A stretch of 57,850 nt of DNA, from positions 1-57,850 of the IMG/VR virus record IMGVR_UViG_3300025655_000041, one strand, 5' to 3'. Positions 1 through 57,850 of this stretch are shown piece after piece. The stretch's first letter is position 1. Each line of letters begins with the position of its first letter. The notes beneath the pieces were generated by a model. That model was not told where the DNA came from, did no database searches, and saw only the letters and a list, made by a program, of their open reading frames with translations. This stretch comes from a virus. The translations under genes were made by a program, and so were the position numbers.

Positions 1-70
1 TACCCTTCGCTCGAGCTACCGCTACGCGTTTGAAGCTTTGTTTGTTGCATTGTTTCGCGGTTGGCGTTAA
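1..70 (+). pseudogene. 3' fragment of the terminal-region gene (copy of 57723-57792)
   Basis: The last 22 codons and stop of the gene at 57469-57792 are present here as part of the terminal repeat. There is no start in this copy because the window begins inside the gene. If the molecule is circular or concatemeric, this is the same gene continuing across the junction rather than a dead copy. Confidence 0.8.
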
Positions 71-85
71 GCTTCCTTCCACTGG

Positions 86-126
86 CGTCCGTGTGTTTTC
101 CCTTCACACGGGCGTCTTTTTTTTTT
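86..126 (+). terminator. Intrinsic terminator after the terminal-region gene (left copy)
   Basis: A 10-bp stem (86-95 with 105-114, arms CGTCCGTGTG and CACACGGGCG, one G-T pair) with a 9-base loop is followed by TC and a T run at 117-126. It starts 16 bases after the stop codon at 68-70. This is a textbook rho-independent terminator for rightward transcription, so it separates the terminal-region gene from the early arm. Confidence 0.9.
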
Positions 127-139
127 GAATTATCCTTGT

Positions 140-200
140 GGGTAGCTCTGTGGTTCTCCTCCCTTACACGTTGAGCTATCCTCAAGGACAATTCTGTCCT
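140..200 (+). promoter_or_regulatory. Double-hairpin element A before the first early gene
   Basis: Two adjacent inverted repeats are visible. Hairpin 1 pairs GGGTAGCTC (140-148) with GAGCTATCC (173-181), with a possible inner extension at 149-152/167-170. After 3 bases, hairpin 2 pairs AGGACA (185-190) with TGTCCT (195-200) around the loop ATTC. The same layout recurs at 643-687 with different but compensating bases, so the pairing itself is conserved. It may be a hairpin promoter for the virion RNA polymerase, an RNA processing site or a leader structure; the sequence does not decide which. Confidence 0.75.
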
Positions 201-232
201 ACAACGCTCACAGAGCAGAAAGGGTTTGCTTC

Positions 233-628
233 ATGGCTAACTCAAACACATTGACTTTTACTAATCTCCCAACTGTATCGGAGTTTGTTCCAACCAATGT
301 CTTCATCGGAGATCAACCAACGAAGATTGTTTGGCGTAATCGGCTTGGAGCTGTAAAGATTGTGGATGCTGGCTACGAAGACAGAGACAAAACAATACTT
401 GTTATTGTTCTTGACTCAGGGGTTCGTTATAAGTGCAAGGCAGCTACCTTTGCTAGAAGCGAATTTCCACAGTCTTTTATTAGCGCTATTACTACGCTTA
501 AGGCTTCTGGACAAGAAGTAGAATTATGTGTAGCTATTAGTCCTAGAACTGGTAAAGCTAAAGAAGGATTCTTTTGTGGATTCCGTCTTCCGCTTCCTAA
601 ATCAGATACAGGTCTGATTAGCCTGTAA
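233..628 (+). CDS. Hypothetical early protein, 131 aa
   Basis: This is the first complete gene of the rightward arm. The start follows AGAAAGGG at good spacing, 33 bases after element A. The product is soluble, mixed alpha/beta in composition, with no membrane segment and no motif I recognise. Its place directly after the terminal repeat, terminator and hairpin element suggests very early expression, where phages often encode host-takeover proteins; that role is inference from position only. Confidence 0.75.
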   Translation: MANSNTLTFTNLPTVSEFVPTNVFIGDQPTKIVWRNRLGAVKIVDAGYEDRDKTILVIVLDSGVRYKCKAATFARSEFPQSFISAITTLKASGQEVELCVAISPRTGKAKEGFFCGFRLPLPKSDTGLISL

Positions 629-642
629 TCAATTCGCCTTCT

Positions 643-687
643 GGGTAGCACTCTACGGGGTGCTATCCTAAAGGATAATTGTATCCT
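643..687 (+). promoter_or_regulatory. Double-hairpin element B, covarying with element A
   Basis: Hairpin 1 pairs GGGTAGCAC (643-651) with GTGCTATCC (660-668). After 3 bases, hairpin 2 pairs AGGATA (672-677) with TATCCT (682-687) around the loop ATTG. Compared with element A, T-A becomes A-T in stem 1 and C-G becomes T-A in stem 2, so both arms changed together. The element ends 23 bases before the next start codon. Hairpin promoter, processing site or leader structure are all possible. Confidence 0.75.
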
Positions 688-710
688 AACTAGCCACAAA
701 GGAGTTTATT

Positions 711-827
711 ATGTGGACAGGACAAGCAACGACTGCTCTTAAAGAATGGGCAGAAAAAGAAGCCAACAAGATACGTGTTGAAGAAAACAAGAAGCGTATC
801 GAACAGTACTCGAAAGGAACAAAGTGA
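711..827 (+). CDS. Small charged early protein, 38 aa
   Basis: A 39-codon reading frame begins at ATG 711 after the strong ribosome site AAAGGAG. It encodes a Lys/Glu-rich peptide (begins MWTGQATTAL, ends YSKGTK) likely to form one helix. The stop TGA shares its last base with the next start, which suggests coupled translation. The same AAAGGAGTTTAT leader occurs before the gene at 2997. No family recognised. Confidence 0.65.
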   Translation: MWTGQATTALKEWAEKEANKIRVEENKKRIEQYSKGTK

Positions 828-1114
828 TGATTATTCGTAATCTTAACATTAAGGATGCATCTTCGGCTGCATTGGAGGCACTCATGCAAGACATTTCTGT
901 CGAACTACAGGAGAGGCAACTTAGAGAAAACTGCGAGGATGCTCTAAATAATCATCTCTCTGTAGGAGAACTCCCAGAAGACTCTAGAATGCCATACATT
1001 GCGTACCTTGAATCTCGTTCTGATCTTCCACTAGCAGGAATACTACTAAGTGAATGGGAAGACGAACAAGCACAAGATGAGAGAGCACTCTCAATGCGCA
1101 CTACGGGGGCATGA
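827..1114 (+). CDS. Hypothetical acidic early protein, 95 aa
   Basis: I choose ATG 827, which overlaps the upstream stop by one base, over a GTG at 824; AAAGGA lies upstream at proper distance. The product is acidic and mostly helical in composition, with no membrane segment and no recognised motif. It sits in an overlapping chain with its neighbours on both sides (an ATGA overlap with the next gene), so it belongs to one polycistronic unit. Confidence 0.7.
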   Translation: MIIRNLNIKDASSAALEALMQDISVELQERQLRENCEDALNNHLSVGELPEDSRMPYIAYLESRSDLPLAGILLSEWEDEQAQDERALSMRTTGA

Positions 1115-1191
1115 TTGTGGCATCACTCATAGGGTTAGTAGCATTTATCTGTCTAATACTATCTCTAATCAAAGCCTGGAGGGACACTTAA
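1111..1191 (+). CDS. Tiny single-pass membrane peptide, 26 aa
   Basis: The ATG overlaps the previous TGA (ATGA). The 26 residues are an almost pure hydrophobic helix (about residues 2-20, from IVASLIGL to LILSL) followed by KAWRDT, giving one membrane segment with a basic end. Its size and early position fit small phage peptides that act on the host membrane, but no function can be assigned. Coupled translation and the clean hydrophobic pattern are the support. Confidence 0.5.
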   Translation: MIVASLIGLVAFICLILSLIKAWRDT

Positions 1192-1418
1192 GGTGTACTA
1201 AGAGTATATTACAGCGTTTCCAGTAGAAGCACTTGTAAGAACACTCTTAGTAACACTAAGAATGTCACTTTAATTGATACTAAAACCGCGACCTCTCACT
1301 GTCATTACCAGGAAACTCTTGAAATAGTACCACTTCGGGAGTATTTCTGGGTTTACGTGAAGTAAATTGCTGGTGAGTGTGTCCTTATGTGTGTAAATGT
1401 GAACCGAAAGAGATTAAA
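1192..1418 (+). promoter_or_regulatory. Non-coding stretch with several hairpins
   Basis: This 227-base gap holds no gene I can support. It contains a 6-bp stem with 3-base loop (CTTAGT-AAC-ACTAAG, 1246-1260). It also has a longer imperfect hairpin (1313-1354, with GAAATA 1321-1326 against TATTTC 1342-1347 around CCACTTCGGG) and a 5-bp hairpin TTTAC-GTGAA-GTAAA (1352-1366). The long-then-short hairpin arrangement matches the elements at 140, 643 and 2926. It likely regulates the gene block starting at 1419. Confidence 0.55.
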
Positions 1419-1523
1419 ATGAGACCAAAATGTGACAATTGTAACTCACCGTCAGACGCAACTAACTTTGCAACCTACTGGCTATGTGCTAAATGCTGGT
1501 TAAGGAGATTTAAATGTACTTAG
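1419..1523 (+). CDS. Small zinc-ribbon-like protein, 34 aa
   Basis: A 35-codon frame encodes a peptide with two Cys pairs, CDNC (residues 5-8) and CAKC (residues 25-28), spaced as in a minimal zinc ribbon; the end is basic (LRRFK). GAAAGAG lies upstream as a modest ribosome site. It overlaps the next gene by 10 bases. Such small zinc proteins in phages often bind nucleic acid or host proteins, which here is inference. Confidence 0.55.
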   Translation: MRPKCDNCNSPSDATNFATYWLCAKCWLRRFKCT

Positions 1524-1720
1524 ATAAAGAGTTCCAAGTAAAGCTTGCAAATGCAATGCTACATACTTCACTGCTTGCCTATTCAACTGCAGAAGACATT
1601 GAAAAAGATTACCCTGAAAGGGCTGAACAGCTAAAAGATATTAACGAACTTTGCGGTCAACTATTTAATATCTTTAATCCAAAAGAAGGAATTAAACTTG
1701 AAGTAGAGTTAGGAGAATAA
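1514..1720 (+). CDS. Hypothetical protein, 68 aa
   Basis: Starts after the good ribosome site AAGGAG inside the end of the previous gene. The product looks like two or three amphipathic helices and is acidic, with no recognised motif. Two bases separate it from the following gene, so the two are co-expressed. Confidence 0.65.
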   Translation: MYLDKEFQVKLANAMLHTSLLAYSTAEDIEKDYPERAEQLKDINELCGQLFNIFNPKEGIKLEVELGE

Positions 1721-1722
1721 CG

Positions 1723-1992
1723 ATGACTAAACAAGAGATGCAAACTACAATCGATGAACTAAACGATAAACTCTCTAATCAATCTAAAATGATTGCGGAG
1801 TTAGCAACACATGCCCAAGAAATTGAAACGTACCAAGAAATACAAGAATTAGCGGATAAGAAAATTGAAAGTCTAGAAAAGGAGCTAACTCATTACAAAG
1901 AACAGAATGATAGCCTATTCAAAATCATCAGTAGATTAGAAGACAAAATAGAAACCTACAAAGAAGTAGTGGTGGTGCTGAAAAATGCATAA
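1723..1992 (+). CDS. Coiled-coil protein, 89 aa
   Basis: Nearly the whole chain has heptad-like spacing of Leu/Ile with Glu, Lys and Gln between, so it should form a long coiled coil. It overlaps by 8 bases the first of three single-strand-binding-like genes (1985) and may be an oligomerising partner; this is inferred from context. No catalytic motif. Confidence 0.7.
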   Translation: MTKQEMQTTIDELNDKLSNQSKMIAELATHAQEIETYQEIQELADKKIESLEKELTHYKEQNDSLFKIISRLEDKIETYKEVVVVLKNA

Positions 1993-2356
1993 AGTTATAG
2001 TGAGAAATATAAAATTAAAATGGGATAACACTAGAAAAGAAGGGATATACGGTGGTTACTCAATCCAAATCGAATTTGATGGAAATCGATATGAAGAACT
2101 TTTTAGACTTGGAAGGGCAAAGCTCAGTAATGGCAAATGGATAATGAACTTACGTAGCCAAAAACCAATAAAAGTAATAGACTGCGAACAGAAGGAATTA
2201 CCAAATGAAACAAGAATAGGTAATCATTCAATTGGTAATATAATGTTAGCAGTACCTAAAGAACCAATATACTTTAAAGATAAAGAAATAAGAAAAGGTA
2301 TTCCAATAATAATTCAAGTTGTTGAATATGCAGATTACTTTACAGGAGATTTCTAG
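1985..2356 (+). CDS. Single-strand DNA-binding-like protein, paralogue A (123 aa)
   Basis: This protein is visibly related to those at 2997-3446 and 5625-6116. They share a start of the form VIVRNIKLKW, a central NGKWIMN-like strand, a VID/VVD segment, the block IGNHSIGNIML (IGNGS-like in the others), a late strand with QVV/VQI, and a C-terminal acidic Asp-Phe. An OB-fold-sized protein with a terminal acidic-Phe tail is the hallmark of T7 gp2.5 and bacterial SSB, where the tail recruits partners. Paralogue A is the shortest, lacking the insertion before VVD. The single-strand-binding role is inferred from this pattern and the replication context. Three copies in one phage is unusual. Confidence 0.6.
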   Translation: MHKVIVRNIKLKWDNTRKEGIYGGYSIQIEFDGNRYEELFRLGRAKLSNGKWIMNLRSQKPIKVIDCEQKELPNETRIGNHSIGNIMLAVPKEPIYFKDKEIRKGIPIIIQVVEYADYFTGDF

Positions 2357-2698
2357 ATGAAACTAACCATTGATCCAATCTTAAACGAAAACCTAAGACG
2401 TGTACTAGGTTTAAAGAGAGACGCTGGCTACTTTGAAATACAAGATAGAAAATTCGAAAGCTACATCAGTGAAGGCTTCACTAAAAATATGTATGCTAAA
2501 GGTTCGTTTAAAGACAAACGAAAGTACATCTTCAAACACAATGTAACCGATGAAATCTTTGTTGGTACAATGAAAACAATCGCTACGATAAGCTTAGAAA
2601 ATGGTTGGCATCAAGGCTCGTGGTGTGGTACACAATTAGTTAAACGAATTGGCTCACAGAGATCCTTACTAACATTCCTCGGTGAAATTAAGGAGTAA
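2357..2698 (+). CDS. Hypothetical basic protein, 113 aa
   Basis: Begins directly after paralogue A's stop, with AGGAG before the start. The protein is Lys/Arg-rich with several aromatic residues and no membrane segment. No family recognised. Its place between two single-strand-binding-like genes hints at nucleic-acid work, but nothing in the sequence proves it. Confidence 0.65.
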   Translation: MKLTIDPILNENLRRVLGLKRDAGYFEIQDRKFESYISEGFTKNMYAKGSFKDKRKYIFKHNVTDEIFVGTMKTIATISLENGWHQGSWCGTQLVKRIGSQRSLLTFLGEIKE

Positions 2699-2701
2699 CC
2701 A

Positions 2702-2920
2702 ATGTCTTATAATGAAATGCAAAGATATATCAACGAACTATTCGAAGAAAACAAAGCGCTTAAACGAGAACTTGATGAACTAAAACACAACCCTCAAAAG
2801 CTATTATATCAGCAAGCCTTTGATGCCGTAAACTACGACACCCGTTTCGCCAAAGCTATGATGAAAGAACTAACTGAAGTATTTAAATCCGCACTCGATA
2901 ACCAAATACAATATGAGTAG
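2702..2920 (+). CDS. Coiled-coil protein, 72 aa
   Basis: The first half (to about residue 30) has heptad Leu/Ile spacing with many Glu and Lys, a probable coiled coil; the second half is helical. It follows a good AAGGAG site. The stop at 2918-2920 is followed at once by the hairpin element at 2926-2970, so this gene ends an expression block. Confidence 0.65.
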   Translation: MSYNEMQRYINELFEENKALKRELDELKHNPQKLLYQQAFDAVNYDTRFAKAMMKELTEVFKSALDNQIQYE

Positions 2921-2925
2921 CACCT

Positions 2926-2970
2926 AAGATAGTTCCACTTTGGGACTATCTTGCGAGACACTCATGTCTC
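2926..2970 (+). promoter_or_regulatory. Double-hairpin element before single-strand-binding paralogue B
   Basis: A perfect 11-bp stem (AAGATAGTTCC 2926-2936 with GGGACTATCTT 2942-2952, one T-G pair) has the loop ACTTT. After 2 bases comes a 6-bp stem (GAGACA 2955-2960, loop CTCA, TGTCTC 2965-2970). The long-then-short order matches elements A and B; the loop core CCACTTTGGG recurs as CCACTTCGGG at 1330 and as CCACTTTGG on the - strand near 57335. No T run follows, so it is not a usual terminator. Confidence 0.7.
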
Positions 2971-2996
2971 TAACCAAGCATGTAAAGGAGTTTATC

Positions 2997-3446
2997 ATGC
3001 AAACAATCATCCGTAACGTATCAGTTAACTACGCTAAAGTATACAAAGCTGAAGAGAATCCTTTCGGTGCAAAGCAATTCGATATCCAACTCGAGTTTGC
3101 TAAAGACCGTATCGATGAACTCAAAGGCTACGGTAAGATCCGTAAACTACCTAATGGTAACTTCGCAATGAATATCGCTCGTTCTGCCACTAATAAAGAA
3201 GGTAAAGAGAACTTTATTCGTGTAGTTGATATGGCTAAAGAACCATTTACCGCGCCAATCGGTAACGGTTCTACAGCTAATCTAATCGTGTACACCTATG
3301 CATCACCACGTGCATACAACGGCACTAAAACTGTACTAATGGCTGTACAAATCGTCAACCACATTCCATACGAACCTACTACTTCGGTTGACTTTGATCT
3401 TGTGGAAAGCAATAAGCCTACACCAGATAACAACGTAGACTTCTAA
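2997..3446 (+). CDS. Single-strand DNA-binding-like protein, paralogue B (149 aa)
   Basis: ATG 2997 follows AAAGGAG; an upstream in-frame start at 2940 lies inside the hairpin and is rejected. Compared with paralogue C (5625) it keeps the PFG-x-x-Q-(W/F) strand near residue 25, the NKEG turn before VVD, the IGNGS block near residue 95, the VQI strand and the DFD stretch. It ends in an acidic tail finishing VDF. The tail and OB-fold-like size point to a single-strand DNA-binding protein like T7 gp2.5 in role. It has its own hairpin element upstream, so it may be expressed more strongly than its neighbours. Confidence 0.65.
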   Translation: MQTIIRNVSVNYAKVYKAEENPFGAKQFDIQLEFAKDRIDELKGYGKIRKLPNGNFAMNIARSATNKEGKENFIRVVDMAKEPFTAPIGNGSTANLIVYTYASPRAYNGTKTVLMAVQIVNHIPYEPTTSVDFDLVESNKPTPDNNVDF

Positions 3447-3453
3447 TACAACT

Positions 3454-3483
3454 AGAGGGGTAGTCAATACTGGCTACCTCTCT
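3454..3483 (+). promoter_or_regulatory. Hairpin, 10-bp stem
   Basis: AGAGGGGTAG (3454-3463) pairs with CTACCTCTCT (3474-3483) around a 10-base loop. The GGGTAG...CTAYC core resembles stem 1 of elements A and B. It lies 8 bases after the stop of paralogue B. Only short T runs follow, so it is a weak terminator, a processing site or a leader structure for the gene at 3508. Confidence 0.55.
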
Positions 3484-3507
3484 TTACACTAAGAAAGGAA
3501 CACTGTT

Positions 3508-3873
3508 ATGATCGTATCATGGAAAAACATAAACACTACTGAAGTAAAAGTAAACGTACAACGTAGAGAGGTATACGAAGAAACTTTTTCTATAACATTC
3601 CTATTCGATGCTCTATCAGACGCTAGCTGGACAATTGAAGAACACGACAATGACAGCGTTACTCTCTCTACTAAAGACGCTGCAGCTATCCGTCATGCAC
3701 TCGAGGTCATGGAGTACACTGAGAGTGACACTATTACTGTATCGCTCAATGGTGACCGTGTTGAAGCTGAGGTCTCTATTATCAATGAACAAAGCAGAAT
3801 GTTGTTCTACCTAGACCTTGAAGTGTACGATATGGAGCTTATAGAAGACGAAACTACTATGGAACTCATATAA
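3508..3873 (+). CDS. Hypothetical acidic protein, 121 aa
   Basis: Starts after AAAGGAA. The chain is acidic, rich in beta-prone residues (ITVS, VEAEV), with an acidic C-terminus. A 68-residue frame inside it on the same strand (3608-3814) is a shadow. No family recognised; no membrane segment. It precedes the promoter-like motif at 3873, so it closes the first early block. Confidence 0.65.
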   Translation: MIVSWKNINTTEVKVNVQRREVYEETFSITFLFDALSDASWTIEEHDNDSVTLSTKDAAAIRHALEVMEYTESDTITVSLNGDRVEAEVSIINEQSRMLFYLDLEVYDMELIEDETTMELI

Positions 3874-3891
3874 AACACCCTTATAGGGGGG
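3873..3891 (+). promoter_or_regulatory. T7-type promoter-like motif, copy 1
   Basis: The string AAACACCCTTATAGGGGGG matches copy 2 (7994-8012) at 16 of 19 positions and resembles the -10 to +6 part of T7-family promoters (CACTATAGGGAGA in T7). It lies in a short intergenic gap, 45 bases before the next start codon. The core CCCT-TAT-AGGG can also fold into a 4-bp stem. A further 5-bp inverted repeat (TATAC-TATAG-GTATA) follows near 3900. Proposed target of the 705-aa RNA polymerase; inference. Confidence 0.5.
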
Positions 3892-3936
3892 TGGATTACT
3901 ATACTATAGGTATACTTAAAGGAAAGGAAGCCTAGC

Positions 3937-4248
3937 ATGACTAAAAGAACACCTGCAATGTATCACTTCTATAAGAACAAGATAGAAGAAGCAATAAGAA
4001 CTAACTCTTGGGGTCACTACGATGAGATAGTCGAGGATCTACCCGAAGACATCCGTAAGGCCTTAGTACTCTCAGGGGTACTAGAAGAATCCGTAGAGGA
4101 TAGCAGAGAAGAACGAACAGAGTTCATTATTGAGGACACACAATACGTCTTCATTTCTGCTTATAGTGAAGAGGAAGCCTTAGCGTTACATAGTGAGGGC
4201 TTCTTCAACAAGATCTTAACAGCTGAACCAAGGATACTACCACGATGA
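3937..4248 (+). CDS. Hypothetical acidic protein, 103 aa
   Basis: First gene after the promoter-like motif; AAAGGAAAGGAAG precedes the start. The product is Glu-rich and helical at the start, then carries a short beta-like segment (EFIIEDTQYVFISAYSEEEA). No family recognised. Its stop overlaps an ATG (ATGA) that opens the interrupted frame at 4245. Confidence 0.65.
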   Translation: MTKRTPAMYHFYKNKIEEAIRTNSWGHYDEIVEDLPEDIRKALVLSGVLEESVEDSREERTEFIIEDTQYVFISAYSEEEALALHSEGFFNKILTAEPRILPR

Positions 4249-4364
4249 ATGAAGCACTATCAAGACTACAAATGTAGCTCATAGACATGACTGCAATATA
4301 AGAATTAACTGGGAATTATTTTACTATTACCTTGAAGGCTATAGAAAGGACTAACAATGCATAA
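4245..4364 (+). pseudogene. Interrupted small frame with two in-frame stops
   Basis: From ATG 4245 (ATGA overlap with the previous stop) one frame runs through TAG at 4275 and TAA at 4299. It ends at TAA 4362, overlapping the next gene's start exactly as functional neighbours do here. The three pieces (MNEALSRLQM, LIDMTAI, ELTGNYFTITLKAIERTNNA) read like one small protein. It may be a decayed gene, or simply an intergenic gap with a 10-residue leader peptide. Confidence 0.3.
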
Positions 4365-4632
4365 CTACGAAGAACTTGTAAAGCGATGGAAGAAAAGTGA
4401 TAAGTTCCCGTTTAACTCTGTCGAAGATTACTTTAAAGAAATTGTTCCTGACCAACGAGAACGAGACCTAATAAGACTTGATTGGGCTTGGAATCATGTT
4501 TCAGATGCTTTTAGTCTTATAGATGGTCTTGAAGGCGATGAACTCTTTAAGCATCTTGAAGAGTACCACACAAAACTAGATTCAATGTCTAGTAATTTAC
4601 TAAACTTAACGGAAGGATTAAAAGATGCTTAA
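4357..4632 (+). CDS. Hypothetical protein, 91 aa
   Basis: Starts after GAAAGGA. Mostly helical in composition, with a Trp/Lys/Glu-rich start and Leu-rich second half. No motif recognised. It overlaps the next gene by 8 bases, so translation is probably coupled. Confidence 0.65.
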   Translation: MHNYEELVKRWKKSDKFPFNSVEDYFKEIVPDQRERDLIRLDWAWNHVSDAFSLIDGLEGDELFKHLEEYHTKLDSMSSNLLNLTEGLKDA

Positions 4633-4843
4633 ACGCATTCACATTAACCAACACATCATCAGAGCTAACGCTAAAACTGGTGAAAGAAATCCTGTTATCA
4701 CTGTAAAAGGCGGTGGTAAAAATAACTATGCACACACTGTTATCATCAATGATCATACCAAAGTAGTGTATAGCCCAGACAAGCCACTATCCTGTGGCGC
4801 AAAAGTATGGATCGAAACAACTGAAGAAGTGGAATTAGTATAA
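4625..4843 (+). CDS. Hypothetical basic protein, 72 aa
   Basis: Preceded by GGAAGGA. A small Lys/His/Thr-containing, beta-prone protein with a GGGK turn around residue 30. No family recognised. Its last base is the first base of the next start (TAATG), a coupling arrangement used repeatedly in this arm. Confidence 0.65.
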   Translation: MLKRIHINQHIIRANAKTGERNPVITVKGGGKNNYAHTVIINDHTKVVYSPDKPLSCGAKVWIETTEEVELV

Positions 4844-5082
4844 TGACTAAAAGAACCGTTATTAAAGAAGATCTTATTAAGGAACTCATGGTAGCACGTA
4901 GCAGTGCAGACGTAAAGTGTTATATGACACCTAGTGCTGCTTGGATTTACAATACTAGTCGTAGACTAGTTAAACTCGTTGTGTTAGACAGTGAAGGCAT
5001 GACTAACAAGGTTATCTACTACGATAGAGCCTGTAAGAACTTTTATAAACATGCTGAACGTATCTTAAGGCTTGCAGCATGA
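4843..5082 (+). CDS. Hypothetical basic protein, 79 aa
   Basis: Coupled to the previous gene through TAATG. Contains two helical segments around a beta-like core (RRLVKLVVL) and is rich in Arg/Lys. No motif recognised. The stop overlaps the next ATG (ATGA). Confidence 0.65.
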   Translation: MTKRTVIKEDLIKELMVARSSADVKCYMTPSAAWIYNTSRRLVKLVVLDSEGMTNKVIYYDRACKNFYKHAERILRLAA

Positions 5083-5240
5083 TAGAAGTAACTGATTATC
5101 AAGAAATGAAAGATGGTTCTGCAGTAGTAGAGCTATCTCTCAGTGAAGAAGCAATACAGTTACTGGTCAGGGAAGGACTTATAGCTGTACTGGAGAGGAC
5201 ACTCGATGAGACACGAAGCCTACATGAAAGAAAGGATTAG
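5079..5240 (+). CDS. Small acidic protein, 53 aa
   Basis: A 54-codon frame from ATG 5079 (ATGA overlap with the upstream stop) to TAG 5238. It encodes an acidic, probably helical protein (begins MIEVTDYQEM). It fills an otherwise empty gap and couples to its upstream neighbour, which supports it being real. No family recognised. Confidence 0.6.
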   Translation: MIEVTDYQEMKDGSAVVELSLSEEAIQLLVREGLIAVLERTLDETRSLHERKD

Positions 5241-5241
5241 C

Positions 5242-5481
5242 ATGGAAGAGCATAATGCAATTAGCCCAAAGCACTACAAGGAAATAGTTCCAGGGTATGA
5301 GTATATGGACATGATGTGTCATATGCTCAAGGACTATAACGGTGTTGAGGCACACCTAATGGGTCAGATCTACAAATACCTAATGCGGTATGGTAAGAAA
5401 GACTCTAAGATACAAGAACTAGGTAAAGCTAAGTGGTACTTAGACTACTTAATGGAAAGGCTAGAGAATGAGAAAGTATAG
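5242..5481 (+). CDS. DUF3310-type protein (T7 gp1.7-like domain), 79 aa
   Basis: The family pattern is clear: SPKHYKEI near the N-terminus, then GQIYKYLMRYGKK and a closing KAKWYLDYL. This is the DUF3310 domain, found in many phages and in T7 gp1.7, a nucleotide kinase involved in thymidylate use. The stand-alone domain here is shorter than gp1.7, so kinase activity cannot be assumed. I choose ATG 5242 (AAAGGA upstream) over ATG 5206, which lies deep inside the previous gene. Neighbours are other small early genes. Confidence 0.75.
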   Translation: MEEHNAISPKHYKEIVPGYEYMDMMCHMLKDYNGVEAHLMGQIYKYLMRYGKKDSKIQELGKAKWYLDYLMERLENEKV

Positions 5482-5632
5482 GTTAGTAATGGAAGGCTGG
5501 GTGACAGACACTGTGTTCGTCACTGCAGCTGACAAACCAGAAGCAGAACAATTAGCAACACAAGAGTTTATTAACCGTAAAGGATGCGAGAATGCTCGAG
5601 CATCTATTATTGAGGAGATTGAGAATGATTAA
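5468..5632 (+). CDS. Small hypothetical protein, 54 aa
   Basis: A 55-codon frame overlapping the end of the DUF3310 gene by 14 bases and the start of paralogue C by 8. Composition looks like a short beta hairpin followed by a helix (MRKYRLVMEG, then DKPEAEQLA). Overlaps on both sides and the lack of other coding content support it. Function unknown. Confidence 0.6.
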   Translation: MRKYRLVMEGWVTDTVFVTAADKPEAEQLATQEFINRKGCENARASIIEEIEND

Positions 5633-6116
5633 TGAGAAACGTACAGTAATTATCCCTGAAGTAGAACTGCATTGGGCTAAGCTAGTTAAACCAGTAGAAC
5701 CCTTTGGTACACTACAGTGGGAACTTCAAATGCGTACCCGTGATAAGGCAAAGGCTAAGGCTTGGAAGGATGAGTACTATCTTCCTGTCAAGACAGAGTC
5801 AGATGATGACGGTACTTACTATAAGGCAAACGTTAAGCGTAAAGCACTCAACAAGGAAGGTGAACGTAACAAGGCACCAGAAGTAGTTGATGCTAACAAA
5901 CAAGTCATTGACGGTAACAACATTGGTAATGGCAGCATGGGTAACGTAATGCTATTCCAGTATCCGTATGATGTCGGTGGTCGTAAAGGCGTATCCTCTA
6001 TTATCTCTAAGGTACAAGTAACTGACCTTAAACTATACGAGAATAGCGGTGCTACTGACTTTGACGTTATTGGTAGTGATGATAATGCACCCGAAGAAAC
6101 CGTAACAGACTTCTAA
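5625..6116 (+). CDS. Single-strand DNA-binding-like protein, paralogue C (163 aa)
   Basis: The longest of three related proteins. Visible shared blocks: VELHWAKL, PFGTLQWELQ, NKEGERNKAP before VVD, IGNGSMGNVML, KVQV and TDFDV. It ends with an acidic stretch finishing ETVTDF. The acidic tail with terminal Phe is what T7 gp2.5 and SSBs use to contact polymerase and helicase. I start at ATG 5625, which couples to the upstream gene and has GAGGAG nearby; the in-frame ATG at 5592 is less likely. Given its size and closeness to the replication genes, this is the best candidate for the main replicative SSB. Confidence 0.7.
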   Translation: MINEKRTVIIPEVELHWAKLVKPVEPFGTLQWELQMRTRDKAKAKAWKDEYYLPVKTESDDDGTYYKANVKRKALNKEGERNKAPEVVDANKQVIDGNNIGNGSMGNVMLFQYPYDVGGRKGVSSIISKVQVTDLKLYENSGATDFDVIGSDDNAPEETVTDF

Positions 6117-6457
6117 TGGCTGACATAATAGACTTTAAACCTAAGCGGAAAGAGCTTGAAATAGTCGTTGAGAAAGACGATGATCCTCAACTCTTTCTTG
6201 AGGTTGCTATTGTGCAGCTATGGAAGGACATTGGTGGCTTTAAACTAAAAGAGATGATGAAGGACGATACAGTCTATCATGTATTCTTTCTACAGTTCTC
6301 AGACACTTGCTTTCAAGCTATGGAAGACAAGACTATTGAGGTCTTTGAAGACGGTAATACTGAAATTGAAGCTGAGTTCATGGAGACTATACAAGCCACT
6401 ATGCGTCTACTAATAGAAGCGGAAGGAAGTAATGACAACATGCCCACTGAACACTGA
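6116..6457 (+). CDS. Hypothetical acidic protein, 113 aa
   Basis: Coupled to paralogue C through TAATG. Acidic, helical, with a Phe-rich middle (VYHVFFLQF). No family recognised. It overlaps the next gene by 26 bases. Always reading just after the SSB-like gene, it may be functionally linked, but only position says so. Confidence 0.65.
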   Translation: MADIIDFKPKRKELEIVVEKDDDPQLFLEVAIVQLWKDIGGFKLKEMMKDDTVYHVFFLQFSDTCFQAMEDKTIEVFEDGNTEIEAEFMETIQATMRLLIEAEGSNDNMPTEH

Positions 6458-6644
6458 TACTACTCAACTGGTCTGGGGTGAATGCTCACTTGGTCATGTA
6501 AATAACATACAGTGTAAAAACTTTCATGACCATGTTAAGTTCTTTGCTGGTAAAGATGAGTATGAACTGTTACACAGCTACCTATTCAATACAAAGGAGG
6601 TTAAGTACATTGTTGAGATTAAGCCTTCAACCAACGATAACTGA
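6432..6644 (+). CDS. Hypothetical protein, 70 aa
   Basis: Good ribosome site GGAAGGA before ATG 6432. Contains three Cys (residues 4, 18, 28) and several His, possibly metal-binding (C-x9-H-x5-C), but no standard zinc finger. Overlaps its neighbours on both sides. Function unknown. Confidence 0.6.
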   Translation: MTTCPLNTDTTQLVWGECSLGHVNNIQCKNFHDHVKFFAGKDEYELLHSYLFNTKEVKYIVEIKPSTNDN

Positions 6645-6915
6645 GTTACAGACTGCAATTGATTATTGGTCTGTAGTCGCCGTCAGACAAGACGGCATAC
6701 CACCTAATGAACACATCCACTATAATAAACTAGTGGGTGTAATAAAAGACTTGAAAGACTACATCATTGAACAAGAAAGGTATAGTGATGAAGAACTTTG
6801 TATATCTAGCGGGTCCAATGGAGGACTGCACGGAACGGAGAATGACAGCATGGAGACTTCTAGCAGCGGAGAAGCTGAAGAAGAACGATATCAATTCTCT
6901 CGATCCAACGCGTAG
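6610..6915 (+). CDS. Hypothetical protein with TTG start, 101 aa, long overlap with next gene
   Basis: The frame has no ATG near a ribosome site, but AAAGGAGG lies 9 bases before TTG 6610 (another TTG follows at 6613), a strong initiation signal. The first ~58 residues look like a normal helical domain. The last ~40 are a low-complexity Ser/Gly/Glu tail that overlaps the next gene by 128 bases in another frame. The functional protein may end near 6780, with the tail being read-on after loss of a stop. Confidence 0.5.
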   Translation: MLRLSLQPTITELQTAIDYWSVVAVRQDGIPPNEHIHYNKLVGVIKDLKDYIIEQERYSDEELCISSGSNGGLHGTENDSMETSSSGEAEEERYQFSRSNA

Positions 6916-7222
6916 AGTTTCTTTCCATGATGAGTTATATCTTGGTGAGAAGCACAAGCCTGTTCAGTCTACCTGTAGACGTATATTCAAAATGGATATG
7001 CAGGATATCGCTAATAGCAATGTCGTATTAGCAGATATTAGACGTGATAGTGGAAGAGGCACTGGAACAGCAATGGAACTTATGTTTGCCCATATGAAGA
7101 ACAAGATCATTATCCTATGGGCAGATGAAGATGACCTCATTCATCCCTTCTACGAGAGCATCTACACAGAAAAATACTTTGAGCTAGATGATTGTCTTGA
7201 GGCAATCACTTATTATTATTGA
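6788..7222 (+). CDS. Nucleoside 2-deoxyribosyltransferase-like protein, 144 aa
   Basis: The N-terminal YLAGPM (residues 6-11), the central Asp in VVLADI (82-84) and the later GTGTAMEL (91-98, with the Glu) are the ordered signatures of the nucleoside 2-deoxyribosyltransferase / DNPH1 superfamily. These enzymes exchange or hydrolyse the base of deoxynucleosides. In phages such genes belong to nucleotide salvage or base modification. ATG 6788 is chosen because it begins immediately before the first strand (MKNFVYLAG); AAGAAAGG lies upstream. An in-frame ATG 7 codons earlier is possible. Substrate unknown. Confidence 0.7.
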   Translation: MKNFVYLAGPMEDCTERRMTAWRLLAAEKLKKNDINSLDPTRRVSFHDELYLGEKHKPVQSTCRRIFKMDMQDIANSNVVLADIRRDSGRGTGTAMELMFAHMKNKIIILWADEDDLIHPFYESIYTEKYFELDDCLEAITYYY

Positions 7223-7232
7223 GGAGAATAAA

Positions 7233-7451
7233 ATGAAAGTACGTTTTGATACATACACTAAGAGCCTTGACGCTGCAACTGAGACATACCATGATATCAT
7301 GTCTAAAGTAAAGTGTGATGACCTAAACCTACAGTATAATGAATACACCGAGTGCTATAACCTAATGGGGTCTATTAGCGATGCCTCAATTGAATACGTT
7401 GCTGGGCTTCTCAATGACGGTAACTGGAACGAAGACGCAAGAGAACTCTAG
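7233..7451 (+). CDS. Hypothetical acidic protein, 72 aa
   Basis: ATG 7233 follows GAGGAG; a longer in-frame start at 7188 lies inside the previous gene and lacks a ribosome site. Small, acidic, helical, with Asn/Tyr-rich middle. No family recognised. Confidence 0.65.
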   Translation: MKVRFDTYTKSLDAATETYHDIMSKVKCDDLNLQYNEYTECYNLMGSISDASIEYVAGLLNDGNWNEDAREL

Positions 7452-7463
7452 AAAGGGGTCAAC

Positions 7464-7721
7464 ATGCCTTACATATCAGAACAAAATCGTAGAGAACTAA
7501 TGTGGGTTGATCGAGCATTAGAAGATCTTAATGAAAGTAGAAAGATGAGTGCTGGCGAGCTACAGTATGTCATTGCGCTAGCTATCAAACATATCGGACC
7601 TGAGAACTACCAAGATATGAATGACATTATGGGTGCCTTGGCTGGTGCTCAAATGGAATTCTATCGGCGTACGGTAGCACCATATGAGGACACTAAGATA
7701 GTGCTGAATGGCGATGTCTGA
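7464..7721 (+). CDS. Conserved phage protein of unknown function, 85 aa
   Basis: The pattern PYISEQNRREL at the start, GELQYVIALAI in the middle, then MGALAGAQMEFYRR and the closing PYED...NGDV is a widely distributed small phage protein family (I recall it as a DUF; number not certain). GAAAGGGG precedes the start. It typically lies among DNA metabolism genes, as here; no activity is known to me. Confidence 0.7.
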   Translation: MPYISEQNRRELMWVDRALEDLNESRKMSAGELQYVIALAIKHIGPENYQDMNDIMGALAGAQMEFYRRTVAPYEDTKIVLNGDV

Positions 7722-7833
7722 TTGGCTAGCTTCACCGTTTACGCTAATGATGTATGTCAGCGCATGGTGTTCTGGCATGATCAGTGGTCGTATTATTATA
7801 ATAGCTATGGAAACAGATGATGATGGGGATTAG
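7714..7833 (+). CDS. Tiny membrane protein, 39 aa
   Basis: A 40-codon frame overlapping the previous stop by 8 bases. Residues about 5-31 are hydrophobic (LASPFTLMMY to GRIIIIAM), ending in an acidic METDDDGD tail, so it should be a single-pass membrane peptide with an acidic end. It overlaps the next frame by 17 bases. Function unknown. Confidence 0.5.
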   Translation: MSDWLASPFTLMMYVSAWCSGMISGRIIIIAMETDDDGD

Positions 7834-7987
7834 ATATGCAGTATACAAACTCATATGGCAAGACGATTATCAGTCTGAAGCCGAAGCTTTTCGGGTAATC
7901 CAAGAGCATTACGCCAACGAGTCACGCTATCAGTACATGATACTGCCAGTAGACTATGACGAATTACAAGGAGATCTCTTTGATTAG
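7817..7987 (+). CDS. Small hypothetical protein, 56 aa
   Basis: Frame begins with three ATG codons in a row (7817, 7820, 7823), so the exact start is open. The product (begins MMMGIRYAVY) has the look of a short strand followed by an acidic, Gln/Tyr-rich helix. It fills the gap before the promoter-like motif. No family recognised. Confidence 0.55.
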   Translation: MMMGIRYAVYKLIWQDDYQSEAEAFRVIQEHYANESRYQYMILPVDYDELQGDLFD

Positions 7988-7993
7988 CTGGAT

Positions 7994-8012
7994 AAACGCC
8001 CTTATAGGGAGA
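7994..8012 (+). promoter_or_regulatory. T7-type promoter-like motif, copy 2
   Basis: AAACGCCCTTATAGGGAGA lies 7 bases after a stop and just before the zinc protein and DNA polymerase genes. It ends in TATAGGGAGA, identical to the last ten bases of the T7 class III promoter, and matches copy 1 at 16 of 19 positions. Proposed promoter of the 705-aa RNA polymerase for the replication genes. The AGGGAGAGG part also serves as ribosome site for the gene at 8025. Confidence 0.55.
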
Positions 8013-8024
8013 GGCAGTCGCCCA

Positions 8025-8189
8025 ATGAATGACAAGGTACCCAAGTATTTTACGGGTCGAAACAAAGACATTATTGTTTGTTCTCAATGCTATAACGAGC
8101 ATTGGGGCGGTGTCTTTGATTATAAAGAAAAAGAGTTTGTATGTCCTGCATGTGCAAACGGAAAGGATACTGATGAAACTAGTATTTGA
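8025..8189 (+). CDS. Small zinc-ribbon protein, 54 aa
   Basis: Two Cys pairs, CSQC and CPAC, separated by about 17 residues form a zinc ribbon. ATG 8025 has GGGAGAGG upstream; a longer start at 7956 would read through the promoter-like motif and has no ribosome site. The end overlaps the DNA polymerase start by 17 bases, so translation is coupled. Possible nucleic-acid or polymerase accessory protein; inference. Confidence 0.65.
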   Translation: MNDKVPKYFTGRNKDIIVCSQCYNEHWGGVFDYKEKEFVCPACANGKDTDETSI

Positions 8190-9975
8190 CATTGAGACCG
8201 ATGGCATTGAAGCAACTAAAGTTTGGTGTATCGTAGCTCAAGACGTTGATACAAAGAAAATCTATAAGTGGAGACCGGATGATATCGAGTCTGGTCTTGC
8301 TTTCCTAATGAATGCAGAAGCATTGATAGGTCATAACATTATTGGATATGACTTAGCTGTACTCGAAGAGTTATATGGTGTTGATTTACTTAGTAAAAAG
8401 ACATATGACACTTGGATTATGAGTCAGGTATTGAACTATAAGAGATCACATAAGCATGGTCTCGGTGGCTGGGGTGAACACCTTGGTTACAACAAACTAG
8501 AGTTCGATAACTGGTCTGAGTTCAGTGAAGAGATGCTTACGTATTGTGTAAGAGACGTTGAGCTTAACACACGAGTGTATGAACTATTACTCGCTGAGTT
8601 CAAGGATCAGGTCTCGACTAAACCTATGCTGGCTAACGGCATGAGAGCAGAGCATGATGCAGCTGTATTCGAGTCTAAAGTAAGAATGAAAGGCTGGTTG
8701 TTTGATCTCGGCTCGGCTAGTAGACTACTTAAAGAAATGTCTAGTGAGCTGGCAGAGATTGAATCACGAATTCATCCTCAACTACCTGAGATGACTATCA
8801 TGGTAGACAAGCAGCCTAAGAAGGCTAAGTATACAAAGGCCGGTAAGTTTACTGCAGTGACTAAGCGATTGCTCACTGAGTATCTTGACGGAGAAGAACC
8901 AGACGAAATGGAGTGGCCACCTGAACAAGAATTTCAGCGTAGCTACGTCACTCAAGTAACTCTAAGCAACATGGAAGAGGTTAAGGAATGGCTGTATACA
9001 ATAGGCTGGAAGCCCGATGATTGGAACTACAAGAAGGTCGGATACGAGTTTCATAAGGTCAGCCCGAAACTCACATCAACGTCACTTGCTTTACTCGGTA
9101 AGGTCGGCAAAGATATCGATCGATACTACACAACACGCTCGAGACGGTCTATACTCGAAGGCTGGATTGCAACGGCTAAGGGCAATAGGCTACATGGACG
9201 AATGTGGGTTATCGGTACGCCAACCTACAGAGCTAGACACGAAGTAATTACTAACTTACCTAGTGTTGACGCTGCATGGGGCAAAGAGATGCGTAGTCTC
9301 TTTATCTGTGAGGACGGATACAAAGTAGTCGGTGCTGACTCAGCTGGTAATCAAATGAGAGCATTGTGTCACTACATAGGTGACGATGCCTTCACTAAGG
9401 AGGTTACGAGTGGTGACATTCATTCCTATAACGCCAACATTTTGGGATGTGACCGTGGTGCTGCTAAAAGGTGGCTTTACGCTTATCTTTTTGGTGGCGG
9501 CGGTAAGAAGCTTGGTACTATTCTTACAGGCAAGCCGAATGCTACGGCAGGGGATGCTTCCAAGAAGAAATACCAATCAGCAATTCCTGGACTTGGAAAG
9601 CTCAAATCGAAGCTGGATCAGATATATCAGCAGACTAACCACGGTTATGGTAATGCATTTATTCCTGGCCTTGATGGTCGCCGTGTGTATGTTGGTTCTG
9701 CTCATCAGGCTTTAAACTATCTACTACAATCAGCTGAGGCTATTACTTGTAAGGCAGCTGTTGGTTATGCCATGCATAAGATAAAGGAAGAAGGCTTGGA
9801 TGCCTATCCGGTTATCTTCTATCACGATGAGATGGCATGGGTTGCTAAAGAAAGTGACGCAGCTAGGGTACTAGAGATCTGTGTTGAGTCATTTAAAGAA
9901 GCACCTAAACAATTCAATGTGCAGTGTATGGATGGCGATGGTGTCATTGGTAGCTGCTACGCAGACGTTCATTAG
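8173..9975 (+). CDS. T7-like family A DNA polymerase with 3'-5' exonuclease, 600 aa
   Basis: Replicative polymerase. The exonuclease half shows FDIETDG (D6, E8), GHNIIGYD (D60) and YCVRD (Y124, D128). The polymerase half shows motif A VGADSAG (D389), motif B RGAAKRWLYAYLFG (R428, K432, Y436) and motif C YHDEMAW (D552, E553), so all catalytic residues are present. The residue equivalent to E. coli 762 is Tyr, as in T7. At 600 residues it is about 100 shorter than T7 polymerase, and I see no obvious thioredoxin-binding insertion. The true start is ATG 8173; a longer frame from 8029 adds 48 non-homologous residues overlapping the zinc gene. Confidence 0.96.
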   Translation: MKLVFDIETDGIEATKVWCIVAQDVDTKKIYKWRPDDIESGLAFLMNAEALIGHNIIGYDLAVLEELYGVDLLSKKTYDTWIMSQVLNYKRSHKHGLGGWGEHLGYNKLEFDNWSEFSEEMLTYCVRDVELNTRVYELLLAEFKDQVSTKPMLANGMRAEHDAAVFESKVRMKGWLFDLGSASRLLKEMSSELAEIESRIHPQLPEMTIMVDKQPKKAKYTKAGKFTAVTKRLLTEYLDGEEPDEMEWPPEQEFQRSYVTQVTLSNMEEVKEWLYTIGWKPDDWNYKKVGYEFHKVSPKLTSTSLALLGKVGKDIDRYYTTRSRRSILEGWIATAKGNRLHGRMWVIGTPTYRARHEVITNLPSVDAAWGKEMRSLFICEDGYKVVGADSAGNQMRALCHYIGDDAFTKEVTSGDIHSYNANILGCDRGAAKRWLYAYLFGGGGKKLGTILTGKPNATAGDASKKKYQSAIPGLGKLKSKLDQIYQQTNHGYGNAFIPGLDGRRVYVGSAHQALNYLLQSAEAITCKAAVGYAMHKIKEEGLDAYPVIFYHDEMAWVAKESDAARVLEICVESFKEAPKQFNVQCMDGDGVIGSCYADVH

Positions 9976-9987
9976 AAAGGAAACGTT

Positions 9988-10197
9988 ATGGGTAGAATGA
10001 AAGAATTGGTACTAGAAATGGAAGAAAGATTTTGGGATCATGCAATTGATCTTGTTTATGACTGTGAAGTTGTAGAAGATTTCTTATCTGAAGTCGCAGA
10101 GTATAGACATTTACTACCAATGTATAGCGACTCTGAATTCACTGAAGTAGTAGTAGATGCATGGAATGAATATTGGCAATCGAAAGGACATGAATGA
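9988..10197 (+). CDS. Hypothetical acidic protein, 69 aa
   Basis: Starts 12 bases after the polymerase stop with GAAAGGAA upstream. Acidic, helical, rich in Glu, Asp, Trp and Tyr. Lies between polymerase and exonuclease and is coupled to the latter, so probably a replication accessory or inhibitor; no family recognised. Confidence 0.65.
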   Translation: MGRMKELVLEMEERFWDHAIDLVYDCEVVEDFLSEVAEYRHLLPMYSDSEFTEVVVDAWNEYWQSKGHE

Positions 10198-10883
10198 TGT
10201 TAGCAATAGTAGACACTGACAGCTGCATTTATCAAGCAGCTTGGCAGCAAGAGTCTGTCGAATCAGCGTTAAGTAATTATAAACATTTAATAAATCAGAA
10301 CTGGATAACACCAGTTTGGGCTGATGAACACGTTGCTTATTGCGGAGGTAAAGATAACTTTCGCCATAAGCTTTGCCCTAACTATAAGGCTAATCGTAAG
10401 GATCCACCGGATGACGCTAAGTTCTTTCGTCCACTGATGGAGCGCATTATCGAAGAAGGCCTAGCTATACCAGCAGATGGTATGGAGGCTGACGACATGG
10501 TACGTATCAAAGCTACTGAGTGTGCATCACTCAACATAGACTTTACTATAGTCCATATCGATAAAGATCTTGATTGTATTCCAGGGAAACATTACAATCC
10601 CCACAAGGAGGCTTTCTATGAGATTGATGTTGACGCAGCTGATCTGTTTTATTGGACTCAAATGCTGAAGGGTGATCCAACCGATAACCTTCCAGGGATA
10701 CCTAAAGTAGGACCAAAGAAAGCAGAGAAGATGCTTAAGGGTGTACCGCTAGGTAGACGTAAACATAGAGTATTTGCTGCATACAGAGCTAAATACGGTC
10801 GAGTTGACTGGAAAGAAAAGCTATTGGAGACAGCAAACGGTATTCATATTCTAAGGAGTCATAATGACTACTTCTCGATTTAA
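10194..10883 (+). CDS. 5'-3' exonuclease (T7 gp6 / FEN family), 229 aa
   Basis: Removes RNA primers and degrades host DNA in T7-like phages. Metal-binding acidic residues are seen in VDTD (D7, D9), the arch NYKANRK (63-69), EADD (98-101) and DKD (123-125). The helix-three-turn-helix block GDPTDNLPGIPKVGPKKAEK lies at about 160-179. The length fits a compact FEN nuclease. Two adjacent ATGs (10194, 10197) overlap the previous stop. It overlaps the next gene by 20 bases. Confidence 0.92.
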   Translation: MMLAIVDTDSCIYQAAWQQESVESALSNYKHLINQNWITPVWADEHVAYCGGKDNFRHKLCPNYKANRKDPPDDAKFFRPLMERIIEEGLAIPADGMEADDMVRIKATECASLNIDFTIVHIDKDLDCIPGKHYNPHKEAFYEIDVDAADLFYWTQMLKGDPTDNLPGIPKVGPKKAEKMLKGVPLGRRKHRVFAAYRAKYGRVDWKEKLLETANGIHILRSHNDYFSI

Positions 10884-11499
10884 CAACCATGAACGTTGGC
10901 ATAACGTACAGGTTGAACGTGTTACTCAGTTCGATAGTAACGACTGGTGTGGCATTATCACAAAAGAACACGGTGAAATACGGTGTAAGCGTAGAAATAA
11001 GAAACGCTTTAAGCTAAAGAAAGGATTTAAAGGTCCAATCACTGTTTTCTTTTATCAAGGTAAGACACCAACGATTGCTGACGATCCTCGTGGTCACATT
11101 GAAGTAGAAAGTCATTGGAATATTCTTAATCCAGAAGTCTTTGATGAGTCACATCATGGCTTTCTTTATATCATCACAGATAAACGTAATGATAAACGCT
11201 ATATCGGCGTTAAAACACTGCATACTAGTTGGAAGGGCTATACTAGTTCTTCCTCAGAACTCAACGAAGAAATAACTAAAGCAGGTAAAGAGAACTTTAC
11301 TTTCAATATCTTGTTCTCTTGCCCAATGAAAGGTGATCTTAGTTATATGGAAGCTTATATGATTATGATTACACATGCCCTATGCTCTGATGAGTGGTAT
11401 AATAAATGGGTGCATGAAATTAGGTTTAAACCCGCAATGAAGGACATGGAGAGACAAATTGAAATCGCCAAAGACTATTCGCAACCCTTACCACAATGA
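10864..11499 (+). CDS. GIY-YIG family endonuclease, 211 aa
   Basis: The GIY-YIG core is visible as GFLYIITDKRNDKRYIG (about 99-115), a Trp/Gly/Ser segment (WKGYTSSS), and the catalytic Glu in YMEAYM (E163). Many phages carry such nucleases, either as homing endonucleases or as DNA-degrading enzymes. Here it sits between exonuclease and primase-helicase, and no T7 endonuclease I gene is seen, so it may resolve branched DNA; that is inference. The N-terminal ~95 residues are basic (CKRRNKKRFK) and may bind DNA. AAGGAG precedes the start. Confidence 0.75.
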   Translation: MTTSRFNNHERWHNVQVERVTQFDSNDWCGIITKEHGEIRCKRRNKKRFKLKKGFKGPITVFFYQGKTPTIADDPRGHIEVESHWNILNPEVFDESHHGFLYIITDKRNDKRYIGVKTLHTSWKGYTSSSSELNEEITKAGKENFTFNILFSCPMKGDLSYMEAYMIMITHALCSDEWYNKWVHEIRFKPAMKDMERQIEIAKDYSQPLPQ

Positions 11500-11686
11500 C
11501 ATTAGGAAGTATAAGGTTATTCCGAATGAACGTGCAGAGGTAACTGAAGAAGATTGGGATGAAGATCTAATCGATCTATTTAATAACAAGCAGCAGAAAG
11601 CTGAAAAGATTATGAAGTCAGATAGAGCTAGAAACCGAAGGAAGGAAGCTCGATATGCCAAAGAAGATAGAATATACGGAAAGTAA
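11459..11686 (+). CDS. Hypothetical charged protein with TTG start, 75 aa
   Basis: No suitable ATG exists near the beginning; TTG 11459 is preceded by GGAGAG at normal spacing. The chain is acidic in the middle (TEEDWDEDLIDLF) and strongly basic at the end (RARNRRKEAR), overlapping the GIY-YIG gene by 41 and the primase-helicase by 32 bases. Such a charged linker protein may bind DNA or helicase. Start uncertain. Confidence 0.5.
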   Translation: MKSPKTIRNPYHNDIRKYKVIPNERAEVTEEDWDEDLIDLFNNKQQKAEKIMKSDRARNRRKEARYAKEDRIYGK

Positions 11687-13316
11687 AGAAATAGGTAAGA
11701 CAGCTTGTCCCGCTTGTCCTTCAAGCGATGGCTTTGCTGTATACGATGATGGACACGGTTACTGCTATGTATGTAACCATTATGAAAAAGAAATCGGAAA
11801 GGAAGAGGAAATGCCTCTTGATACTAACACACCTAGCCTTGAGCTATTTGAAGCAAACCTCGGCGATTGTCGTGGTGTACAAGACCGTAGGATAACTAAG
11901 ACTATTGCAGAACACTACGGTGTTCGTGTTAACTATGATAGTAACCGCAACATTATTGCTTATAACTATCCTTACTATGCGGATACACACCACCCTATTG
12001 CCTACAAAACAAGAACATTACCTAAACAATTCAAGACAGTAGGAGACTTTAAAGATGTTTGGCCTTTCGGCGTTCACGCTTTTCATGCGGGAGGAAAGAG
12101 ACTTGTCATCACTGAAGGCGAGTTCGATGCGATGGCGGTCGCGCAAGCTTCGTATGACCACTATAATAAGATCTATCCTGTCATTTCAGTAGCAAGTGCT
12201 TCTAACCTTAAGAGTCTTCTTCATGCTCGGACATGGATTAGATCCTTTGAGGAAGTTGTTCTGTTCTTTGACAATGATACTGCAGGACAAAAGGCTATTA
12301 AAGATGCTGCTAATATTATCGGTATCGATAAAGTAAAGATAGCTTCTCTAGGTAGCGTAGCTAAAGATCCTTGCGAACTATACTTAGCTGCAGGACATCA
12401 AGGCGTTATGCGTGCTATATGGGATGCACAACCCTATAGTCCAGCGGGTATTGTCGTAGGGCATGAGCCTGTATGGGAGCAGTACTTAGCGCGACACGCA
12501 ACTGAGTCAGTGCCTTATCCAGATTGCTTTAACGGTATCAATGAGAAGACTAAAGGTATGCGCTTTGGTGAGATAACCTTGTTTACTTCTGGTACTGGCA
12601 GCGGAAAAAGTACTGTCATTAAAGAAATTGTACTTGACTTATTAGACAAAACTAGTTATAAAATAGGTATGATCTCTCTTGAAGAGAGTATTGGCGATAC
12701 CGCAGAAAAGTTTATTCAGATGAAACTTAAACAAAACCTGCAAGAGTTCGATGTACCCTTAGAAGTACAAGAAGCAGCATCAAAGGAGGTGTTCGGTAGT
12801 GAACGGCTTGTATTGCTTGATCACCAAGGTTCTGTTGGTGATGAGTCACTCATTGATAAGATTGAGTATATGGCTCTTATGGGTTGTAAGTATCTTATTC
12901 TCGATCACATTACAATTGCAGTATCAGAGGGTGCAGAAGGTTACTCTGGTAATGAGGCTATCGACAAGGTTATGTCAGACCTACTTAAGATTACTAAGAA
13001 GCATGACATCTGGCTTGGAGTTATATCTCATCTACGGAAAGTACAAGGCGGTGGTACCACATTCGAACAAGGTAAGCTGCCTAGCATGGATGATATCAAA
13101 GGCTCTGGATCCATCAAGCAAATCTCTTTCGATATTATCGGGTTCTCTAGAGATATGGCTAATGCAGATGAAGAAGTTAGAAACACTATTGAGTTCATCG
13201 TACTCAAGAGCCGCTTTTCTGGTAAGACAGGACCGGCGGGTTCGGTTAAATACAACCATAAGACTACGCGGTTAGAGTATAATAATAAAAACATTGACTT
13301 TGAGGTGTTACCATGA
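11655..13316 (+). CDS. T7 gp4-like primase-helicase, 553 aa
   Basis: Unwinds DNA and primes lagging-strand synthesis. Domain order: zinc-binding motif (C18, C21, C37, C40), TOPRIM primase core with ITEGE (E154, E156) and FFDNDTAG (D206, D208), then a RecA-like hexameric helicase with Walker A GTGSGKST (313-320) and Walker B YLILDHI (413-419). Length equals the family norm (T7 gp4 is 566). It lies downstream of the nucleases and overlaps the next gene by 4 bases (ATGA). All key residues are present. Confidence 0.96.
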   Translation: MPKKIEYTESKEIGKTACPACPSSDGFAVYDDGHGYCYVCNHYEKEIGKEEEMPLDTNTPSLELFEANLGDCRGVQDRRITKTIAEHYGVRVNYDSNRNIIAYNYPYYADTHHPIAYKTRTLPKQFKTVGDFKDVWPFGVHAFHAGGKRLVITEGEFDAMAVAQASYDHYNKIYPVISVASASNLKSLLHARTWIRSFEEVVLFFDNDTAGQKAIKDAANIIGIDKVKIASLGSVAKDPCELYLAAGHQGVMRAIWDAQPYSPAGIVVGHEPVWEQYLARHATESVPYPDCFNGINEKTKGMRFGEITLFTSGTGSGKSTVIKEIVLDLLDKTSYKIGMISLEESIGDTAEKFIQMKLKQNLQEFDVPLEVQEAASKEVFGSERLVLLDHQGSVGDESLIDKIEYMALMGCKYLILDHITIAVSEGAEGYSGNEAIDKVMSDLLKITKKHDIWLGVISHLRKVQGGGTTFEQGKLPSMDDIKGSGSIKQISFDIIGFSRDMANADEEVRNTIEFIVLKSRFSGKTGPAGSVKYNHKTTRLEYNNKNIDFEVLP

Positions 13317-13504
13317 GCGAGACTGCTTTATACCACCAAATAGGATTACTTCAACAAGAACTTGCTCATGCAAAACAAATCATTGAAGAGTTGACTATGG
13401 AACGGAATAAATTTCGTAGTCAAGCTCTCATGAGGGCAAATAAAATAGAGACATTATCAAATGAGATCAATAAACTTTATACGGAACAAGAGTATATCCC
13501 CTAG
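13313..13504 (+). CDS. Coiled-coil protein, 63 aa
   Basis: ATGA overlap with the primase-helicase stop. Leu/Ile heptads with Glu, Gln and Lys run through most of the chain, indicating a coiled coil. Function unknown; tight coupling to the helicase suggests a linked role. Overlaps the next frame by 44 bases. Confidence 0.6.
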   Translation: MSETALYHQIGLLQQELAHAKQIIEELTMERNKFRSQALMRANKIETLSNEINKLYTEQEYIP

Positions 13505-13631
13505 CCTAGAGATTATTAAGCTATTAAATAATCTTAGGTCAAGGAACATTGAGCCTATTGACTGGCACTATGATAACAACTTCATAACCTTTAGAGTAGA
13601 GGATGAGGACCATGGCGAAGAAAGCAGATAA
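13461..13631 (+). CDS. Small hypothetical protein, 56 aa
   Basis: A 57-codon frame from ATG 13461 to TAA 13629. It begins basic (MRSINFIRNK), has a helical middle (LEIIKLLNNL), then a beta-like end and an acidic tail. The ribosome site is weak, but the frame overlaps both neighbours and fills a gap otherwise without coding. Function unknown. Confidence 0.5.
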   Translation: MRSINFIRNKSISPSLEIIKLLNNLRSRNIEPIDWHYDNNFITFRVEDEDHGEESR

Positions 13632-13728
13632 GAGTAAGGATTACTTCCTTCTTAAACCACGCAAACAAAAAACTTTCACAGGAAAGAAATATGCAGAACG
13701 TAAAAAGTATCGAGGACAAGGTCGATAA
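13612..13728 (+). CDS. Small Lys/Arg-rich protein, 38 aa
   Basis: ATG 13612 follows GAGGATGAGG. The 38 residues are strongly basic (begins MAKKADKSKD, ends KYRGQGR), suggesting nucleic-acid binding. It overlaps the preceding frame by 20 bases. Size and charge are the only clues. Confidence 0.55.
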   Translation: MAKKADKSKDYFLLKPRKQKTFTGKKYAERKKYRGQGR

Positions 13729-13747
13729 CAACAAAGGTTTTATTACC

Positions 13748-14182
13748 ATGACAACCAAGGAAGAACGATATGATACACTCTATATGGACATCGCTAAACG
13801 CGTTGCTGAAATGTCTTATGACATCGATACACAAGTTGGCGCAGTCATCGTCAAAGATGGCAACATTATCTCAATGGGCTGGAACGGTACTCCAAGCGGC
13901 TTTGACAATAGCTGTAAACACCCTGAAACGGGTATTACTTTATCTACTGTTATTCATGCTGAAGCTAACGCAATCTGTAAGCTCGCTCGTGCTAGCGGTT
14001 CTGGATTGGGTTCCACACTGTACACTACGCTCTCACCTTGTATCGAGTGTACTAAGCTTATCCTCCAATCTGGTATCAGCGAAGTTGTCGTTGAGAAAGC
14101 GTATGAGAAAGATCTAGAAGGATTTAAAATTCTTAATGAGAAAGGTATGCTAAGGGTATGCAAATCCATTACCAAAGAATAG
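13748..14182 (+). CDS. dCMP deaminase, 144 aa
   Basis: Converts dCMP to dUMP for thymidylate synthesis. Zinc and catalytic residues are plain: HAEAN (H70, E72) and PCIEC (C98, C101). The flanking QVGAVIVKDG, GWNGTPSGF and NSC segments are typical of the phage/bacterial dCMP deaminase family. I choose ATG 13748 (AAAGG upstream, start of homology); an in-frame ATG at 13691 with a fair ribosome site would add 19 residues. No thymidylate synthase is seen in the window. Confidence 0.93.
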   Translation: MTTKEERYDTLYMDIAKRVAEMSYDIDTQVGAVIVKDGNIISMGWNGTPSGFDNSCKHPETGITLSTVIHAEANAICKLARASGSGLGSTLYTTLSPCIECTKLILQSGISEVVVEKAYEKDLEGFKILNEKGMLRVCKSITKE

Positions 14183-14427
14183 AGAATATGCCTGATTACA
14201 TTGCTTGGGTACAGTGTAATCCTGAAGATCGCAGTCAAGTAGAAGAAATGTTTCCTAAAGATGAATACACTTTATTGATTGCACTAAAGCCTAACTATGA
14301 CCCTATTACTTGTTCACAGCAAGTACTTTACAATCCACCCGCTCCAACTTGGGGCTTAGATGTATGGAAGAAAGAGGACGATGGAAGATATACGGAACTA
14401 TCTACTAGAGAGAATCCGCAGCGATAA
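14158..14427 (+). CDS. Hypothetical protein, 89 aa
   Basis: Overlaps the deaminase end by 25 bases and the RNA polymerase start by 47. ATG 14188 (MPDYIAWVQC) is an alternative start that avoids most of the upstream overlap. Pro/Asp/Tyr-rich, with no recognised motif. Confidence 0.55.
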   Translation: MQIHYQRIENMPDYIAWVQCNPEDRSQVEEMFPKDEYTLLIALKPNYDPITCSQQVLYNPPAPTWGLDVWKKEDDGRYTELSTRENPQR

Positions 14428-16498
14428 CATAGGTGTTAAGCCTAGACGCAGCCTACAACTTATGCGTATGATCGACACTGATGGTGTTGATATGCTCGAC
14501 TTCCTAATCGAAGATATGATTATCTACGGACGTAAGTTCATTCAGCGTTGTTTTAAGCGCAGCAAAGTAGAGGGTGAAACCCCTATTACGCAAGCTTCAA
14601 TGGCTATCGGCAAGTATATTGTTGAGGGCTGGGACAGTAACAACGTTAACTTTAGAGACCATGTTCGTGTTGGTGATCTTATCATTGAAGGCTTTGTTAT
14701 GTGTGGTTATCTTACTATATCGGTAGGACACATGAAGAGCCGTAAGCCAGTTACAATCCATGCCACTGAAAAGTGGGGTGAAATGGAAGTTGTAGCTGGC
14801 AAAACTACTTGTATGAGTGCAGAGCCAATCCCGCCTATCACTAAACTATTTCAAGACAATGGTAGGGCAGTGATTAAAACTTGGGATAAATCTAAAGAAC
14901 ACTTGTTTATGAAGTATATTAATGCACCTTTTGTAAAGGCAATCGATAGACTACAATCAACTAGATATCGTGTCAATACAGAAGTTAACCAAGCCATTAA
15001 AGAAAATATGTTTATGTTTATTAAGAACGAAACATTTAATGGTGAAGATAAAGAAGAAAACGCTAAACTGTATCAGCGTCAAGCCTCTAAAAATCGAGAG
15101 ATTAAAGAGGTAATGGCAATAGCAGACAAGTGGCTAGGTGAGTCATTTAGTTTTTATATTGATGCAGATTACCGTGGTCGGCTATACTATAGCGAACCCT
15201 TCTTTAACTTTCAAGGTGCTGACATTGCAAGAGGTCAATTACTATTTGACGAAGGTAAACGCTTTGATGAGTCTGCTAGCTTTTGGTTAGCCGTTCATAC
15301 TGCTTGTTGCTTTAACCAGTCATATGGTATTGATGAAATCCCTGAGTGGACTACAAGCGATTACCGTTCTGTACTCGAAGAAGAAAACTTGGACACTATC
15401 TCAGTAGATAAAATGACTTTAGAAGATCGCGCTCAGTGGACTCAAGAAAACATTGATGTCATTGTTGAGATGGGTGAAATGCGAATGATCGCAGAAGAGG
15501 CCGAGAAGGCTATCTCTTTCTTAGCCTGTTGCATCGAGTGGTACCGCTACAGCACTACGGATGGGGACTACTATACTCGACTTCCAATCCCCATAGACGG
15601 TGCTAATAACGGCTGGCAACACCTAGGTGCTATGTCTAAGGATGCACTAACGGGTAGACTTGTTGGTCTTGTTCCTACCGAAATCCAGAACGACTTCTAT
15701 GTACAGATAGCTAAGAGGCTATGCGACAGGATGCCTGAATGGTTTGAAGAAAGACAGATTCCAATGAAGCATATCCGTAAGGGCATTGCTAAACGTGCAG
15801 CCATGACTCGTGCTTATAGCTGTGGTCAAAAGAAAATGTCTGAGTCTATGTATAGCGACTGTTATCAGTACGGATTTACTAATGACTACAACATTTCTAC
15901 CTGGGATTGCGATGAGCTAAGTAATCAGGTTATTAGGGCTATCCAGGAAGTTTGCCCCGGTCCTTTAGATACTATGAAGTATCTGCAGCGGTTAGCTGAT
16001 CAGGAGATTACTAACTGGTATAAGCAGTATGGTACTGATAGAGGTAAAGGTATCGAGTGGACTACACCTTCAGGCTTTCCTGTGATATACGAATGTTATC
16101 GTACTAGACCTGTTAAGGTAGACTGTTACGGCTTCAATACTCCTGATGGAGAGATCCGCTTCAAGCACGTTATTAGGGAGCATACAGACATCCCTGATCG
16201 TAGAGGCTTTATGTGCGGTATTAGCCCTAACTTTGTACATAGTATGGATGCTAGTCATATGGCTCTTGTTATAGCAGACTGGGAAGGAGACTTCGCTGCT
16301 GTGCATGACTCTTATAGCGCTCACGCTGGTAACGTAGAAGATCTTATGGTTAAGACAAGACAAAAGTTTGTTAGTATCTACGACAAAGAAAACTTCTATG
16401 ATACAATACCCTTTGGTAAGGGCTTCGAAGGAGTAGTACCTACTATCGGTAAGCTATCTATTAAGGATGTTGCTGATTCTACTTACTTCTTTTGTTAA
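14381..16498 (+). CDS. T7-like single-subunit RNA polymerase, 705 aa
   Basis: Transcribes phage genes. Signature motifs: DYRGR (263-267; T7 DWRGR), motif A IPIDGANNGWQH (D406), motif B KRAAMTRAY (K471, Y479), the PNFVHSMD block (616-623) and motif C VHDSY (D643). It ends SIKDVADSTYFFC, matching the T7 C-terminal foot. The residue after the motif B Tyr is Ser, not Gly. With 705 residues it lacks about 180 residues of the T7 N-terminal promoter-binding domain; its size is near the sum of the two N4 RNA polymerase II subunits. ATG 14381 is chosen (AGAGGA upstream) over 14360. It is the last rightward gene, unlike T7, where it is the first. Confidence 0.96.
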   Translation: MEDIRNYLLERIRSDNIGVKPRRSLQLMRMIDTDGVDMLDFLIEDMIIYGRKFIQRCFKRSKVEGETPITQASMAIGKYIVEGWDSNNVNFRDHVRVGDLIIEGFVMCGYLTISVGHMKSRKPVTIHATEKWGEMEVVAGKTTCMSAEPIPPITKLFQDNGRAVIKTWDKSKEHLFMKYINAPFVKAIDRLQSTRYRVNTEVNQAIKENMFMFIKNETFNGEDKEENAKLYQRQASKNREIKEVMAIADKWLGESFSFYIDADYRGRLYYSEPFFNFQGADIARGQLLFDEGKRFDESASFWLAVHTACCFNQSYGIDEIPEWTTSDYRSVLEEENLDTISVDKMTLEDRAQWTQENIDVIVEMGEMRMIAEEAEKAISFLACCIEWYRYSTTDGDYYTRLPIPIDGANNGWQHLGAMSKDALTGRLVGLVPTEIQNDFYVQIAKRLCDRMPEWFEERQIPMKHIRKGIAKRAAMTRAYSCGQKKMSESMYSDCYQYGFTNDYNISTWDCDELSNQVIRAIQEVCPGPLDTMKYLQRLADQEITNWYKQYGTDRGKGIEWTTPSGFPVIYECYRTRPVKVDCYGFNTPDGEIRFKHVIREHTDIPDRRGFMCGISPNFVHSMDASHMALVIADWEGDFAAVHDSYSAHAGNVEDLMVKTRQKFVSIYDKENFYDTIPFGKGFEGVVPTIGKLSIKDVADSTYFFC

Positions 16499-16506
16499 AT
16501 AAAAAA

Positions 16507-16541
16507 CCCCACAAGGTTTCCATTACGGATTCCCTGTGGGG
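16507..16541. terminator. Bidirectional intrinsic terminator between the two arms
   Basis: CCCCACAAGG (16507-16516) pairs with CCCTGTGGGG (16532-16541), with one A-C mismatch. It is flanked by six A on the left (16501-16506, T run for leftward transcription) and TATTTTTATTTT on the right. It lies 9 bases after the RNA polymerase stop and just past the last leftward gene, so it stops both converging arms. Confidence 0.9.
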
Positions 16542-16551
16542 TATTTTTATT

Positions 16552-16812
16552 TTATGTTAGTAGTTTTTTAATTCCGTCTTTAGCTTGTTTACGGAGGCGA
16601 CCAGCTTCAACTTGAGCTTGTTTACGATCCATACCTTCGTTAATAAAGTTATCAACGTTTTTATTATATACTACGTCTAGTACTGCAAAGTTAAGTTTAG
16701 GGGTGTAAGCTAGTGATGGGTCAAGATTGTATTGCTTAACAAACTCCATGTCATCAAAATCTAATCCTTGTAGCGCTAGTTTATTATAGTTCTTTTTAGT
16801 ATTCACTTTCAT
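16552..16812 (-). CDS. Hypothetical basic protein, 86 aa (last gene of the late arm)
   Basis: Starts 12 bases after the stop of the putative virion RNA polymerase with AGAGGA upstream. Lys-rich, helical C-terminal half. No family recognised. Position makes it a candidate small virion or ejection protein, but there is no direct sign. Confidence 0.7.
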   Translation of the reverse strand: MKVNTKKNYNKLALQGLDFDDMEFVKQYNLDPSLAYTPKLNFAVLDVVYNKNVDNFINEGMDRKQAQVEAGRLRKQAKDGIKKLLT

Positions 16813-16824
16813 TTAACTGTCCTC

Positions 16825-19800
16825 TTAGTTATATTGGTAAATTACTTTTGAAATGAGCTTCCAGATTTTACTTTTTAAAGACTCATTTGCTTTATGCCGT
16901 TGTTCTAAATCTGAAATAATTAGCTTCTGAGCTGCAATATCGCTGATAAGACCTTCGTAAGCTTGCATAGAAATTTCACCCCCTTCAGGACGCCATCCAG
17001 CTTTAATAGCTCTATCTAATAGCTTTTGTGCTGGACCTCTTAAGTTTACTTTAGGTACAGCCTTACGCCCTTCTGTTGTTTCGAACTCAGCGGTAAGCTG
17101 GTCTAACCCTTGGCTTAGCATTACTAAATGATCGTGCAATGCTCGATACTCACTCTCATAGTTTACCGCAATTTTCATTCCAGGATTACGTGCAGCTTTA
17201 GCTCGCATACTTGCCATTGCCGCTTTAAGCCCATCGGTTATTGCTTTAGAAATAGAGTAATTCATATTCACTTGTTTGAATTGATTATTTATTTCTCGAT
17301 GGTAAGCCTTAACACTAGTTGCATCGGTAATAATTGCGTCATGTACCGGCATAACAAATGCTGCGCCTTCCTTACGTACTCTTGCCATGTCATTTACTTT
17401 CATAATAGTATTAGCCATTACTGCAGCATCTATTTGTTGGACTGTAAGAACAGGTAATTGATTAGCCACAAGTTGTCCGAATCTAGATCTATCGGCTAAA
17501 CGATACTTGCCTGTTTCAGGATCAAACACTCGCATCCTAGTACGTTTACCCGCGCTACCAGTAGCTCTAGCTTCTGTCATCTCTAAGTTAACAATACCTT
17601 CTTCTGTTTGAATAGGAATAGTTCTTCCTGTTCTAAAGTGTTCATTAGTTCCCATATAAATAGTTGTACCTAACGGACCCACTAACTCAGGAACCACACC
17701 TAGCATTGCCCATAGTTTACCTGCGTTTTTATACAACTGTTGTTGTTGTAGGTTAAGAATAGTAAGGCCTTGTCCAATTACGTTATTAAGATCGCTAATG
17801 CGATCCATTCTAGAGTAGTCAGAAAGGTTTTCATGTCGTGCAATTACTTTAGCAATAATGTCTTTACCTGCGTCATCAATAAACTCCTGTGCGGTTTCCA
17901 TATGGAATCTAGCTGGCATACCGTATGATGTTTCCATCAATGGAACTTTAGATAATGCTTTAACCATATCGCTGCGTTGGTCTGCTGGTAACTCATAAAT
18001 TTCAGTTAATACTTCTGACCAAAAGTTTTGCTTATCGGGGTTATGTGCAAAAGGAATACCTATTTGCTTCATAGCGGTATCTAAGAATTTATCACGAATA
18101 TCTCCTTGTGATAAAATATTTCCTTCGTCGCCAAAAATAACACCAACTCTTTTCATATCATCAGTATCACCATTTTGCAACGCTTGAATTGCAATACCGT
18201 TTTGCTTTCCATCATGTTGAACTTGTGCTTTAAGTTCTAATGAATTTAGTCCTTTAGTTTTTGCATCATGCCAATTAGCAAAGTCAATAAACGCTTGTAG
18301 CTTATAACCCCAATCATCATTCTTCTTAAGGGAGGATTGATGTAGTCTACCTGCATTTGTAGCTTGATTAAATGTATTCATATCCCCAGACTTAACTGCA
18401 GCTCGCAATGCCTGCCCTTGACGTAACCATGTTTGATATACCGGATCATTTGGATTTGACATAATTGATTTAGTAATATCAATTATATTATTCCAACCCA
18501 TGTCTTCTGTACGAAGACCATTAGTTGGGTTGTAGTTATTATCTAAATCTGGGTCTAATAAATTTTTACCAATTATATAAGTCCAATTTTCCATAATCTG
18601 TTTAGTAATTTTATCACCGGACTTTATATTAACTAAAACTTTTTTAGCACTGCCAACAATATTTCTTACTAACTTGTCTGTTTGGTAGTTAAGCACTGTA
18701 TTACGAACAAAGTAACGACCTACAGAGCTAGCGTGCATATATTTATTGTAATATACTTTACCTTGGTTAGCAGTTGCGTCATTCATTGTGCGTATTATCT
18801 TTCGGGCTTGCATACGCATTACTTTATTAGCTTGATCTTGAGCGTCTACTTCTCTTCCTTCACCAAATCTTTTCTTAGCATTAGAATATGCTTCTAACCA
18901 TTTAGCTTCATGTAGACCTAATGTTTTTGCCCACTTATTATTGCTAAAAAACAGGCCGCCTGGAGCTGCATTTATTAACGTAATACGATCTGCTTCCCCC
19001 GGACCAGCAGGTTCTAATTGAATTACTGAAGCGACAATCATTTTAGCATAAGCAAAACGATCGTCATCAACTCGCATAGGTATAGTAGAAAGCCTTAACT
19101 TTACCGCATCTTCAAAAGCAGTATTTTTAGATGTTTTATTTCGTTTAGAAAGAGGCTTAGCTTTTTCGCCTAGCTCTCGTTCACGCCCTGGAAATTGATT
19201 TACTGCAGGTGGCAAGTAAGCAACGTTAACTCGGCGATCCGGCTGGATATCTTCTAAGATGCCTCTGTTTGCTCTAAAGAAAGCTTCCCCTTCTTCAGTT
19301 AGAACTAGTCGTTCATCTTTTAAATCTGTATTAGGATCATTAGCATTCAAATCAATTGCTTGAAATAGATTTTGTTCTGGTGTTGTAAACATATCATAGA
19401 TTAAGACATCTAGTGCTGCCTTAACATCTGGATCTAATGCTGCACCAGCACCGCCATATCCCATTCTAATATTTGGATCACCCATTTCATTTGGATTAGG
19501 GAGAAGTTTATCTGCTAAAGAAGAAGCCATGCGTTCGCGAATAAGTTCAGGGTCAAAAATACCATCGCCTGCAGCTTGTTCGTCTCTCATAGAAGAAACA
19601 TCTAGTGACTCATCAGTCTTGTTAAATACATCTGCTGCAGTTTCTAAGAAAGTAATTGCTAATGCATTTCCTACACGGTCAGTCATACGACCAGAAGTTT
19701 GATCAAATAATTGTGTTGAAGCTAAAAACCCTTGAACCTTGCGAGACACAGGATCGTCTGCCATAAGCATTGGCGAAATTCGTTTACTTAAAGTATCATT

Positions 19801-20367
19801 AATAAACGAACCTCTAGCAATTATATTACCATAAACATCACGACCTTGTTGTGCTTGAGGTATTGTTGAACGCATTTCATCTGCACTCTGTGCAGCATAT
19901 GTTTCTGTTGTAGCACGAGTTGCTCTTTCAGTTTGACTTTTTATTTCTGATTCTATTTGCTTATTAATAAAGGCAGGATCGTTTGAGAAAGGAGTAGTCG
20001 CCATTGGTTGAAGATCAAAGCCTTCTGGCGCTTCTTCCCCTGGAGTTTCATCTAGTGCATCTGCAGTAGTAGCAACAATACTCGGATCAAATGCACCCGC
20101 TTCAATTAATGATTGTGTTAGCGGATCAAATGACTCTTCAGCTTTTACTCTTGCTTCTGCTGTTTCAGAAGTTTCGGTACTGCCTGGAGGTAACGCTTGA
20201 ATACGTGGCTCCTCACCTAAAGGTTGAGCAATATAATCCGGACGGGCTGCTTGATCTTTCTTTGAGAGTAAATCTAATGCCTGTTCGTCTTGCACTATTT
20301 TTCTAAATTCATCTTCTTGTGCTTCTCTTGCAATCTCAGCAGGAGTTTTTTTAAATGTTAGTTTCAT
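16825..20367 (-). CDS. Putative N4-type virion RNA polymerase, 1180 aa
   Basis: All four motifs of the single-subunit RNA polymerase family occur in order: SSVGR (547-551, in place of T/DxxGR), motif A QHDGKQNGIAIQAL (catalytic D719), motif B SKVPLMETSYGM (K807, Y815-G816, same Lys-x7-Tyr-Gly spacing as T7 K631/Y639) and motif C MPVHDAIITD (D1010). The last is preceded by an LTVQQIDAAVM block like T7's FVHSQDGSHL. The divergence and the xxxGR form recall N4 gp50, whose active core is 1106 residues. The first ~400 residues are acidic and low in motifs, perhaps for packaging or ejection. The gene follows two large internal virion genes, so the enzyme is probably injected with the DNA to transcribe early genes. 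Motifs are seen; the virion location is inferred. Confidence 0.82.
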   Translation of the reverse strand: MKLTFKKTPAEIAREAQEDEFRKIVQDEQALDLLSKKDQAARPDYIAQPLGEEPRIQALPPGSTETSETAEARVKAEESFDPLTQSLIEAGAFDPSIVATTADALDETPGEEAPEGFDLQPMATTPFSNDPAFINKQIESEIKSQTERATRATTETYAAQSADEMRSTIPQAQQGRDVYGNIIARGSFINDTLSKRISPMLMADDPVSRKVQGFLASTQLFDQTSGRMTDRVGNALAITFLETAADVFNKTDESLDVSSMRDEQAAGDGIFDPELIRERMASSLADKLLPNPNEMGDPNIRMGYGGAGAALDPDVKAALDVLIYDMFTTPEQNLFQAIDLNANDPNTDLKDERLVLTEEGEAFFRANRGILEDIQPDRRVNVAYLPPAVNQFPGRERELGEKAKPLSKRNKTSKNTAFEDAVKLRLSTIPMRVDDDRFAYAKMIVASVIQLEPAGPGEADRITLINAAPGGLFFSNNKWAKTLGLHEAKWLEAYSNAKKRFGEGREVDAQDQANKVMRMQARKIIRTMNDATANQGKVYYNKYMHASSVGRYFVRNTVLNYQTDKLVRNIVGSAKKVLVNIKSGDKITKQIMENWTYIIGKNLLDPDLDNNYNPTNGLRTEDMGWNNIIDITKSIMSNPNDPVYQTWLRQGQALRAAVKSGDMNTFNQATNAGRLHQSSLKKNDDWGYKLQAFIDFANWHDAKTKGLNSLELKAQVQHDGKQNGIAIQALQNGDTDDMKRVGVIFGDEGNILSQGDIRDKFLDTAMKQIGIPFAHNPDKQNFWSEVLTEIYELPADQRSDMVKALSKVPLMETSYGMPARFHMETAQEFIDDAGKDIIAKVIARHENLSDYSRMDRISDLNNVIGQGLTILNLQQQQLYKNAGKLWAMLGVVPELVGPLGTTIYMGTNEHFRTGRTIPIQTEEGIVNLEMTEARATGSAGKRTRMRVFDPETGKYRLADRSRFGQLVANQLPVLTVQQIDAAVMANTIMKVNDMARVRKEGAAFVMPVHDAIITDATSVKAYHREINNQFKQVNMNYSISKAITDGLKAAMASMRAKAARNPGMKIAVNYESEYRALHDHLVMLSQGLDQLTAEFETTEGRKAVPKVNLRGPAQKLLDRAIKAGWRPEGGEISMQAYEGLISDIAAQKLIISDLEQRHKANESLKSKIWKLISKVIYQYN

Positions 20368-20383
20368 ACTAATCTCCTAGTAT

Positions 20384-20408
20384 GGACGGTACCTTTGGAG
20401 TACCGCCC
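20384..20408 (-). promoter_or_regulatory. Hairpin before the putative virion RNA polymerase gene
   Basis: On the - strand GGGCGGTAC pairs with GTACCGTCC (9 bp, one G-T pair) around TCCAAAG. It lies between the stop of the 1432-aa gene and the ribosome site TAGGAG. There is no T run, so it is not a normal terminator. It may attenuate or process the mRNA to limit polymerase amount. Confidence 0.5.
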
Positions 20409-20414
20409 GTAGGT

Positions 20415-23400
20415 TTATTTTAAAAGAATATCTCTTACTTCATTAGCCGTTGGTATATCAATATCAGGAAATGGGTTTTGCCCTGTTACACCTTTACCAA
20501 TTGAATGTCTTAGTCCTGTAAATGGTGCAATATAAGGAGCAGCACCAGCTAGTTTAGCTACTCCACGTTCACCTTCACCACTAAGCAAATCACCTGTTGC
20601 TTCAAATACTCTTTGAATATTTCTAGCAGAAGGCCCACTCTCGCCAAACAATATACTAAAGCTATTATCGCCACGAGTAGGATATAGCGGTTTAGCTGCG
20701 TCTAATACTTTTTCGTATTGACCTAGTACACCTGAAGAATACAATGCTCTTTGAGCATAGCCCATTTCATCTAAATAAGGGCTAGCTTGACCAAACTTAA
20801 TAATATCTTTTAAGTGTTGCGAGGCAGCGCCTAACGCTATCATTGTAACAATCATTGCAAAGGTATCGTACTTTACTTGAGGAGTACCTTTTCTTAGTTG
20901 TTTATTCCAAAGCTTAGGCACAATGTTTGCGGTAAAAGTACTAATAAATCCATTGAATTGAGTGAAGAGTTGATAGTGCGGATCCTGAAAAAACAAGGGT
21001 CTGTTAGCAGCCCCCGGTAATTGAACTCGTTCTTTAACAAAACGGTATACTGCTAGATCCATAATATCATTTAACTTGTCTTCTAGCTTAGCTGCAGCTT
21101 CAACAACACTTGCGTCACGCGGTACTGCATTATTTGATTGCATATTACGGATAGCTTTTCTTAAAGCCTTAACTCTTTTGCTAGGCGACTTAATATACAA
21201 TGCATCTGTTTTATCTACTGATGAGTCTGTCTTATCTAAAACATTAAAGACTTCATCACGGTAAACTTGATCTAAGTCAGATAACAATTCCATCATTTCA
21301 TCTGGATTGATACCTAAATCGAGAAGTTGATTATAAGTTCTTATTTCAATCTCTGACATTTTATCAAAGTCGAATCCACCTGTTTCAATACGGAAGCCAG
21401 ATGCTTTACCGGCAATAGTAATTGGTACTCTTATTTTCTTCCGTGGAGCTAAGTCTAATATATCAAATCCAGACTTAACAAAATCAACTGCTAATCCTGC
21501 TGCCATTCTTCGTTGTATTTGAGTTACCTTCGTAAGACCAATACCTTTAAAGAATGACTCATGTAATCGCATAAATGCGACATCACGCTCACCTGTTGCT
21601 AAACGATCTACCACTGAGCTGGTGTCAGCACTCTGGCCTACTTCCTTAAGCAGCTTTTCGGTTTTAGCAACTTCAGCAGCTAAGGCTTTATCGAACGCTT
21701 GCATTACCTGATTAGTTAGTTGTTTAGTTGCAGCTTTAAACTCAGCATCAGTCTTTAAGTTAAAAAATAACAACGCAGTTTCTGGTATAGAAGATAAAGC
21801 TGCTAGTGGGAGGCCAGCAAGCAATGACCAACTTGTTAAGAAAGAATTAATTGCTGCTGCTTTTTTGCTTTCAATACGATTAAAGTTACCATGAGTACTA
21901 TCGATAATTGAAGTCATATAGTAGGCAAATTTATCTATTTCTGCTTTACTTAAATCAGAGCCAGGTAGTGATTGTTCTTCCACTAATTGCTGAAACATCT
22001 TGTTTAACTTGCGACCGCCATGACCAAAGTAGTCTGTTACTGAAGAATACTTAGCAGCATCCATTCTGTTACGATGTAATGTTTCAAACATATTATCGCT
22101 AGACCAGTCACTAAAATTTGGTTTTTCAGTTATCTTAAAAAAGGCACGTTTCACTGAATTAGGTAAATAAGTAACGCCATTAATTAGTGATGCGTTAGTA
22201 TTAACTGTACCCTGTCCTTGACGAACAATACTTTCGTATAGCTCTTGTCTATCGTCTTCAGTTAATTGAGAACCAAGGTTAGTTTTAAGCCATTTCATAA
22301 AGCCTTCTTTATTTGCTTTAACTTTTTTCCAATCAAAACCTTGATGTTGCCACCAATAATCAGGATTATAACCTATCGTATCACCAGTCTCTCTTGTATA
22401 AGATCCACTAATTTTTTCATGTGCTTTATCATAAGAGTTTTTAACTTGTTTAGCTGCAATATAAAGCTTTTTCATTTCAACTTCTTGATCAACAGTTAAG
22501 TTAAGCTCGATCAATCCTGCGTTATTAATATTTGCTTTTGCAACATCTCTATAACGTTTGATTTGAGCAGGCTCAGTTAAACCTAATCCTGCCAACGCTT
22601 GTTTTGCAGCGGCGCGTTGTTGTGGCGTAGAGCGAACATCATAATAGATATTAACAAGCGGGTAAGCACCTAAACGGCTTAACGTATATGCTTCATACAA
22701 ATCAAATTGTCCAGATCTACCAAACTCTCTTAGCTTACGGCTAATGGCTTCTACATTTTTAGTTTTAAGCTTACCGAACCCTAATAACTTACCAATTCCA
22801 GGCTCATCAACTAACGCAGTCATTTCTCCCATTGTTAAGTCATGCGCCTCTTTAAAGTTTGCACCTGAGTGATATCTACCTGTAGTATCTGCACCAATTA
22901 ACGCAAAGATTTTCATAGCCATTGGACTCAGCACAAGCTTTTCCATATTGATAGCTGCTTTTTCAGAGGCTAAAACTAGTTTAGCTGCACCCTGTATAGC
23001 TGCATCTACAAAATCTTTAGGATCTTTAATGTTTCGAAGGGTATTCATTAATCCTTGTTGATCTACAATATAAGAATCGTGTGCTTGACGACGAGCTTCA
23101 GTCCCGTTATCCCGTAAACCTTCTGCTTCCTCAATAATGTTTTCAACATCTGGAATTATAACTCCGTTATTTGCATCTTCAATTCTTTTATTTTCAATAA
23201 CATTGTTTCGATCGGCACTATAAAGCCCACGATCTAACGCCATAAGCTTATTCTTACCTTGTTGATGGATATTGTTTGCCATTGATAGCGCACCACCAAC
23301 AGAACCCCCTGCTAATGCTGCGTTGATTGCTCGATCTAAGAGTTCTTCTTGAGTGTAAGTGGTTTCAGATACACTAGCAGCAACTGCTGTTTGAATAATA

Positions 23401-24713
23401 TCTTGTGCTACTTCGGTACTTGCTTCAGTTCCCATTCCTGTCAAGCCACGCCGCGCAATTTCACCTACACTAAATTTAGCAATGTCTTTAGGATTAAGTC
23501 GAAGAGCAAGTTCTTTAGTATATTTACCCACTTCTTGGCGGGTTACATTAAGTAGTTTATTTCTAGCTTGGTCAATTCCAATACCTTGTTTTTGAGAGAT
23601 ACTACGAGCTACTTTTTCAAAGCCTTGTTTACTGAGGACTTGTCCTGGCTTTACTAATCGTTCCAAACCAAAGCGTTCAAGTGCCGACATACCTACACCT
23701 GCCATTGAAGCAGCTATAAACTGTGTAACACCCTTTTCGCCTTCCATCTCATTCCAAGTTTGTCCAGCCATAGTCATAGCTAACGGTGTTGTAGATGCAG
23801 CTAATGCACCGCCTGCCCCAATAACGGGTGTAAAAGGCGCGGCAACTGCCATTGACCCAAAGGCTAACATGATCTGGGGAACCATCATTGCTGTGTTGTT
23901 AAGTACATATTGAAATCCAGTAGACACACTGTCAATATCTTTATAATCTAATACAACTTCAGGCGCATCCATCATCCGCTGCTTGGCACGTGAAACTCCT
24001 GCCTCACCGAAGCGTTCTAGTGATTCAATACCAAAGGTTTCACCGATTGCATCTGCATAACCAAACAACCCTTCTTTAAGCCCTTCAATACCTTGATCAA
24101 AGCTTACCCCCATAGAACCTATAAAACCAATTGCTTTGTTATCAATTGTTCTATCTGGATTACGGAATTGTACTCCTGTATGCAGATCAGGATCATAATA
24201 CCTTTCGTTTAAGGCAAGTGTTTTAAACTCTTTACCAAGCCGATCTACATAATCGTTATATTCATTTCCAATTTCTCTAAATGGAATTTTATCATCACCG
24301 TATATTGCTGCAATTAAATCAGCTTCTTGTTTAGCGATAATACCACGTTCAGGGGTGAATTCATTTATTTCTGCAATACCAGCGGCGTAAAGAGTTTCCA
24401 TGAGGTCTTGACCTTCTGGATTTGTACTTGTAATAAGTTCTCTTTCGCCTTCACTAGTATCGTAATTACCACTGTAATCAATGTTAGTAAAATTACCTTC
24501 ATTAATTACAGTAGCAATTGCTTCTTTTTGTTTGTTACCACCCTTCTCGCCAGGCTTATAGACAAATTTACCATCTTCTTCAACAACCTTTTCGGTTTCC
24601 CGACCATCAAAGCCTGAATACCTGTACCGTTTTCCTGACCGATCGGTAAGGGTATCCGGATCAATTAACAGTTTAGAGTTACCATCGCTGTCAATAAAAG
24701 AATTATCTGCCAT
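20415..24713 (-). CDS. Large internal virion (ejection) protein, 1432 aa
   Basis: A very large late protein with hydrophobic helices near residues 280-320 (MVPQIMLAFGSMAVAAPF, GGALAASTTPLAMTMAG), another near 960-990 (FLTSWSLLAGLPLAALS), and a C-terminal domain with further amphipathic and hydrophobic helices (YDTFAMIVTMIALGAAS). Size, position after a lytic-transglycosylase virion protein and membrane-active segments fit the role of T7 gp16: a core protein ejected to build a channel across the cell envelope. No enzymatic motif seen. AAGGAG precedes the start. Confidence 0.75.
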   Translation of the reverse strand: MADNSFIDSDGNSKLLIDPDTLTDRSGKRYRYSGFDGRETEKVVEEDGKFVYKPGEKGGNKQKEAIATVINEGNFTNIDYSGNYDTSEGERELITSTNPEGQDLMETLYAAGIAEINEFTPERGIIAKQEADLIAAIYGDDKIPFREIGNEYNDYVDRLGKEFKTLALNERYYDPDLHTGVQFRNPDRTIDNKAIGFIGSMGVSFDQGIEGLKEGLFGYADAIGETFGIESLERFGEAGVSRAKQRMMDAPEVVLDYKDIDSVSTGFQYVLNNTAMMVPQIMLAFGSMAVAAPFTPVIGAGGALAASTTPLAMTMAGQTWNEMEGEKGVTQFIAASMAGVGMSALERFGLERLVKPGQVLSKQGFEKVARSISQKQGIGIDQARNKLLNVTRQEVGKYTKELALRLNPKDIAKFSVGEIARRGLTGMGTEASTEVAQDIIQTAVAASVSETTYTQEELLDRAINAALAGGSVGGALSMANNIHQQGKNKLMALDRGLYSADRNNVIENKRIEDANNGVIIPDVENIIEEAEGLRDNGTEARRQAHDSYIVDQQGLMNTLRNIKDPKDFVDAAIQGAAKLVLASEKAAINMEKLVLSPMAMKIFALIGADTTGRYHSGANFKEAHDLTMGEMTALVDEPGIGKLLGFGKLKTKNVEAISRKLREFGRSGQFDLYEAYTLSRLGAYPLVNIYYDVRSTPQQRAAAKQALAGLGLTEPAQIKRYRDVAKANINNAGLIELNLTVDQEVEMKKLYIAAKQVKNSYDKAHEKISGSYTRETGDTIGYNPDYWWQHQGFDWKKVKANKEGFMKWLKTNLGSQLTEDDRQELYESIVRQGQGTVNTNASLINGVTYLPNSVKRAFFKITEKPNFSDWSSDNMFETLHRNRMDAAKYSSVTDYFGHGGRKLNKMFQQLVEEQSLPGSDLSKAEIDKFAYYMTSIIDSTHGNFNRIESKKAAAINSFLTSWSLLAGLPLAALSSIPETALLFFNLKTDAEFKAATKQLTNQVMQAFDKALAAEVAKTEKLLKEVGQSADTSSVVDRLATGERDVAFMRLHESFFKGIGLTKVTQIQRRMAAGLAVDFVKSGFDILDLAPRKKIRVPITIAGKASGFRIETGGFDFDKMSEIEIRTYNQLLDLGINPDEMMELLSDLDQVYRDEVFNVLDKTDSSVDKTDALYIKSPSKRVKALRKAIRNMQSNNAVPRDASVVEAAAKLEDKLNDIMDLAVYRFVKERVQLPGAANRPLFFQDPHYQLFTQFNGFISTFTANIVPKLWNKQLRKGTPQVKYDTFAMIVTMIALGAASQHLKDIIKFGQASPYLDEMGYAQRALYSSGVLGQYEKVLDAAKPLYPTRGDNSFSILFGESGPSARNIQRVFEATGDLLSGEGERGVAKLAGAAPYIAPFTGLRHSIGKGVTGQNPFPDIDIPTANEVRDILLK

Positions 24714-24724
24714 TATTAGCTCCT

Positions 24725-27391
24725 TTATTTTTTGTTAAGAAGGGCCATTGCCTCTGCATGATGATCACCTTTTTGACGACCTTGTAGTCCATCCGCAAGT
24801 AATTGTGAAACCCAATAAGTGTAGTCGTTATGTTCTGAATCATCAGAAGGTTTCATGCCAATAAACTTAGTTCCTTTACTATGAGCATCCCACTGTTTAG
24901 ATGCTCTTTTCCAAAAGCCTTTATAGACCTTTGCTGCATCATCAGGGTTTCTAGTTTTCTTGCCAGCAAAATCTAGTACTTGATCATTCAACTCTAATAC
25001 TTTAGCAATGTCTGCACCCTTAAGATCATTAGCACTAACGGCACCTTCAGTATTAACAACCATTGCTCTCTTATTATAAAAAGAAAGAACACTATTTGGT
25101 TGTTTACCGCCAGTTGCATTTGCCTTTTTAACTGCATTCCAGTAATCATCTTGCGCACGAAGTGCTTCTGCACGAAGTTTTGCTTTAGCCTCTGGTCTAC
25201 CCTTAGCAAATGTTTTTACATCGCTTAGATAACGATTAGATAGCTCAGTAGCCTCGATTGCACCTTCAGTATCAATTCGTTTTCCATTTTGGTCTACAGC
25301 AGCATTGATATTACTAATTTTATCTTTAGCTCGCTTGGCAAAGTAGTCTTCAACTTCTTGAGCATTATCATACTTAGGATTATGCTTTTGAATTTGACCT
25401 TTCATTAAAGGAGAATCGAAAGAATAATACTGACCATTGTATTCAATGGCATACTTATCTTTTCCTACTTTAACTGTTTGGAGAGTACCAAGTGTATCAT
25501 GCTCGATTAAATCACCAAAGCCTTGAACCGTTGTTCCTGTTTTCCTTTCAATAAGATCATCACGATTACCAGTTTTAAGATATTTATCAAGTGATTCTTT
25601 GGTATACAGCTCCATAAAGTCTTTATCACGAACATCTTTTTGGCGCTGTTCAATAGCGCTGTCATATCGCTTAACAAACTGTTTAGCTGAATAACCTAAT
25701 GATGCATTATGATCATAACCTAAAGCTCTTGATCCCGCATACATAATTGCCATACGCGAAATTTCTTCTGGAGTAAACATGTCACTAAATATATCTTTAA
25801 ATCCAGTTATAATAGATTGCATAAAGCTAGGTTCTACCTTCTCACCTTTTTCTTCAATTTCTTTAGCCTTGGCTGCAGGAACTTTTTTATTATCAGGAAT
25901 ATTTTTAAGTAGATCATCAGCAAGAGTGTTTAACGCTGTAGCCTTCGAATCTGCTGGCTTTGGAGGCGCTTTATTTTCTTCAGGCACATAGCTTTGTGCT
26001 TCAGCAACAGCTTTTTCGTCGGCTACTTTAGTTGCAGCTCGATCACTTAACTCTTTTGCTTGAGTAGCTTTAGAGTCTGCTAATTTCTTAACGGCATCTT
26101 TATGCATTTGAACAAGTTCAGGAGTAACTGTTTCGTTATTAGCTTTCTTTTGATTAATAAGATTAGCTAACCTTGCTTCATTTTCAGTATCATTTTTAAC
26201 AATAGCTGCATTAACATTAGTCATTCCAGGATCTTCAGGAAGTACATCAAAAATATTAGGAACAGGAACACCAGGGGCATCTGCATCTACTGGTAAACCT
26301 GCAAATTCTAAGGGATACATTGCAAAACGCTTTGCTTGATCTGCAATACTAGAGAGGTCCGTAGGTTTTGCAGTTGTTGCTTCAGTTGCAAGCCTCTCAC
26401 CTAATGGCGTTGGCGGGACAGCTGCGATTTCAGGGACTTCTCTTGATACCATCTTAGCTTGATTATCATCAAGATAAACTTCACCTTCTGGTGTCATAAC
26501 GAATTCACCCAAGTCATCTGAGTAAACCTTTTGATCTCCAAGGGTGCCTATTACTGTTCCTGGTACTGTACTAACCTGTCTACGAGTAACACCAAACTTA
26601 TCTGGACCAGACATATTATCCATTATTTTACCAGCATAAGCTTGTCCACGTGGTCCAAGCGCTTCTGTTCCAGCCTTAGCTTTGCGAACATTACCTGCAC
26701 CAGAGTGATAAGCAGTAAGTACTTCTTCAGGAGTAAAGTCAGGATTAGCGCTAGCAATACCTGTTAAATAATTCCTAGCAAATTCTCTAGACTTAACAGG
26801 ATCACGGATATCTTCTACTGCAAGCGGAGGAACATTCATTCCAGGTTGTTGAGCTGTTGCTGGCATAATCTGATAAAGACCTTGCGCTCCTACCTCAGAA
26901 GTAGCCATAGGATCACCTGAAGATTCAACCATTTTAAGGCTGTCAAGTACTTCATCGGTTAACCAAGAAGGAACCTTACTACCTACAGCAGCATACATAG
27001 GCCCACCGTCTCTATCACCAAGCCGTTGACCAAGACTATTTAGCATCCCATCATAACGAGGTACTTCCATTCCACCAGCAGCATAAGTAGGAATAGGTCC
27101 ACCTTGTGCTTTTTGTATCATGCGACCTTGCTCATTCATTTCATCAATTTTTTCTTGATTACCAGGAAGACGAGATGCTTCAGCATTAACAACATTCTCT
27201 CCAGGGGTTAACCACGCAGGGACTGTATCAGTGCCCTTAGGCTCTCCAGGGTGTGTGCTAGAGTCTGCACCGTTATAACCGTCTACTTTAGGGATAATCA
27301 TCATCATAGGTACAGTAAGGTCTGGTTCGAAGAATTCGAAAGATGTCATGTTTCCATAACGGTCTTTCTGTGAAAAACTTTTTAGTTTCAT
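24725..27391 (-). CDS. Internal virion protein with lytic transglycosylase domain, 888 aa
   Basis: Residues about 143-255 form a soluble lytic transglycosylase (SLT) domain: catalytic Glu in KMVESSGDP (E156), GAQGLYQIMPATAQ and AYHSGAGNV. Such domains in virions (T7 gp16, PRD1 P7) open peptidoglycan during DNA entry. Before it lies VPAWLTPGENVVNAEASR, a motif common in phage virion proteins, and glycine-rich AGGPIPTYAAGG / DGGPMYAAVG repeats. The rest is a long helical, Ala/Lys/Glu-rich stalk. AGGAG precedes the start. Confidence 0.88.
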   Translation of the reverse strand: MKLKSFSQKDRYGNMTSFEFFEPDLTVPMMMIIPKVDGYNGADSSTHPGEPKGTDTVPAWLTPGENVVNAEASRLPGNQEKIDEMNEQGRMIQKAQGGPIPTYAAGGMEVPRYDGMLNSLGQRLGDRDGGPMYAAVGSKVPSWLTDEVLDSLKMVESSGDPMATSEVGAQGLYQIMPATAQQPGMNVPPLAVEDIRDPVKSREFARNYLTGIASANPDFTPEEVLTAYHSGAGNVRKAKAGTEALGPRGQAYAGKIMDNMSGPDKFGVTRRQVSTVPGTVIGTLGDQKVYSDDLGEFVMTPEGEVYLDDNQAKMVSREVPEIAAVPPTPLGERLATEATTAKPTDLSSIADQAKRFAMYPLEFAGLPVDADAPGVPVPNIFDVLPEDPGMTNVNAAIVKNDTENEARLANLINQKKANNETVTPELVQMHKDAVKKLADSKATQAKELSDRAATKVADEKAVAEAQSYVPEENKAPPKPADSKATALNTLADDLLKNIPDNKKVPAAKAKEIEEKGEKVEPSFMQSIITGFKDIFSDMFTPEEISRMAIMYAGSRALGYDHNASLGYSAKQFVKRYDSAIEQRQKDVRDKDFMELYTKESLDKYLKTGNRDDLIERKTGTTVQGFGDLIEHDTLGTLQTVKVGKDKYAIEYNGQYYSFDSPLMKGQIQKHNPKYDNAQEVEDYFAKRAKDKISNINAAVDQNGKRIDTEGAIEATELSNRYLSDVKTFAKGRPEAKAKLRAEALRAQDDYWNAVKKANATGGKQPNSVLSFYNKRAMVVNTEGAVSANDLKGADIAKVLELNDQVLDFAGKKTRNPDDAAKVYKGFWKRASKQWDAHSKGTKFIGMKPSDDSEHNDYTYWVSQLLADGLQGRQKGDHHAEAMALLNKK

Positions 27392-27400
27392 TCTATTCTC

Positions 27401-28231
27401 CTATTTAGCAGACAAAGGTCCACCATACTTTACTGTGTAGGCTTCACCGCCAGCTGACTTATATTGTACTTGAGATATCGGTCCTTTACTTCCACTACTG
27501 AGCATTGAAGCTAGTCCCATTGGGATACCCTCTTCTTTTGCTTTATCCATAAGCATAGGCATTAAACCACCCATATTAGCGTATACTGCGCCGCCTTGTG
27601 AATAATAGTCTGAGTCAGGGTCATCGTAATCAAAAGATTCTCCAAATCTCATATTATCAATCTCTAATGGTTTTGGATTATCTAAATAATAATCGCTCAT
27701 ATCCCGACTTTTAAGTGTTTTTCCTTTATCACTTAATCGATAGGGTCTTACAATCCTGCCTCCGCTGCCGCCGCTAGCATACAGTGGTCCAACATGACCA
27801 CCCTTATTAAACAAACCAAAGGCTTTACCAGCAAGCATTGCAGCACCAATGTAAGGTACTGCTGTGCCTAGCGTTGCCATTAAACCTGTGCCTGCCCCTG
27901 TAGCTGCACTGCCACTTAATGCACCTGTAGTTAATTCAGCAGGAATACCCCCTGCAAGTAGTGATGCATCAGCTGTAATAGCTGCTTCTGCTGTTGGAGC
28001 AGCACTACTAAACATTCCTGTTAATGCTTCTCCTGCTGGAGCTATAACGTTTTCATTCATAAAAGTAGCACCTTTATCAACTGTAGCAGTCATAGCTCTA
28101 TTAGCTGCCATATCAGTCATCTGTTGTGCAGCTGATTTTTCTTGAGGAGCCATCGGTTGAGGAGTTGGTCTATAGAGTGGTCCTTGCCTAGGATCCTCTT
28201 CTCTTCGTAGTTTAGCTAGTTGAACAGCCAT
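27401..28231 (-). CDS. Glycine/alanine-rich virion protein, 276 aa
   Basis: The middle (about 85-145) is Ala/Gly-rich and hydrophobic (LMATLGTAVPYIGAAMLAGKAFGLF), a possible membrane-inserting segment. It is followed by GG-x-Y-x3-GG type repeats (LYASGGSGG, AVYANMGG) and a C-terminal QYKSAGG block shared with two small proteins near 49.1 kb. Gene position equals that of T7 gp14, a small internal protein placed in the outer membrane on ejection. It overlaps the previous gene by one base. Confidence 0.65.
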   Translation of the reverse strand: MAVQLAKLRREEDPRQGPLYRPTPQPMAPQEKSAAQQMTDMAANRAMTATVDKGATFMNENVIAPAGEALTGMFSSAAPTAEAAITADASLLAGGIPAELTTGALSGSAATGAGTGLMATLGTAVPYIGAAMLAGKAFGLFNKGGHVGPLYASGGSGGRIVRPYRLSDKGKTLKSRDMSDYYLDNPKPLEIDNMRFGESFDYDDPDSDYYSQGGAVYANMGGLMPMLMDKAKEEGIPMGLASMLSSGSKGPISQVQYKSAGGEAYTVKYGGPLSAK

Positions 28232-28878
28232 TACTTACCACCTCCGCTTTGAGTAGATGTTTGTTGTTGTGGTGCATTACCAAGGTATCCAAAGTAACGC
28301 GAAGCTACCGTGTGAGGTGCATCAAGCCGTTGTTGCTCATACTGTTGTTTGGTAGTTCCTACTTCACCAAGACCAGTAATGCCACGCTCCATTGTTGCTT
28401 GACGATCTTTTTGTAACTCTAATGAGCGATCAGCAACAGCTCCCATCATCGCTTTTTCACCACGAGCAGAACCAAGTCCACCGGCAGAAGCAGCTTGACC
28501 TGCGGCGCTACCCATAAGATTTTCTAAGTCACGTCTACGAGCTGCGCTAGTGTCATACGCGCCTGTGCCAGCCATAGCATCCTCAGCTGCTTTCTTTTGT
28601 GCTTCCAATGCTTGTAGCTGCTCAGGGGTCATCTTTGCAACAACAGCATCAGCGCCGCCAGCTACATCAGCATCGTATTTCGCAGTAACATCAGCTAATA
28701 CAGATTTAAGATATGGCTTAAATTCTGGGTCAATACCGCTAGTTGTTGTTGTAGTTTTAGCACCACCTTTATTACAAATATGATTATTGAAATGCTTATG
28801 TAGAGACTTTGGAGCGTCCTCCGGTACTTCTACTCGCATATCAAAGATTCCTAGATTTGGATTCGAATCTTCGAACAT
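28231..28878 (-). CDS. Probable internal virion protein, 215 aa
   Basis: Helical, Ala/Gln/Lys-rich chain after a short acidic start, ending QSGGGK. The helical stretch AARRRDLENLMGSAAGQAAS with following glycine turns and many Gln resembles small internal or head-tail-associated virion proteins. One base overlap with the downstream gene shows tight coupling. No enzyme motif. Confidence 0.6.
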   Translation of the reverse strand: MFEDSNPNLGIFDMRVEVPEDAPKSLHKHFNNHICNKGGAKTTTTTSGIDPEFKPYLKSVLADVTAKYDADVAGGADAVVAKMTPEQLQALEAQKKAAEDAMAGTGAYDTSAARRRDLENLMGSAAGQAASAGGLGSARGEKAMMGAVADRSLELQKDRQATMERGITGLGEVGTTKQQYEQQRLDAPHTVASRYFGYLGNAPQQQTSTQSGGGK

Positions 28879-29349
28879 TTAATTCTCCTGTATTACGCCT
28901 CTGACTGAGACATGAATTGCCGAATTATAACGGCGTTGCAAGAAACGACCATAATTCATAGCTTCTTGCTCGCTACGAATAGAGTCGGCTCGCCAATGTT
29001 TACCACCATACTCTTTAGTATGTGCAATCATGGCATCGAATAAACGATAGACTGTAAAGGCGTTATTGTAGTCATGATCAACAATACAATCCTTAACATC
29101 CATTATATATTCGTTAGTATAGTAGTTAGTAAAAGATTCAGCAGAAAGAAAACCCCTTAGCTGCCCGTCTACATAGTCGCCTATTACAAGCGCATGAGGG
29201 GTTTCTTTTTGTTTTTCTACCAGTCCAACAAAATACTTTATCCATACAGCTTCATTCCGCTTATAGCCAAAGTACTCATTGTCTTCTGTTGATTTATTCA
29301 TTAGCGTAATAGCTTCGAATACATCATTGTCCTCTAGTTTTTTTATCAT
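28879..29349 (-). CDS. GNAT-fold acetyltransferase-like protein, 156 aa
   Basis: The order of a helical start (DVFEAITLMNKS), a central strand pair (ALVIGDYVDGQLRGFLSAE) and a later helix with YGRFLQRR fits the GNAT fold, and similar GNAT-like proteins lie near internal virion genes in other podoviruses. The usual acetyl-CoA loop (Q/RxxGxG/A) is not evident, so activity is doubtful; it may be structural. Confidence is moderate to low. Confidence 0.45.
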   Translation of the reverse strand: MIKKLEDNDVFEAITLMNKSTEDNEYFGYKRNEAVWIKYFVGLVEKQKETPHALVIGDYVDGQLRGFLSAESFTNYYTNEYIMDVKDCIVDHDYNNAFTVYRLFDAMIAHTKEYGGKHWRADSIRSEQEAMNYGRFLQRRYNSAIHVSVRGVIQEN

Positions 29350-30032
29350 TATTGAATTCCTGCTATAAAACCACGTAATAATGGGCGATAATAAAGAGGG
29401 CTTGTTGTAAAATTAATATCATTATAGCCTATTACCGCGCTTTTTATTTTAAAAGAAGTGCTAGTATCTCTTAAAATTCCTGTAGTTATCCAAAACTGGT
29501 TGCCTGGACCGGCATAAACAGGTACTGGAAAACTTCCTTGGAATGAAAAGAAATTTGCTGTTGAAGGAATACTATAAGGCCCAGTTTCTACTAGAGTTGA
29601 ATAAGAACCAACTTGAGTATACACAGGCAAAGTATCTTTTACTGAAATTAATTTAGAAGTACTTGTAAAGGTAAAATCATCATTAGCATTTTTTACAGCA
29701 AAACCAAAAGGATTAGATCCAGTAATTGTTGGAGAGCCTGTAACATATTTAATATATCTAAGTGGTGTAATTTGAATTGGAGACCAAATTGTAACTCTAC
29801 CACCCCGACGCCACATTGTTATATGTGCATTTGTTGTATAATCACTTATATCTATAAACACTTCTTCATTTGATGCTAATCCTAATATATCAAAGTACCA
29901 CCAACTAAATGGGTGCTGTATCATTGTTGCAGTTTGAATAGTAGTTGTTGGTAAAAATTCAAGTGAAGGATATTCGCTATCAATAACAGTATTTCCACTA
30001 CTATTTTTTATAATTGTACCAAAAGACATCAA
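29349..30032 (-). CDS. Beta-rich structural protein, probable fibre or tail component, 227 aa
   Basis: High Thr/Ser/Ile/Val/Tyr content and no helices of note indicate a beta-rich virion protein. It forms a cluster with the 97-aa and 426-aa genes upstream, overlapping the former by 4 bases. It is likely a fibre-associated receptor-binding or chaperone protein. No specific family seen. Confidence 0.6.
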   Translation of the reverse strand: MMSFGTIIKNSSGNTVIDSEYPSLEFLPTTTIQTATMIQHPFSWWYFDILGLASNEEVFIDISDYTTNAHITMWRRGGRVTIWSPIQITPLRYIKYVTGSPTITGSNPFGFAVKNANDDFTFTSTSKLISVKDTLPVYTQVGSYSTLVETGPYSIPSTANFFSFQGSFPVPVYAGPGNQFWITTGILRDTSTSFKIKSAVIGYNDINFTTSPLYYRPLLRGFIAGIQ

Positions 30033-30322
30033 TCTACTCTAATAAACTTAACAATAAAATCATTAGTAAAGTCATTACTATTATTTGGAACGCTCCAAGA
30101 AAAATTTGTATCATTTGAAAAATTTAAATATGGAGCTCCCCTAGTATCTGTAATTATTCTTGGAGTTCCAAGTGCTATACCTTTAGAGTTTAAATAATTA
30201 GTAGGAGCAACTCCCGAACCCGAATAGCCGGTATAATTTACTTCTCCAATTACTCTTGCTGTTTTTAAATTTGCGACACTAACAAAGCCTTCGCTTGTTT
30301 CTACTAAAAAATCAAATGACAT
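30029..30322 (-). CDS. Beta-rich structural protein, 97 aa
   Basis: A small Ser/Asn/Thr-rich protein (begins MSFDFLVETS) resembling in composition its 227-aa neighbour, which starts with a similar MMSFGTII leader. The two may share a fold and associate with the 426-aa fibre-like protein. ATAGGAT lies upstream as ribosome site. Confidence 0.6.
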   Translation of the reverse strand: MSFDFLVETSEGFVSVANLKTARVIGEVNYTGYSGSGVAPTNYLNSKGIALGTPRIITDTRGAPYLNFSNDTNFSWSVPNNSNDFTNDFIVKFIRVD

Positions 30323-30331
30323 ATTTATATC

Positions 30332-31612
30332 CTATGGTAAAAAGTTTAAACCGCCTACGGCTACTCTAAGAGTTCCACTATCCCAAACTTCAATTCTATT
30401 GTGAATAGAATTAAAATACATTCCTGTTGCATTAGATGTAGGAGTACCAGCTGTTGAACTAGTTGGTAATGTAGTATAAATAGCTGAGCCATCTTTTGAT
30501 ATTTGTAACTGTTCAGCACTAATACTATTAGCTGAAATTGCAGCAGCTACCATACTATCTGCAATAACGCCACCTCTAACATTTACGTTGTTAAATTCTG
30601 CACTACCACTTGAACGAGCAATTTGCCAGCCACTATTTCCTGCAATATAATTATCTGATTGGATATTAGTTCCAAAGTTTACAGATGCAATCGGTGGGGA
30701 AAAAATTACAGTTGCAGTAGCTGCTCCTGCAACCTTAGTTATTCGATATCTAGAACTCCAAAATAAAGAAGTAGTAGAAGTAACATTAACTGTAACTGGC
30801 GTAGTTTGCCAATTGCTAGTTAAGCCTACAAATGTTCCTGTGGTAAAATTAAAATCAGTAGCAGAAGGGGTTGCTGGCGAGGAAGCTTGTGGAATTGTAT
30901 AATAGATTAATCCACTTTCAAGTTCTGCACCATCAATACCATTACTACCAGTCGCTCCATCTTCAACCATTTTTATAGGGCTAGACCAAGTTAATGTGCT
31001 ATCAACTCCTTGTGATCCTGCAATACTTGCAGTTGCTGTTGAGATATAAACTGGGTCTGAACCACTAGGTAGAAAATTATACCAAGTATCTGAAGGTGGA
31101 TTGCCTGTTGGTGGTGTTAAAGTAGTTGTAGTAAAGTTATAAGAACCGCCTGTTGGCGTACTAGGCTGACTTGCTTTCCTAATATACGCTTCACAAACAA
31201 AAAAACTTTGTCCATTAACAGAAAGAATTGAAGGTGTTGACCAACTTGAACTTGCAATTATTTCTGATCCTGTATTCGAAGAAATATTAGTTGTTGTTAC
31301 CCAGAGGTAGTCACCATTGATAACGCCAGGAGGTGATCTTTCCCAATTAGAAGTTCCAAAAGGAGCAGCAGGTGTAAATACATTTGTTGCATAATTAAAA
31401 GTAACATCTACATCCATTGCAGTTGGGGTAGCCCCTGTTGTTCTTGTATAAAGAAATAGTGTAGCTGCACTAACAGCATCAACAGATACAACAGCAGACG
31501 CTGCTGGGTTTATACTTGGTCCAAGCAACCCCTTGTTAATTGCCTCAGTAACTTGATTCATCCACGAATCTTGAGGACTATCACCAGATATAGGTGGACG
31601 AATAATTGCCAT
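30332..31612 (-). CDS. Tail fibre-like protein with repeated domains, 426 aa
   Basis: Three diverged repeats are visible, each with a strand, a Pro/Thr segment of the form ATPTAMDVDVTFNY / PSTPTGGSYNFTT / PATPSATDFNFTTG, a variable linker and a WVTT/VYIS/FWSS strand. Repeat 2 is followed by GSQGVDSTLTW. The C-terminal part (EFNNVNVRGG, SISAEQLQI) is like the distal parts of tail-tip and fibre proteins. It is probably a host-contact protein attached near the nozzle gene, which it overlaps by one base. Confidence 0.7.
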   Translation of the reverse strand: MAIIRPPISGDSPQDSWMNQVTEAINKGLLGPSINPAASAVVSVDAVSAATLFLYTRTTGATPTAMDVDVTFNYATNVFTPAAPFGTSNWERSPPGVINGDYLWVTTTNISSNTGSEIIASSSWSTPSILSVNGQSFFVCEAYIRKASQPSTPTGGSYNFTTTTLTPPTGNPPSDTWYNFLPSGSDPVYISTATASIAGSQGVDSTLTWSSPIKMVEDGATGSNGIDGAELESGLIYYTIPQASSPATPSATDFNFTTGTFVGLTSNWQTTPVTVNVTSTTSLFWSSRYRITKVAGAATATVIFSPPIASVNFGTNIQSDNYIAGNSGWQIARSSGSAEFNNVNVRGGVIADSMVAAAISANSISAEQLQISKDGSAIYTTLPTSSTAGTPTSNATGMYFNSIHNRIEVWDSGTLRVAVGGLNFLP

Positions 31613-33480
31613 TATCTAGTTCCCCCTTTAAGGATTTCATATTGCAATCCAGAAACATTCCATTCATTAGTAGCTGTTTCGGTTAACTTATAGTTTAGAA
31701 ATCGCCCTGATTCCTTAATATCTATTTTATAATCACTTGCAACTACAAAGTTATTAGTGACACCTGTTGTTGGATTAACATTATCTCCGGGGTAATTACT
31801 ACCTTTAACGTACATTGTTAGTGTAGCATTAGCGCCTTCTACCTTCATTGCAATAGTAGACAATGTTTCAGTATCAAACTCAGGACTCATAGCAAGCCTT
31901 CTACGTTCTACAAATGATTCATAGGCAGTAGAGTCTACTAAAGAATAAGTTTTATCACCGTACATTAACTCTGTTCCGTAGGCAAACAAAGGAACTCTTT
32001 CATTAGGGTTATTATCATAAGGTGCAATATCACCTGAAGTAATAGTGCTATTCATTCTCCGAATAGTCCAATTATTTAACCTATAATTCCAAATAAGACA
32101 TTCATTAATTGTTGTGCTGCTACCTTTAGGGTAGCAAATCCATAGCTCATCTTTAGACTGATAACGTAGAATAAAAAGTTTTTGTTCTTGTGCTTTATTT
32201 AGGTTATCGATAAGATAACGCCGAACCCTGCCATCAGCTACTGATTTAATAGACCCTGGATGCCCTCCAAACACATAAATATCATTACTACCAACAACAA
32301 AGTGTTGACCATCGTACTCTTGAATTGCTTCAATTGTTTGAGCGCCATAACTATCTGTTACTGTAGAAAAAGAAAACGGTACAGCAGTACTACCTGTCTG
32401 CTCTAATGAATGAATAGAATTATTTGTATAAATATACATTCTACCCTGTAGCTCTGCCATGTCTTGAACAGTCCCAGTTGAAGATAGAGTAAACTCATCT
32501 GCTGTGTTAGTGCCAGCTGCAAAAGGATTCCAGTTAGCTGGTACTGCTCCTGGGGCAGCAACATCAGATGTCCTTACTACACCAGCAAGCCGTCTTATAA
32601 TTACTGTATTTGTACTATCATATTCCGTTAAGTTACCAGCAACTAACAAATTTTTATAAGATCTAATAACACCACAACGTACTCTTACAATATTAGCCGA
32701 TCTCACTTTACAAATAACAGTATCACCGTTTTGTATCATAGCAATACTAGGTGTTATAATTGTTGTATTAGTTGAAGCCTGATTAGAACAAGTAAACGTA
32801 GTTTGATTATTACCATCTGCATCAACTGAATTACTTCCTAATGCACTAAACTTAGCATAATTTCTAATTGTATTAGTAGCACTATTAATAATAGTAATTG
32901 TTGCTTCTTGTTTACTAAAGTCTACTAGCTGCCCTAAGTTAAAGTCTAGTGTTTGATTAGCAGAATCCCATACAGCAGAAGATATTTCTTCATTAGCATA
33001 GTAAGAATCCCAGCCTGGAAGTTCATACATATCTAAGTTAGCAATGTTAGTATTTCCAGGAATATCCTGAACATACAGTGGTCTTTCAACTCCATTATTA
33101 ATAATAAAAGTAAAACCACCATTAAATAAAGTATGTTGCCAAACACCGCCTTGGGCAATCCCTGACTTTAATACCTCAGTAGTTTGCACACCGTCATTCT
33201 TTAATGCGTGTATTGTATCTGTAGATCCATTGTTAGTTACTACAATATAATAACCAGTTCCAGGATTAAGGTTTGGGTTATCCCAAAACGCTACGTATAT
33301 AATAGGATCGGAGAAAGGCGTTGTTATTGCCTCCTCTCCTTCCATTTTTCTAACTGCACCATCTCTAAATCTAACATTAAGACAATCAGTAAAAATGTTT
33401 TGTGCAAGAGAAGCGGCAGGTAAATCTTTTACTACACCTGCAGATGCTATATCATTAATTGGTACGACTTGACCTGCCAT
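31612..33480 (-). CDS. Tail nozzle protein (T7 gp12 / tail tubular B-like), 622 aa
   Basis: Begins with the typical NDIASAGVVKDLPAASLA stretch and NVRFRDGAVRKMEG turn seen in podovirus nozzle proteins. The rest is beta-rich with a late NYRLNNWTIRR strand pair. It forms the distal tube of the short tail through which DNA passes. It lies apart from the adaptor gene (47140), with fibres, lysis genes and the nucleotide reductase between them. GGAG precedes the start. Confidence 0.8.
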   Translation of the reverse strand: MAGQVVPINDIASAGVVKDLPAASLAQNIFTDCLNVRFRDGAVRKMEGEEAITTPFSDPIIYVAFWDNPNLNPGTGYYIVVTNNGSTDTIHALKNDGVQTTEVLKSGIAQGGVWQHTLFNGGFTFIINNGVERPLYVQDIPGNTNIANLDMYELPGWDSYYANEEISSAVWDSANQTLDFNLGQLVDFSKQEATITIINSATNTIRNYAKFSALGSNSVDADGNNQTTFTCSNQASTNTTIITPSIAMIQNGDTVICKVRSANIVRVRCGVIRSYKNLLVAGNLTEYDSTNTVIIRRLAGVVRTSDVAAPGAVPANWNPFAAGTNTADEFTLSSTGTVQDMAELQGRMYIYTNNSIHSLEQTGSTAVPFSFSTVTDSYGAQTIEAIQEYDGQHFVVGSNDIYVFGGHPGSIKSVADGRVRRYLIDNLNKAQEQKLFILRYQSKDELWICYPKGSSTTINECLIWNYRLNNWTIRRMNSTITSGDIAPYDNNPNERVPLFAYGTELMYGDKTYSLVDSTAYESFVERRRLAMSPEFDTETLSTIAMKVEGANATLTMYVKGSNYPGDNVNPTTGVTNNFVVASDYKIDIKESGRFLNYKLTETATNEWNVSGLQYEILKGGTR

Positions 33481-33491
33481 TTATTTCTCCT

Positions 33492-35234
33492 TTAAGAACA
33501 CTCTTTTTGGCCAGTAAGCGGGTCGATAAAGCAAGCTTCAACCTTTCCTTCTTCTGTAGCCATTTCCTTAGTTTCGCCATGTATCGTCTTTTCTTCTTCC
33601 ACGGTTTCTTGATTAAAGATCCCGAACCTTTTACCACTAAGTCTGAACGTTGTGCATCCCTTCGCCCCGCCTTTCCAGGCATCAACATAGACCTGTTTGA
33701 ACTCATCATACGATACATCGTCTCCCACGTTACACGTTTTAGAACACGCTGAGTCAATGTATTTTTGTGCCATGAGTAAAACTTCGAGGTGATCTTGTAC
33801 ACTAATATCATTAGCAGACTTACCCTCAACTCCTTTAGAGTAGGCATAATCTTCTACACGCTCAACAATTGGACCATTAAAAGTTTGAATAGTTCTGTCA
33901 TAATAATGACTAAACACTGGCTCAATACCACCACTTACGTTATCTGCACAGAGACTAATAGTTCCTGTAGGTGCAATTGAAGTAAGGTGGCTATTGCGAA
34001 TACCGTTCTTTTCAATAAGGTTAATAACGTCTTCACTCAGTGTTTGAATAAATTTACCTGCTAGGTGTTTTTCTGCGTTATACAGCGGAAACGTTCCCTT
34101 TTCTCCTGCAAGTTCAGCTGAGGTTCTATAGGTTTCGTCTCGAAGCGTCTCGAAGACGGTAGCCATCCAAGTAAGGAAATCAGCTGAACCGTATTCGAAT
34201 CCAAGCATTTCTCCTGCGTTTGCGAGACCAGTAACTCCCAATCCCATCCGTCGTTTATTTCTTGCTTCATCTTCTTGTTCCTTAAGTGGGTAAATAGTAC
34301 GATCAATAACGTTATCCATTGCACGAACTACTTCGTGAATATCAGCTTCAAACTGAGGATAATCAAATCCGTTTATTTCATTTACATACTTAGTAAGATT
34401 AAATGAACCAAGTAGACAAGCACCAAACGGTGGTAGTGGTTGTTCACCACAAGGATTAGTTGCTTCAATCTTTTCGCAATAATAAAGATTGTTCATTTCA
34501 TTAATACGGTCTAGGAACAATACTCCAGGCTCTGCCCAATCCCAAGTAGACTGCATAATCTCCTCCCATAGCTCTACAGGGTCAATCATGTTATAGACTC
34601 GACCTTCAAACTCTAATGGGAATAAACTACCTTCTTCTAGACACACCATAAACTTATCTGTGATACCTACAGAAATATTAAAGCCTGTTAGCTTATCGCT
34701 ATTTCTTTTAGCACGAATAAAGTCGTAGATGTCAGGATGATCTACCCGAAGAACACCCATTTGTGCGCCTCTGCGGTGTCCACTACTAGCAATTGTTTGA
34801 CAGATAGCGTCATAGATACCCATGAAAGAAACAGGACCACTTGACTGTGACTCAAGCGATTTAATAAGATCACCACGAGGTCTAATACGACTAAAGTCAT
34901 ACCCGATACCGCCGCCACGGCGCATAGTTTCTGCTGCCTGTGTAGCTCGTAGCATAATGCTATCCATCGAGTCATCGATAATACCACTAACAAAACAATT
35001 ATAAGCAGTAGTAATCCGAGGACTACCCATTGCATTTTGTACGCGACCCGCTGGAAGGAACCTCATGTTACCAAGAATATCTTCTAGTTTATATTGATGC
35101 TCAATGCCATCGCTGAGTGCCTTTGCTATTCGTTTTACTTTCCCATCGAAGGTTTCACCTTCTAGTCGGTACTTCATGCGATCAATTTCTTCTGAAATAG
35201 GCATTGATGGGCCTACATACTCTGTGTTTCTCAT
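33492..35234 (-). CDS. Ribonucleotide reductase, class II (adenosylcobalamin-dependent) type, 580 aa
   Basis: Reduces ribonucleotides for DNA synthesis. Visible: AYNCF (C80), MRRGGGIGYDFS, active-site NPCGEQPL (N260, C262, E264), GACLLGSFNL (C273), IAPTGTISL (420-428) and a C-terminal redox pair (C568, C579). The single-chain form and the lack of a radical-generating beta subunit gene anywhere in the window favour the B12-dependent NrdJ class. A metabolic gene inside the late structural arm is unusual; the motif at 35268-35286 upstream may give it separate expression. Confidence 0.9.
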   Translation of the reverse strand: MRNTEYVGPSMPISEEIDRMKYRLEGETFDGKVKRIAKALSDGIEHQYKLEDILGNMRFLPAGRVQNAMGSPRITTAYNCFVSGIIDDSMDSIMLRATQAAETMRRGGGIGYDFSRIRPRGDLIKSLESQSSGPVSFMGIYDAICQTIASSGHRRGAQMGVLRVDHPDIYDFIRAKRNSDKLTGFNISVGITDKFMVCLEEGSLFPLEFEGRVYNMIDPVELWEEIMQSTWDWAEPGVLFLDRINEMNNLYYCEKIEATNPCGEQPLPPFGACLLGSFNLTKYVNEINGFDYPQFEADIHEVVRAMDNVIDRTIYPLKEQEDEARNKRRMGLGVTGLANAGEMLGFEYGSADFLTWMATVFETLRDETYRTSAELAGEKGTFPLYNAEKHLAGKFIQTLSEDVINLIEKNGIRNSHLTSIAPTGTISLCADNVSGGIEPVFSHYYDRTIQTFNGPIVERVEDYAYSKGVEGKSANDISVQDHLEVLLMAQKYIDSACSKTCNVGDDVSYDEFKQVYVDAWKGGAKGCTTFRLSGKRFGIFNQETVEEEKTIHGETKEMATEEGKVEACFIDPLTGQKECS

Positions 35235-35267
35235 GTGATATCATCCTATATTTATAGTGAACGTTTT

Positions 35268-35286
35268 TCCCCTTATAGGGCGTTTT
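35268..35286 (-). promoter_or_regulatory. Promoter-like motif variant before the ribonucleotide reductase gene
   Basis: On the - strand the sequence reads AAAACGCCCTATAAGGGGA, like the motif at 7994-8012 but with the centre TATAA in place of TTATA; the + strand reads CCCCTTATAGGGCG. It straddles the lysozyme stop, about 40 bases before the reductase start. As the motif is near-palindromic its direction is uncertain. Confidence 0.35.
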
Positions 35287-35725
35287 TTACACTACGCATA
35301 CGGGCGACAAGTCTTTCTGCTCTGTTAGTTACTTGCTGATACCATCTACTATCAACCATTTCTACTGCTGCTCGATGCCAATCACCAGCGTCTACAGCTG
35401 TCTTCATTCCTTTAAACTTACTTAGCCGAGGATAACCCATATTAAACATCATATTAGCAATAATTAATTGGACTTCTTCGGGCAAAAGCTCAAAGTTTGA
35501 GTATAGTTTTTTGCAATCTTCGAGCACAATTCGGGTGTCGCTAGCGAAACACTCATTAACTCTATCTGCTGAGACAGGTGTGCCAGGTGCCTGTCCATAC
35601 TCAGGATCGCTATCGAGAATAAGATGACCAATACCAAAAGTAGGGAGGTTAAGGTGATCCAAGTAGATTTCATACTTACATCCTTCATCGATTTTAAGTT
35701 CCTCTCTAAGCTGCTCTATATTCAT
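35273..35725 (-). CDS. T4-type lysozyme (glycoside hydrolase 24), 150 aa
   Basis: Endolysin that cuts peptidoglycan. The catalytic set of T4 lysozyme is present with exact spacing: E14 (IDEG), D23 and T29 (PTFGIGH). Later blocks NMMFNMGYPRLSKFK and SRWYQQVTNRAERL match the family. There is no signal peptide, so it needs a holin; holin candidates lie just upstream. It overlaps the preceding gene by 4 bases. Confidence 0.94.
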   Translation of the reverse strand: MNIEQLREELKIDEGCKYEIYLDHLNLPTFGIGHLILDSDPEYGQAPGTPVSADRVNECFASDTRIVLEDCKKLYSNFELLPEEVQLIIANMMFNMGYPRLSKFKGMKTAVDAGDWHRAAVEMVDSRWYQQVTNRAERLVARMRSVKNAL

Positions 35726-35997
35726 GTTGTCCTCACTGTAGCTGCTTTGGTATTCTTAACATACTGCTTACCTTGTTTAATACCCTTACGTTTCTTTTTA
35801 GTTGTTGCAGCATATTCTTTATCAGTAAGACTAGCAAGTTTAGCTTTAGGTAAGTACCTCTCCCCTGTAGCATCTTTCCCTACAATAGAATTCTTACCGC
35901 TTTTAGTACCCCAATCTTGACCAGTCCATTTAATCATTGAAATGGCTTCTTCTGAGAGTGGTCCTTTTCTTTTAGGTTTTCTTTTTGGAGACCTCAT
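35722..35997 (-). CDS. Small basic conserved protein, 91 aa
   Basis: Lys/Arg-rich with the pattern IKWTGQDWGTKSG followed by TGERYLPKAKLASLTDKEY and a KKKRKG tail. This belongs to a family I know from phages and some large algal viruses, function unknown, possibly DNA-binding. ATGA-type overlaps with both neighbours place it in the lysis block. Confidence 0.7.
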   Translation of the reverse strand: MRSPKRKPKRKGPLSEEAISMIKWTGQDWGTKSGKNSIVGKDATGERYLPKAKLASLTDKEYAATTKKKRKGIKQGKQYVKNTKAATVRTT

Positions 35998-36200
35998 GTT
36001 TTATAGCCTCCACCCTTAGCCTTATATTCTCTTGCCACCATTTGCATTTTCCTAGCACTGTTTTGTCCAGGCTTGCCGCCTTTACTACCTGCAAGAATTC
36101 GTTCATAGATACTCTTACGTAATGCTGGCTTAGTATAATTACCTGCACTATTAACAGTGCTTTTCTTTTTCTTTGCTAGTGGACCTGGTCGTTTCATCAT
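35994..36200 (-). CDS. Small basic protein, 68 aa
   Basis: Strongly basic, with GSKGGKPGQNSARK in the middle and a YKAKGGGYKT end. The terminal YK-x2-GG form resembles the tails of small late proteins near 49.1 kb. Possibly a small DNA-binding virion protein. Coupled to its neighbours by 4-base overlaps. Confidence 0.6.
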   Translation of the reverse strand: MMKRPGPLAKKKKSTVNSAGNYTKPALRKSIYERILAGSKGGKPGQNSARKMQMVAREYKAKGGGYKT

Positions 36201-36592
36201 TTAGCTTTCCCCTTAACCTTTTCAAATGTTCTAAGTCCACCAAGACCAAGCATACCCATAAGTACTGTCATAAGTGTTTCCATTTCAAATTCAGGCAAAG
36301 TAGGAATTTCTACAGCAAACCAACTAACAAAGAATAGGGTTATAGGTAATCCTACAAAGTGCCAGAATAGTGCAATGCCACATGTCCACCCGATAAAAGG
36401 TCTCCAACCCGCTACAAACATATTACGGCTAGCCGCTTCTGCTTTGTTTATTTCTAGTTGTCCTTTAGCTAACTCTTGAGCATGTCGCTCACCCATAGTA
36501 GCTAGCTCATGAGCAATCCTAGCCTTCTCATCTGCATCAGGAATAAACTTATCTAGTAGTCCTGTTACTGGACCAATTAAAGCTTGTATCAT
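36197..36592 (-). CDS. Holin-like membrane protein (GTA 3-TM holin type), 131 aa
   Basis: An N-terminal GLLDKFIPD segment, then a basic/Ala helix (QLEINKAEAASRN), the conserved WRPFIGWTCG and hydrophobic segments at about 65-95 and 105-123 match the GTA-type 3-TM holin family. Its role would be to let the lysozyme reach the cell wall. It is next to other small membrane genes and the lysozyme. Confidence 0.8.
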   Translation of the reverse strand: MIQALIGPVTGLLDKFIPDADEKARIAHELATMGERHAQELAKGQLEINKAEAASRNMFVAGWRPFIGWTCGIALFWHFVGLPITLFFVSWFAVEIPTLPEFEMETLMTVLMGMLGLGGLRTFEKVKGKAK

Positions 36593-36789
36593 ATACCAGT
36601 GCCTCCTTCTGATAGCCTACATTTAAATGCCTGTGGATTAAAATCAGGCATAGTTAAGATTGAGTCTCTCATTTCTTCTGTTCTTTTAATACAACTACTG
36701 CGAGTCATATACGGTCCTCTTGTATCTACAAACTCATAACATTCGCTAGGGTTTGAGATAAGACACGCCAATACTAGTGCTTCAAACAT
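36589..36789 (-). CDS. Small Cys-containing, possibly exported protein, 66 aa
   Basis: A short hydrophobic start (MFEALVLACL) followed by four Cys in total (about residues 9, 17, 33 and 57) suggests export and disulphide bonding or a lipoprotein-like role; a spanin-type function is possible from its place in the lysis block. No clear lipobox, so uncertain. Confidence 0.55.
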   Translation of the reverse strand: MFEALVLACLISNPSECYEFVDTRGPYMTRSSCIKRTEEMRDSILTMPDFNPQAFKCRLSEGGTGI

Positions 36790-36791
36790 AA

Positions 36792-36992
36792 TTAACTCTT
36801 ATGTTCGTGTCCCATCCAAATTCCAAAGACACCTGTCATAACTCCCATAACTACAGATACGAAAGCTGATTGAGCACCAGTTGGATTATCTAATAGCATG
36901 AACCACTCAGCACAACGCCAAGACATTATTGTTGATGCAAGCATCATAAGACGTGGAAGTATTTTCCACTTAAGAAAAGTTTCTACTGTCAT
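36792..36992 (-). CDS. Small two-helix membrane protein, holin candidate, 66 aa
   Basis: Two hydrophobic segments (about 11-32, LPRLMMLASTIMSWRCAEWF, and 42-60, FVSVVMGVMTGVFGIWMG), a short loop and a charged end HEHKS are typical of class II holins. It lies beside a second holin-like gene, so the pair might be holin and antiholin. Confidence 0.65.
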   Translation of the reverse strand: MTVETFLKWKILPRLMMLASTIMSWRCAEWFMLLDNPTGAQSAFVSVVMGVMTGVFGIWMGHEHKS

Positions 36993-37472
36993 TTAGAGTA
37001 CCACCGTAAATAAGAAAATAAATAATCCTATTGTAGCAATAATAACTGTTCCTATTAGAGCTACCTGTTGTATGGCTTCAAACATTTCAGATTGTCTTTG
37101 TAGCGCTTCTCTACGCGCTTTTGCTGCAGCCTCTTTAGCTTCTTGAATACGTCTTGCTCGTTCATCCACAATACCTTTCCAGGTACCAGGACCAAACCGC
37201 ATATCTATCATAGTAGCTATTTCCTGCATTTTCTCTTGAGCAATACGAGCATCTATTACTTCTCTAGCTACGTTATCAACTCCGAATTGATCACCTAGCC
37301 CTGCAGAAGATGCCTTCCTGTTTCTAGTTTGTTGTACTTGTTTTTCACCAGCAAAGAGGTTATCAATGTGTCCTGCAATATCACTAATATCGTTTGCGGT
37401 ATTGATCGCGCTTTTAATGCCATCTACGGCACTTTTAACAAGCGCAATTCCTGCTAGTGTTTCTGCTATCAT
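36993..37472 (-). CDS. Membrane-anchored coiled-coil protein, 159 aa
   Basis: Ala/Ile-rich helical N-terminus, an Ala/Arg/Glu coiled coil (about 105-130), and a C-terminal hydrophobic segment (VALIGTVIIATIGLFIFLFTVVL). This build, in a lysis cassette, could be a spanin-like or virion membrane protein. It abuts the next gene with one base overlap. Confidence 0.6.
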   Translation of the reverse strand: MIAETLAGIALVKSAVDGIKSAINTANDISDIAGHIDNLFAGEKQVQQTRNRKASSAGLGDQFGVDNVAREVIDARIAQEKMQEIATMIDMRFGPGTWKGIVDERARRIQEAKEAAAKARREALQRQSEMFEAIQQVALIGTVIIATIGLFIFLFTVVL

Positions 37473-37699
37473 TAGTACACTTCTACACTCCTGGGATCAA
37501 CCCGTTTAGGAATACAGTATACCGTAACTCTGTCTTTAGGGTCGGTAAACTGACTACTGACATAGTTACCATATCGTTTAGCTAGTTGGGAGGCGAAGTA
37601 GTTACACCTATCAATAGAGTAAAAGTACATATCGTTACTGATAAGTGTTCTACTATCGCCAGTTCCCAAGTACGCCATTAATAAAAAGGCGTGTATCAT
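37472..37699 (-). CDS. Small hydrophobic-start protein, 75 aa
   Basis: I choose ATG 37699 (MIHAFLLMAYLG), which overlaps the upstream stop as ATGA; a longer frame from 37774 would overlap the upstream membrane gene by 79 bases. The chain has a hydrophobic start and a Tyr/Arg-rich body with two Cys. Related small proteins occur in lysis regions of marine phages. Function unknown. Confidence 0.6.
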   Translation of the reverse strand: MIHAFLLMAYLGTGDSRTLISNDMYFYSIDRCNYFASQLAKRYGNYVSSQFTDPKDRVTVYCIPKRVDPRSVEVY

Positions 37700-37905
37700 A
37701 ACTTCATTAGTAATGAAGCTGCTAGTCCAACCATTACTATGGTTGAACCCATTATCATTGCTTCTAAACGCCACATACGTTTGTCTAATGACTCAAGTTT
37801 ACCGTGAACCATCTCATAACGTACTGCACATTCTTTTTCGTGAGCGTTTAATTCTAATTGAACACGCAGTTCAGGGGTGATTTCTTGAGACTGTTCTAGT
37901 TTCAT
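37696..37905 (-). CDS. Coiled-coil protein with C-terminal membrane segment, 69 aa
   Basis: A Glu/Lys helix containing HEKECAVRYEMVHGKLESLDKR-like heptads leads into a terminal hydrophobic segment (MIMGSTIVMVGLAASLLM). This resembles haemolysin-XhlA-like or holin-associated proteins that lie beside endolysins. Exact role unknown. Confidence 0.6.
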   Translation of the reverse strand: MKLEQSQEITPELRVQLELNAHEKECAVRYEMVHGKLESLDKRMWRLEAMIMGSTIVMVGLAASLLMKL

Positions 37906-37907
37906 GG

Positions 37908-38150
37908 TTATGCTGAGTATGCTTGACCAGCAGTAATAGCCGCATTAGCCGCAGTCATATCCTCTGTAGTCCAAAAGTCCTTAGCAACCATAATCTCAAG
38001 ATGCTCAACATTCCTGTTTACACAGTCCTGTTTATCTGCGGCATCATCGTCTGCCATAGCCTCGCCAGCAATGATAGCATTGATGAGGTCAACGCTGTGA
38101 CCCATCGCTGTGTAGTGTTGTGCGATTTGTTCTGCTGTTAGTTCGTCCAT
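37908..38150 (-). CDS. Hypothetical acidic protein, 80 aa
   Basis: Asp/Glu/Ala-rich helical protein directly after the distal tail fibre gene (one base overlap). It may be a fibre-assembly helper by position. No motif recognised. Confidence 0.55.
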   Translation of the reverse strand: MDELTAEQIAQHYTAMGHSVDLINAIIAGEAMADDDAADKQDCVNRNVEHLEIMVAKDFWTTEDMTAANAAITAGQAYSA

Positions 38151-40714
38151 TAGTTTGTCTCCAGTGCTACAATGCGTGTTTCTAATTGGTCAATCTTGGT
38201 TAGTGCTTCCTGCAACGCTGCTGTTAGCAGTGGCACAAGTTTGCTATAATCCATCTGCATATAAACAGGGTTGCCTTCTGCATCTACTTCGTCTTGTGTG
38301 CCAGATGTTGCCATTGGCACAACACTTTGCGCCTCATGAGCAAGAAAACCGTCTTGGTCAGCAGTATCACGGTTCTCGTTAATCCAACTATACCGTTTTG
38401 GTTTTAGAAGTTTAAGGCGAGTAACGGCATCCGTTATGTCTGCAATATTTTCTTTCAACCGTGCATCTGAAGTCGTGTTGTATTGAATAGAGGCATCATT
38501 TACACGCACTATGGAACCAACATCACTAGTGTCGCTGTTATTTCTAAAGCGAACTTGACTAAAAAACCCGCTAGTTCCAGCACTATTAAAAGTAACTAGT
38601 GGAGTTAAAGTATCTCTTAACTTTAATCGTGCGCCGCCATTATTATCATCACCAATGGCAAAACGACCATTAGCATCACACCACATCCTAGGATTACCAT
38701 TGCCATCCGACAGCACGATGTTGTTGCTGGATGTGCGGATGTCTAGGCCGTTTTCATTGCCGTTAAAGCGTCCAACAATAGTATTCTGTGAACCAGTTGT
38801 CATAAGATAACCAGAGTTGTGACCAAGAAAGGTGTTGTAACTTCCAGTAGTATCACGCCCAGCTAATCTTCCAAAAAGAGCGTTTGCTGCTCCTGTTGTT
38901 AAAGTATTTCCGGCTTGATACCCAACAGCGGTGTTTTCATTACCAACTGTAACGGAATCTAAAGCAAGTGCGCCAACAGCGGTGCTTTGTGCTGCTGCTG
39001 TTTGTGAATACAGAGCCTGATAACCCATAGCAGTGTTGTAGCTTGCGGTGGTGTTGGAAGCAAGTGCAGAATTGCCTACGGCAGTATTGGCTGCTCCCGA
39101 GGAGTTATTCCTAAAAGTGCCAGCCCCCAAAGAGGTGTTAAAATTTCCTGTGGTGTTGCCGGTTCCTGAAAATCCTCCAAAAAACGAATTATCAATACCC
39201 GTGGTAACGGAAGAACCCGCTTGATAACCAACAAATGTAGACAGAAAGTTTTCTGTCAGTGCAGGGACGGCATACGCATAACCCGCCCTATAACCAACAG
39301 CGGTCAAACCATTTGCCGCAGTGTTGGTATATGCAGCCTGATAGCCCACAGCGGTGTTGTAGTTTGCGGTGGTGTTGGAGTAGAGGGCTTGACGACCAAC
39401 GGCTACGTTAGAATTGCCCGTAGTTGTCGAATACAAAGCAATAGAACCTAAAGCAGTATTCTCACTGCCTGTTGTTAAGGAGTATGCCGCTTGTCTGCCA
39501 ATTGCTACTAATTCTGCACCAGTTGTATTTGTATACCCCGCCTGATAACCCACTGCGGTGTTGTTGCTTGCGGTGGTGTTGGAGTATAAAGCTTGACTGC
39601 CAAGAGAAGTATTGTTTCCACCAGTGGTGTTAGAATTTTGTGACCTATATCCAACAGCGGTATTTAATGACGCTGTAGTGTTAGCTTGCAGTGAGCCTTC
39701 ACCTACGGCTGTGTTCCAGTTTCCTGTAGAATTACTTACTAAAGAAATTGCACCAAGCGCAGTATTTGCACCGCCTGTATTAGAATAACCTGCTGTATAG
39801 CCAACAAACAAATTATTTGTTCCAGTAGTATTACTATACCCAGTCTGATACCCCACTGCCGTGTTGTAGCTGGCGGTGGTGTTGGAACGTAAGGCATCTA
39901 CTCCTAATGCCGTGTTTTTACTGGCGGTAGTGTTGGTACTAAGTGCGGTACGTCCCACTGCTGTATTATAATTCCCTGTTGTGTTTGCCACTAAACTAGC
40001 GTAACCCAAGCCAGTATTGTCAATGCCAGTAGAGTTATTGGCTAAAGACAAAGCACCAACGCCAGTTATTTGTGCGCCAGAAGTATTGCTGTAAAGGGCT
40101 TGGTCGCCTATTGCCGTATTGTTACCGCCTGACAAGCTGCCACTAGAAAGCGCAGTATCACCCAACGCTACGTTGCCTGTGCCAGTAGGATAATTCCCAT
40201 CTAGTTTGATTGTGCCAGCGTCAACAGAGAGGTTGCCAGATATTGTTAGATTTCCAGTAATGTCACCATTACCATCAATGTCTAAACTATCAGCTTGCAA
40301 TTCACCCGTAATGTCTACACCATCAGACTTTGTTGTTAGCTTTAAATTGTTGTCATAACGCAGTGCTACTGGACCGTTCTCAGTAGCAGTAATCATAAAC
40401 TCACCAGTTGAGCCGTTGATAGCTACTGTGCTTCCGGTAATAGCATTGCCATTAACATCAAGGTTGCCACCAAGCTGCGGAGTAGTATCATTAACTACCA
40501 CTGTAACTGCTTGAGTATCTACGTATGCCTTAATAGCTTGTTGGGTGGATAGCGCCGTAGCACTATTACTTCCCATGTTGTCTTCATCCAGGATAGTCGT
40601 TACAGTAGCACCTGTTGCAAACTGTAAGTCCGTATCTACAACAATATTATCTACCGTAACGGTTCCTGCAAAGTCCTTATCAGCGGAATCCGCTAATTCT
40701 CTTGCTCTAGTCAT
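38150..40714 (-). CDS. Tail fibre with ~17-residue head repeats and S74 chaperone domain, 854 aa
   Basis: From about residue 180 to 620 the chain consists of some 25 repeats of roughly 17 residues of the form NTAVGYQALYSNTTG, as in trimeric adhesin heads and phage fibres. The C-terminus (TTSDARLKENIADI, later FLAHEAQSVVP, then a Leu-heptad end) is an intramolecular S74 peptidase-chaperone that trims itself after trimer folding. It shares the N-terminal organisation of its 760-aa neighbour. Likely host receptor-binding fibre. Confidence 0.88.
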   Translation of the reverse strand: MTRARELADSADKDFAGTVTVDNIVVDTDLQFATGATVTTILDEDNMGSNSATALSTQQAIKAYVDTQAVTVVVNDTTPQLGGNLDVNGNAITGSTVAINGSTGEFMITATENGPVALRYDNNLKLTTKSDGVDITGELQADSLDIDGNGDITGNLTISGNLSVDAGTIKLDGNYPTGTGNVALGDTALSSGSLSGGNNTAIGDQALYSNTSGAQITGVGALSLANNSTGIDNTGLGYASLVANTTGNYNTAVGRTALSTNTTASKNTALGVDALRSNTTASYNTAVGYQTGYSNTTGTNNLFVGYTAGYSNTGGANTALGAISLVSNSTGNWNTAVGEGSLQANTTASLNTAVGYRSQNSNTTGGNNTSLGSQALYSNTTASNNTAVGYQAGYTNTTGAELVAIGRQAAYSLTTGSENTALGSIALYSTTTGNSNVAVGRQALYSNTTANYNTAVGYQAAYTNTAANGLTAVGYRAGYAYAVPALTENFLSTFVGYQAGSSVTTGIDNSFFGGFSGTGNTTGNFNTSLGAGTFRNNSSGAANTAVGNSALASNTTASYNTAMGYQALYSQTAAAQSTAVGALALDSVTVGNENTAVGYQAGNTLTTGAANALFGRLAGRDTTGSYNTFLGHNSGYLMTTGSQNTIVGRFNGNENGLDIRTSSNNIVLSDGNGNPRMWCDANGRFAIGDDNNGGARLKLRDTLTPLVTFNSAGTSGFFSQVRFRNNSDTSDVGSIVRVNDASIQYNTTSDARLKENIADITDAVTRLKLLKPKRYSWINENRDTADQDGFLAHEAQSVVPMATSGTQDEVDAEGNPVYMQMDYSKLVPLLTAALQEALTKIDQLETRIVALETN

Positions 40715-42996
40715 TATGCAGTCTCCAATGCCGTAATACGGGCTTCAAGTTCTTGTATTGTTTTAACTAGTAATGGTACTAGCTTTGATTGGTCAATGCC
40801 TTGATAATCCGGCACTGAACGTGTACCCATAACCGCAGGGGTAACTACGTTGCCGTCCTCATCAAGCACCGCTGGTGTGACCTCGTATTCCTCGTCACGC
40901 ATAGCGTCTTTAGTGCCGGTGATGGCCTCCGGCACGATGTCCTGCACCTCGTGGGCAAGGAAGCCATCGACTGTCGTGTCAGGGTCAGCGATAAAGTTAA
41001 AGCGAACAGGGTTGAGTTGCTTAAGGCGTGTGGTTGCATCCCAGTCTGCTACCACGTTTTCTTTTAGACGGTAGTCTGAGGTGGTATTGTAAGAGGTTGT
41101 TGAGCCGTTTGTGCTGATACTTCCAACACCTGTATTTGCCCAACGGAACTGCAAATATCTGTTGTATACGCCGCTAGTGTGAATATTTAAGATAGGGTAA
41201 TCATTTCCTCCGTGATTAGTCTGAAAAGTTCCGTATACAGCACTTATATTCATTCCACTGTTGGTGCCGCTTGTATCAGGTGTTCCGTTTGAAGAAATTT
41301 GAACATCGCCTGCTGATGTGATGCGCATACGTTCTGCTGAAGTTCCATTGCCCGTATAAAACACAACTGACCTAGCATCGCTTGTGCGTGGGGCAAGCAC
41401 TAGGTCGCCGTTGCCGCCTGTAAGAGAACTTGTAGAAACGCCAACGTAGGCCGCTGTTTGGCTAGTTGGGGCTGCGGAAATATCGCCCATATGAATGGGT
41501 ATGCCGTTTGCGTCATTTACTGACAATTTAGCAGATGGCGAAGTCCCAATGCCCAACGCTTCCGCACTCGCGTCCCAGAAGAACTTAGGCGTAGTGCCTG
41601 TGTCCTCGTAGAAGCTGATGTCGCCGTTAATCCCAAAAAAAGCACGAGTAACATCTGCTGCCGCATCTTTACTTTGTATTTGCAGCCCACCAGTTGAAAC
41701 ATTATCTCTACTTATATTCCAGTTATATGCACTAGAAGCACCAACTCTAAGCTGGCTTGTTCCTGAAGATTGATAAAACCCAGCATCATCGCTGGTCAAA
41801 GTGCCAGTGACATCCACGCCTGTGGCGGTGGTGGCGAGTTTTTCAGAATTATTATACCTAAGACCAACAGCACCGCCATCAGTCATAGTTATATATGCCA
41901 AGCCACCATCTGTTTGCAGATACATATTAGATGAGCTTTGTATCCTTAACCCACCAGCACCTTGTTCACTAATATAACTATTCAACCCATCGTGATAAAT
42001 CTGCAAGTCAGACCCAGCACCGAAAATGGCCTTGTCGTTGTCGCCAAAAGAAATATTATTACCATTAGTAGTATTACCATTAGTAAGAATTTCAGATAAC
42101 TCGTTATTACTTCCTATTTGGCTATCAACATAAGCCTTAATAGACTGCTGAGTAGCTAGTGCAGTTGCACTATCGCTAGTCATAGTGTCCTCATCTAGAA
42201 CACTATCTACAGTAGTGGTACTACTTAGGTTTATAGAGTTAGTTATAATAGCGTTAGGAACATCGTTACTACGTCCTGCACCCATAATAAATAATTGACC
42301 ATTAGTTGGATGACTACGAATAACCTTAGCTACTTTTTGTACTTCAGTATTACTTGCATTAGGTCGTGTAGCAGTAAGAGTTCCCGTAGTAGATACATAT
42401 AACTCATCGTTTACACTAAAGGCAGCTGTATTAAACCCAATTAACTTTCCAAACGTAACAATATTACCTTGTGTATTATCATTAAAGTCTTCTGTTGCAA
42501 CACCAATAGCTGGCATCTTAGCTGGGTCATCAGCATCTGCCACATTTACTTCTGGAATATTTCCACTATGTCCTGAAATATATACAGGAGTACCTTTAAT
42601 GATTGTACCTCCAGAAGTATTCTTTACAATAAAGTTTACAGCACCGTCAAGTTCCCCTGTTACATTTCCTGTAAGTGGACCCACAAACTGATTAGCAGTA
42701 AGGGTGCCTTGGAAAGTTCCTCCAAAGACAGAAAAAGTATCGTATACAACTATCTCTACAATGTCTAAGGCAGTTAGAGCAGCAAGCCCAGCAATTGTAT
42801 TAACAGTATTAACATTGTAGTCTGAACCAGCAACTAACAGCACACCGTTTAGGTATACATCTACGTAGTTACCATCAGCGAAAATTAAAGTATCGCCGTT
42901 ATCATCTGCCCCTGATAGAGATGTTTCACCGCCAGTTGCAGTGTAGAAGTATCTGCTTCTTACTGCCTGGGAAGGTGTTTTACCTATATATGCCAT
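40714..42996 (-). CDS. Tail fibre with S74 chaperone domain, 760 aa
   Basis: N-terminus MAYIGKTPSQAV and the YVDVYLNGVLLVAGSDY strand pair are common to phage fibres. A central module (KAIFGAGSDLQIYHDGLNS, with RYNNSEKLATTATG) is repeated in the 649-aa fibre. The C-terminus has TTSDYRLKENVV and GFLAHEVQDIVPEAI of the S74 autoproteolytic chaperone and ends in a coiled coil. It overlaps the 854-aa fibre gene by one base. Confidence 0.9.
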   Translation of the reverse strand: MAYIGKTPSQAVRSRYFYTATGGETSLSGADDNGDTLIFADGNYVDVYLNGVLLVAGSDYNVNTVNTIAGLAALTALDIVEIVVYDTFSVFGGTFQGTLTANQFVGPLTGNVTGELDGAVNFIVKNTSGGTIIKGTPVYISGHSGNIPEVNVADADDPAKMPAIGVATEDFNDNTQGNIVTFGKLIGFNTAAFSVNDELYVSTTGTLTATRPNASNTEVQKVAKVIRSHPTNGQLFIMGAGRSNDVPNAIITNSINLSSTTTVDSVLDEDTMTSDSATALATQQSIKAYVDSQIGSNNELSEILTNGNTTNGNNISFGDNDKAIFGAGSDLQIYHDGLNSYISEQGAGGLRIQSSSNMYLQTDGGLAYITMTDGGAVGLRYNNSEKLATTATGVDVTGTLTSDDAGFYQSSGTSQLRVGASSAYNWNISRDNVSTGGLQIQSKDAAADVTRAFFGINGDISFYEDTGTTPKFFWDASAEALGIGTSPSAKLSVNDANGIPIHMGDISAAPTSQTAAYVGVSTSSLTGGNGDLVLAPRTSDARSVVFYTGNGTSAERMRITSAGDVQISSNGTPDTSGTNSGMNISAVYGTFQTNHGGNDYPILNIHTSGVYNRYLQFRWANTGVGSISTNGSTTSYNTTSDYRLKENVVADWDATTRLKQLNPVRFNFIADPDTTVDGFLAHEVQDIVPEAITGTKDAMRDEEYEVTPAVLDEDGNVVTPAVMGTRSVPDYQGIDQSKLVPLLVKTIQELEARITALETA

Positions 42997-43014
42997 TTAT
43001 GTTACTCCGTTAAG

Positions 43015-43233
43015 TTAAGCAACTTCAGTTTCTTCTTCTTCTTTAGTTTCAACTGATGCAATAAGTGCATTTGTGAATGCATCTTGCGCTGCTTGTACTT
43101 GATCTAGTTCAAAGCGAATGTTAGCTACTTTTTGTTGACAAGCCTTTACTTGATTAATAAAATAGGTTTGTTGTTCATTAAAGTCTTCTGGTTTATATTC
43201 TTCACCGTTGATAGTGATTACATTGTCAGTCAT
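43015..43233 (-). CDS. Small acidic protein, 72 aa
   Basis: Begins MTDNVITINGEEYKPEDF, then a helical Gln/Lys stretch and an acidic tail. Small proteins with this INGEEY-ED start lie near fibre genes in many marine phages. Function unknown, maybe fibre assembly. Confidence 0.65.
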   Translation of the reverse strand: MTDNVITINGEEYKPEDFNEQQTYFINQVKACQQKVANIRFELDQVQAAQDAFTNALIASVETKEEEETEVA

Positions 43234-43243
43234 TTTATTCTCC

Positions 43244-43489
43244 TCACTGTTCTTCTAAGTGTGCTGCATAAGCATCCTTAACAGCCTGTGTGTGTACCGC
43301 TGCACAGATAGCTTGCACCTCTGCGCTTTCATTTGTGATGTCAGCGTCAGGTGCTACAACGTGCCGTGAAAAGCTACGGCTAATTTCAACACCATCACGC
43401 TTGATAACTGTTGCGGTGCGTACTTGGACGTGCTTGTAGTCGCCTACGATTTCAATTTTGTCTTGTACTATTTCTTCTGTTAATGCCAT
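43244..43489 (-). CDS. Small conserved protein near fibres, 81 aa
   Basis: Pattern MALTEEIVQDKIEIVGDYKHVQVRTATVI with a later RHVVAPDADIT is familiar from fibre regions of marine phages; function unknown to me. AGGAG upstream of the start. Confidence 0.65.
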   Translation of the reverse strand: MALTEEIVQDKIEIVGDYKHVQVRTATVIKRDGVEISRSFSRHVVAPDADITNESAEVQAICAAVHTQAVKDAYAAHLEEQ

Positions 43490-43537
43490 CGTTTATCTCC
43501 TTTATGGCTGGACTGTCCGACCTGATGTCCAATCAGG

Positions 43538-45487
43538 TTATGGTGTTGTGTAAGTAATTGACCCTATAAAAACATAATTAACGGCTACGGAACTTTGGTT
43601 ATCATAACGTCTTAACAGTGCGTTAGTAGAATTGTTATTCATTCTAACGTGCCACTGGTATCCTGTTTGTGAATTTTCACGAACACTTCCAACACCTGCC
43701 CAAGTGCCAGAGTTCTCTTGAACAAAAGGGAAGTTTGCTACAGAATTAACTGTTGGACTGCTGGCAGCGGCTGTAAATTGAGCATAAAAAGTAGCATAAA
43801 CGGTCATTCCAGTTTTTACGTATCTACCATAAGCAGAAACTGTGCTGGTTCCACTATCCATTAAGATAACAGGCGTCCAAGTCCCCTCCTCATAGTCATT
43901 TAGATTTGAACTAGCCGCACCAAACTCTATGCCATCGCCTACTATGCGAACTTGATTTGCTGATGGTGCATTTCCATTAGGAGCGAAAGCAATATAGCCG
44001 CCACTACTATTAGTCGCATACACAGTAGGATAACCTGAACTGTAACTTCCACCCCAAGAAAGGTTATACCCATTGCCTAATTGAGCGTTGCCGGAGAGGT
44101 AGAGGTCTTTGAAGCGACCGCCAGAATATCCTAAGTCAATTGCCGCATCCCTTGTGGTCAAAGAATCGTTAACAGGGATAATGTGATTATTTGAGCCATC
44201 CATTCGGAAGCCCACATTGTTACTTGTAAGGCATAAATCACTTGCAGTAGTCCCAATACTACCCACAGTGGTGTTGTCTTTGCGGAACTGCACAATTTCG
44301 CCGTCATTAGTGTTACGGTTCATTATTGCAGAAAGTGAGCCATTATTTGATGTTGTAGTAATGCCACCTTGATATGTAAAACCTGCATTTCCAGTTAGGG
44401 TTGTACTCGTAGTACCCACCAGCAAGTTGCCGCTGCTGTCGATGCGGAGGCGTTCTGCGGAGTTGAACTCGTCAGTAATTGCTAAAAACCCATTAGCACC
44501 ATTACAAGTAATACTGTAAGCGTCTGTAGAGCTTTCAGTTAAATAATATCCACCCGCTGTTTGCGCCTTTATTTTGCCGCTGCTGTCGATGCGCATACGT
44601 TCGCCGTTTACACCACTAAAGACATATCCAGTGTAACCACTTTGATTACCATAAAAGTACAATAGTCCATCTGAACCGTTTCTGCCTATTTGATAGTTTT
44701 GACCAGCTGAGCTAAGACGCAATTGATAGTTTGAATTATTAGAAACTTCTAAAGTATCCGATGGAGAACTCGTGCCAATGCCCACGTTGCCATTATAGTT
44801 TAATCTAAGCACCTCACGAGTTTCACCATCATCTTTGAAGCGAAATTCCATCCACGGTTGAACCGTGTCCATATCCTCGCCAGATGCCATAGTGTTTGTG
44901 ACTGAAACAACTCTAGTACCGTAGGATATATCACCAAACCGACTAACATCGGTATCTTGTAAGCGTAAATTAGGCGAACCATCGTTTAGTGTCACATCCC
45001 CATCCACAGTTAGCCCATCAGCCGTTACCGTACCTGTAACATCTACACCAGTGCTAGTTATTTCTAACTTATCAGCACCAGCAAGTTGCATTTTAAAGTT
45101 ACCAGCACCAACATCATCAAGAATACTGTTGCTACCATTATGGTATATTTCTAGGCTTGGTGATGTACCAAAGATAGCCTTACTGTTATTAGTAAAGCTC
45201 ATATCACCAGTTGAAACAAAAGATGTTCCTGTGATAGAACCAGTAACATTTATATTACCAGTTCCAATAATGTTACTAGTGTTAAGGTCTAGGTTTCCAC
45301 CGAGTTGAGGTGTTGTATCCTCTGAAAGATTTGCAATTGCATTTGCAGCAATAGTATCTAGCTTAGTACCGTCAGTTGCTACATCACGACCATCTACGGT
45401 TCCACCAACCGTAATGTTACCTGCTACATCAAGGGTTGTTGCTGTGTTAAAGGTTACAACCTCAACACCTTTGCCAATATATGACAT
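43538..45487 (-). CDS. Tail fibre, 649 aa, without S74 domain
   Basis: N-terminus MSYIGKGVEVVTFNTATTLDV with repeated GTVTADGLTVDGDV-like beta units, a KAIFGTSPSLEIYHNGSNS module shared with the 760-aa fibre, and several SAERLRIDSSGN units. The C-terminal receptor-binding part begins DYEEGTWTPVILMDSG. No autoproteolytic chaperone is present, so it matures differently from its two neighbours. Probable host-range determinant. Confidence 0.85.
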   Translation of the reverse strand: MSYIGKGVEVVTFNTATTLDVAGNITVGGTVDGRDVATDGTKLDTIAANAIANLSEDTTPQLGGNLDLNTSNIIGTGNINVTGSITGTSFVSTGDMSFTNNSKAIFGTSPSLEIYHNGSNSILDDVGAGNFKMQLAGADKLEITSTGVDVTGTVTADGLTVDGDVTLNDGSPNLRLQDTDVSRFGDISYGTRVVSVTNTMASGEDMDTVQPWMEFRFKDDGETREVLRLNYNGNVGIGTSSPSDTLEVSNNSNYQLRLSSAGQNYQIGRNGSDGLLYFYGNQSGYTGYVFSGVNGERMRIDSSGKIKAQTAGGYYLTESSTDAYSITCNGANGFLAITDEFNSAERLRIDSSGNLLVGTTSTTLTGNAGFTYQGGITTTSNNGSLSAIMNRNTNDGEIVQFRKDNTTVGSIGTTASDLCLTSNNVGFRMDGSNNHIIPVNDSLTTRDAAIDLGYSGGRFKDLYLSGNAQLGNGYNLSWGGSYSSGYPTVYATNSSGGYIAFAPNGNAPSANQVRIVGDGIEFGAASSNLNDYEEGTWTPVILMDSGTSTVSAYGRYVKTGMTVYATFYAQFTAAASSPTVNSVANFPFVQENSGTWAGVGSVRENSQTGYQWHVRMNNNSTNALLRRYDNQSSVAVNYVFIGSITYTTP

Positions 45488-45499
45488 ATTAAACCTCCC

Positions 45500-45844
45500 T
45501 TATGTGATTTCTAGAAGTGACGCAATAGCATCTGCTGAAGATAAAACATTACTAGTTACCTTCAAGGTATCTCCTGGTTCCATTACTACTTTTTGTTCTC
45601 CACCAACTACAACAAGGCTACTGCCTACAGGAATTGGTGCATCTTTAATAATATAAACGCTATCTTCAGCGCCGCTTGTTCTTGTACTAGCGTCTAACTC
45701 TACATCAATAACAATCTGACTAGCTACAATGTTAGCTACTGTAAGTCCAATAATTGTTGTTTGTGTAGCAGCCGGACAAGTGTAAAGCGTAGCAGCAGAA
45801 GTTCCAATAGCGGTATCTGTTTTACTTTTAAAACTATTAGCCAT
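45500..45844 (-). CDS. Small beta-rich virion protein, 114 aa
   Basis: Pattern MANSFKSKTDTAIGTSAATLYT, IGLTVANI, then IKDAPIPVGSSLVVVGGEQKV. It is a common small protein beside fibre genes of marine phages; a capsid or fibre accessory role is likely but unproven. AGGAG upstream. Confidence 0.65.
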   Translation of the reverse strand: MANSFKSKTDTAIGTSAATLYTCPAATQTTIIGLTVANIVASQIVIDVELDASTRTSGAEDSVYIIKDAPIPVGSSLVVVGGEQKVVMEPGDTLKVTSNVLSSADAIASLLEIT

Positions 45845-45856
45845 AGTTATCTCCTA

Positions 45857-47140
45857 TTATCCTAGTGCAATAGCCATAGCTACCGCTGCATTATTTGCTT
45901 CTGTTACTGCAAAGGCAGTTGTTGAAATACTAGTGTTATTAGTTCCGCTCGCTTGTGTAGTGCCTGTTACAGTACTTGCAAGTACACCATCGATACTTGG
46001 TGCTGAAATAGCACCTGTGAAAGTAGCACCAGAAAGCAATGCAAAACCAGCACCTGAGACATAGGCTGCAACCCAAGCACTACCTGTATAAACTTTCATT
46101 ACGTCATCAGTTGTGTTATAGTATAACATACCTGATTGTAGTGGATCACCATCATTATCAGTAGTAGGATCTGCTGCTTTAGCACCGAGGTATTTATCAT
46201 CAAAGTTATCAAAGGCTGCTAAGGCTTGATCTCTTGCTGCTTCTGCTGCTGTCTGTGCACTACTTGCTGAAGTAGCCGAGTTAGCCGCATTAGTCTCGCT
46301 AGTAGCCGCATTAGTCTCTGAAGTTGCTGCGTTAGTCTCGCTAGTCGCTGCATTAGTTTCAGAAACAAGAGCTGCCGCTGCTGATGCTGCAGCATTGGTC
46401 TCGCTAGTTGCCGCATTAGTTTCACTAGTAGCCGCATTGTTTTCCGAGGTAAGGGCTGCTGCTGCAGAAGCTGCTGCATTTATTTCAGAGGTACTTGCGT
46501 TTCCTGCTGAAGTAGCCGCATTGGTAGCACTTCCTGCTGCTTGTGTAGCACTTAAGGCTGCTGCAGTTTCACTAGAGGCTGCATTAGTTGCACTAGTTGA
46601 AGCTTTTGCAGCATAGTGTAATGCTGAAAATTCAGTTCCATCAACAGTAACATCTTCTGCTTTTGTTGCCCAATCTTTTGCTGGACCTCTATTAGCAGTG
46701 TTTGTAACCCCAGTACCACCAATTGCCCAAGCCTTAGATGAGTAGTCTGTACTTTCAACAATTCCATTTGTTTTAACTGCCCAGTCTTCTGCGTTTGTTT
46801 CGCTAGTAGCTGCGTTTGTTTCACTTGTAGCCGCATTAGTTTCACTTGTAGCGGCATTAGTTTCAGATACTAGTGCGGCGGCAGCTGATGCTGCTGCAGC
46901 AGTTACTGAATTTCCAATTGCGGCTAAAGAGGCTGCTGCCGAGGTTGCACTAGCTGCAGCTGAAGTTGAAGAAACCCCAGCATTAGTAGCTGCTGTTTGT
47001 GCATCTTCAACTAGTCCAGCAAGAGAGCTGGCTAATGTAGTTATTACACTACCATCACCTGAATTGAAAAGTCCACCAAGAGAACCATCGTCAGTTGCTC
47101 CAGTGGTATTAGTGGTATCTGGACTTGCAGGTGTAGCCAT
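45857..47140 (-). CDS. Tail fibre with Ala/Thr/Ser coiled-coil repeats, 427 aa
   Basis: The middle contains many tandem ATSETNA heptad-like units, forming a long trimeric coiled coil as in lambda Stf or T5-like side fibres. The end (DKYLGAKAADPTTDNDGDPL, then YYNTTDDVMKVYTGSAW) is a short module common in phage fibres. It lies next to the adaptor, so it may be the anchoring fibre. DNA repeats at 46200-46480 and 46790-46870 mirror the protein repeats. Confidence 0.85.
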   Translation of the reverse strand: MATPASPDTTNTTGATDDGSLGGLFNSGDGSVITTLASSLAGLVEDAQTAATNAGVSSTSAAASATSAAASLAAIGNSVTAAAASAAAALVSETNAATSETNAATSETNAATSETNAEDWAVKTNGIVESTDYSSKAWAIGGTGVTNTANRGPAKDWATKAEDVTVDGTEFSALHYAAKASTSATNAASSETAAALSATQAAGSATNAATSAGNASTSEINAAASAAAALTSENNAATSETNAATSETNAAASAAAALVSETNAATSETNAATSETNAATSETNAANSATSASSAQTAAEAARDQALAAFDNFDDKYLGAKAADPTTDNDGDPLQSGMLYYNTTDDVMKVYTGSAWVAAYVSGAGFALLSGATFTGAISAPSIDGVLASTVTGTTQASGTNNTSISTTAFAVTEANNAAVAMAIALG

Positions 47141-48018
47141 TAGATTAACCCTCCTGCATTATAACTCATTTGAATATTACCACCAGATGCTCCTCGTTTG
47201 TTATCTTCATCATTCAATTCATCTATTTCTTGAGCAAACATAGCAAAGTATTTTTGTGCCTGTTCATCATCCTGAAGATAAGCAAATAGTTCGCCTAGCG
47301 AACCCATAAGAAGAATTCTTTCATTATCATCACGTAGCCAATTATAGGCAAGCTGTCCAATATAGTATGCACTTGTAACTGTACCACCTGCTGCGGTTGC
47401 TGCAGCTTGTGTTGCATAAGGAGTTGCTACACCCCCAATAGTAGAAAACCAAAGTTCAACGGCACCCGTTACACCTTGAGAAGACGGATTAAGTAATCCT
47501 GCAGTGTAATTAGTTGGTGTTACATTATATAATGCATCTAATGCTGGAAGTCTGCGGTAATAGTGTAATTCAATTTTAGTAGCCGTACCACTAGTTCCCC
47601 CATCTTGAAAAGCAGGAGATAGTATTACTGTATTTCCTCGTCTAGACCAAAAAGCAGAATAATTATATTTACTTGCTGTCCAATCATTAAATGTTCTTAA
47701 GTCTGTCTTTTCATTAAAAACTCGTGTAGATTGATTTGCTGCATCTACCTCTCGAATTTCAATAAATTCGATAAGGTCAGACGGTACTGTAATTTCTGTC
47801 TTACTAGGAACAAGGTTGTTTCCAGCTGTTGTTGCAGCAATCAAGTCAGTTGAATTGTAACTAATAGTGTTTTCAAGCGCAATAACCCTTAGTTTACGAT
47901 ATGCTTTGTCTGCGGCATACCTTAAACAGTCTTTGATTATATCATCGCTAAGAACTGCTGAGTCTTTATTAGACCAGTTCCTCACTAAGTCAACGAACTG
48001 TGTATAAGTTCTTGCCAT
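47140..48018 (-). CDS. Head-tail adaptor (podovirus tail tubular A-like), 292 aa
   Basis: Begins MARTYTQFVDLVRNWSNKDSAVLSDDIIKDCLRYAADKAYRKLR, the helical start of podovirus adaptor proteins that ring the portal. The body is beta-rich and ends in a helical EQAQKYFAMFAQEIDELND segment. Immediate neighbours are fibre and head genes. It contacts portal and nozzle in the virion. Confidence 0.8.
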   Translation of the reverse strand: MARTYTQFVDLVRNWSNKDSAVLSDDIIKDCLRYAADKAYRKLRVIALENTISYNSTDLIAATTAGNNLVPSKTEITVPSDLIEFIEIREVDAANQSTRVFNEKTDLRTFNDWTASKYNYSAFWSRRGNTVILSPAFQDGGTSGTATKIELHYYRRLPALDALYNVTPTNYTAGLLNPSSQGVTGAVELWFSTIGGVATPYATQAAATAAGGTVTSAYYIGQLAYNWLRDDNERILLMGSLGELFAYLQDDEQAQKYFAMFAQEIDELNDEDNKRGASGGNIQMSYNAGGLI

Positions 48019-48032
48019 CCTTGGCCTCCTAA

Positions 48033-48374
48033 TTAAGTATTGATTACCAAATCGGAGTATTCTGTAATTAAGATCTTTTTAAGTTTCTTAAGGTTATTAG
48101 AATCTTGCATAAAGGCAGGATCATGTAGATCTAGTTTATGGTCTTCAAGAATCTTAATAGCTACAATGTCAGGGATAGTTGCCATCTTACGGTATCCACT
48201 TTTTGTTTTACCATAATATGATTCTTTATCTCGCTGAAGCTTTGCTGCTTCCTTATACTTTGAAATATCTTGTACTGCTTGCCAATCTCCACTCTGAAGA
48301 TCAAAGCCAGCTTGAATACCTTCATTGGCTCCTACAGTTGCACTATAGAATTTAAAATCTGTTTCTTTACTCAT
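48033..48374 (-). CDS. Hypothetical virion-associated protein, 113 aa
   Basis: Lys/Asp-rich, helical in the second half (PDIVAIKILEDH, LKKLKKILI). Lies between the 73-aa protein and the adaptor. Small proteins in this position are often head-completion or connector factors; no motif proves it. Confidence 0.6.
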   Translation of the reverse strand: MSKETDFKFYSATVGANEGIQAGFDLQSGDWQAVQDISKYKEAAKLQRDKESYYGKTKSGYRKMATIPDIVAIKILEDHKLDLHDPAFMQDSNNLKKLKKILITEYSDLVINT

Positions 48375-48390
48375 GTCCTCTCCTACTTAA

Positions 48391-48612
48391 TTAGGCGGGT
48401 TCTGTATACGATACAAAACGACCTGACTTTCCAATATATCCTAATTGAGCACCTGCCGGGGCTGCAGCTGGAGCCGCGCCGACCGCAATTGTTGGTGATC
48501 CAATAGTTAAGTGTGTTAGCTTATAACCGTTACCGCCGCTTACAGCAGCAGTGCGCCATACACATGTTTCAGCGGGGTAAGTATTCCCGTTAGCAGTTTG
48601 AATAACTAGCAT
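48391..48612 (-). CDS. Small Ala/Gly-rich protein, 73 aa
   Basis: Beta-like start (MLVIQTANGNTYPAETC), then an Ala/Pro-rich linker (VGAAPAAAPAGAQLG) and a GRFVSYTEPA end. Possible head decoration or fibre accessory protein; uncertain. Confidence 0.55.
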   Translation of the reverse strand: MLVIQTANGNTYPAETCVWRTAAVSGGNGYKLTHLTIGSPTIAVGAAPAAAPAGAQLGYIGKSGRFVSYTEPA

Positions 48613-48634
48613 TTACTTTACTCCTATTTGTTTA

Positions 48635-49045
48635 TTAACGTCTGTTTTTACGACTAGCTGCATACTTTTTAGCACGTTCACGCAATTGTGAAGGGCTTTC
48701 AGTATGTGAAGCCTTACGCAATGTTTCTTCAGTTTTTGATTTAGTAGGACTGGTTTTAGAACCACCATACTTACCTTGTATTTGCATACTACGGGTAGCT
48801 ACTTCTTGAGCAGTCTTATCTTTATTTTTTACATCCATTAAAGCCATTTGTGTACGCGTCATACCGGCATATGGATTATCGCTAGCTGAGCCAGCTTGCA
48901 TAGCCTTAGGCGGAATTGTAATAGTTTGACCTACACGAATTTGATTAGCGTTTTTAATTTGTGGATTAGCAGCAAGTAAAGCTTTGAGCGTCATACCTTT
49001 ACTTTTAGCAATTTGTGATAATGTATCACCTGATTTAATTTTCAT
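48635..49045 (-). CDS. LysM domain protein, 136 aa
   Basis: Residues 2-48 are one LysM domain (IKSGDTLSQIAKSKGMTLKAL, ending VGQTITIPP), which binds peptidoglycan. The rest is a basic, low-complexity tail with KAAS/KKYAASRKNRR. In virions, LysM proteins may anchor tail parts to the wall or help entry. It starts 2 bases from a small Cys-rich gene's stop. Confidence 0.85.
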   Translation of the reverse strand: MKIKSGDTLSQIAKSKGMTLKALLAANPQIKNANQIRVGQTITIPPKAMQAGSASDNPYAGMTRTQMALMDVKNKDKTAQEVATRSMQIQGKYGGSKTSPTKSKTEETLRKASHTESPSQLRERAKKYAASRKNRR

Positions 49046-49047
49046 CT

Positions 49048-49185
49048 TTAACGCCCCTTAAAAACAGTACCGCCAGCAGATTTATACTGAGGATCCATCT
49101 TCATATCTTTATTAGTTTCTTTATTTAAGCATTTACCCATTGCCATGCATTTTTTAGGTGTTGGACACCCCGGACAAGTTTTCAT
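49048..49185 (-). CDS. Small Cys-rich protein with YKSAGG tail, 45 aa
   Basis: A 46-codon frame with AAGGGGAG before its ATG. N-terminus has CPGC and further Cys (MKTCPGCPTPKKCMAMGKC), so metal binding is likely. The C-terminus DPQYKSAGGTVFKGR is nearly identical to that of the adjacent 58-aa protein. Function unknown; a shared tail suggests a common binding partner. Confidence 0.65.
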   Translation of the reverse strand: MKTCPGCPTPKKCMAMGKCLNKETNKDMKMDPQYKSAGGTVFKGR

Positions 49186-49187
49186 AC

Positions 49188-49364
49188 CTATCTCCCCTTA
49201 TAAACTATGCCACCAGCAGATTTATACTGAGGATCTACTTTAAGACCAGTAGTTTTTTCAGTATTCATTGGATGATTAGGCCGAGCATTTTTAGGTGGTT
49301 TAGGTTTAGGAAGTGGACCTTTATAATTTTTTTCTTGTTCAAGCATTTTAATTTTTATTGGCAT
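49188..49364 (-). CDS. Small Lys/Pro-rich protein with YKSAGG tail, 58 aa
   Basis: A 59-codon frame preceded by AGGAGAGA. Lys/Pro-rich (PLPKPKPPKNARP) and ending DPQYKSAGGIVYKGR, the same tail as the next gene downstream. First gene after the capsid terminator. Probably a minor virion or packaging protein; inference. Confidence 0.65.
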   Translation of the reverse strand: MPIKIKMLEQEKNYKGPLPKPKPPKNARPNHPMNTEKTTGLKVDPQYKSAGGIVYKGR

Positions 49365-49380
49365 TAGTCTCTCCTATAGT

Positions 49381-49411
49381 AAAAAGAGGGGAAGCCCGAA
49401 AGCCTCCCCTC
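49381..49411 (-). terminator. Intrinsic terminator after the major capsid gene
   Basis: On the - strand GAGGGGAGGC pairs with GGGCTTCCCCTC-type arm (10 bp with one G-T pair, loop TTTCGG), followed by TTTTT. It lies 9 bases after the capsid stop. Placing a strong terminator here lets capsid mRNA be made in excess over downstream genes. The bases just after it read TTTTTACTATAGGAGAGA, vaguely promoter-like. Confidence 0.9.
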
Positions 49412-49419
49412 AATAAAAC

Positions 49420-50589
49420 CTACTCTAGGCCGTAGATAGCACCACAACCCAATGGGTTACGGACTTCCAAGGTTGATTCTTCAACCATCATGCCTTTAGT
49501 TGAGTCGCCTTGCTGGCCTACATCAACTTCTGCAAGAGGACGCAGAGTTGCTACAGCAAACCACATTGGATCATAAATCAATGCAGAGAAGTTAGCAAGG
49601 TTGGTAACACCAGCGCCTGAGTGAGCAACGTTGTTGTCACCAGTAAACGCGAAGTTGTTTGTGAGACCCATGATGTAGTTAGGAACTACCATCAGATCAC
49701 CGAAGTCTGACATATAGATGTCAACTGACTGACGCAGTTTGCCTGAGTCGTCAATGTTACGCTGTACGCCTGTGTCGCCAACCATCAGGTCAGAGAAGTC
49801 ACGGCGAAGCTTTGGTGACAGCATGATCTTTGAGGCTTTACCGCCTTGCTCATAGATCTTCTGCATGACTGAGTCAATGTTAGTCAAAGCAATTGGGTCA
49901 CGATCAGGTGCAGTTGTTGAACCAGCAATGGTTGAACGCGCTACGGCTGTACCGTCTGCATCTGTACCAGCACCAGTTGTTGCTGCTGAAGGAGCCTGGA
50001 ATTCACCAACGTAGTCAACTGTTGAAGCTGAGTTGATGAAAGACTGATAACCACCAGCTGAACGAGCGTTAGCGTTCTGTGTACCTACAGCGTTTGAAAC
50101 ATTCATTGAGTGAACCATGTCAAACTCAACGTCACGGCGCAGTTCAGTACCACGCTTCTTCAACTGATAGGCATACTCATCAGCTACACCAGCCTGATCT
50201 ACTGCACGGCGTGTGCCTGATACAGCAATTGTCTTACCGTTGATCTGAGTGTAGTTACCCAGACGAGTACGGTATGGACCTGAAATAGCAAACTTGTTGC
50301 CAGTTGCAGGTGTTGCACCTGTGCCGCCTGAACCAGTTGTGTCTGGTGCAATCCAGTCTGTACCTTCGCCAATGCGAGAGTTGCCTGGTGCTTCCAGCTG
50401 GTCTGTCTGCCACTCATGGTAGATAGCTGTTGCTTTTGCTTTGCCAATAGATGACATGAAAGGGGTTTCATCACGAGTAATCATCGTGATAAAGTTGGCA
50501 AGATCCTCACGCTGTGAGACGTCTTTGCCGGTTCCGCGAGCTGGTCCTCCTGGACCTCCGGTGCCGCGAACACCAAGATTATTAGCCAT
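49420..50589 (-). CDS. Major capsid protein (SU10 / DUF5309 type), 389 aa
   Basis: The pattern NFITMITRDETPFMSSIGKAKATAIYHEWQTD near residue 32, then GNYTQI, the RRDVEFDMVHS helix, KIMLSPKLRRDFS and the closing RPLAEVDVGQQGDS is that of the SU10/phiEco32-like major capsid family (HK97 fold). It follows the scaffold and is followed by a terminator, typical for high capsid expression. The ribosome site lies in a small hairpin (50597-50611). Confidence 0.9.
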   Translation of the reverse strand: MANNLGVRGTGGPGGPARGTGKDVSQREDLANFITMITRDETPFMSSIGKAKATAIYHEWQTDQLEAPGNSRIGEGTDWIAPDTTGSGGTGATPATGNKFAISGPYRTRLGNYTQINGKTIAVSGTRRAVDQAGVADEYAYQLKKRGTELRRDVEFDMVHSMNVSNAVGTQNANARSAGGYQSFINSASTVDYVGEFQAPSAATTGAGTDADGTAVARSTIAGSTTAPDRDPIALTNIDSVMQKIYEQGGKASKIMLSPKLRRDFSDLMVGDTGVQRNIDDSGKLRQSVDIYMSDFGDLMVVPNYIMGLTNNFAFTGDNNVAHSGAGVTNLANFSALIYDPMWFAVATLRPLAEVDVGQQGDSTKGMMVEESTLEVRNPLGCGAIYGLE

Positions 50590-50596
50590 TATTCAT

Positions 50597-50611
50597 ATAC
50601 CTCCGAGGTAT
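50597..50611 (-). promoter_or_regulatory. 6-bp, 3-base-loop hairpin containing the capsid ribosome site
   Basis: On the - strand ATACCT-CGG-AGGTAT contains the capsid gene's GGAGG ribosome site within its loop and 3' arm. Its form (6-bp stem, 3-base loop, purine in the loop centre) is that of N4-type promoter hairpins, but mRNA-level control of capsid translation is equally possible. Confidence 0.4.
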
Positions 50612-51711
50612 TATAAGTTAAGTGAGCGTTGTGCTAAACTCCTAAGGAAATCTTGTTGTTCATCAGCTGAAGCATTACCACTTAAAGCCTTCTGCCTTAA
50701 TCGTTCTGCATTACTTGTTTCCTTCTGGGAACGAGTTTTAGCTTTACGAATAGGCGCTTTTTTAACTACAGTAGTTTTACGTTTAGCTTGGCCTTTAGAA
50801 ACACCTTGTTTTAAACGACGATAGTCATCAACAAACTTAACGATAATAGGATCTGCAATAGTATCTAGTATTTCAGGTGCAATTCCTTCTCCAATAGCAA
50901 ATTCACGAATTGCCATTGCAGTATCTTCATTAAAGTCAGGGATTAGAGTTGGAATTGTTTCATTGAAATAATTCAATTGCTCTGACCATTGTTGTTCTAT
51001 CTTTGCTTCTTCTTGTTTCTGAACTGTCTCTACTAGTGTTTCACGTTTTTTGCGTGCTTCCCAGTATTGCTTTTGAGATTGCTCTCGCTTATCTTTCAGT
51101 TCATTAACTTCATAGGTGTCGCCATCGGCACGAGCTTGTTCAATTGCTGCTTCAATCTCATGGTATTCCTTAGCGAGTTCTTGTTCTTGACTATAGAGCA
51201 CAGCAGCAGAAGCTTGAGCCATTGAGTTAATCTCTTGGATTTTACTCTGATATTCCTCTTCCATTGCTTTTCGTGCTTCGCCAAGTTCACGACCCTTGTT
51301 AGAAAGATGTTGTTCAGTAGAATAACCTTTGATAAGGTCATTAAAGGTAACAGCTACTTCTTTCCCGTCAATTTTAACGAGTACAGCAGCATCCAAATCG
51401 AGGTCATCAGTAGTGTAGACATCAGCTTCTTGGGTAGACGTATCATCCTCATCCTCTGCTTCCACTTCTTCTTCTTCGATTTCTTCTTCATCATCAACGT
51501 TATCGGCTTCGTCTGATTCTTCTGGGTCTTCGTCATCAGAGTCTTCCGCGTCTAACTGTGGTACTTGCTCATCGGGTAGAGATTCATCGTCTCTGAGAAA
51601 CTCAGTATTACGAAGAATGTCAGCCAGCATAGCCTCTTCAGTTCGACTTTCACCCGTTGCTACAGAGTCATCCAATTGGGTAGAGTCTGTTATTGCATTG
51701 GTATTTTCCAT
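50611..51711 (-). CDS. Scaffolding protein, 366 aa
   Basis: The first ~115 residues are extremely acidic (long Asp/Glu runs near 58-90), the middle (about 145-235) is a Glu/Gln/Lys coiled coil, and the end is strongly basic (KGQAKRKTTVVKKAPIRK). It lies directly upstream of the capsid gene. These are the marks of a phage scaffolding protein that shapes the prohead and then leaves. Confidence 0.88.
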   Translation of the reverse strand: MENTNAITDSTQLDDSVATGESRTEEAMLADILRNTEFLRDDESLPDEQVPQLDAEDSDDEDPEESDEADNVDDEEEIEEEEVEAEDEDDTSTQEADVYTTDDLDLDAAVLVKIDGKEVAVTFNDLIKGYSTEQHLSNKGRELGEARKAMEEEYQSKIQEINSMAQASAAVLYSQEQELAKEYHEIEAAIEQARADGDTYEVNELKDKREQSQKQYWEARKKRETLVETVQKQEEAKIEQQWSEQLNYFNETIPTLIPDFNEDTAMAIREFAIGEGIAPEILDTIADPIIVKFVDDYRRLKQGVSKGQAKRKTTVVKKAPIRKAKTRSQKETSNAERLRQKALSGNASADEQQDFLRSLAQRSLNL

Positions 51712-51713
51712 TT

Positions 51714-51920
51714 CTAATTACCTCCCTTCTTGGTAACAGGTGCTACCGCAGGTTTAGGTTGTTTAGAACTATAACGATCTTTAAGCTCGTGCATATAATA
51801 AAGTACTTCAGCGTTAAGCTTTGCTTTACCTGCACTGCGCATAGAGTCATACTCTAGCGTATCAATCATAGTTTCATAATTCTTAATAAGTTGGGCGTAA
51901 TCAATTAGTCGCTTCGCCAT
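51714..51920 (-). CDS. Hypothetical helical protein, 68 aa
   Basis: Helical, Lys/Tyr/Leu-rich chain with a Pro/Lys-rich end (KPAVAPVTKKGGN). Overlaps the preceding gene by 20 bases and ends 2 bases from the scaffold start. Possible head-assembly helper by position only. Confidence 0.6.
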   Translation of the reverse strand: MAKRLIDYAQLIKNYETMIDTLEYDSMRSAGKAKLNAEVLYYMHELKDRYSSKQPKPAVAPVTKKGGN

Positions 51921-52242
51921 TAGTGTCCTCCATCATATGCGGAATATTCTTCCCATACATTTCAAAGCCTATCATTTTTTCTTTAACACTTCCTAGTGCC
52001 ATAGCAGAGCTATAGAGAAACTCACGAGACTTTGTTTCATGCGGCTCCGTCTTGAGCCATTCAATAAAGAGGTCGATTAGAACCTCACCGTATACTTCAT
52101 CAAAGAATTCATCCCGTTCCTTGGCAGCGAAGTGACCCTTAACATGAGCCCTTCGCGCCAATTCTTCAGGATGAACTTTATGATTACCGTATGACTTAGT
52201 ATTACCTAGCTTCGTCTCAGCTGTCTTGCGGTATTTGTCCAT
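51901..52242 (-). CDS. Hypothetical protein after portal, 113 aa
   Basis: Overlaps the portal end by 26 bases. His/Lys/Glu-rich, helical, with FFDEVYGEVLIDLFIEWLKTEP in the middle. Genes in this spot in related podoviruses are unknown head-associated proteins. No catalytic motif. Confidence 0.6.
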   Translation of the reverse strand: MDKYRKTAETKLGNTKSYGNHKVHPEELARRAHVKGHFAAKERDEFFDEVYGEVLIDLFIEWLKTEPHETKSREFLYSSAMALGSVKEKMIGFEMYGKNIPHMMEDTNGEATN

Positions 52243-54391
52243 CTTGTTGTGTTATTTCCTGTTGTTGCGGTTCTGGCTGTCCCATAATAATTTGCCGGGC
52301 TAGCATAAGAACCTGATCATAGGAAGGATGTTCCGGTATAATAGCACCTTCCTTAGTTGCTTTAATTGCGATATCTGCCCACTCTTGGAAGTGTTTATCA
52401 ATAGACACTGCAAGTTGTCGAGCATTATCATCCATAGTATTTTTAGCTTGAGCATGAGTATAACTAACGTTAGCTTCTGCTAGTGCAGCATCAGCTTCCT
52501 TCTTACGTTGTTCAATGGCTTGATTAGCCTGAGCGTCTTTACTCTGTTGCTCAATCGCCTGAGCTGCTTTCTGCTTAAATTCTTCTTGAGTATAATCTTC
52601 AAGAAAATCATTACTATCAATTCCCATAGCTTCAATTAGTTTAGTTGCTAGTACAGCAGGAGCTGTTGGTTTAATTACCATACCTGCACCCTGTTGATTT
52701 AGACCCGGTAGAATCTCTGCTCCTACCTTGCTAAGTTTATTGATAATGGTAGCATTAGAGTTTTCACCGATATCGAGGAAAATCTCTACGTCCATCTTTG
52801 AAGGTAACTCACTCATGTTAACAATACCATAGACTCCGTCTAGAGAATAAGGTTGCTTACCTTTCATATTAGCATACATGGTTTGATAGATGCCAGCAAT
52901 AAGTCGCTTAAATCCAGTCTCCGCAAATCTACGCGCGATATGCTGGATCCTCTTCTGAGCAGCTGATTGTACAGCTGAAAGCTTCTGTTCAGAGTTACCC
53001 GATACATAAAGAGTATCGTTTAGACCCTGTGCAGCTTTTGACATACCTGTTGCTTGTTCTTTAATCATCTGTAGATGTTCAAGCAATGGTACGGTACCTG
53101 TTGAAATAGTTTCTGGTGCTAGTGCTGCTACTGCGCCCTGTGGATTACCGTTAGTTGGAATAATCTGCTTAGGCTTCATGTTTTGTAGCGCACTAAAGTC
53201 TACTACGTTTGGATCAGCTAGCTTAGGAGAATAGTTGGTTAAATAAGTATTCTCTACAAATCCACGAAGGATTGCTGTGCTAGCAAGAGTAGAAGACCTG
53301 GTAAAGTCTGCCATTGATAAACCAAAGAATTCGTGTGGGATATCAATTGGTACGATACTAGCTAGCGGAACATACTCAGCGTCTTCTTCATAGAGAATAT
53401 GATTCCCTACTGTAATAAAGTGCTTAAGCTCTGCAATACCGTCTCCGTCTCTATCTACCCGAATCCAAGACTCAGTTAGTGTAACTTCACGGCTGGCTTC
53501 TGCAGGATAAGTATTTTTACCTTCGTATCCTTGCCAGTATCTCTGACCAGTAATTTCTTTTCTAGCAGCAACGTCTTCACTGTAGTTACCACTACCTAGC
53601 CAATCTTCGTCACTTCCTAGAGATTGCCACTCTTGTTCTGTTAACCCCTCTGCCCACTCAGGGTAGAACTTACGGAGGTCTGAACGTGTCATCTCTGACT
53701 GAATACCAACAAAGTTAGCGTCTTCAATGTCTTTAGCTTCGTTACTAATTCTGAAAGACTCAGGTGGAATAACCTCTAGCTTAATGCGGCTCTTATCGAT
53801 CTTCTTGCGTAGTCGTACATCAATATAAGAAATAGTCTCTGATGTAGGATTGAGCGTTAGCTCGTTGACAATTTCAATGTTTTCATCTGAGAGAATCTCA
53901 TCGAGTTTAGCCTCATCGATCTCCTCATATTCTTCCATTACGTAGTCGAAGTCTTCGATATAGTCCCAGCGAATAACGCTATTCTTCCAGAGAAGAGAAG
54001 CCTTCATCCAAGTCTGTAGGATTTCCCATCCTTTATTCTTTTTAAAGATGCAGTAGTTAACTAGGTTAGCTGCATCTTTAGCGGCTTTAAAAGCCCCTGG
54101 AGTGTCATCGTAGGGTATAAACCTAGCGATTTTATTATTAGACAAAAATAGGTCGGAGAGTACGGCTGTATAAGCCTCCACTACTTCAGTAGTACTCGTA
54201 TCTACAATTGTACTTACGCCTTGAGGAGCAAGATGTGCTGCTGCAACTCCGGCATACTCATAAGTAGACTTAAGCCTCTCCCTTGTTAGATCTGAACTGT
54301 TTAACCAGTCACCTGAAGAACTCTGAACTCCTGCCTCAATAATGTTAACTAGTTCTTCATCCGATACGGCTTCTTTATAACGATATCCCAT
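52217..54391 (-). CDS. Portal protein (podovirus type), 724 aa
   Basis: A ~720-residue acidic protein with the portal-like start (EDLT/SGDW, then LKSTYEYAG), long alpha/beta wing and a C-terminal Ala/Gln/Lys helical barrel (about 630-700, QAIEQQSKDAQANQAIEQRK). It lies between terminase and scaffold, the standard portal position. It forms the ring for DNA passage. It is coupled to its upstream neighbour by TAATG. Confidence 0.85.
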   Translation of the reverse strand: MGYRYKEAVSDEELVNIIEAGVQSSSGDWLNSSDLTRERLKSTYEYAGVAAAHLAPQGVSTIVDTSTTEVVEAYTAVLSDLFLSNNKIARFIPYDDTPGAFKAAKDAANLVNYCIFKKNKGWEILQTWMKASLLWKNSVIRWDYIEDFDYVMEEYEEIDEAKLDEILSDENIEIVNELTLNPTSETISYIDVRLRKKIDKSRIKLEVIPPESFRISNEAKDIEDANFVGIQSEMTRSDLRKFYPEWAEGLTEQEWQSLGSDEDWLGSGNYSEDVAARKEITGQRYWQGYEGKNTYPAEASREVTLTESWIRVDRDGDGIAELKHFITVGNHILYEEDAEYVPLASIVPIDIPHEFFGLSMADFTRSSTLASTAILRGFVENTYLTNYSPKLADPNVVDFSALQNMKPKQIIPTNGNPQGAVAALAPETISTGTVPLLEHLQMIKEQATGMSKAAQGLNDTLYVSGNSEQKLSAVQSAAQKRIQHIARRFAETGFKRLIAGIYQTMYANMKGKQPYSLDGVYGIVNMSELPSKMDVEIFLDIGENSNATIINKLSKVGAEILPGLNQQGAGMVIKPTAPAVLATKLIEAMGIDSNDFLEDYTQEEFKQKAAQAIEQQSKDAQANQAIEQRKKEADAALAEANVSYTHAQAKNTMDDNARQLAVSIDKHFQEWADIAIKATKEGAIIPEHPSYDQVLMLARQIIMGQPEPQQQEITQQDGQIPQDS

Positions 54392-54552
54392 TAGAGTTTA
54401 CCGCCCGTACCACTATAGACAGGCTTACTGCCTTCCATAGTCTTTTGGTTATAACCTTTAGATCCTGGTTGAGAAAGAGGAACCTTACGTTCCGTTGGTT
54501 TCTTAACCGAAGATATAGGCTTAACCTGTTGATATCTTCCTACTTGTGTCAT
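54391..54552 (-). CDS. Small basic protein ending SGTGGKL, 53 aa
   Basis: A 54-codon frame whose stop shares one base with the portal start. Lys/Gln/Pro-rich, ending KPVYSGTGGKL, a Y-x3-GG form like tails of other small late proteins. Function unknown; placement suggests a packaging or head role. Confidence 0.6.
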   Translation of the reverse strand: MTQVGRYQQVKPISSVKKPTERKVPLSQPGSKGYNQKTMEGSKPVYSGTGGKL

Positions 54553-54567
54553 TTACCGCTCCTGGGT

Positions 54568-54843
54568 TTACCACTTAACTTTATTAGCCCAATAAGCTGC
54601 ACTCATTGGACCTTTTTTAATATTTGTTGCATGGCGAGCCTTCCAGCCCTGCCTACGCTTACGATAGCTTTCGCTTTCGCCTTGTTTCTTTGGACTTCCA
54701 GATACACCTTGAGAACCAAATCTAATTAGCTTTTCTTTACCGCCACTACGAGCTAAAACTGCATGAGACTTGGTAGGGTGGCTAGGGGTTCTTTTAGGTT
54801 TATTGTAACCACTGAAGGTTTCATTACCTTTTTCTATTGTCAT
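54568..54843 (-). CDS. Conserved basic phage protein, 91 aa
   Basis: The pattern NKPKRTPSHPTKSHAVLAR, then IRFGSQGVSG and the closing KARHATNIKKGPMSAAYWANKVKW is a widespread small phage protein family of unknown function. Strongly basic, so nucleic-acid contact is likely. GGAGG precedes the start inside the previous gene's end. Confidence 0.75.
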   Translation of the reverse strand: MTIEKGNETFSGYNKPKRTPSHPTKSHAVLARSGGKEKLIRFGSQGVSGSPKKQGESESYRKRRQGWKARHATNIKKGPMSAAYWANKVKW

Positions 54844-54943
54844 TTCTACCCGCCTCCTCTATTTGCTTAAGAGTTCTACCGCATCCAATACAGTACTTAC
54901 CCATTGCATCTAGCTTACATACTTTCACGCAGGGGCTTTTCAT
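54824..54943 (-). CDS. DUF1289-type small Cys protein, 39 aa
   Basis: A 40-codon frame with the full pattern of the DUF1289 family: SPCVKVCKLDA followed by YCIGCGRTLKQI, four Cys for one metal site (C5, C9, C18, C21). The family is common in Proteobacteria as short proteins or domains of unknown role. ATGA overlap with its upstream neighbour and 20-base overlap downstream support expression. A phage copy was probably acquired from a bacterium. Confidence 0.75.
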   Translation of the reverse strand: MKSPCVKVCKLDAMGKYCIGCGRTLKQIEEAGRNDNRKR

Positions 54944-55137
54944 GCAACTTCTTTTTCTAACGCCTCTATTTCTTCTTTAAGAAGTCTTAGACGTTTTTTC
55001 TTTTGAATCTGTTCGCGTTCCTCTGGAGAGACATGACGCTCAAGGTGCATACGCCCAAAGCCATCGTGATAAATATCAATAGACTCTCCTGCCTTATAAT
55101 CTTCTTCTAATACCCAAGTTTTTTTAAATAACAACAT
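54940..55137 (-). CDS. Hypothetical charged protein, 65 aa
   Basis: A beta-like start (MLLFKKTWVLEEDYKAGESI) is followed by a highly charged coiled-coil end (EEREQIQKKKRLRLLKEEIEALEK). AGGAG precedes the start. No family recognised. Confidence 0.6.
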   Translation of the reverse strand: MLLFKKTWVLEEDYKAGESIDIYHDGFGRMHLERHVSPEEREQIQKKKRLRLLKEEIEALEKEVA

Positions 55138-55146
55138 AGTTTTCTC

Positions 55147-55290
55147 CTATTTGTTTAGCTTTTCTTGCTTTACTATTGGACACTTATATTTTTTATGTCT
55201 ATTCTTTTTAAATCTTTTAAAGTCAAAACGAGATGGGCTTTTCCTACCCCTAGCAGCCCAGACTAGGTGAGGACAATGGTAGTTTTTCAT
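55147..55290 (-). CDS. Small basic Cys/His protein, 47 aa
   Basis: A 48-codon frame with ATGA overlap to the previous stop. Strongly basic (KRFKKNRHKKYK) with C6, C38 and several His, possibly a metal site. Ends 9 bases before the next gene. Function unknown. Confidence 0.6.
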   Translation of the reverse strand: MKNYHCPHLVWAARGRKSPSRFDFKRFKKNRHKKYKCPIVKQEKLNK

Positions 55291-55670
55291 TGTAGCGTAA
55301 GCCGATCTAGCTCCGCTTGTAACTCTTCGTCCGTGAGGTCTGAAGCGTCTAGGTTTGTCTGTGTAACATCCTGTCTACTTAGCTTCGGTGCTTGATATTC
55401 TGCTAGAATACTAGCAACCTTAATGATTTGATCTGTATCTCCCTCTTCCATTGCCTGTACTAGCACATAGTTTAGTGCCGATATAGCGTCAGGTGCCTCA
55501 TCTCCGAGGGATTTCATAGCAAGAATAGTCTGTTTAGCCAGTTCTCGCTTCTCTTTATTCTTTCGTCTTACCTCAAGTCCTCTTTTGCGCCATTCTTCAG
55601 CCATCTCGCTGTCTTTAATAGACACTAGGTTCTTGAGTCCTGGATGATTATCATCACCTCTTATAGCCAT
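55287..55670 (-). CDS. Putative small terminase subunit, 127 aa
   Basis: ATG 55670 with GGAGGAG upstream; it overlaps the large terminase end by 10 bases. A basic helical start (EEWRKRGLEVRRKNKEKREL), a central helix (LAMKSLGDEAPDAISALNYVL), and the ending SDLTDEELQAELDRL-like acidic helix resemble small terminase proteins that bind DNA and the large subunit. Direct adjacency to the large subunit supports this. It follows rather than precedes the large subunit, the less common order. Confidence 0.5.
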   Translation of the reverse strand: MAIRGDDNHPGLKNLVSIKDSEMAEEWRKRGLEVRRKNKEKRELAKQTILAMKSLGDEAPDAISALNYVLVQAMEEGDTDQIIKVASILAEYQAPKLSRQDVTQTNLDASDLTDEELQAELDRLTLQ

Positions 55671-57286
55671 TGTGTATTCTCCTCCACTAAGTGGCCTACC
55701 TTGTCTCTCCACGAGACATTATCATCAGTTAACCTATGCTGGTGTGTTCTATAGGCTTCAAATGCGATTGCAAGAGCCATAACAGTATCATCATAGTTTC
55801 CTGGGAGGGCATTAGTTGACCCGTTTTCTGCTGAGACATAGGTTCTTAACTCCCCAACCATTACGTCTGAGGGAATCCATACGTCTTCTTCCTCAATTGC
55901 TCGCTTAAGGTTTCCTATTACCATAGGTTTTGTAGAGACAGTAGTCCTAAAGCCAGGTTTTCCACCTTCATCGTTAAGAAGATTAGCTGCTTTAGTCTGA
56001 TAGTATAGGTTCACATAGTTCATTTGCTTTAAACGGTTAAGTGTAGCAATTCCTAAACTATTACTCTCCACTGCTAGTAAGGCATTATTGTAGTATCTAC
56101 CCAAATAGAATAGAATATCACCAAAGTTACTAGGATCCGTGAAGTTATCTCTAAACAGCGCACAGACTTGTCTCTCCTTATTAAGAATAACTGCTGTACT
56201 GTAGTCTTGACCTACGCCAAGTGCTACATCAGCACCAATAATAAACCTACCTTCGAATGAGGGGGGTACCCATATTTCCAAGTGACCTTCTTTAGCATCT
56301 TCAAAGTAACTACTTTTATCGTCATACTCTCTAACGTAGTCAGGAGCAATAACCTGTATACCGTTAATAACCTCTTGGTCAAAAACACTGTTACCTGAGA
56401 CAAGAAAAGCCTCTTCAGGACTAGCAGGGTACTCTTGACGGAACTTTCGCTCCCCTGACTCTGCTATCTTTAGCCTTCTCCAGTAGAGCTGGTCGTTATC
56501 CAGTTCATACTTTTCCACTAGATCCCATTCTTCTACTGTTAACTCTAGATCTTCCGGTGCTTTCCTACGATATTCATTTGTAATAAACCAAGGTAGGAAG
56601 ATAGGAATGTATTCATTCTCACCTTTCATAGCCCCCTGGTATAACCGATAGAACTCTCCACTGGCTCCATTAGCGGTACTTTCCAGTAATACCTCAGTAC
56701 CGTCTTCTTGAGAGATTCCCTGGAAGAGTCCTGCGAGTATCTGCTCGTCAAACTGCCAAAAGCCTACCTCTGATAGATGAGCGATAGTAGGGGTAGTTCC
56801 TCGTCCTGCTTCTTTAGCACCCGCCGTGTAGAGCCTATAGCCACTTTTGTTATGTTCGAATAGAATCTCCTTAGCGTTAGACTTGTTTAGCGCAGGTGGC
56901 TCTTCCATGTTATCGATAATGTTTCTCGACATATTGAAAAGAGCATCACTGGTAGCGCTATCATGCGCCATCACAACTGACCTGGTGTAAGGAGTGAAGA
57001 ATGTCTTCCAGAAGACTCTAGCAGCGCAGTAGGTACTGATGCCTTGTTGACGTGCCTTTAGAATAATTGCGCGTACCTTTCCGGTAGCCTCTAGTTGTTC
57101 TTCAATCTTTTTATTTACGATAGACTGAGCCTCGTTAAACTCAAACGGAACGAAGCCTTGTGAAGCATTCTTTGTAATAATCCTAATTTGTTCTTTTGAA
57201 AAAAGAGCAAAGTCTTTTTTGTATGCCCCTAGCTTTTCTCTACGTTTGGCTTCTTTGAGAAGCTCTAGTTTACGCTTATTGTTCAT
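55661..57286 (-). CDS. Terminase large subunit, 541 aa
   Basis: Packages DNA into the prohead. Walker A-like KARQQGIST near residue 80, an acidic Walker B region with LSEVGFW, coupling motif STANGASGEF, and a C-terminal nuclease with GADVALGVGQDYS and DDTVMALAIA acidic residues. First gene of the late arm; AGGAC precedes the start. The promoter-like motif at 57306-57324 lies 20 bases upstream. Confidence 0.93.
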   Translation of the reverse strand: MNNKRKLELLKEAKRREKLGAYKKDFALFSKEQIRIITKNASQGFVPFEFNEAQSIVNKKIEEQLEATGKVRAIILKARQQGISTYCAARVFWKTFFTPYTRSVVMAHDSATSDALFNMSRNIIDNMEEPPALNKSNAKEILFEHNKSGYRLYTAGAKEAGRGTTPTIAHLSEVGFWQFDEQILAGLFQGISQEDGTEVLLESTANGASGEFYRLYQGAMKGENEYIPIFLPWFITNEYRRKAPEDLELTVEEWDLVEKYELDNDQLYWRRLKIAESGERKFRQEYPASPEEAFLVSGNSVFDQEVINGIQVIAPDYVREYDDKSSYFEDAKEGHLEIWVPPSFEGRFIIGADVALGVGQDYSTAVILNKERQVCALFRDNFTDPSNFGDILFYLGRYYNNALLAVESNSLGIATLNRLKQMNYVNLYYQTKAANLLNDEGGKPGFRTTVSTKPMVIGNLKRAIEEEDVWIPSDVMVGELRTYVSAENGSTNALPGNYDDTVMALAIAFEAYRTHQHRLTDDNVSWRDKVGHLVEENTQWL

Positions 57287-57305
57287 TTAGTTGTCCTCTA
57301 AATAT

Positions 57306-57343
57306 CTCCTATAAGGGGGTGTTTAGGTCCAAAGTGGTACTAA
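57306..57343 (-). promoter_or_regulatory. Candidate late promoter and hairpin before the terminase gene
   Basis: Reading leftward, TTAGTACC-ACTTT-GGACCTAA (57343-57323) is an imperfect hairpin with the CCACTTTGG core seen at 1330 and 2935. It is followed directly by AAACACCCCCTTATAGGAG (57324-57306), a variant of the T7-like motif at 3873 and 7994 with two extra C. This is the only non-coding DNA before the long late arm, so a promoter must lie here or upstream. Confidence 0.5.
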
Positions 57344-57468
57344 TGGTTTTTCTTTGTGTCTAAAAAAGATGTAAGTGTGGTTTGGGTTCCCCCGTCTGCT
57401 TTCGGGTCCCCCCCTGTTTCTCTGTGCGTGTCGGGCGCTTTCCCGTCTTTGCTGCTGTGGAGGCTGCT

Positions 57469-57792
57469 ATGTCTTTTCTTTCTTTTGCTTACCGCCCGCT
57501 TCTTTGGGCTTGTGTTCTCTCTGGTCGTGTTGGCTCTGTTCCCGACGGTAACTGGGTTCTTGCTTGGGACTTGTTTGGTGATCGTTGGTCTTCTTTGCCT
57601 TGTATCGACTTTCCTTATGGGCCTGTAACTGTTCGTGGTTTGTCTTTGCGTCAAAGGCTTGCCTTGTGGTCTTTTCTTCTTGATCACTTGCTGCCCAATG
57701 GTTGTTATGAGCTTTCTTGGTCTACCCTTCGCTCGAGCTACCGCTACGCGTTTGAAGCTTTGTTTGTTGCATTGTTTCGCGGTTGGCGTTAA
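57469..57792 (+). CDS. Trp/Leu-rich protein of odd composition in the terminal region, 107 aa
   Basis: ATG 57469 follows GGAGG at good spacing; a longer in-frame start at 57382 lacks a ribosome site. The coding strand is poor in A and rich in T and G, with many T-ending codons, quite unlike the rest of the genome. The protein has 7 Trp and many Leu/Phe/Arg, with no clear single membrane helix. It has its own terminator 16 bases after the stop. Its 3' third lies in the terminal repeat. It may be a recently acquired accessory gene; no family recognised. Confidence 0.65.
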   Translation: MSFLSFAYRPLLWACVLSGRVGSVPDGNWVLAWDLFGDRWSSLPCIDFPYGPVTVRGLSLRQRLALWSFLLDHLLPNGCYELSWSTLRSSYRYAFEALFVALFRGWR

Positions 57793-57850
57793 GCTTCCTT
57801 CCACTGGCGTCCGTGTGTTTTCCCTTCACACGGGCGTCTTTTTTTTTTTT
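57723..57850. repeat. Direct terminal repeat, right copy
   Basis: Bases 57723-57848 equal 1-126; the last two bases are extra T in the terminator run. The unique part of the genome is therefore 57722 bp if the ends join. Confidence 0.9.
57808..57850 (+). terminator. Intrinsic terminator after the terminal-region gene (right copy)
   Basis: Same 10-bp stem as at 86-114 (57808-57817 with 57827-57836), followed by at least 12 T to the window's end, against 10 T in the left copy. Confidence 0.9.

Follow-up and report, generated by a model that had tools for sequence, protein, structure and literature searches.

We concluded, with a probability of about 0.8, that this phage encodes, as its 1180-aa late protein, a stand-alone and catalytically intact single-subunit RNA polymerase (ssRNAP), which would be made late, packaged with two ejection proteins, injected with the DNA and used to transcribe the first early genes before the T7-like RNA polymerase (RNAP) of the phage exists. 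The computed basis for this reading is an ssRNAP fold, a complete set of conserved catalytic residues, a distinct clade, a position in the ejection operon and a depletion of cysteine like that of known ejected proteins. RNA synthesis by the protein is predicted from the fold and the catalytic motifs. The window, that is the whole stretch of DNA analysed here, is a 57,850-base record and may be incomplete. An earlier note on this DNA had described four polymerase motifs in the protein, and all four were found at the residues claimed. The gene and its motifs are as follows.

16825..20367, minus strand: candidate virion ssRNAP, 1180 aa, no cysteine, ATG start; assigned from motifs, profiles, model and tree
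18715..18729, minus strand: SSVGR (S547-S-V-G-R551), a T/DxxGR-type motif at residues 547-551, invariant at R551 in 41 sequences and aligned to N4 TRVGR
18196..18216, minus strand: motif A, HDGKQNG (H718-D719-G-K-Q-N-G), residues 718-724, on strand 716-720; the invariant D719 is the metal-binding aspartate by homology
17920..17949, minus strand: motif B (O-helix), K807-x7-Y815-G816, at helix 795-814 and aligned to N4 KNPLTITIYG
17338..17346, minus strand: motif C, V1008-H1009-D1010, in a beta-hairpin and aligned to N4 IFDG; the invariant D1010 is the second metal-binding aspartate by homology

The spacing from R to A, A to K and K to C was 168, 88 and 203 residues, compared with 135, 111 and 281 in the N4 mini-vRNAP. 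Downstream of the polymerase gene lies a minus-strand ORF of 86 aa (16552-16812) with no family match of note.

On the basis of its sequence, the window was treated as belonging to the CRP-7 group, a set of marine bacterial viruses that has been little studied, because its portal shared 54.6% identity with that of Roseobacter phage CRP-7. This phage is a cultured podovirus of the RCA roseobacter lineage, for which ORF30 was the only RNAP described (PMC6918029). The mixture of a portal of family phrog_1216 as in N4 (52217-54391) and a major head protein of phrog_1328 (49420-50589), the N4 counterpart of which belongs to phrog_1357, points to mixed ancestry of the virus.

Searching with the 1180-aa protein itself returned near-identical contigs only. 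It gave no match when searched directly against phage records, no useful match in the PDB with phmmer, and no relatives in a scan of genome contigs; an earlier family alignment used as query gained no loci, and the profile of the family alignment found nothing in the PDB beyond weak matches of motif C to mitochondrial RNAP (best E 0.074). The diversity of relatives was instead reached through the neighbouring RNAP gene, where two RNAPs as queries led to 78 loci. CRP-7 was found through the neighbouring RNAP, with the same gene layout as the window: the RNAP on the plus strand followed by gp33, gp34 and gp35 on the minus strand, gp33 (QBQ72826.1) being annotated as hypothetical. At most loci of sufficient length the first minus-strand ORF past the RNAP encoded a protein of approx. 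1165-1370 aa in its complete forms. The 47 near-full-length relatives were reduced to 38 non-redundant ones, all joined by BLAST at E < 1e-5. By sequence comparison, this type of protein is thus conserved in CRP-7-type phages, the cultured roseophage CRP-7 (gp33) included.

In these 38 relatives the motif columns held R, D, mostly K/R, mostly Y-G, and D, with F for Y or A for G after Y in a few. Since the same columns are conserved across the family, the motifs are more than a chance occurrence. The positions listed by the alignment tool, without hand selection, as invariant in the 41-sequence alignment were R551, K565, R568, D719, G742, R758, D1010 and N1027, while Y815, G816, Q977 and D980 were conserved at >=90%. 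The CRP-7 cluster was the most divergent at the motifs, with Arg in place of K807 and Ala in place of G720. CRP-7 gp33 agrees with the window protein in position, in similar size (1235 aa), in motifs A to C and in the lack of cysteine, and differs in sharing only approx. 20% identity, in the Arg at motif B and in a longer C-terminus.

An AlphaFold model of the 1180-aa protein, built from a 41-row alignment, reached a pLDDT of 80 and a pTM of 0.82, and in it the ssRNAP fold is predicted to span almost the whole chain. The top PDB matches of the model in Foldseek were all ssRNAPs (mitochondrial, T7, N4). With VIA, the model matched T7 RNAP with Z 24.3 over 580 residues at 5.5 A and the N4 mini-vRNAP (2po4) with Z 19.9 over 711 aligned residues at 7.2 A. 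The earlier note had named an absent polymerase fold, or motifs in unstructured parts, as grounds for abandoning its reading; the fold was that of an ssRNAP and the motifs lay on structured, confident regions: a strand for motif A (716-720), a helix for motif B (795-814) and a beta-hairpin for motif C (1006-1014, as 1006-1008/1011-1014). For CRP-7 gp33 a close relative (82% in the best segment) was modelled from residue 201. Its pLDDT was only 65, and its match to T7 RNAP in VIA had Z 25.1, so that the ssRNAP fold appears to be common to gp33 and the window protein. Two further elements were assigned from the model.

17560..17649, minus strand: candidate specificity loop, a long beta-hairpin at residues 907-936 between motifs B and C, its role assigned by analogy to T7 and N4 (PMC4496689)
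19300..19365, minus strand: candidate intercalating hairpin, a beta-hairpin at residues 335-356, from the secondary structure of the model and the hhalign position

In the hhalign alignment residue ~350 fell near residue 1264 of full-length N4 vRNAP, which is K267 of the mini-vRNAP, and the region of K267 forms the intercalating hairpin of N4 (PMC4496689).

The protein could also descend from an ssRNAP yet no longer make RNA, being a virion protein that serves DNA ejection as part of an internal core or as a motor. Its gene lies in the ejection cluster, it has no cysteine, the family evolves fast (the window and CRP-7 forms at approx. 20% identity, as above), and CRP-7 is altered at the motif B Lys and the motif A Gly. 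The R, both catalytic Asp and the Tyr-Gly are nevertheless kept across relatives sharing little else, and the strands and helices around the catalytic residues are intact in the model. We consider a purely ejection-related role unlikely.

Profile comparisons with hhalign, in which E-values refer to single comparisons, placed the family among ssRNAPs. Against Schitoviridae vRNAPs the score was 205 (E 2.9e-20, residues 274-832) with R551, D719 and K807/Y815 in register, and motif C (D1010) was recovered in a separate C-terminal alignment (E 1.6e-7). A profile of diverse canonical ssRNAPs was matched in one piece over residues 308-1049 (score 138, E 1.4e-14), and all four motifs were in register with canonical phage ssRNAPs over 605 columns; the RNAP of the same phages scored 82. 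The controls, an ejection-protein family and a reversed N4 decoy, scored 19 (E 0.62) and 24 (E 0.39). The profile and structure searches and the four-motif alignment against N4 mini-vRNAP and T7 RNAP, which had been suggested as a check, therefore gave an ssRNAP match with both, and judged by profile the protein is closer to the vRNAPs of Schitoviridae than to the canonical ssRNAPs of phages. It also matched phrog_2206, 'virion RNA polymerase', with E 4.4e-6. Searching N4 gp50 with the family HMM (hmmsearch) matched motif A alone (domain E 2.6e-4). The Pfam RNA_pol family PF00940, a detection test for known members, did not match the 1180-aa protein and matched 4 of 12 relatives weakly (best E 0.0013).

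An unrooted tree of the catalytic region of 45 sequences resolved three groups: the CRP-7-type proteins (support 98/96), the Schitoviridae vRNAPs (99/97) and the canonical ssRNAPs (100/100), with CRP-7 on a long branch (3.21). The protein thus resembles the core of N4 vRNAP, yet by sequence it is placed outside the Schitoviridae vRNAP clade, in a clade of its own. A sister relationship of the two clades is possible. The earlier note had seen in it an N4-type enzyme without the huge flanking domains. Part of this held, as the protein is an ssRNAP of mini-vRNAP size with N4-type vRNAPs closest by profile; its derivation as an N4 vRNAP minus flanks was set aside because of the separate clade. Alteromonas phage R22Y, with a vRNAP of 2083 aa, was considered as a case of a vRNAP outside Schitoviridae and dropped, since its authors place R22Y within Schitoviridae (PMC11705849).

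With N4 gp50 and its mini-vRNAP core (PDB 2po4, 3c3l) the protein shares the ssRNAP fold, [T/S]xxGR, the K-x-P...YG of motif B and a motif A of DGxxNG lacking the QH of canonical enzymes. It differs in size, 1180 residues being approx. one third of the 3500 in N4, and has no counterpart of the N-terminal membrane region and the C-terminal domain. T7 RNAP and the canonical phage ssRNAPs share with it the fold and all four motifs, but have DxxGR where [T/S]xxGR is found here, and QH after motif A.

An N4-type vRNAP stripped of its N- and C-terminal domains and nested within the Schitoviridae vRNAPs, a proposal that concerns ancestry only and is compatible with the proposed function, would agree with the best profile match and with the portal family common to this phage and N4. 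We regard this ancestry as quite improbable, given the separate clade, a head protein family unlike that of N4, which is missing from the window phage, and the absence from the late proteins examined of the HExxH motif present in the N4 C-terminal domain (PMC12633501). Schitoviridae carry three RNA polymerase genes in genomes of 59-80 kb (PMC7650795); two were recognised in the window, which may be incomplete.

The earlier note had placed the gene behind two ejection-type genes, and both indeed lie upstream in the same minus-strand operon.

20415..24713, minus strand: ejection-type protein, 1432 aa, no cysteine; residues 369-480 weakly match the N4 vRNAP N-terminal region 325-439
24725..27391, minus strand: ejection-type protein, 888 aa, with an SLT transglycosylase domain, no cysteine

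No large gene follows that of the polymerase in the late operon, just as gp50 closes the late genes of N4, and this position is kept in CRP-7 and in relatives of sufficient reach. The weak profile match of the 1432-aa protein (46%, P 2e-4), on which we did not rely, hints that some portions of the giant N4 chain may exist as separate proteins in this phage.

Cysteine content separated the two polymerases of the phage, with none in the 1180 aa and 16 in its own 712-aa RNAP. The 38 relatives had 7 cysteines in 46,872 aa (0.15 per 1000 aa) and 12 Schitoviridae vRNAPs, N4 gp50 likewise being free of cysteine, had 0 in 41,025 aa, compared with 14.5 per 1000 aa in 12 canonical ssRNAPs and 21.3 per 1000 in the RNAP of the same phages. 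At the canonical ssRNAP rate, 0 cysteines in 1180 aa has P 3.6e-8 under a Poisson model. The known ejection proteins T7 gp15/gp16 and N4 gp51/gp52 also have no cysteine, and the lack of cysteine in vRNAP has been tied to passage through the tail (PMC3915230). Other virion proteins of the window are cysteine-poor too (head protein 1, portal 1, scaffold 0), so the depletion marks virion or ejected proteins in general. Because the gene ends the late operon behind the ejection genes, and the protein is free of cysteine like the known ejection proteins, it is probably packaged in the virion and injected. Across the window, the minus-strand late and ejection proteins are strikingly poor in cysteine compared with the replication genes, and a lack of cysteine may be of general use for recognising phage proteins that are ejected.

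That the protein is instead a late RNA polymerase that stays out of the virion and works in the cell, as its T7-like neighbour does, would agree with the ssRNAP fold and motifs and is very unlikely, as the phage already encodes a canonical ssRNAP with 16 cysteines, while this protein is cysteine-free and is encoded last in the late operon behind the ejection proteins.

The second polymerase and the promoter-like motifs of the window are listed below.

14360..16498, plus strand: canonical T7-like ssRNAP, 712 aa, 16 cysteines, convergent with the polymerase gene, the second polymerase of the phage (PF00940 E 2.6e-55, phrog_414 E 1.6e-99)
3873..3888, plus strand: promoter-like motif AAACACCCTTATAGGG (T3/T7-like)
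7994..8009, plus strand: promoter-like motif upstream of the DNA polymerase gene
35270..35285, minus strand: promoter-like motif upstream of the ribonucleotide reductase gene, 1 mismatch
57307..57322, minus strand: promoter-like motif upstream of the terminase gene, 2 mismatches

The motif AAAC-x-CCCTTATAGGG (AAACxCCCTTATAGGG) is conserved across CRP-7-type contigs: 18 loci, the window among them, contained 23 matches, where simple shuffles gave 0.2. Several relatives, unlike the window, have it immediately ahead of the ejection-protein gene that lies upstream of the polymerase gene. We take CCCTTATAGGG to resemble T3/T7 promoters. Owing to this likeness and its occurrence before middle and late genes, it was dropped as a candidate N4-like hairpin promoter and assigned, by inference, to the T7-like RNAP. 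No CCCTTATAGGG motif was found before position 3873 of the window, so the first early genes need another polymerase, either the injected one or that of the host. Host RNAP could transcribe them; sigma-70-like matches occurred at chance level, a result that speaks neither for nor against host transcription. An N4-like hairpin promoter was not identified. Two copies of another element precede the early genes.

129..209, plus strand: two-hairpin leader element, copy 1, before the first early gene
632..696, plus strand: two-hairpin leader element, copy 2, before the second early gene

The element recurs in two relatives (L111 at 6383-6445 and 5838-5900, minus strand; L110 at 5885-5953, minus strand) and shows compensatory changes, with both sides altered in 6 of 15 pairs among four sequences. 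It had no match in Rfam and may function either as a promoter hairpin or as an RNA leader.

Taken as a virion polymerase, the protein would be synthesized late and packaged beside the two ejection proteins, and would enter the next cell together with the phage DNA. There it would make the early RNA that leads to the T7-like RNAP. The latter would then use the CCCTTATAGGG promoters to transcribe the middle and late genes, and would in this way supply the virion polymerase for the next round. Several points count against this explanation: the cysteine-poor nature of other virion proteins, the lack of an identified N4-like hairpin promoter, the possible service of host RNAP at early genes, and, in CRP-7, the Arg for the motif B Lys, the Ala for the motif A Gly and the long branch. 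As a tentative and rather doubtful extension, CRP-7-type phages may form a third phage ssRNAP lineage, with free-standing core-sized injected enzymes, early starts at two-hairpin leaders and the membrane and regulatory functions of N4 carried by separate ejection proteins.

Injected polymerases that transcribe the first genes are also found in Thermus phage P23-45, as a tail-tape-fused virion RNAP, and in jumbo phages. In P23-45 these first genes include that of a second polymerase (PMC10770324). In contrast to the protein described here, these virion RNAPs are homologous to cellular multisubunit RNAPs and are not ssRNAPs.

In the literature covered here, we came across no account of a virion ssRNAP that is core-sized and stands alone, and none of such an enzyme from CRP-7-type phages. 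Published descriptions treat injected ssRNAPs as a hallmark of the Schitoviridae, whose enzyme is approx. 3500 residues long. If a different and widespread group of marine phages has a core-sized stand-alone form, this would point to the flanking domains being dispensable for packaging and injection, and the ssRNAP tree would gain a second lineage of the injected-polymerase strategy, or else an older form of it. The proposal is open to direct testing, since CRP-7 is in culture, with Rhodobacteraceae bacterium FZCC0042 as its host. If the polymerase is indeed injected, the phage could start reading its own genes at once.
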